A stretch of DNA of 23,189 nt, taken from a virus. The stretch is from positions 1-23,189 of the IMG/VR virus record IMGVR_UViG_3300046007_000316, one strand, 5' to 3'. Below the pieces are notes generated by a model, which made no database searches, had not been told where the DNA came from, and saw nothing but the letters and a program-made list of their open reading frames with translations. The stretch's first letter is position 1. Every line of letters starts with the position of its first letter. Position numbers and translations under genes: made by a program. This document shows, one piece after another, positions 1-23,189 of this stretch.

Positions 1-2
1 TT

Positions 3-1226
3 CCTCCAGAAATGGAATTTTTGCGCGATAAAGCAAGTATTAATGGTGATAATATTGACCATTTATTGCGGAGGATTCATGCGCAACAATTTATTACTGG
101 GCGTGTTGGTTTATTGCTTGACATTGATACTAGTGGCTCTGGCAACCCATATATTGCTATATACGATGCAGAGCATATTACTAATTGGGATGAAGGCTCT
201 GATAATGTCGGGTTCAATGCTCTAAATCTTGTGGTACTAGATGAGTCCACATGGGTAAGACGTGACTTCTCATGGTTTGAAGAATTCAGATATCGTGTTC
301 TTTCATTGGGTGATTTAGTTCTTAATGAAGAAGACTTATCCACAAGTGAATACTCACAAGCTGTTGTGATTATGGGTGAGAATGGGGTCATGATTGACCG
401 TGCGCTATACACACCTAAGTATCGTGGTCAGACATTAAATGAAATTCCATTTGTATTTATCAATACAAAAGATATTGCCGCTAAACCTGATATCCCACCA
501 TTACTCGGATTAGCTAATCTATCGATTGCAATCTATCGTGCTGAAGCAGATTATCGTCATACACTCTATATGCAAGGTCAAGACACACTTGTGGTAGTAG
601 GTGGCTCTAATGACCAAGACCAAGCAACCCGTGTGGGTGCAGGTGCTAAAATTGATGTAGATATGGGCGGTGATGCCAAGTTTATTGGTGTGTCTTCCTC
701 TGGTCTTGCTGAGATGCGTCAAGCTCTACAGAACGACAAAGAAGCCGCTGTGACTAAAGCTGGTCAGTTAATGAACAGCAACAGCAAACAAGAGTCAGGT
801 GACGCACTTAAGATTCGTATGGCGGCTCAGACAGCAAGTTTGAATCAAGTAGCTGTGACTGCGGCATATGGATTAGAGCAATTGCTTAAAAAGTTAGCAC
901 GTTGGATGAATGTGGATGAAACCCAAGTTAAGGTTATTCCGAATTTGCAATTCGCTGATAAGAATATGACTGGTCAAGACTTTGCGCAACTTGTGGCTGC
1001 AAAACAAACTGGTTTACTTCCTATCTCGGACGCAGCGTTACATGAAATCTTAAAATCTCAAAATCTAACTAAAATGGATTATGAGCAAGAACGCAAACAA
1101 ATAGATAGTGAAGATTTAGCTCCACCAATCCAAGTTCAACCTGTTAAACAACCGACCACTACTGTGACAGTAAATGGTCAAGAAGACGATATGACTGACA
1201 ATGGTGTTAGTCCAACACAAGGCTAA
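3..1226 (+). CDS. Portal protein (DUF4055 family), 5' end cut by window edge
   Basis: Forms the dodecameric ring at the capsid vertex through which DNA is packaged and the tail attached. The visible 407 residues are in frame from base 3 with no stop, so the true start lies outside the window; the ATG at 12 is probably internal. Family signs are the stretch TGRVGLLLDID (about visible residues 32-42), the following PYIAIYDAEHITNW segment, and a helical region around LGLANLSIAIYRAEADYRH. These match DUF4055 portals, usually about 450-500 residues, so perhaps 50-90 residues are missing. The C-terminal tail is polar and low complexity, as is common in portals. The scaffold gene follows 30 bases later, the normal portal-scaffold-capsid order. 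No protease gene is visible between portal and scaffold. The assignment rests on motif recognition and gene order. Confidence 0.86.
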   Translation, partial: PPEMEFLRDKASINGDNIDHLLRRIHAQQFITGRVGLLLDIDTSGSGNPYIAIYDAEHITNWDEGSDNVGFNALNLVVLDESTWVRRDFSWFEEFRYRVLSLGDLVLNEEDLSTSEYSQAVVIMGENGVMIDRALYTPKYRGQTLNEIPFVFINTKDIAAKPDIPPLLGLANLSIAIYRAEADYRHTLYMQGQDTLVVVGGSNDQDQATRVGAGAKIDVDMGGDAKFIGVSSSGLAEMRQALQNDKEAAVTKAGQLMNSNSKQESGDALKIRMAAQTASLNQVAVTAAYGLEQLLKKLARWMNVDETQVKVIPNLQFADKNMTGQDFAQLVAAKQTGLLPISDAALHEILKSQNLTKMDYEQERKQIDSEDLAPPIQVQPVKQPTTTVTVNGQEDDMTDNGVSPTQG

Positions 1227-1256
1227 TGTTAGCCGAACCTTAGAGGATTTTTAAAG

Positions 1257-2030
1257 ATGGCTTTAAAATACGAATTAACGAGTTTAGACGAAATTGATGC
1301 ATCACTTCATGATTTATATACATCTGTTGATGATGGTTCAAAATATGTACTTGATGTTGAAGGTGTGAAACCTTTAACTGAATTCAATACTGTGTACTCT
1401 GCTCTGCAAAAAGAGCGTAATGATGCAAAGACAATCAAGCAGAAATTGTCTTTATTTGGTGAATTAGAACCCGAATCTGTGCAACAACAGTTAGCACGAA
1501 TTAAAGAATTAGAAGCCGCATCTGAAGGTAAAATTGATGATGCCAAATTAGAACAAATGGTTGCCGCTCGATTAAATGCGAAGCTACAACCTGTGATTAG
1601 TGAGAAAGAGCTATTGCTCTCTAAAACAAAAGAATATGAAGAACAATTAAATCGTTATCAAACGATTGAGCGTCAACGTAGAATGAATGATGAGTTCACG
1701 AGTAAAATCAGAGCCGCTAAAATTGATTCACGTTTTGAAGAAACTGTGATGCTTAAAGCGGAAAGATTGTTTGTGGAAACTGATGATGGTAAGTTCTTGA
1801 CCAAAGACGATTACCTTCCATTTGAAGCGTGGTTAGCACAGCAACAGCAAGTGACAGCATTCTGGTGGGGTGAATCTCAAGGTGGAGGTTCTAAAGGCTC
1901 TGGTGGTACTACACGAGTCGATAATCCATTTGCGTCAGGTAATATGACTGAGCAAGCAAAACTCATGTCTGAAAACCCAGCCTTAGCACAACAATTAGCT
2001 AAAGCAGCAGGTAGTAAATTAGTTTTTTAA
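1257..2030 (+). CDS. Capsid scaffolding protein
   Basis: Likely the internal scaffold that guides assembly of the capsid shell and is then lost. The 257-residue product starts with a short ordered part (about 1-55, containing VEGVKPLTEFNTVYSALQKE). It continues as a long charged helical coiled-coil region (about 50-170), then a Gly/Ser-rich linker (about 208-218) and a short C-terminal helical segment (about 225-257), the part that usually contacts the coat protein. An AGAGGA ribosome site at 1242-1247 lies nine bases before the ATG. Position between portal and major capsid protein supports the role. There is no sign of a serine protease domain, so this looks like a stand-alone scaffold. The last 12 bases overlap, tail to tail, a tiny minus-strand ORF. 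Confidence 0.82.
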   Translation: MALKYELTSLDEIDASLHDLYTSVDDGSKYVLDVEGVKPLTEFNTVYSALQKERNDAKTIKQKLSLFGELEPESVQQQLARIKELEAASEGKIDDAKLEQMVAARLNAKLQPVISEKELLLSKTKEYEEQLNRYQTIERQRRMNDEFTSKIRAAKIDSRFEETVMLKAERLFVETDDGKFLTKDDYLPFEAWLAQQQQVTAFWWGESQGGGSKGSGGTTRVDNPFASGNMTEQAKLMSENPALAQQLAKAAGSKLVF

Positions 2031-2156
2031 AATATGCTTGACAGGTCTTAGGATGTATGAAATAATCAGCCATAGTTTATTTTTTGTGGCAATAAAATTT
2101 AAATTTTTCATCTCGTAGGTTCTCCTCTTGGTTTCTAGCATGAACCTCTCCATCAT
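2019..2156 (-). CDS. Candidate 45-residue basic/hydrophobic peptide (speculative)
   Basis: A minus-strand ORF begins with two adjacent ATGs (2154-2156 and 2151-2153) and ends with TAA at 2019-2021. It has further in-frame ATGs at 2139-2141 (40 residues) and 2109-2111 (30 residues). The two inner starts have ribosome-site-like sequence upstream on the minus strand: GGAG six bases before 2141, and AGGAG ten bases before 2111. The N-terminal part is charged (KRR). The rest has a short hydrophobic stretch, LWLIISYIL, flanked by basic residues and ending PVKHILKN. Small peptides of this kind occur as type I toxins and as membrane-active phage peptides, but I recognise no family. The middle start and its ribosome site lie in a hairpin (2131-2165), and the upstream 17-codon leader ends one base before the first ATG, suggesting translational coupling. 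It may equally be a chance ORF. Confidence 0.3.
   Translation of the reverse strand: MMERFMLETKRRTYEMKNLNFIATKNKLWLIISYILRPVKHILKN
2038..2066 (+). promoter_or_regulatory. Sigma70-type promoter just after the scaffold gene
   Basis: TTGACA (2038-2043), 17-base spacer, AATAAT (2061-2066), predicting a start near 2073. The same two hexamers with the same spacing occur upstream of the second tail chaperone gene (14511-14539). The next plus-strand gene starts more than 340 bases away and a terminator intervenes, so the likely product is a short non-coding transcript. The promoter lies inside the 3' part of the minus-strand 45-codon ORF. Confidence 0.55.
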
Positions 2157-2165
2157 GCTAGGAAT
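2131..2165. promoter_or_regulatory. 13-bp hairpin covering minus-strand start codons
   Basis: The perfect nine-base arms CTAGCATGA (2135-2143) and TCATGCTAG (2153-2161) extend outward by four more pairs, including two G-T pairs. The loop is nine bases. On the minus strand the loop carries the GGAGAGG ribosome site. The arms carry the leader stop codon (5' arm) and the 2139-2141 start codon (3' arm). There is no U-run after it on either strand, so it is not a classical terminator. Confidence 0.6.
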
Positions 2166-2211
2166 CTCTTAAACGATTTAAGTTAGATTGTTTAATAGAT
2201 TCTTTGTTCAT
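2158..2211 (-). CDS. Candidate 17-codon leader peptide (speculative)
   Basis: On the minus strand an ATG at 2209-2211 follows a strong GAGAGGAG ribosome site (complement of about 2219-2226) by seven to eight bases. It opens 17 codons (MNKESIKQSNLNRLRDS) ending in TAG at 2158-2160. The stop lies inside the 5' arm of the hairpin that holds the ribosome site and start of the next ORF, with one base between this stop and the next ATG. A ribosome terminating here would melt that hairpin, as in leader-coupled systems such as mok-hok. The peptide is polar and has no recognisable domain, so if real it is probably translated for regulation. The evidence is only arrangement and ribosome-site quality. 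Confidence 0.28.
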   Translation of the reverse strand: MNKESIKQSNLNRLRDS

Positions 2212-2242
2212 TTTGTGTTTCTCCTCTCTGCTTACCTCCTCT

Positions 2243-2275
2243 GCCCTAGTGGATTATCTTCTAGGGTATTTTTTT
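2243..2275 (+). terminator. Rho-independent terminator upstream of capsid promoter
   Basis: CCCTAG (2244-2249) pairs with CTAGGG (2261-2266), extended by a G-T pair, with an 11-base loop. It is followed by TATTTTTTT. It would end any transcript coming from the scaffold side or from the 2038 promoter, and separates these from the capsid gene's own promoter 10 bases downstream. Confidence 0.72.
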
Positions 2276-2285
2276 ATCAAAACTC

Positions 2286-2314
2286 TTGACAATTAAGCAT
2301 TTTTAGTGTAACTT
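2286..2314 (+). promoter_or_regulatory. Promoter of the major capsid gene
   Basis: TTGACA (2286-2291), 17-base spacer, TAACTT (2309-2314). The spacing and the preceding GTG resemble the promoter at 10280-10308 (TTGACA, 17, TAATGT). A start near 2321 gives a leader of about 95 bases. The leader contains a direct repeat ACATGGGT (2329-2336 and 2363-2370). A dedicated promoter right after a terminator suits the high demand for coat protein. Confidence 0.6.
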
Positions 2315-2317
2315 ACC

Positions 2318-2346
2318 ATTATAAATCTACATGGGTAGGTTAACAG
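2318..2346 (-). promoter_or_regulatory. Possible minus-strand promoter for the tiny ORFs
   Basis: Read on the minus strand there is a perfect TATAAT (complement of 2318-2323). Seventeen bases upstream is a weak -35, CTGTTA (complement of 2341-2346), matching TTGACA at three of six positions. Transcription would start near 2311 and run through both minus-strand ORFs. It overlaps the plus-strand capsid promoter. The poor -35 keeps confidence low. Confidence 0.28.
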
Positions 2347-2417
2347 AATATAATAATTTCACACATGGGTGCAGAAATGAAATACACTAAAAACATTATT
2401 CAAAAGGATTATTTACA

Positions 2418-3431
2418 ATGGCAACAGCTACACAACTTTCGGCATTAGTCGTACCTCAGTTATTCACACAGTACACACAACTTGCAACTGAAGCAAAATC
2501 AAAATTGATTCAATCTGGTGCAATTGCGCGTTCTTCTTACTTAGACAATTTCTTAGTTGGCGGTGGTAACATTGTTACTATGCCTTTCCACAAAGATTTA
2601 ACTCGTGTTAATTCTAACGTATCTAGCGATGACGATTCAGTATTGTCAACAGCAAAAGCATTCTCAGCGGCATCTATTGTACAACACAGATTGAGCCGTA
2701 ACCAATCTTGGACTTCTATTGATTTGTCTGCTGATATCACAGGTTCTGACCCATTAGCAAACATCGTAAACCGTGTGTCTAACTACTGGGCATGGGATTT
2801 ACAATCACACGTTGTGGCTACTTTACAAGGTGTATTTGCTGATAACGCAGCTGCTCCTACTGGCACAGAACACGTTCAAAACGACATGACTGTTGATGTT
2901 AAAGGTGCATCTTTCACTGCTGGTGTGACTAACTTCACTGCTGATGCATTGATTGATACTTTAGCAACTATGGGTGATTCTTTCGGCAACTTAAGCACAT
3001 TACTTGTTCACTCAATCGTTTATGCTCGTATGCTTAAAAATGACTTGATTGACTTCATTCCTGATTCACAAGGTAAATTGACTATCCCAACATTCATGGG
3101 TCTTCAAGTCGTGTATGATGATATGGTTCCACGTTCTGCTGGTGTATTTGAAACATATGTACTTGGTCAAGGTGCAATTGAATTAGGTATGGGTACTCCT
3201 AAAACACCAACTGAAGTATTCCGTAACCCATCTGCGGGTAATGGTTCAGGTGTTGAAACATTGTACAGCCGTACAGAATGGGTTGTTGCTCCTACTGGTA
3301 CTTCTTATGTTGGTACTGCTACAGGTGGTGGTGCTTCTGTTTCTACATTACAAGCGGCTGGTTCATGGCAACGTGCTTACCCAGAACGTAAACAAATTCC
3401 TATCGCACGTTTAATTACACGCGAATATTAA
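2418..3431 (+). CDS. Major capsid protein
   Basis: Main shell protein of the head, 337 residues, expected to have the HK97 fold. The N-terminal part has the pattern common to unprocessed phage coat proteins: a helical start (about 1-40, TQLSALVVPQLFTQYTQLATE) followed by VGGGNIVTMPF (about 47-57), the region preceding the E-loop. Length is typical. An AGGA ribosome site lies nine bases before the ATG at 2418. Arginine is almost always CGT here, more strictly than in neighbouring genes, as expected for a very highly expressed protein. It has its own promoter (2286) and a hairpin after the stop, so it may form an abundant monocistronic transcript with read-through into the next genes. Position after scaffold supports the call. 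Confidence 0.88.
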   Translation: MATATQLSALVVPQLFTQYTQLATEAKSKLIQSGAIARSSYLDNFLVGGGNIVTMPFHKDLTRVNSNVSSDDDSVLSTAKAFSAASIVQHRLSRNQSWTSIDLSADITGSDPLANIVNRVSNYWAWDLQSHVVATLQGVFADNAAAPTGTEHVQNDMTVDVKGASFTAGVTNFTADALIDTLATMGDSFGNLSTLLVHSIVYARMLKNDLIDFIPDSQGKLTIPTFMGLQVVYDDMVPRSAGVFETYVLGQGAIELGMGTPKTPTEVFRNPSAGNGSGVETLYSRTEWVVAPTGTSYVGTATGGGASVSTLQAAGSWQRAYPERKQIPIARLITREY

Positions 3432-3443
3432 GATTGTTTAAAT

Positions 3444-3475
3444 CTAGGTGTGGGGAAACTCACACCTAGTTTCAC
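3444..3475 (+). terminator. Terminator-like hairpin after the capsid gene
   Basis: CTAGGTGTG (3444-3452) pairs perfectly with CACACCTAG (3461-3469), with an eight-base loop, followed by TTTCACATT. The U-run is short, so it is probably a partial terminator or a 3' stabiliser that lowers transcription of downstream genes relative to the coat gene. Confidence 0.58.
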
Positions 3476-3498
3476 ATTAAAGATATAGGAATAAGAAA

Positions 3499-4074
3499 AT
3501 GGCTGTTGATTTATTAAGCGTATTAAAGAGCTTAGACCCATTTGATGAAACAGTATGGACTGATGATGGTTTACCTGCACTTGATGCTGTGAAAGCATTA
3601 GCTGGAAACCCAGAGTTAACTCGTGAAGATATCAACAAAGTAGCATTAGGTTTACTTCGTGATAACGTAGCGGCATATACGACTCCACCAAAAGCGTCTA
3701 AAAAACAAAAAGAAGTTGTTGAAGAAATCGTACCTGAAGCACCTCTGGCGGTAGCCGTTATTCCAGCGGATGACCAAGACGCATTACAAGTTGAACTTCA
3801 AGCAGCACATGATGAACTTCAAGGTTTGCTTGCACAAAAACAAGCTATTGAAACACAGATTCTTGATTTAGATTCACGTCATAAAGCATTAGAGCGTCAA
3901 GTTATTCACAAAAGTGATTCAGAAGAAAACGCATTAGTTATTGCTGAGTATGTAGCATCAGCACAACGTGAACGTGATTTAAAGGCTGAAAAAATTAAGC
4001 AATTAGAAGAATCAGGTCTTTCTGTTAAAGAAATCCTTGATATTATTAAACCACCTAAACGGAAAAGAAAATGA
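3499..4074 (+). CDS. Coiled-coil head-region protein of unknown function
   Basis: I do not recognise a named family. The 191-residue product has a compact N-terminal helical part (about 1-55, with LDPFDETVWTDDGLPALDAV) and a Pro/Ala/Lys-rich linker (about 62-90). A strong heptad-like coiled coil follows (about 92-175, many Leu/Gln/Glu/Lys), with a very basic C-terminus, PPKRKRK. AGGA lies eight bases before the ATG. It follows the coat gene directly and overlaps the next gene by four bases (ATGA). A coiled coil with a basic tail fits a minor head protein or DNA-contacting internal protein, but this is inference only. Confidence 0.72.
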   Translation: MAVDLLSVLKSLDPFDETVWTDDGLPALDAVKALAGNPELTREDINKVALGLLRDNVAAYTTPPKASKKQKEVVEEIVPEAPLAVAVIPADDQDALQVELQAAHDELQGLLAQKQAIETQILDLDSRHKALERQVIHKSDSEENALVIAEYVASAQRERDLKAEKIKQLEESGLSVKEILDIIKPPKRKRK

Positions 4075-4394
4075 GTGAAGGATGTTATACCTTTTTCGGG
4101 ACGGTTGTTGATAACAATGGATTGCTAACACAAACTCGTTCTGATATTACTACTGTGGCTGGTAGAAGTAACACATTGTTTGCACCAGCTCTTTCAACAC
4201 TTGTGGTTCATATTTCTGGAACAGCGAGCATTACTTTAATCAGTAATCCATTCCGTGATACCGCAAAAGATATTACAATCTCAACAATTTCGGCATCAGG
4301 TCGTACCACTATCGCAAGTGCTGATTACGTTGCATTAAACGTAACTGCTGTTTCTGGCACTGTGACCGCAGTATTAGTTCCTAACGAGGATTAA
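4071..4394 (+). CDS. Small beta-rich structural protein, unknown function
   Basis: The 107-residue product, rich in Thr, Ser, Val and Ile with alternating hydrophobic pattern, is probably one beta-sandwich domain (for example SALSTLVVHISGTASITLI at about 40-58). There is no signal peptide or membrane helix. Its start overlaps the previous stop (ATGA), indicating coupled translation, and the next gene starts two bases after its stop. Position and composition suggest a head decoration or fibre-base protein. I recognise no named family. Confidence 0.68.
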   Translation: MSEGCYTFFGTVVDNNGLLTQTRSDITTVAGRSNTLFAPALSTLVVHISGTASITLISNPFRDTAKDITISTISASGRTTIASADYVALNVTAVSGTVTAVLVPNED

Positions 4395-4396
4395 AA

Positions 4397-4771
4397 ATGG
4401 CTAAGTATCTTCCAGACATGAGAGCAGGTGATGATTACAATATTCAATTACGGATATTGGATAACAACAGTAATGTGGTTAATATCACAGGGTATAAGTT
4501 CTGGTTGACACTAAAGTCATCTTTTGACGATTTAGATTCATCAGCAGTGCTTCAATTTAGCACTGTGGCTGGATATAACGAAAATGATACTCCTCTACAG
4601 GGTATTTGTTATTTGGCTGTTCCAGCCGCATTAACAAAGCCTATTGTGGCGGGAAGTTACTACTACGATATTCAGCAAGAAGTAGGGACAAATGTTACAA
4701 CTGTTCTTCCACCTGTGGCTGATTATAAAGATAAAATCATAGTTGTTCCTGAAGTAACGAGAGCTGTATGA
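4397..4771 (+). CDS. BppU-N-like fibre or attachment protein
   Basis: The 124-residue product has the pattern of the beta-sandwich found at the N-terminus of baseplate upper proteins (BppU/DUF2479-like). It starts with an aspartate-rich strand, then ITGYKFWLTLKSSFDD (about 31-46), AVLQFSTVAG, and GSYYYDIQQEVG (about 91-102), and ends with VVPEVTRAV. Such domains anchor fibres to the virion. GAGGA (4386-4390) lies six bases before the start. The stop overlaps the next start (ATGA), so the two proteins are probably made in matched amounts. Family assignment is by pattern only. Confidence 0.7.
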   Translation: MAKYLPDMRAGDDYNIQLRILDNNSNVVNITGYKFWLTLKSSFDDLDSSAVLQFSTVAGYNENDTPLQGICYLAVPAALTKPIVAGSYYYDIQQEVGTNVTTVLPPVADYKDKIIVVPEVTRAV

Positions 4772-5244
4772 CCGCGATTACTGTCACAACTGAAAATAGC
4801 ATTATCGAAGTTAGCCAAGTTGTTACTACTTTAACTAGTGCTTATCCAGCAGGTCTTCGTGGTGAAAAAGGTGAAGCAGGTGCAATATCTTTTGTTGTAC
4901 CATCCACATTGCCTATTGTTAATAGCTTGACAGCATTAGCAGTTGACCCAGTATCAGGTAAATTGATTGTAGCAAGTCAAGACAACATAGGTATCATTGG
5001 ACGAGTGCTTGGCATTACCAAAGGTGCATCATCAGCAGGTTCATATGTGACAATTATTGGTACTGGTGGTCAATTAGATGGTTTTACAGGATTAATAGTT
5101 GGTGCAAAATATTATCTTTCCTCAAATGGTCAGTTAACAACAACTGTACCCACTATAGGATTTATTCAACAAATGGGAGTCGCTATGTCCACAACGATGC
5201 TTGCTGTGAATTTAGGATTGCCAATCAGTACTCAATGGGAATAA
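4768..5244 (+). CDS. Fibre protein with collagen-like turn and decoration-type beta domain
   Basis: The 158-residue product has a short N-terminal beta region (1-28) and a collagen-like triplet stretch GLRGEKGEAG (about 29-38), typical of trimeric fibres. A beta domain (about 60-152) ends with GLIVGAKYYLSSNGQLT and IQQMGVAMSTTMLAVNL. The same C-terminal module recurs in diverged form in the next two genes. The start overlaps the preceding stop (ATGA). Likely part of a trimeric head fibre, capsid decoration or tail fibre assembly; which particle part it occupies cannot be told from sequence. Confidence 0.72.
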   Translation: MTAITVTTENSIIEVSQVVTTLTSAYPAGLRGEKGEAGAISFVVPSTLPIVNSLTALAVDPVSGKLIVASQDNIGIIGRVLGITKGASSAGSYVTIIGTGGQLDGFTGLIVGAKYYLSSNGQLTTTVPTIGFIQQMGVAMSTTMLAVNLGLPISTQWE

Positions 5245-5245
5245 C

Positions 5246-5755
5246 ATGACAACACCAAAATATTTAATAAATGATACAGGGACAATTAAGGAATATGTAG
5301 CCGCATCTGTTGGTGGCGCAATTGATTCTGATAAAATTCCAGCACTTGATGTAAATGGTAAATTAACACTTGCAATGATGCCATCGGGTTTATCTAGTAA
5401 AGATGTTCAAAGTATCGCAACATCTGAATCACTTGCTGCAGGTAATTTAGTTAATATCTGGAACAATGCAGGTGTATTTAATGTTCGTAATGCGGATGCA
5501 ACTAGTGTGGCTAAGAAAGCTCATGGCTATGTTTTAGCTGCGTTTACACATCCAGCTACAGCAGAAGTTTATTTTGAAGGCACAAATACTTCATTGACAG
5601 GTTTAACTGCTGGTGATGTATATCTTGCTACCACAGCGGGTCAATTAACAAATACACCTCCATCAGGTACACAGCAAATCATTCAGCGCGTTGGTGTTGC
5701 AACATCTGCGACATCTGTGAATGCTGAATTCTCAGACCCTATTGTATTAGCGTGA
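5246..5755 (+). CDS. Fibre/decoration protein, second copy of the beta module
   Basis: The 169-residue product has an N-terminal segment DSDKIPALDVNGKLTLAMMP (about 28-47), a motif often seen at the base of phage fibre proteins. A beta module follows (about 62-168) with GYVLAAF, YFEGTNTSLTGLTAGDVYL and QRVGVATSAT. This module is related to that in both neighbours, so the gene probably arose by tandem duplication. It starts one base after the previous stop, with only a weak GGGA ribosome site, so translation probably continues from upstream. Predicted trimeric fibre or head decoration component. Confidence 0.7.
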   Translation: MTTPKYLINDTGTIKEYVAASVGGAIDSDKIPALDVNGKLTLAMMPSGLSSKDVQSIATSESLAAGNLVNIWNNAGVFNVRNADATSVAKKAHGYVLAAFTHPATAEVYFEGTNTSLTGLTAGDVYLATTAGQLTNTPPSGTQQIIQRVGVATSATSVNAEFSDPIVLA

Positions 5756-5759
5756 TATC

Positions 5760-6488
5760 ATGACAGCTCGTTATCCGCTAGTACGAGTTGGTGCTGATAT
5801 AAGTGAGCTTCCTGCGGGAGATACGCTTCTTGGTGTGGTATCTAGTGGTTCAGCAGAACAAATTCGCCAAGCCGTTAAAAACTCAACAGGTGCAATTTTA
5901 TTAAAAGGACAAGCAGTCTATATTAGTGGTGCATCTGGTGCAAATGTATTGGTTGCGTTATCCAGAGCCAATGCTGAGAGTACGTCTAGCAAAACATTAG
6001 GTTTAATAGAATCAAATATTGCTGTTGGGGCAAGTGGTTATGTTATTACTGAAGGCACATTGACTGGTTTAGACACTTCAATGGCACTCAATGAAGGCGA
6101 CCCTATATGGCTTAGTCCTACGACTGCTGGTGGTCTTTTATACGGATTAAATAACAAACCAGCCGCACCATATGATATGGTGTATTTGGGTGTTGTGACT
6201 AGAAAAAATGCAAATAACGGTTCTATATTTGTTAAAGTACAGAATGGATTTGAATTAAACGAATTACATAATGTCGCAATAAATGTTCCTACACACGGTG
6301 ATGTGTTACAATATGATTCCGTTACATCATTGTGGAAAAATGATACCATTGCAGGTGGTGCTGGAACAACTGTATTAGCCTTTGCTAATTTTGATATAAC
6401 CGATGGCGAACTTATTGTGGAACATTTATCAACTTTTAATCCATCAATTGTGGATGGTGAATTTATTGTGGAGTACACACCGTTATGA
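5760..6488 (+). CDS. Tail/head fibre protein, third copy of the beta module
   Basis: The 242-residue product has a conserved module (about 38-170) with GQAVYISGASG, SSKTLGLI, GTLTGLDTS, GDPIWLSP and KVQNGFEL, a pattern frequent in fibre proteins of phages from aquatic metagenomes. A linker with THGDVLQYDSVTSLWKND, a classic fibre-shaft segment, follows. The C-terminus contains two short repeats, ITDGELIVEH and IVDGEFIVEY. No ribosome site is visible at the ATG, four bases after the previous stop, suggesting re-initiation. The end overlaps the next gene by four bases (ATGA). Role: fibre, possibly receptor-binding. Confidence 0.74.
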   Translation: MTARYPLVRVGADISELPAGDTLLGVVSSGSAEQIRQAVKNSTGAILLKGQAVYISGASGANVLVALSRANAESTSSKTLGLIESNIAVGASGYVITEGTLTGLDTSMALNEGDPIWLSPTTAGGLLYGLNNKPAAPYDMVYLGVVTRKNANNGSIFVKVQNGFELNELHNVAINVPTHGDVLQYDSVTSLWKNDTIAGGAGTTVLAFANFDITDGELIVEHLSTFNPSIVDGEFIVEYTPL

Positions 6489-7432
6489 CAACAAGTAATT
6501 TAGGACGCATTGCTGTTGTATCACAAGGCGATTGGGTTGCAGGAACATATAAAGCACTGGATATCGTAAGATACAATGGTGCGGCATATATTGCTAAAGT
6601 AGGGACATCAACTGTACCAACAAACACTAGTTATTGGTCATTACTTGTGAATGATGGTACACCAAATTACACATGGGTTAAGTATGCCGATGATATAAAT
6701 GGCACAGGATTAAGTGATTCTCCAACAGGAAAAGTTGCTATTGGTATTGCAGTTAACAAAACTACTGCAACTGAATCCACTACCGCATCGGATTATGCTT
6801 GGTCACAAATAAAAGGTGATACGGGTTTAGCGGGTTCATCTTTATATACTTGGATTAAATATGCAGATGATGCAATTGGAACAGGTTTAAGCAATACATC
6901 AACTGGTAAATTATATATTGGTATTGCTGTAAATAAAACATCTGCCACAGAATCAACAACAGCAAGTGATTATGAATGGACAGCAATAAAAGGTGATACT
7001 GGCACAACTCTTTACACATGGATAAAGTATGCTGACGATGCAAATGGTACTAATCTAAGCAATGTACCAACTGGAAAATCATATTTAGGTATTGCTGTTA
7101 ATAAAACAACCGCAACAGAATCTACTAATGCGGGTGATTATGATTGGTCATTGATTAAAGGTGACACAGGTGCAACAGGTACAACGGGCAGTACAGGTGA
7201 AGCAGGCGCGTCTTTATATACATGGATAAAATATGGTGATGATGCCATAGGAACGGGATTATCCGATTCCCCTACAGGAAAAACCTATATCGGTATAGCA
7301 GTTAATAAAACTAGCGCAACTGAGTCAACTACTGCTAGTGACTATACTTGGAGTTTATTGGGTAGTAGTGGTGGCGGAAGTGGTGTATCAACAGGTAAAG
7401 CCATAGCTATGGCAATCGTATTCGGAGGTTAA
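6485..7432 (+). CDS. Repeat-containing fibre protein with carbohydrate-binding-like N-terminus
   Basis: The N-terminal part of this 315-residue protein (about 8-55, VSQGDWVAGTYKALDIVRYNGAAYIA, with SYWSLL further on) looks like a small chitin-binding-type module (CBM5/12-like): spaced aromatic residues and a GD/V-Y-NG-Y core. Four near-identical units of about 54 residues follow (starting near 61, 120, 176 and 244), each reading YTWIKYADD, GTGLS, PTGK, IGIAVNKT, ATEST and DYxWSxIKGDTG. Between units three and four is a collagen-like run of Gly-X-Y triplets (about 226-243). The C-terminus is Gly/Ser rich. Likely an elongated trimeric fibre or receptor-binding protein. Start overlaps the previous stop. 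Confidence 0.76.
   Translation: MTTSNLGRIAVVSQGDWVAGTYKALDIVRYNGAAYIAKVGTSTVPTNTSYWSLLVNDGTPNYTWVKYADDINGTGLSDSPTGKVAIGIAVNKTTATESTTASDYAWSQIKGDTGLAGSSLYTWIKYADDAIGTGLSNTSTGKLYIGIAVNKTSATESTTASDYEWTAIKGDTGTTLYTWIKYADDANGTNLSNVPTGKSYLGIAVNKTTATESTNAGDYDWSLIKGDTGATGTTGSTGEAGASLYTWIKYGDDAIGTGLSDSPTGKTYIGIAVNKTSATESTTASDYTWSLLGSSGGGSGVSTGKAIAMAIVFGG
6665..7360 (+). repeat. Four tandem in-frame repeats of about 54 codons
   Basis: Units begin near 6665, 6842, 7010 and 7214, each encoding the YTWIKYADD...IGIAVNKT...DYxW pattern. Protein identity between units is very high, but codons differ at many third positions, so the copies are not from a very recent duplication. They are being held alike at the protein level. 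Confidence 0.88.
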
Positions 7433-7435
7433 CAA

Positions 7436-7828
7436 ATGGCACCTAATATAGTTAATGTTGCAAATATTTACGCAAAGACAACTTATCTTACCCCAGCGGT
7501 AACTACAGCAGTTGTTCTTTTGCCTAATCCAGCAGCAAGTGGTAAAGTTTTTAAAGTAAATCAGATTCTAGCAGCTAATGTTGATGGCACTAATTCTATC
7601 AATGCAACTGTTTCAATTTATACTAATGGCGCGGTTGCTCAAGGGTCTGCTCCTTCTGGCGGTACAGCTTATCCTATTATTTTTACAGTTGCAGTTCCAG
7701 CAGGTGCAACTTTGAACGTACTTGACAAGTCTACTGCTGTCTATCTTGAAGAAGGTACTTCAATTACTGTCACTTCTGGTACAGCTAGTAAAATCACTTA
7801 CACTTTGAGTTATGAAGATATTTCATAA
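7436..7828 (+). CDS. Small beta-sandwich virion protein
   Basis: The 130-residue product is all-beta in pattern, with VYLEEGTSITVTSGTASKITYTLSYEDIS near the C-terminus (shown here as one motif region, about 102-130) and TVAVPAGATLNVLDKSTAV before it. This ending (LEEGxS followed by SYE) recurs in small structural proteins of aquatic phages. I know of no defined function. A strong GGAGG site (7424-7428) seven bases before the start suggests good expression. It sits between two fibre-like genes, so a decoration or fibre-capping role is likely. Confidence 0.7.
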   Translation: MAPNIVNVANIYAKTTYLTPAVTTAVVLLPNPAASGKVFKVNQILAANVDGTNSINATVSIYTNGAVAQGSAPSGGTAYPIIFTVAVPAGATLNVLDKSTAVYLEEGTSITVTSGTASKITYTLSYEDIS

Positions 7829-7839
7829 GGTAGGCGTTA

Positions 7840-9129
7840 ATGTCTAAATATAAAGGAAATATAGTAAGTGCTACTCAGACATCTCTTTCTGGCACAAGTT
7901 ATACTGGACGAGCTAATGGTAAATTTACTTTGTCTGAGCAAATACAGGCTAGAGGAAGTTCTTTGTGGGCAAAAGGGTTAGGTGTTCCCGATGCCCCAAC
8001 TATCGGCACTGTTACTGAAGGTAATGCCCTAGTAATTGTATCTTTTACAGCACCTTCTGATACAGGTGGGCAAACTATTACTGGATATACTGCAACAAGT
8101 AATCCTAGTAACATAACTGGCACAGCAGCTTCAAGTCCGATTACAGTTACAGGATTGACTAACGGCACAGCTTACACATTTACAGTAGCAGCAACTAATG
8201 TATCTGGAACTGGTGCAAGTAGTTCTGCAAGCAATAGTGTTACGCCTAGTGCTACTTCAGTACCTGATGCGCCTACTATTACAAGTGTGTCTATTTCTGC
8301 TGATGCTATTGCAACTATTAACTTTACTGCGCCCTATAATGGTAATAGCCCAATTACAAGCTATACAGCCACAAGTTCGTATGGTGAAACTGGAACTGTT
8401 AGTCAAAGTGGTAGCGGTTCAGTTAATGTGACTATAGCAAGAACTAGAGCAACTACATTTACGCTAACAGCCACTAACGCTATAGGAACTAGCGTTCCAA
8501 GCAGTATTAGTTCTTCAGTTACAGCACCTCCAACTGTGGGCCAAGCCTATGGTGGGGGTTTCTTTGCAGGACAGTTAAACATATCAAACGCACGTTACTG
8601 GATAATTGTAGCACCTAAAGCTACTGGAAATGTTAGTAATACTACATGGGGCCCAAGTGGAGTAACAACTGGATTTACTTCAACAATTAATGGGCCAGCA
8701 AACTCAGCGGGACTGGCTGCATTAGGAGCTACTTATCCTGCTGCTACATTCTGTGAGAACTTGACTATTGGTGGTTATAGTGATTGGTATTTGCCAGCTA
8801 GAGATGAGCTTGAGGTTTGCTATTATTTCTTAAAACCGACAACAGATAATAATGATATTCGGGCTGGGAGTAATGCTTATGCTGTTGCACCAGAACCTAT
8901 TAGTACAAATCACACTCTTACTTCACCTGCTCAAACGATTGCAGGTATTGGGTTTAGAGATGGTGAAACTAATGCGTTTACAATTTCTCCAAACCATTAT
9001 TACCGCACATCTACAGAACTTAGTAGCACTGATGATATGATTTTAAGTTTTATCGGAGGATTTGTTAATCAATACGGTAAAACTTGGAACGGTGGTTCAG
9101 TCAGAGCTATTCGTAGAATTGCTGTCTAA
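7840..9129 (+). CDS. Adhesin: two FN3 domains plus C-terminal DUF1566 (Lcl-like) domain
   Basis: The 429-residue product has a conserved N-terminal attachment segment (about 1-47). Two fibronectin type III domains follow (about 50-137 and 141-230), both opening with VPDAPTI, with TGYTATSNP and YTFTVAATN in the first. After a Gly hinge (238-240) comes a DUF1566/Lcl-C type domain (about 250-429) with GGYSDWYLPARDEL (312-325), YRTSTE (388-393) and the end GGSVRAIRRIAV. The C-terminal domain has the C-type-lectin-like architecture used by phages and bacteria for ligand binding, so this is the best candidate in the window for a surface-binding protein. Arginine codons here are mostly AGA, unlike the CGT-rich coat gene. 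Confidence 0.8.
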   Translation: MSKYKGNIVSATQTSLSGTSYTGRANGKFTLSEQIQARGSSLWAKGLGVPDAPTIGTVTEGNALVIVSFTAPSDTGGQTITGYTATSNPSNITGTAASSPITVTGLTNGTAYTFTVAATNVSGTGASSSASNSVTPSATSVPDAPTITSVSISADAIATINFTAPYNGNSPITSYTATSSYGETGTVSQSGSGSVNVTIARTRATTFTLTATNAIGTSVPSSISSSVTAPPTVGQAYGGGFFAGQLNISNARYWIIVAPKATGNVSNTTWGPSGVTTGFTSTINGPANSAGLAALGATYPAATFCENLTIGGYSDWYLPARDELEVCYYFLKPTTDNNDIRAGSNAYAVAPEPISTNHTLTSPAQTIAGIGFRDGETNAFTISPNHYYRTSTELSSTDDMILSFIGGFVNQYGKTWNGGSVRAIRRIAV

Positions 9130-9146
9130 CTATTTTAAAGGATTAT

Positions 9147-9566
9147 ATGTATATCAAACTAACCAATATAGATGCAGATACAAAGATACTCTGTACACAA
9201 GAGCCAATGAAAACTGGGCCAGCCTTACCAGAAGTAAAAGGTTTTCAATTTAACTTTGCTAATGAAAGTATCTATCCAATAGATACAAGTTCAGAAGGAA
9301 CTTATCTAGAAACTCCTTTATACTATGGTACTTGTGACGATGATGCTGATACTTCTTTAACTGGGGTAGTTAAAGTGCTTACTGAAGCAGAGTTTAACGC
9401 AGACAAAGAAACTGAGCATCAATCTAGAAAACCATATCCTTCTTGGGTAGGTGATTTAGCTACTATGAGTTGGAATCCTCCAGTACCTTATCCGCAAGAT
9501 GGAAATTTCTATCAGTGGGATGAGTCAACTGTGTCTTGGGTATTAGTTCCTAGTTTAATAGCTTAG
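9147..9566 (+). CDS. Structural protein with PYPSW / YQWDE motif
   Basis: The 139-residue product's C-terminal part has PYPSWVGDLATMSWNPP, PYPQDG and YQWDESTVSWV. This tryptophan-rich motif is familiar from virion proteins of aquatic myo- and siphoviruses, where it occurs at fibre or neck-associated proteins; I know of no defined biochemical role. AAAGGA (9137-9142) lies just before the start. It is the last gene of the fibre block and is followed by a small hairpin. An ATG in another frame at 9062 overlaps but lacks support. Confidence 0.74.
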   Translation: MYIKLTNIDADTKILCTQEPMKTGPALPEVKGFQFNFANESIYPIDTSSEGTYLETPLYYGTCDDDADTSLTGVVKVLTEAEFNADKETEHQSRKPYPSWVGDLATMSWNPPVPYPQDGNFYQWDESTVSWVLVPSLIA

Positions 9567-9576
9567 TAAAGTAACC

Positions 9577-9603
9577 GAGCCTAGCGGATTCTAGGCAACT
9601 CTT
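9577..9603 (+). terminator. Weak terminator-like hairpin
   Basis: GCCTAG (9579-9584) pairs with CTAGGC (9591-9596) around a six-base loop; an outer GAG/CTC can pair across a small bulge. The following AACTCTTTCC is only weakly U-rich, so this may be an attenuator or RNA-processing site separating the fibre block from the small-gene block. Confidence 0.4.
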
Positions 9604-9615
9604 TCCGAGGTTTAT

Positions 9616-9771
9616 ATGTCTATCTTTGATGATTTAGTAGAAACAGTAAAAGATGCCGCTGAAGTTGCTATTGAGACAGCAGTTCCTATCCTTCCACATG
9701 AAATTGTAGAAACAGTTGTTGATGTAGCGGTAGATTCAGTAGTTGATGTAGTGTCTGACGTTGTATCTTAA
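9616..9771 (+). CDS. 51-residue amphipathic acidic protein
   Basis: A short gene with a clear GAGG ribosome site (9607-9610) five bases before the ATG. The product is almost entirely a Val/Asp/Glu-rich helix broken at PILP (about 24-27). The second half alternates in a VVDVAVDSVVDVVSDVV pattern, giving one hydrophobic and one acidic face. It has no transmembrane stretch but could lie on a membrane or pair with another helix. It sits directly before two small membrane-protein genes and may act with them, for example in lysis, though this is inference. I recognise no named family. Confidence 0.66.
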   Translation: MSIFDDLVETVKDAAEVAIETAVPILPHEIVETVVDVAVDSVVDVVSDVVS

Positions 9772-9782
9772 CCTAAAAGCTT

Positions 9783-10031
9783 ATGGACTTTCTAAACTTT
9801 GTAACTGAAGTAGGATTTCCAATAGCAGCTGCTTGCGTGGGGATGTATTTTGTCTTCCTCACGCAGAAGTTTATCCTAGATTCTGTACTTGAGAAGGTTA
9901 AGAATCTCATTAATATTATTCAGCAATTAGACAAACGTGTGACATCAATGTCTAATGACATCGTGCATATTGATAATCTCATGTGCAAAGCATTAAAAAT
10001 CCCTCCTGATGACATAAAACAAGGAAAGTGA
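9783..10031 (+). CDS. Small single-helix membrane protein, holin-like
   Basis: The 82-residue product has one clear membrane segment (about 9-27, VGFPIAAACVGMYFVFL) followed by a helical, amphipathic cytoplasmic tail (about 30-70) containing a coiled-coil-like IIQQLDKRVTSMSNDIVHIDNLM. This layout (GFPIAA, one helix, LDxR then IxxID) recurs in small phage proteins often labelled possible holins or YvrJ-like. The next gene encodes a relative. No good ribosome site precedes the ATG. Role in lysis timing is possible but unproven, and no endolysin gene is in the window apart from the transglycosylase domain in the tape measure. Confidence 0.7.
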   Translation: MDFLNFVTEVGFPIAAACVGMYFVFLTQKFILDSVLEKVKNLINIIQQLDKRVTSMSNDIVHIDNLMCKALKIPPDDIKQGK

Positions 10032-10032
10032 T

Positions 10033-10278
10033 ATGGAACTTAAAGATGTGGCTGACTATATTAATCAATACGGATTCCCAATTATTGCATCAATTGGAAT
10101 GGGATACATTGTCTATTATGTTTGGACTTGGACTACAACAATTATAAAACCAATTCTCGATGAAGCCTATGTAGTACTTGTGACATTAATAGACCAAATA
10201 CGCATATTGGATTCTGATATGATTAGATTGAAACAAAAATTAAGCACTGTATTACTACTCAAAGCACCACATGAATAA
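10033..10278 (+). CDS. Second single-helix membrane protein, relative of the preceding gene
   Basis: The 81-residue product has the same plan as its neighbour: YGFPIIASIGMGYIVYYVW (about 13-31) as the membrane helix, then an amphipathic tail with LIDQIRILDSDMIRLKQKL. Shared marks are the GFPI start of the helix and the spaced LD/ID-x-x-I pattern in the tail, so the two are probably ancient duplicates. AAGGA (10021-10025) lies seven bases upstream, inside the previous gene. Pairs of related small membrane proteins often act as holin and antiholin. That is a hypothesis here. Confidence 0.7.
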   Translation: MELKDVADYINQYGFPIIASIGMGYIVYYVWTWTTTIIKPILDEAYVVLVTLIDQIRILDSDMIRLKQKLSTVLLLKAPHE

Positions 10279-10279
10279 C

Positions 10280-10308
10280 TTGACAAAAACACGAAAATCG
10301 TGTAATGT
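10280..10308 (+). promoter_or_regulatory. Promoter of the connector/neck operon
   Basis: TTGACA (10280-10285), 17-base spacer, TAATGT (10303-10308), starting transcription near 10315, close upstream of a strong AAGGAG (10323-10328). The spacer contains the inverted repeat ACACGAAAATCGTGT (about 10290-10303), a possible operator, since the arms ACACGA and TCGTGT are perfect complements. Confidence 0.6.
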
Positions 10309-10335
10309 AGCACAATCAAATCAAGGAGTTAATTA

Positions 10336-10836
10336 ATGTTTATCGTAGAAGATGGTACTGGAAAAGTGGATGCTAATTCGTATTGTAGCGTTGCGTTTGC
10401 AAATACTTACTTCACGGAAAGAGCAAATGAAACATGGGTTGATACCGATACAGATAAAAAACAAGCCGCATTAATTAAGGCAACTGATTATATTGAACTT
10501 AGATATTCTGTTCAATTTGCTGGCACAAGAATGTATCCAGATAATCCACAAGCATTGTCTTTCCCGAGATATGATAATTCAAGTAAACCAATTGGTGTAC
10601 CACTTGCTATTCAAAAAGCTACTTGTGAATATGCAATCCGTGCATTAAGTGCTGAATTAACAACTGATTATTCAAATGAAGTTGGTGTGAATACACGAAT
10701 CAAAGTTGGCTCAATAGAAAAAGAAACCTCATATCCAACTAAAATCATTTCACAAAAAGTATATAAAAGCTATCCTGCGGCAGATAAATTAGTCGCACTT
10801 TATTTGAAAGCTAATTCCTCACAGGTGATTCGATGA
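10336..10836 (+). CDS. DnaT-like head-tail connector (adaptor) protein
   Basis: The 166-residue product begins VEDGTGKVDANSYCSVAFANTYF and has QAALIKATDYIELRY (about 44-58), then QALSFPR (about 74-80). This is the pattern of proteins annotated DnaT-like single-stranded DNA-binding (DnaT_2) that, by position, act as head-tail adaptors binding beneath the portal. AAGGAG lies seven bases before the ATG. It is the first gene of a tightly packed set (overlap of four bases with the next). The DnaT label is probably misleading in this setting; no replication genes are nearby. Confidence 0.82.
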   Translation: MFIVEDGTGKVDANSYCSVAFANTYFTERANETWVDTDTDKKQAALIKATDYIELRYSVQFAGTRMYPDNPQALSFPRYDNSSKPIGVPLAIQKATCEYAIRALSAELTTDYSNEVGVNTRIKVGSIEKETSYPTKIISQKVYKSYPAADKLVALYLKANSSQVIR

Positions 10837-11192
10837 ATTGGGGTGAGTTAGTTCTTGAAGTTGATGACGTAATTACTGAAATGGGTCAACCCATTACAAT
10901 TACTTCTGTGACACAAGGGACATATGACCCTGCTTTAGGTAAATCAACTGACACTGTGAAAAATATTACTTCAATAGGTGTATTATTTGACTATGGTGAC
11001 CAAGATATTAATGGGACGACCATTATGCGTGGTGATAAAAAACTGCTTGTTAAGCCTTCAGGTTTAACTTCTGTGACCACTAACGATACTGTGACCATTG
11101 GTTCAACAAAATACCACATTGTATCTGTGACACAAACAAATCCAGCAGGAACAAATCTCCTTTATGAATTAGGGATTAGAGGGACAGCCTAA
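10833..11192 (+). CDS. Head closure / head-tail stopper protein
   Basis: The 119-residue, mostly beta product follows the adaptor with an ATGA overlap. It has the usual features of stopper proteins: IGVLFDYGDQDINGTTIMRGDKKLLVKP in the middle (about 48-75, a segment that forms the ring channel loop) and YHIVSV near the end. Its role would be to cap the filled head and join the tail. Its stop shares one base with the next start (TAATG), indicating coupled translation. Assignment is by gene order plus fold pattern, so the exact family is uncertain. Confidence 0.76.
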   Translation: MNWGELVLEVDDVITEMGQPITITSVTQGTYDPALGKSTDTVKNITSIGVLFDYGDQDINGTTIMRGDKKLLVKPSGLTSVTTNDTVTIGSTKYHIVSVTQTNPAGTNLLYELGIRGTA

Positions 11193-11659
11193 TGGCTGAT
11201 TACAGTGAGTCCATATTAATTAGTAACCTTACAAAACAAGTAGAAGTAAAAGCAAAAAAGGTTATTGATAGAACATTAGAAAAAGTTGTAAATGAGTTAA
11301 TGGAAACATCACCTGTAGGTGAACCCGATTTGTGGAAATGGAAACCAAAACCTGATTATGAAGCCGGTCACTATAAAGCAAATTGGCAACACACAATTGA
11401 TTCACCTGCTACAGAAGAAATAGAAGGTGAGGATATTGAAGGTACAGCGACTCGTGCTAGAATGTTAAACAACATTAAAAATAATAATAAATTACTCACA
11501 ACACACTATTTCACGAACAATACAAAGTACGCAAGTACAATCGAATATCAAAATTGGGCAATTCATAATGAAACCCCACGATTACAAGGGCTTGTTGCAT
11601 CAAATGCTATTAGAAAAGTCCCCACATTTTTAGCAGAATCAATTAGGGAGGTAGGATGA
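11192..11659 (+). CDS. HK97 gp10-like neck / tail completion protein
   Basis: The 155-residue product has the helix-rich start and central TSPVG...YKANWQ signature (about 38-66) that in the HK97 gp10 family reads TPVDTGxLRxNW. NNTKYASTIEYQNWA (about 107-121) follows, equivalent to the NxxxYAxxxEYG motif, and then a C-terminal helix. These are the diagnostic blocks of the family that joins head connector to tail. An insertion between P and the NW motif (about 42-58) is slightly longer than usual. Confidence 0.85.
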   Translation: MADYSESILISNLTKQVEVKAKKVIDRTLEKVVNELMETSPVGEPDLWKWKPKPDYEAGHYKANWQHTIDSPATEEIEGEDIEGTATRARMLNNIKNNNKLLTTHYFTNNTKYASTIEYQNWAIHNETPRLQGLVASNAIRKVPTFLAESIREVG

Positions 11660-12060
11660 GCCAAATCAAAATTAGAGCTGCATTAGAGACTGCCCTAGCC
11701 ACGATTACACCAAGTATCGATACTCAGTATGAGAATACTGCTTACACGCCTAAAACAGGTGTTCCTTATCAATCTGTGTCACTTGTTATCAATTCTACTA
11801 ACCCTACACTTGGCGATGCTTTCTATCGTGAGATTGGAATAATGTTGATTACACTTCATTATCCATTATTGGGCGGTACATTTGATGTGATGACTCAAGC
11901 AGAAAAGATTCGTGCTAAGTTTAAACGTGGTCAAACATTTACAAAAGATAATATCTCAGTTCTCTGTGATAAAACACCAGATATTCGGTCACTCCCTAAT
12001 GAGCCAGACCGTTTTGTTGTAGCAGTAAAAATATATTTTTATAGTAATATTATTTCTTAA
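11656..12060 (+). CDS. Tail terminator protein (DUF4128-like)
   Basis: The 134-residue product starts with IKIRAALETALATI, has PYQSVSLVINSTNPTLGDAFYREIGIMLITLHYP (about 36-69) and then AEKIRAKFKRGQTF (about 81-94). This is the pattern of DUF4128 tail terminators, which form a hexameric ring that stops tail tube growth. It overlaps the preceding gene by four bases and lies directly before the tail tube gene, the standard place. Confidence 0.82.
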   Translation: MSQIKIRAALETALATITPSIDTQYENTAYTPKTGVPYQSVSLVINSTNPTLGDAFYREIGIMLITLHYPLLGGTFDVMTQAEKIRAKFKRGQTFTKDNISVLCDKTPDIRSLPNEPDRFVVAVKIYFYSNIIS

Positions 12061-12075
12061 GAAAGGAGTTTCACA

Positions 12076-13890
12076 ATGGCAGTTTCTATTGCATCGGGTA
12101 TTTTTAAGACCCTAAGCTATGCTAAAGAATTCGAGCTTGGTAAAGTCCAAGATACAGCGGGTGAAGGCTTGACTTCTCCTGCAAGTATTGCAGTATCAAC
12201 TGGTATTGCACAAGGTGACAATTTAGCATTAGGTACAAACTTAACTGTAACGGGTTTATTGGCTATTGGTCAATTATTCCAAATTGGTTCTGATAAATAT
12301 AAAGTTTCAGCAGTTACCCAAAACACATCAGGTAACACTACAACCGCCACAATCGTCAGTTTAATCGCTGGTGATGCTAAAGCATTAAACAACTATTCTG
12401 CTGGTGTTAAAGTTACATTATTGGCTTCAACTGAAGAATTCCCAATCACAACTGCAAGTACTCCAGCTATTGGTCAAGCACCAACTGCGGCAACAACTGG
12501 CGCAACAGGTACTGGTACTGCGGGTCTTTCAACTTTAGCTATTGGTGGATTCACAGCGGGTATTATCCCTGTAGGTCAACGTCTATCTATTGGTGGTAAT
12601 GCGTATATCGTAACTGCATCTGTTGCAACTGGTGTGGTAACTACATCTGTAACAGTATTCCCTGTATTAGTAACAAGTCCTTCATCAGGCGCAATTACTT
12701 TTGTAACTTCAATTACAGGTAAATATTTAAGACGTGTTAGTTCTAACATGAACTTAAAATTACAAACATTCAAATCAAACGAAATTCGTACTGATATGCA
12801 ACGTGCTGACCTTGCGGTTGGTGGTCGTACTGTAGATGGTACAATTTCTGGTGAGTTATCTAACAAAACCTATGCTGATTTCATTGGTTCTACACTCCGT
12901 AGAGATTTCACAACAGGTGCAACAGCATCTTCTGTGGCAATTACAGCAGCAACTGCAACTAAAGATACTCCACGTTTAACATTAGTTACATCAACAGATA
13001 CCACCGCAACTTTAAAAGTTGGTGATGTTGTTTATACATCTGCTTGGGGTAATACTACATTAAACGCTTTCAATAACTATAACTTTATCGTTATTGAAAA
13101 CACTGCAACTAAAATTGTATTGGATTTATTGAAAGATAACTTCTCTGCGAACATTGCATTGACTGGTTTAGCAATTTCTCCAAGTTTTGTGGTTAAAGGT
13201 AAAAAAACCTATATCCCAAAATCAAATCACACTAAAGATTCATATGCGATTGAGCATTGGTATTCTGATATTGGTGAATCACAATTGTTCTTGGGTTGCC
13301 GTCCAACTCAATTAGCAATTAAATTGTCTCCATCTGCGATGTCAACTATTGATATCACTGTTATGGGTACTGCATCTAAATCAGCTCAGATTCAACAATT
13401 GGCAAACCCAACTGCTTCTGGTACTGATACAACAATTAGTGCTACTACTGGTGCGCTTTATATCAAAAATAAAAAAGGTACATCTGCTGTACTTGAAAAA
13501 GTTGGCTTGTTGACTTCATTTGATATCACAGTAAATGGTAACGGTTCTAATGCATCGGTTATTGGTTCAGACCAAACACCTGATATCTTCTTGGGTTCAC
13601 TTGACGTAACAGGTAACAGTTCTATTTACTTCTTAGATGGTAAATACCGTGATGCCTTCTTAAACCAAGATGAAGTATCTATTATTGCTGTATTCCGTGC
13701 TGATGGTGATGCAAATGGCCAATTCATTTCATTAGTATTACCTAAAGTAAAATTCAGTGACGCGAGTGTTAACGATGGTGAATCTGGTTTGTTATTAACA
13801 ATGCCATTCACTGCGACTTTGTACTCTGTGGCAATTGGTTCTACAAACTTTGAAGAAACCACTGTTCAGATTCAAGACTCTGCGCTTTAA
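12076..13890 (+). CDS. Tail tube protein with large N-terminal insertion
   Basis: Main tail tube subunit, 604 residues, far longer than the roughly 300-400 usual for this family. The start (1-30, GIFKTLSYAKEFELGKVQDTAG) and the block from about 215 (GKYLRRVSSNMNLKLQTFKSNEIRTD, then VDGTISGELSNKTYADFIGSTLRRDF) are canonical for phage tail tube proteins of the Phage_tube_2 type. Between them lie about 180 extra residues forming two similar small beta modules (about 47-117 and 147-212), each with xxIGQxFxIGxxxYxVxxV and a Thr-rich strand. They probably project from the tube surface. A strong AAAGGAG (12062-12068) seven bases before the ATG suits a high-copy protein, and a terminator follows the gene. 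Confidence 0.85.
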   Translation: MAVSIASGIFKTLSYAKEFELGKVQDTAGEGLTSPASIAVSTGIAQGDNLALGTNLTVTGLLAIGQLFQIGSDKYKVSAVTQNTSGNTTTATIVSLIAGDAKALNNYSAGVKVTLLASTEEFPITTASTPAIGQAPTAATTGATGTGTAGLSTLAIGGFTAGIIPVGQRLSIGGNAYIVTASVATGVVTTSVTVFPVLVTSPSSGAITFVTSITGKYLRRVSSNMNLKLQTFKSNEIRTDMQRADLAVGGRTVDGTISGELSNKTYADFIGSTLRRDFTTGATASSVAITAATATKDTPRLTLVTSTDTTATLKVGDVVYTSAWGNTTLNAFNNYNFIVIENTATKIVLDLLKDNFSANIALTGLAISPSFVVKGKKTYIPKSNHTKDSYAIEHWYSDIGESQLFLGCRPTQLAIKLSPSAMSTIDITVMGTASKSAQIQQLANPTASGTDTTISATTGALYIKNKKGTSAVLEKVGLLTSFDITVNGNGSNASVIGSDQTPDIFLGSLDVTGNSSIYFLDGKYRDAFLNQDEVSIIAVFRADGDANGQFISLVLPKVKFSDASVNDGESGLLLTMPFTATLYSVAIGSTNFEETTVQIQDSAL

Positions 13891-13921
13891 AAAATAACTT
13901 TCTCCCGAAGTTAGACTGATT

Positions 13922-13948
13922 GACCCTCGAAAGAGGGTCTTTCTTTTT
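13922..13948 (+). terminator. Rho-independent terminator after the tail tube gene
   Basis: GACCCTC (13922-13928), GAAA tetraloop, GAGGGTC (13933-13939), then TTTCTTTTT. A textbook terminator, separating the connector/tube operon from the chaperone gene that has its own promoter. Confidence 0.88.
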
Positions 13949-13960
13949 GTAGTAAATCAC

Positions 13961-13990
13961 TTGACTTTAGTTAGGGTGACGTGGTAAGAT
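13961..13990 (+). promoter_or_regulatory. Promoter of the first tail assembly chaperone gene
   Basis: TTGACT (13961-13966), 18-base spacer ending TGG, TAAGAT (13985-13990); the TGN before the -10 hexamer gives an extended -10. It lies right after the terminator, so the first chaperone is transcribed on its own. Confidence 0.58.
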
Positions 13991-14040
13991 TATTATGTTG
14001 CATAAGCAATTTTACTAACCAAAATTGAAGGACTTTCCAT

Positions 14041-14436
14041 ATGGCAATCTCATTAAAATCGCTCAATGTTGAAGCGGCTTGTGATACCCCTTACGACTTA
14101 GATATTGTTGATGAACAAACAGGTAAATCAACAGGTATTACATTAAAAGTTATTGGCGCACATAGCCAAGTGATTACCAAACTTGTTGCAAAAGCTGTTA
14201 ATGCTAAACGCCAAGCAGAATCACAAATGACAAAAAAAGGCAAAGATGTACCAGTAACTAAAGTTGAAGACGACTTAGAGTTTGGTATTGAGTTAGCTGC
14301 AAAACGTATTGTAGGCTGGTCTGGTATTGAAGAAACATTCACACCAGAACTCGCTTTTGAATTGTGCAAAACAAATCCTGTGATTCGTGACCAAGTAGTC
14401 ACTGCTTCAGAAGATATGTCGCACTATACAAAATAG
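14041..14436 (+). CDS. Tail assembly chaperone, G-type (short form)
   Basis: Coats the tape measure protein and recruits tube subunits during tail assembly. The 131-residue product has the blocks CDTPYDLDIVDEQTGKSTG (14-32), LEFGIELAAKRIVGWSGIEETFTPE (about 79-103) and NPVIRDQV (about 111-118). The same blocks are present in the next gene, so they are paralogues. The placement between tube and tape measure genes is diagnostic. GAAGGA (14027-14032) lies eight bases before the ATG. I find no slippery heptamer near the end, and neither shifted frame can enter the T region: the -1 frame stops within the terminator. The gene is bracketed by its own promoter and terminator. Confidence 0.82.
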   Translation: MAISLKSLNVEAACDTPYDLDIVDEQTGKSTGITLKVIGAHSQVITKLVAKAVNAKRQAESQMTKKGKDVPVTKVEDDLEFGIELAAKRIVGWSGIEETFTPELAFELCKTNPVIRDQVVTASEDMSHYTK

Positions 14437-14460
14437 TTTTCTTATAATAAGAAAAACACT

Positions 14461-14500
14461 AAACCCTATTGAGGAACATCTTCAATAGGGTTTTCTTTTA
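14461..14500 (+). terminator. Strong terminator between the two chaperone genes
   Basis: AAACCCTATTGA (14461-14472) pairs perfectly with TCAATAGGGTTT (14482-14493), followed by TCTTTTA. The 12-bp stem and U-rich tail should stop most transcription from the first chaperone gene before the second. On the minus strand the preceding A-run gives only a weak U-tail. Confidence 0.85.
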
Positions 14501-14510
14501 TCTGCTGACA

Positions 14511-14539
14511 TTGACAAATCTGATAAACTGTGAAATAAT
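14511..14539 (+). promoter_or_regulatory. Promoter of the second chaperone and tape measure genes
   Basis: TTGACA (14511-14516), 17-base spacer, AATAAT (14534-14539), identical in both hexamers and spacing to the promoter at 2038-2066. The start should fall near 14546, leaving an untranslated leader of only about 20 bases. That leader has no recognisable Shine-Dalgarno sequence before the ATG at 14567, which predicts low translation. Confidence 0.62.
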
Positions 14540-14566
14540 AATGAGACATATACCATACCTAACCAT

Positions 14567-15307
14567 ATGAATATTTTACCTATTTGTGAAACACCTTATG
14601 AATTTGAAGTCATCTCTGACATTACGGGTCAAGGGATGGGAGTTTATATAAGTGTCATATCACAATATGCTAAACGAGTAAATTTCAACACAAAAGGCAC
14701 GTTATTATTTAAACAACGTGTGGCTCAAATAAAAGAATTATCCCCTTCTTCTGATTCATTTTTTAGTGTGGAAGAAGAACGTGATTTTGAAATTCAATCA
14801 TCTGTCCTTAGAACTGTTGGTTGGCGTGGAGTTGAAGAAGAATTTACTTACGAGAATATTCTTGATGTGTGTTCAACTAATCAATCTATACGAAAGCAAA
14901 TAACTCAAGCATCAAATGGTGTGGGGTTATTTTTAGATTCATTAGTTGAACAATTAGTTGAATATACTAAAAACGAATTAAAACTATCCGAGAAACAAAA
15001 GGATGGTGCAACCTATAGGGAACATCTTAAGGCTGTCGAGGAAATGACAGGGATTACCCCACAAGAACTTACTACTGTGGAGGTTAGCCACATTATTATG
15101 TACTTGTGGGAGTGGTTCTTAGATTTAAATAGCACACGTCAAAGTGGTATGGGCATGAATGCTATCTCCTACAGCGAAATCAAAGCATGGTGTGAATTAG
15201 TTGGTGTCTCACTATCACCTTATGAAATACGAGTAATTAAATTACTTGACCGAGTATACTTAGAGCATTACAACAGTAAACAAGATAAAGAAACATCTAC
15301 TAAATAG
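14567..15307 (+). CDS. Tail assembly chaperone, GT-type, encoded as a separate full gene
   Basis: The 246-residue product has two parts. Residues about 5-110 repeat the G domain of the preceding gene: CETPYEFEVISDITGQGMG, DFEIQSSVLRTVGWRGVEEEFTYE and NQSIRKQI align block by block. Residues about 125-240 are a T domain with YREHLKAVEEMTG, then SYSEIKAWCELVGVSLSPYE and IKLLDRVYLEH, the ending typical of T-type tail chaperones. In most long-tailed phages this protein is made from the G gene by frameshift; here it has its own promoter and start. No upstream in-frame start exists before a stop at 14531-14533. The weak ribosome site would keep it less abundant than the short form, as the frameshift ratio does elsewhere. 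The tape measure gene follows 11 bases later. Confidence 0.83.
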   Translation: MNILPICETPYEFEVISDITGQGMGVYISVISQYAKRVNFNTKGTLLFKQRVAQIKELSPSSDSFFSVEEERDFEIQSSVLRTVGWRGVEEEFTYENILDVCSTNQSIRKQITQASNGVGLFLDSLVEQLVEYTKNELKLSEKQKDGATYREHLKAVEEMTGITPQELTTVEVSHIIMYLWEWFLDLNSTRQSGMGMNAISYSEIKAWCELVGVSLSPYEIRVIKLLDRVYLEHYNSKQDKETSTK

Positions 15308-15318
15308 AGGAATAAATC

Positions 15319-18300
15319 ATGGCAACAGCACCAGCAAATGACGGAACAGTTAGTTTTTCGATTGGAGTAAAAGATGATTCCAGCGCAAGTATTGACAAAA
15401 TTGCTACAAAGGTATCTAGCTTAAATAGATTGATTAACTCTATTAATAACGTAAAAATGACTGTTGAAGTTGGTCAAGCAACAATGGATTCATTTAAGCG
15501 GATTGAAGAAAGCATTCAAAGTATGTCAAATAGCTTTAAAGACTTAGGTAAAGGCTATGGTACAGCTATGGCTGAAGGGGCTAAGATGGCTCGTATTGAA
15601 ATGGATATTCAAGGTAAATTACAAGTTGAACAATTAAAACAAAAAACACTTGAAATGCGCATTATTCATAAAACTTCATCAGATGCAATTGTGGCTGATG
15701 CAATTCAAGCGGCTGATAAGATTAATGAAGCAAATAAAAAAGTTAAAGCACCCTCATTTGATTTGGATGTGAGCAAAGCAATTATTGATTTAAAGAATTC
15801 GTTTGCTTTGCAAAAACAAGCATTAGATTCTGGCAATAAAGAATTATATGCGGCACAAAGTGAAGCTGTTGAAAAGTTATTAAATTTGATTCCAGAATCA
15901 AATAAGAAATCAATTTTACTATATCGTCAGACAGCCGCTTTAAAATTAGTTGAATCTAAACGTGCAATGCAATTAGAGATTGAAGCAGAAGCCGAAAAGA
16001 ATAAAAAGATTGTTGCTGCTGTGGATGAAGGCAAAAAGATAATTGCGGCTAAAGATGCTGAAGCGGCAAGAAATAGAGAATCGGCAATTAAAAAAGAAAA
16101 CGATGCTGAAGTAAAAGCATACAATTCCCTTGTGAAAAGTATTGAAGAAGCATATGCAAAACGTAATGCAATTGCATTGCAAGCATTTGCTAATGAAATG
16201 GAATTAGGAAAAAAACGAATTGCAGAAGCAAAACGTGTAGAAGCAGAAATAGCAAAAACAGCAGAAGAAACACAAAAGAAAACATGGGCACAAGCAGGTA
16301 TGATGCTTGGTAGCTCTAAAAGTACCGCGCCAACACCCACATCATTTAGCGGAATGCCCGCTGGTCTAAGTCAAAATCAAAAAGTTGATGCAACAGGAAT
16401 GTTACTTGGTAACATTAAAGCATCAACAGTAACTCCTTCTGCAAATCAAGCATTACCATCAGGATTCAGTCTTCTTTCAGACTTACAAAAAAAGGCAATC
16501 GATGATGCTAATAAATCATACACAACTTATAATGAAACAGTAAAGAAAATATTCACTGAATATAATCGGCTTGTTTTAGATGCACAACAAAGAACTAATG
16601 AACAAAGAGTTGCCAATGCAACCAGAACAGAACAAGAAATAATTAGAATAACAAATCAATCTGTTCAAGAACAAACAAATTTAATGCGTAGATTGAGTGA
16701 ACAAAATCCACGCACAAATATGATTGCAGGTATGTCGTTAGCAGGAAGACAAGCCGCTAATCAACAACCTGTACCTCAAATAAATACAACTGGGACAACT
16801 AATGCACTCACAGCGTTAACAGGTGCATTAAATCAAGTACAAAAAGCATTTTTAGCTATTGGCATTGTCATGTCCGCTCGTACTGTCATGAATTATGCTG
16901 ATGACTGGGTTCATTTCACAAATGCTGTGGCAATGTCAACTGAAAAAACAGGTCATGCTGTTGAAATGCAACAACGCTTGTTTAAATTAGCACAAGACAA
17001 TAGAACACCATTAGATGCTGTAACATCTGTATATTTAAGAATGTCTCGTGCCGCTGAAACTTTAAATATTTCACAAGCAGAAACAGTCAAGATGATTGAT
17101 GTGGTTACTAAATCACTTGCTATCATGGGTACTGCACCAACGGCTGTTCGTGGTGGTCTATTGCAATTAGAACAAGCTCTTGGCGGTGTAACCGTTCGTG
17201 GGCAAGAATTTAAATCTATTTTAGATTCACAACCATTATTGATGCAAGTAATTGCTAATCATTATAAAGAAGCGGCAAGAGATTTAAAAGTACAACAATT
17301 AGAATTACAAGGTGCAAGTAAAGCACAAATTGATGCGGCTAAATCAGCCGATATCAATGGTATGTCAATTAGAGAATTATCTAATTTGATGCGTGACCAA
17401 AAAATGACTGCTGAGGCAACAAGTAAAGCCATTGTTCTTGGTCAAACTGAGATTAACGAAAAATATAAATTATCTCAAAAAACATTTGAGCAAGCCTTTA
17501 CTGTATTTAATAATGGTCTAACTAAATATGTTGGAACATTAAATGCCGCTACAGGCACTAGTAATATGTTCTTTAATGCAATGAAAGGTTTATCTGAAAA
17601 CATAGACCTTATGGTTGCAGGTATGATTGGTCTTGGTGCGGCAATGCTCACCTTTGCCTTAAATACTGAAAGAGCCGCAGCAGCAGGAGCTTTGATGGCT
17701 CGTACACCTGCTGGATTTGCAATTGGTGCATTAGCGATGGGTGCAACATATTCCATATCAAAATCACAAAGTGAAGCAGCCGCTAAATCTGAAGAAGAAA
17801 AAATAATTAGTAGAATTAAAAATATTAATGACACAATTACAAAATACTCAGAACAAAATCCTATTGGCAAAAAGGCAATGGAATCTTTGGGTGGATATAA
17901 TAAAACAACTTTAGAAAGTGAAAAGGATGCATTAGAAAAACAATTAAAAACTCTTCGTGAAGCTAAATCTGAAGCAGAAACATTAGAAACAGAAGCAAAA
18001 CGTAGAGGTATTTCACAGCAGACGTTGGAGTATGAAAAATTAAGTACTGCTGCAAGTGATGCATTTTCTAAAATAACTGCTAAAACAGATAAGTATGATG
18101 AAGCCAATGAGAAAGCAATTAAATCATTAGAGCTTTATAGAAAAGGATTAGAAAGCATCGCATCTTCTAAAGCTCTTACTACTGAGATGAAAGCTAAATT
18201 ACCTGCAACAGGTACTGAAGAATATTTCAGTAAAATTGAAGAGATGCTTGGCTCAGATAAAGTTAAAAAATATAAAGAAGAAGCAGAACAAGCAGCGTCT

Positions 18301-21300
18301 AAAATAATACAAGGTGCGCTTGATAAAAAGAATGCTGAAGCGGCTAAAACAGCATTAGAAGATGCGCAAGTCAAATTAGAACAGTTTGATGTTCAAATCA
18401 AAGACTTACAAAGTAAAATATCAACACAATTACAATCAGCGTTCATTAAAAACCCAATTAAAATTGCGTTTGAAATGGATGAAACTAAATTTGAAAAACC
18501 TGCGGCACAATTCAAATCATTAATTGAAAAATCAGCTAAATCATCAGGTGTGCCAGCTAATCTAATCGCATCTGTGATTCAAACCGAATCTCATTGGAAT
18601 CCAAAAGCTGTTTCAGAAACAGGTGTTCAAGGATTGGCTCAATTTACTAAACCAACAGGAAAATACTACGGTATTACCGATAGAACAAATGTAGAACAAA
18701 ACATTGATGCTGCTGGAAAATATCTTGCTGATTTAATAAAACGCTTTGGTGGAAATTTAGAAAAAGCAGTCACTGCATATAATGGTGGTGGTGATAAACA
18801 ATATGCTTCAAAAGTATTAGGTTTGTATGGTAAGCAATCAACCTCTGAATCACCAGAGATGATTTCTACTCAACAACAATTGAATACTGTAATGGCGGCT
18901 AGAGATAAATTGGCTGATGCTATTAAAAATAAAAATGGAACACTTGTTATTCAGGCTAAAGAGCAATTAGAACTTGAATTAAGAAAAACAAGTGAGTTAG
19001 ATAAAGAATATGCGCGTCAGCAACAATTAAATCAAGAAAAAATTGCTAATAATAAAAAGGCAATTGAATTAATTGATAAACAAACTGAAGCGGAATATAA
19101 ATATGCTAAGGCATATGATTCTGTGATTGAAAGACAATCAGTTTCAGCAAAAGCAACTGAATTAGCCACATCAAAAGGCGCATTCGCTATTCCTGAAATT
19201 GAATCAATGCTTAAAAAGATAACAAATGACCAAATTGCATTGTCTAAAGAAAAAGCAATGGCACTTGATACATTAGATAAAGCTATAGCTCAAGCAGCAT
19301 CTGAAAGAAACGATGTGACAATGGCGGCTGAAAAACAAGCTAAATTGAGTGTATTAGAGTTAGACGATAAACAATTAGCTCTTGAAAAAGAAATAAATGA
19401 TGTTGCAAGAGAACGTAAAGCATTACTTGAAGCACAAGTCAAAGTTATCCCTGATTTAATTAAAGGTAATTCTGATTTACTTGAAAAGCTAACATCAACC
19501 ACGGGAGAACTTGAAAAGCAAAAAGCAATTCGTGCAGCGGGGGCAACAGGTCAAGAAGCACAACGTATTCGTGATTTGATTGATGAAAAAGAATTATTAT
19601 TAGGTTTAAATACTATTAAAGATACTGTGACAAGTAGTATTTCTAGTGGCTTTAGCCAAATGTTCCAAGATATCATTCTTAATGGTAAATCAGCCGCTGA
19701 TGCACTTGCGGCTACATTTAAAAGCATGTTATCTAAAATCATGTCAGCAATCATGGATTTTATGGCACAGCAACTTGTGCAAAAAATGTTTGGTTTGTTT
19801 AGTGGTTCAAGTTTAGGTGGTGGTTTATTTGGTGGTATTGGTGGAACTGTGACTGCTATTGCAGGTGCTGTGGCTATCGGAACATACATGGGTATGCAAA
19901 AAACAGTTAGTGAAAATACTAATCAATTATCCATGACTTCTAAATATCCAAATGGAATTCCAGAAAATGCATTGGCTATGCAAAGTATGGATAAAGCCGT
20001 TAGCTCAATGAATTTTTTAATCACGAGTCAAGAAGCATCTCGTTATAATAAAGATTTACGCGAGTCTATTGGTAAAGTATATGGTGTTGTTTATACTCAG
20101 TCAGATAAAATAGGTTCATTTGTTAAAGGGGCATTAGAAGAATATTTCCCTGAGACAATGGCGGCTATAAGAGGTGCGTTTGTTTCAGTAAAAGATTTTA
20201 TTTCACCATTAACTAATTCAATAAGCAATGGTTTTACATCAATAACTAAATATTTTGGAATGGGTGCGCAAGCCGCATCAGCGTCAACTACAACATTAGC
20301 ATACGGCACATCAACATTAGCCGCTGATGCAGCATCTCAAGCGGCAGCACATACAGCATTGGGTAAATTATCAACAGCAATCGATAAAGCAATAACCCCA
20401 ACATTCCAAAGCACAGCAGTAGGGGTTCAAAAATTAGGTGAAACAGCAACTAAATCATCAGGTTCATTATTAGCTACAATTGGTTTTGTGGCATCACTTG
20501 GTATTGAAGCATTCAGTCTTGCATCTTCATGGAATCAATTAAATGGGGCATTTGCTAAAACATTAGCTGTTGTTGATGCAATTGGCAATGTTGCATTCTC
20601 TTATGCTATTGCGTTTGGTTTGAATCCCATTGCATTAGCTATTGCTTCTGTGGCAACAGCAATTAGTATTGTTGGTAATGTGATTAAAGATGGTTTTACA
20701 CCAATGAATATTTCAAGAATGGTTGGTGCAGCAGCTGGTGCAATAATTGGAACAATGATATTGCCAGGAATTGGAACACTGATAGGTTTTATCCTTGGTG
20801 ATATGTTTGGTAAATTAATTGGTAGTTTGTTTGAAAAACAAAAGAAAATTGATTTTGGTATTCTAGTTAATAAAAAACAAGATTACGGCAATATTGAATC
20901 ACCAACTGTTGATAAAGTAAGCAAAGAGAACAGAGTGTTGGCAATGTCAACAAATATGGGTGATGTTTACTATGGTAGAACACAAGGATTAGATTATGCA
21001 ATAACAAAACAAGAAAAAGAATTTGTTTTAGGTGTGGCTAATACATTACAGTCAATTGGTAATGTAGTTGGTAATGTTGATAAAGCAATTGGTAACACAG
21101 AAGATTATACTCGAAATATATTTAGAAATATTGTAAATGTAATGAGACGAGTTGAAGCCAGTAGTTTTGATGCAACAAAATCAACTAGTTGGTTATTTAC
21201 ATCTGTTGTGAAAAATTTACAAAAAACAAATACTGATGCAGGAAAAGAAATTGGTGGTTGGTTGTCAGTATTTATTAATGCCTTTCCAAAAGAATACTCC

Positions 21301-23189
21301 GCCACAATAATTGATGCTTTGACTCAAAATAAAGAGTTATACAATAGTAAAACAAAAGCGATGGAAACATCCTCTGTTCTTGAAAAATTAGTATTAGAAG
21401 CTCCTATTGGTGTGCTTGGCTTTGTTCAAAGCAGATTAGAATCTATGGTTAAAAAAGGAAAAACAGTACAGCAAGTGACTGATGAGACTTTCCAAATAAT
21501 TAGTGATTCTTCTGCTGGATTAAGTGTTGTCAATGAAGAATTTATTAAATTTGGTATTGTTCTTGATGCTACTGCAACAAAATTAAATGCTACAGCAAAT
21601 GCAACATCTAGTTTCTCATCAAGCATTACTGGTCGAGCTGATGTTACAAATACGGCTAATTTAGTTGAAAGTATTATTAAAAAATATGATTTAAATGCTG
21701 TTATTTCAATGCAATTTGTTAGTAAATTAGGTGATGTTATCCACAGTGCATTTATGGCTAGTGGGACTGAAGCGGCAAATGTGCAAAAACAAATTGAAGC
21801 TGGAAAGATTGATGTTAGCAAAATACCGTCATCGTTGACAAAATATCCAACAATGGATGAGTTGAAAAAATATGGTACAACTGATATTTCAGGTAACATA
21901 TATCAATATACAATGGATTCAGCAATTGCATCATTATCAAAAGCAATGACAGGTATTGCAGCTAAAGGATGGAAAACAATCGAAGGGAAAGGATTTCAAT
22001 TAGCAACACCTGCGGCAGAATCAGCATATAATCCTGTACAATCAAATGCTAAGATTTTAGCTGATTATTTTTCTAAAAACCCATCATTGACTGAAGCACA
22101 GTTAAATACGATTGCTAATACCAATTTTATTACAAGCAATTATAAAGATAAAGCATCAATTGACGCTAATCTTAAAATTAAAACAGGCGCATTACCAACT
22201 GAACTTGGTTATTTTGGAAAAGATTGGATGCAATTATCGCCAAAAGATAAATCTTATATGGCTAATGCTACCGATATGGCAACTGTTGTTAAACTATTTG
22301 TTGATGAATATAAACGTGAAAACTCATTAATAAATGGCATGTGGACTCACACCAACGCAGTGGCTAATGAACAAACAAAAATGATGACAAAAGCAATTGA
22401 TTCATTAGATGTATTTATTACATCAAATAAATTAACTGGAAAGTCAGATATTATTGGTACATTAGGTTTAGCTACTTCATCAATAATGAAAACAGGTATT
22501 GATTATGGTGTTGCTGCTACATGGGATTTAACTAAAGCAGCAACAGTAGTTACATCTGTGGCAAATAAAAATTCATTAGAAGCTAAAAAAGCATTAGATG
22601 ATGCTAAAAATGCATTGGTTGTTGCAAATCAAGGTAAAGATAAGGCGTCAATAAAATCAGCACAAGCCACATTAAATAAAGAGCAAATGAACTATGATGC
22701 CAATTATGTTATTGAACTTCAAAAAGCAACACAAGAAATTCAAAATAATATGGGTCTTATTTTTGAAATGTTTGTTAATGCTGGCTCAAAGTTAAGCGAT
22801 GTTGTTTCTGATGATTTTTCACAAAAAGCACAGGATTTTGTAACTGCTTTAGGTGGAATAGATAAAGCTGTTTCTGCGGTAGATAAAGCTAAAAAATATG
22901 CATTGACTGATGAAGAATATGCAAAAATGAAAGTTGATGTGGCTCAAACACGAGTTGATGCATTATTAAAACAAACAAGTTTTAAAACAATTGAAGAAGC
23001 AACTACTGCATTTAAAAATAATCCACTGGATGCAACTCTCGTAACATTAATGGGTAGTGCTTCAGATTTGAGTGATGCATTAAAGAATGCAAGTACTACA
23101 GCAAATGGATTTAAAAAATCTATATCTGATTGGGTATTAGGTAAAATGACAACAACTGTGGGTTCACCTGAATCACAATTCAATGCATC
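15319..23189 (+). CDS. Giant tape measure protein with lytic transglycosylase domain, 3' end cut by window edge
   Basis: Sets tail length and is probably released into the host envelope at infection. AGAGGA (15306-15311) lies seven bases before the ATG; the frame is open to the window edge, at least 2,623 residues. Order: charged coiled coil (about 1-330); tape-measure N-terminal domain (about 500-640, TPLDAVTSVYLRMSRAAETL, GQEFKSILDSQP); hydrophobic stretch (764-813); coiled coil (815-1050); Slt-type transglycosylase domain (about 1065-1175) with catalytic Glu1090 in QTESHWNP, GLAQF (1105-1109) and AYNGGG (1153-1158); coiled coil (1190-1420); the usual tape-measure end block with glycine-rich hydrophobic tail (1435-1525). 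An extension of about 1,100 residues follows, with further hydrophobic segments (1715-1734, 1755-1789, 1801-1838). The last visible residues (SISDWVLG, GSPESQFNA) look mid-domain, so the protein continues. Confidence 0.95.
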   Translation, partial: MATAPANDGTVSFSIGVKDDSSASIDKIATKVSSLNRLINSINNVKMTVEVGQATMDSFKRIEESIQSMSNSFKDLGKGYGTAMAEGAKMARIEMDIQGKLQVEQLKQKTLEMRIIHKTSSDAIVADAIQAADKINEANKKVKAPSFDLDVSKAIIDLKNSFALQKQALDSGNKELYAAQSEAVEKLLNLIPESNKKSILLYRQTAALKLVESKRAMQLEIEAEAEKNKKIVAAVDEGKKIIAAKDAEAARNRESAIKKENDAEVKAYNSLVKSIEEAYAKRNAIALQAFANEMELGKKRIAEAKRVEAEIAKTAEETQKKTWAQAGMMLGSSKSTAPTPTSFSGMPAGLSQNQKVDATGMLLGNIKASTVTPSANQALPSGFSLLSDLQKKAIDDANKSYTTYNETVKKIFTEYNRLVLDAQQRTNEQRVANATRTEQEIIRITNQSVQEQTNLMRRLSEQNPRTNMIAGMSLAGRQAANQQPVPQINTTGTTNALTALTGALNQVQKAFLAIGIVMSARTVMNYADDWVHFTNAVAMSTEKTGHAVEMQQRLFKLAQDNRTPLDAVTSVYLRMSRAAETLNISQAETVKMIDVVTKSLAIMGTAPTAVRGGLLQLEQALGGVTVRGQEFKSILDSQPLLMQVIANHYKEAARDLKVQQLELQGASKAQIDAAKSADINGMSIRELSNLMRDQKMTAEATSKAIVLGQTEINEKYKLSQKTFEQAFTVFNNGLTKYVGTLNAATGTSNMFFNAMKGLSENIDLMVAGMIGLGAAMLTFALNTERAAAAGALMARTPAGFAIGALAMGATYSISKSQSEAAAKSEEEKIISRIKNINDTITKYSEQNPIGKKAMESLGGYNKTTLESEKDALEKQLKTLREAKSEAETLETEAKRRGISQQTLEYEKLSTAASDAFSKITAKTDKYDEANEKAIKSLELYRKGLESIASSKALTTEMKAKLPATGTEEYFSKIEEMLGSDKVKKYKEEAEQAASKIIQGALDKKNAEAAKTALEDAQVKLEQFDVQIKDLQSKISTQLQSAFIKNPIKIAFEMDETKFEKPAAQFKSLIEKSAKSSGVPANLIASVIQTESHWNPKAVSETGVQGLAQFTKPTGKYYGITDRTNVEQNIDAAGKYLADLIKRFGGNLEKAVTAYNGGGDKQYASKVLGLYGKQSTSESPEMISTQQQLNTVMAARDKLADAIKNKNGTLVIQAKEQLELELRKTSELDKEYARQQQLNQEKIANNKKAIELIDKQTEAEYKYAKAYDSVIERQSVSAKATELATSKGAFAIPEIESMLKKITNDQIALSKEKAMALDTLDKAIAQAASERNDVTMAAEKQAKLSVLELDDKQLALEKEINDVARERKALLEAQVKVIPDLIKGNSDLLEKLTSTTGELEKQKAIRAAGATGQEAQRIRDLIDEKELLLGLNTIKDTVTSSISSGFSQMFQDIILNGKSAADALAATFKSMLSKIMSAIMDFMAQQLVQKMFGLFSGSSLGGGLFGGIGGTVTAIAGAVAIGTYMGMQKTVSENTNQLSMTSKYPNGIPENALAMQSMDKAVSSMNFLITSQEASRYNKDLRESIGKVYGVVYTQSDKIGSFVKGALEEYFPETMAAIRGAFVSVKDFISPLTNSISNGFTSITKYFGMGAQAASASTTTLAYGTSTLAADAASQAAAHTALGKLSTAIDKAITPTFQSTAVGVQKLGETATKSSGSLLATIGFVASLGIEAFSLASSWNQLNGAFAKTLAVVDAIGNVAFSYAIAFGLNPIALAIASVATAISIVGNVIKDGFTPMNISRMVGAAAGAIIGTMILPGIGTLIGFILGDMFGKLIGSLFEKQKKIDFGILVNKKQDYGNIESPTVDKVSKENRVLAMSTNMGDVYYGRTQGLDYAITKQEKEFVLGVANTLQSIGNVVGNVDKAIGNTEDYTRNIFRNIVNVMRRVEASSFDATKSTSWLFTSVVKNLQKTNTDAGKEIGGWLSVFINAFPKEYSATIIDALTQNKELYNSKTKAMETSSVLEKLVLEAPIGVLGFVQSRLESMVKKGKTVQQVTDETFQIISDSSAGLSVVNEEFIKFGIVLDATATKLNATANATSSFSSSITGRADVTNTANLVESIIKKYDLNAVISMQFVSKLGDVIHSAFMASGTEAANVQKQIEAGKIDVSKIPSSLTKYPTMDELKKYGTTDISGNIYQYTMDSAIASLSKAMTGIAAKGWKTIEGKGFQLATPAAESAYNPVQSNAKILADYFSKNPSLTEAQLNTIANTNFITSNYKDKASIDANLKIKTGALPTELGYFGKDWMQLSPKDKSYMANATDMATVVKLFVDEYKRENSLINGMWTHTNAVANEQTKMMTKAIDSLDVFITSNKLTGKSDIIGTLGLATSSIMKTGIDYGVAATWDLTKAATVVTSVANKNSLEAKKALDDAKNALVVANQGKDKASIKSAQATLNKEQMNYDANYVIELQKATQEIQNNMGLIFEMFVNAGSKLSDVVSDDFSQKAQDFVTALGGIDKAVSAVDKAKKYALTDEEYAKMKVDVAQTRVDALLKQTSFKTIEEATTAFKNNPLDATLVTLMGSASDLSDALKNASTTANGFKKSISDWVLGKMTTTVGSPESQFNA

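What the first reader, a model, noticed from the sequence alone, without database searches (positions are those of the whole stretch)
14041..15307. Tail assembly chaperones G and GT made by gene duplication, not by frameshift
Two successive genes share the same N-terminal domain block by block (C[D/E]TPY, [L/F]EI...RxVGWxGxEExFT, NxxIRxQ). Only the second carries the C-terminal T domain (SYSEIKAWCELVG, LSPYE). In most long-tailed phages the long form is produced by a programmed ribosomal frameshift at the end of G, a highly conserved trick. Here the first gene has no slippery heptamer I can see, and its shifted frames cannot reach the T region. The phage seems to have replaced recoding with a duplicated G domain.
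Basis: partly seen in the sequence, partly recalled or inferred. Interest (0 to 1): 0.75.

Follow-up and report, generated by a model that had tools for sequence, protein, structure and literature searches.

The report
Two-gene tail chaperones without ribosomal frameshift
A group of uncultured long-tailed bacterial viruses appears to make the short and long forms of its tail-building helper protein from two separate genes, where relatives seem to make both from one gene by a programmed ribosome slip; a similar solution is already reported for some T4-like phages, so this looks like a second case with its own control signals.

Summary
g1 (14041-14436, 131 aa) and g2 (14567-15307, 246 aa) share an N-terminal G domain (30% identity over 117 aa, E 1e-19); only g2 carries the T domain (Phage_TAC_18). 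No shifted frame of g1 reaches T. Five further lineages of related uncultured phages keep the pair; in three, 1.1-2.2 kb with KilA-N/AntA antirepressor-like genes lies between. In all six, a terminator-like hairpin follows g1, GT has its own sigma-70-like promoter site, the slippery heptamer seen in relatives is broken in g1, and the frames are fused in g2. Outside the group T lies in a shifted frame behind one upstream ORF in 14 of 14 named phages fetched and 27 of 28 other loci. So recoding was most likely replaced by two hard-wired genes. Trees do not decide whether the second G arose by duplication in place or came from a related phage. No protein or RNA data exist here. Precedent: some T4-like phages carry a short and a fused long chaperone gene (PMC10885494), in an unrelated family. 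New variant of a known kind; moderate interest.

The parts
13922..13939 (+). intrinsic terminator-like hairpin after the tail tube gene, upstream of g1
13961..13990 (+). promoter-like site of g1: TTGACT, 18 nt, TAAGAT (9 of 12)
   Evidence: a TTGACT/TTGACA promoter-like site lies upstream of g1 in 6 of 6 lineages
14041..14436 (+). g1: short tail assembly chaperone (G only, 131 aa)
   Evidence: phrog_313 tail assembly chaperone E 1.3e-11; AlphaFold model pLDDT 80.7; of 275 PDB chains aligned, the best two entries are 2ob9 (HK97 tail assembly chaperone, Z 4.8) and 3klu (YqbN, Z 4.3), modest scores
14461..14493 (+). intrinsic terminator-like hairpin between g1 and g2
   Evidence: 15-pair stem then TCTTTT; RNA fold z -6.2; a hairpin with a T-rich tail follows g1 in 6 of 6 lineages, arms differ yet pair
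14511..14539 (+). promoter-like site of g2: TTGACA, 17 nt with TG before the -10, AATAAT (11 of 12)
   Evidence: same layout 56-64 nt before the GT start in 6 of 6 lineages
14567..15307 (+). g2: long tail assembly chaperone, G domain fused in frame to T domain (246 aa)
   Evidence: Phage_TAC_18 E 2.2e-22; phrog_4966 E 1.6e-21, phrog_3817 tail chaperonin E 7e-12
15319..23189 (+). tape measure protein gene, starts 11 nt after g2, runs off the window
   Evidence: TMP_3 E 1.7e-32, SLT transglycosylase E 2.5e-24; phrog_3336 tape measure E 1.8e-43; start read
12076..13890 (+). tail tube protein gene upstream of the pair (context)
   Evidence: Phage_tube_2 E 3.1e-19

Best explanation
g1 and g2 are the short (G) and long (GT) tail assembly chaperones of a long-tailed phage. 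In the ancestor both probably came from one gene by a -1 programmed frameshift. In this lineage the two products are now two genes: g1 keeps the G frame with the slippery site destroyed and T gone; g2 is the former frameshift product with the frames fused at the old slip position. g1 lies between its own promoter-like site and a terminator-like hairpin; g2 has its own promoter-like site and lies just upstream of the tape measure gene. The excess of G over GT, which frameshift efficiency sets in other phages, would therefore be set by promoter strength, termination and translation initiation: a Shine-Dalgarno site precedes g1 in all six lineages but g2 in only one. Shown by sequence: homology, fused frames, closed frames, conserved signals, shifted-frame layout in relatives. 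Inferred: ancestral state, direction of change, ratio control, protein function.
For: Homology of the two G domains. T domain only in g2. Gene order tube, G, GT, tape measure. Two-gene state in six lineages A-F; both genes complete in 17 IMG/VR contigs besides the window (A 6, B 5, C 1, D 3, E 1, F 1), some of them near-identical. In C, D and E the genes are 2196, 1101 and 1204 nt apart with KilA-N or AntA genes between. T in a shifted frame behind one upstream ORF in 14 of 14 named phages fetched (11 have an in-frame heptamer in the overlap, 2 are +1, 1 is -1 without a canonical heptamer), in 27 of 28 loci outside the group (16 distinct T sequences), and in L131. The slip position A AAT TTT/TTC of L131/L003 reads G CAC TAT, G CAC TAC, A AAT TAT, T AAC TTC, T AAC TTC, T AAT TTC in g1 of A, B, C, D, E, F. 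Intergenic DNA 117-118 of 130 identical between A and three B loci, where synonymous differences in g1 and the parts of g2 are 26-57%. dN/dS 0.03-0.04 for g1 against 0.16-0.19 for g2; mean identity over A-F: g1 66%, T 58%, G domain of g2 41%. Shine-Dalgarno pairing energy of g1 -5.3 to -6.4 in 6 of 6; of g2 0.1 to 1.5 in 5 of 6; g2 is the weakest of the 23 window genes scored.
Against: Lineage C has a good Shine-Dalgarno site before GT (-5.9), so weak initiation is not a fixed part of the ratio control; in D an upstream TTG start would score -2.2. g1 in C ends with T TTA AAA AAA TAG, which contains slippery strings, although that -1 frame stops 32 nt later. GT of C carries T TTT TTA at the junction, which could in principle yield a short product by frameshift. 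Promoters and terminators are consensus or folding matches, not transcripts; the promoter scan found 13 sites where shuffles gave 20, and the pattern used on the other lineages was written after seeing the window and also hits elsewhere in the long gaps of C-E. The structural match of g1 is modest and the AlphaFold model of g2 is under pLDDT 50 over residues 1-19 and 21-103. L005, L073 and L075 have shifted T frames without a canonical heptamer.
Confidence: 0.85

Rival explanations
1. The second G did not arise by duplication in place. The phage imported a G gene (g1) or a fused GT gene from a related phage, and the original frameshift locus was lost.
For: In the G trees g1, the G domain of g2 and the G genes of Synechococcus and Caulobacter phages form one group (bootstrap 91-97), and the best trees put either g1 or g2 with those phages, never strongly. 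Putting the T domains with those phages costs 8-10 log units, not significantly (p-AU 0.146, 0.075), which hints at mixing of G and T modules.
Against: g1 and g2N as one clade is equally compatible (p-AU 0.18-0.69). In the 31-row tree g1 and g2N both show the pairs A-B, C-E and D-F (C-E only 88/69 in g2N; the T tree leaves C and E unresolved), so the two genes were probably inherited together.
Confidence: 0.45
2. A cryptic recoding event still makes some GT from g1, or a short G from g2, and the second gene only tops up one form.
For: Slippery strings at the end of g1 and at the GT junction in lineage C only; A7 run in the middle of g1 of the window.
Against: The -1 and +1 frames after g1 are stopped before T in all six lineages; in C-E T is more than 1 kb away; the A7 run is not kept in three B loci; no in-frame heptamer at the GT junction in A, B, D, E, F.
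Confidence: 0.05
3. The G domain of g2 has lost chaperone function and g2 acts mainly as a T protein; its fast divergence is decay.
For: Mean identity 41% for the G domain of g2 against 66% for g1 over A-F.
Against: dN/dS of that domain is 0.15-0.19 between A and three B loci; its length is roughly kept and residues such as E8, P10, F13, R82, V84 and W86 are invariant in six lineages.
Confidence: 0.1

Closest known systems
T4 gp26 / gp51 pair (phrog_150)
   Same: A short chaperone gene and a longer related gene; the PRFect paper PMC10885494, citing Vladimirov 2022, says some T4-like phages carry a short and a fused long gene instead of a frameshift (passage). Here gp26 and gp51 match the same PHROG and each other at E 2e-6 in a single comparison. 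That these two T4 genes are the pair meant is my recall.
   Different: No detectable relation of gp51 to g2 (hhalign probability 0.1%); the T4 genes are on opposite strands; here same strand, with terminator and promoter sites between, in phages with a phrog_313 / TAC_18 chaperone.
Lambda gpG / gpGT
   Same: Short and long chaperones that share an N-terminal domain; [quoted passage not shown]
   Different: Lambda makes GT by -1 frameshift (same passage); here two genes. Lambda sequences were not compared.
Pasteurella phage Pm86, Mannheimia phage 1152AP2, Synechococcus phage Yong-M4-211 and similar
   Same: Homologous G and T domains.
   Different: One G gene, T in the -1 frame with GGGAAAC, GGGAAAG, AAATTTC.

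Membership tests
Tail assembly chaperones of long-tailed phages (G/GT type) | Located between tail tube and tape measure genes | tested here: met
Tail assembly chaperones of long-tailed phages (G/GT type) | Profile match to a chaperone family | tested here: met
   g1 phrog_313 1.3e-11; g2 Phage_TAC_18 2.2e-22; g1 has no Pfam match
Tail assembly chaperones of long-tailed phages (G/GT type) | Short and long form share the N-terminal domain | tested here: met
Tail assembly chaperones of long-tailed phages (G/GT type) | Chaperone fold (HK97 gp13, YqbN) | tested here: inconclusive
   g1: top two entries by VIA-align are 2ob9 (Z 4.8) and 3klu (Z 4.3); Foldseek E not significant. g2 model poor
Tail assembly chaperones of long-tailed phages (G/GT type) | Binds tape measure and tube proteins, absent from virions | not testable with these tools
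   needs experiments
Frameshift-made G/GT | T frame open from the end of G in the -1 or +1 frame, usually with a slippery heptamer | tested here: not met
T4-type two-gene chaperones (phrog_150) | Short gene plus fused long gene, no frameshift | tested here: met
   layout shared
T4-type two-gene chaperones (phrog_150) | Sequence homology to gp26/gp51 | tested here: not met
   g1/g2 show no phrog_150 match at E up to 1; hhalign of the g2 alignment with gp51 probability 0.1%; gp26 was not compared with g1 directly

The most novel reading that the evidence does not exclude
A whole phage lineage has moved control of the G:GT ratio from ribosomal frameshifting to gene regulation: G is a stand-alone transcription unit with a good ribosome site, GT is transcribed from its own promoter together with the tape measure gene and usually started without a Shine-Dalgarno site. 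Once uncoupled, the two G domains specialised, the G gene staying well conserved while the G domain of GT drifts, and the gap became a landing place for antirepressor genes.
Probability: 0.45. Interest if true: 0.6.

Novelty: new variant of a known kind. Interest (0 to 1): 0.5.

Why it matters
The G/GT frameshift is a highly conserved recoding event of long-tailed phages. A group of phages that has lost it while keeping both products would show that the protein ratio, not the frameshift, is what is needed, and gives natural pairs in which the two isoforms can be removed, swapped or titrated separately. It also warns annotators not to force a frameshift join where two chaperone genes are present.

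Tried and rejected
An alignment of seven diverse T domains gave no usable patterns; a closer set worked. Tree tests to decide duplication against import stayed open with 24, 26, 19, 31 and 23 rows; grouping g1 and g2N with the Pasteurellaceae-type G genes was rejected (p-AU 0.0015). The second AlphaFold job, on g2, gave mean pLDDT 57.8 and no useful PDB match. The MAFFT alignment of the six terminators misplaces lineage F, so I used single folds and made no formal covariation count. A search of PDB sequences with g1 found nothing at E up to 1. The A7 run in g1 was set aside as it is not kept in lineage B. Two more capsid relatives, G008 and G009, were fetched but not put through the frame classification and are in no count. 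L083 was left out of the G trees because my script did not extract its G; its G, and those of the more distant phages L084, L086-L088, are named by position and T overlap, not by a similarity test with g1.

Literature: ten searches of the held open-access library showed, in the titles and abstract starts listed (30 of 91 papers), no report of this state in siphophages; most subscription papers are not held, including Vladimirov 2022. Passages were read of eight papers: PMC10885494 and PMC5009743 are used; PMC12846349 led me to Vladimirov 2022; PMC12859696 (Gordonia cluster DJ phages, a candidate chaperone gene without slippery sequence, status open) is a possible parallel that I did not follow; PMC11131426, PMC9603447, PMC5679792 and PMC11751726 gave nothing used.

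Full report
Check of the observation. BLASTP aligns g1 with residues 1-116 of g2 at 30% identity, E 1e-19; the local alignment score is 168 against at most 53 in 1000 shuffles. Only g2 matches Phage_TAC_18 (E 2.2e-22, residues 157-233); g1 has no Pfam match but matches phrog_313, tail assembly chaperone (E 1.3e-11). The tube protein gene lies upstream (Phage_tube_2) and the tape measure gene starts at 15319, 11 nt after g2. The AlphaFold model of g1 (pLDDT 80.7) has HK97 tail assembly chaperone (2ob9, Z 4.8) and YqbN (3klu, Z 4.3) as its best PDB entries, of 275 chains aligned; both scores are modest, and Foldseek alone was not significant. That YqbN is a chaperone of this kind is recalled.

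No route by frameshift. The -1 frame of g1 stops at 14445 and 14448; the +1 frame, which is the frame of g2, is stopped at 14486 and 14531. The single in-frame slippery string of g1 is an A7 run at 14232, far from the end, and it is not kept in three lineage B loci.

What lies between. The 130 nt between the genes hold a 15-pair hairpin followed by TCTTTT (14461-14493) and a promoter-like site TTGACA-17-AATAAT with TG before the -10 (14511-14539), 11 of 12 consensus bases; the hairpin region folds at z -6.2. g1 has its own promoter-like site and a terminator-like hairpin upstream. The promoter scan of 11000-16500 found fewer sites than shuffles (13 against a mean of 20), the terminator scan more (7 against 2.7), so the promoter sites rest on conservation, not on the scan.

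The state in relatives. Scans of IMG/VR with g2, g1, the capsid protein and alignments gave six lineages that carry g1 and an in-frame GT: A (window), B (L015), C (L144), D (L127), E (L145), F (L143). Both genes are complete in 17 contigs besides the window, some near-identical; of the 15 loci of the first scan 11 show both, and the other four are cut by contig ends. g1 of the other lineages is 58-97% identical to that of A or B; g2 is 44-83% identical to that of A. The gap is 130 nt in A and B, 140 in F, and 2196, 1101 and 1204 nt in C, D, E, where it holds KilA-N (C, E) or AntA (D) antirepressor-like genes. In all six a hairpin with a T-rich tail follows g1, with arms that differ yet pair, and a TTGAC[AT]-17-[AC]ATAAT site with TG before the -10 lies 56-64 nt before the GT start. 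I wrote that promoter pattern after seeing the window, and such sites also occur elsewhere in the long gaps of C-E. In C, D and E a further terminator-like hairpin precedes this promoter.

Outside the group, T lies in a different frame behind a single upstream ORF in 14 of 14 named phages that I fetched (116 records match g2 and 5 match g1): 11 with an in-frame X XXY YYZ string in the overlap, two shifted by +1, one (Roseobacter CRP-6) at -1 without a canonical string. In the more distant ones the upstream ORF is called G by position. The same holds for 27 of 28 further loci with 16 distinct T sequences: L072 is cut before its G gene, L055 has a G frame that is broken upstream, L073 and L075 show no canonical heptamer, L077 and L078 are +1. 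L131, whose T is 39% identical to that of g2, is -1 with AAATTTT.

How it was hard-wired. In L131 and L003 the slip site is A AAT TTT/TTC, in the codons for A-N-F. At that place g1 reads G CAC TAT (A), G CAC TAC (B), A AAT TAT (C), T AAC TTC (D, E) and T AAT TTC (F): the heptamer is broken in different ways while N and F are kept in D, E and F. g2 of A can be set without a gap against the frameshift product of L131 across the junction (...ANF|YEGLTSCLVEW... against ...GLF LDSLVEQLVEY..., read by eye), that is, it looks like the former frameshift product with its frames fused.

Rates and signals. Between A and three B loci, g1 has dN/dS 0.03-0.04, the G domain of g2 0.15-0.19 and T 0.16-0.18. 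Over A-F mean identity is 66% for g1, 58% for T, 41% for the G domain of g2. The gap is 117-118 of 130 identical while synonymous differences in g1 and the parts of g2 are 26-57%, so the intergenic signals appear constrained. The Shine-Dalgarno energy is -5.3 to -6.4 for g1 in all six and 0.1 to 1.5 for the ATG start of g2 in five; C is the exception at -5.9, and an upstream TTG in D would score -2.2. In the window g2 is the weakest of 23 starts scored. Since g2 and the tape measure gene are adjacent, GT is probably transcribed with the tape measure gene, while G is a unit of its own (inference).

Origin. In the 31-row G tree, g1 of A-F form one group (91/96), the G domains of g2 another (98/97), and both group with the Synechococcus and Caulobacter phage G genes (94/97), which have T in a shifted frame. 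The order of the three is open: holding g1 and g2N together costs 0.5 log units (p-AU 0.285), 1.25 in a reduced set (p-AU 0.214). So duplication in place and import from a related phage cannot be told apart. g1 and g2N show the same pairs A-B, C-E and D-F, weakly for C-E in g2N (88/69), while the T tree leaves C and E unresolved; this fits joint inheritance. Because shifted-frame phages lie inside and around this group, a frameshift ancestor is the most likely (inference).

Precedent. The PRFect paper (PMC10885494; passages read) says that some T4-like phages carry one short chaperone gene and one longer fused gene instead of frameshifting, citing Vladimirov et al. 2022, which is not held. T4 gp26 and gp51 match the same PHROG and each other (E 2e-6); gp51 shows no relation to g2 by profile comparison. 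So the kind is known; this is very likely an independent case in another chaperone family, with identifiable control signals and several states of gene spacing. In lambda a 30:1 ratio of G to GT is crucial (PMC5009743, passage); how the ratio is set here is inference.

Noticed in passing
L144 6400-8595, L127 4903-6003, L145 6403-7606: KilA-N (L144, L145) or AntA (L127) antirepressor-like genes sit between the two chaperone genes, with promoter-like and terminator-like signals around them; the L127 and L145 proteins look alike in their C-terminal halves (by eye).
   Followed up: partly
L002 2874-2890, L089 2317-2336, L077 and L078 2983-2996: Limnohabitans phage DC31, Curvibacter phage P26059A and two uncultured phages have T in the +1 frame with a shared ACTTTCG motif at the end of G, a likely +1 chaperone frameshift.
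   Followed up: partly
window 6485-7432: Protein with about four copies of a repeat around YTWIKYADD...IGIAVNKT.ATEST (by eye), among adhesin/fibre-like genes that lie between capsid and connector genes.
   Followed up: partly
window 7840-9129: Fibronectin type III domain plus a Lcl C-terminal match below its cut-off, between capsid and connector genes.
   Followed up: partly
window 12076-13890: Tail tube protein of 604 aa; the phage matches listed (12 of 99 records) begin only at residue 211 or later, so the first 200 residues are an extra part.
   Followed up: no
window 15319-23189: Tape measure protein of at least 2623 aa with an SLT transglycosylase domain, which suggests a very long tail.
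   Followed up: no
L144 6376-6399 and GT junction: Lineage C alone has T TTT TTA at the GT junction and T TTA AAA AAA at the end of g1, possible remnants or new slip sites.
   Followed up: partly
L055 about 2594-3013: A close relative of the Pasteurella-type loci has a G frame that is open only from 2672, so its G gene seems interrupted, with T intact.
   Followed up: no
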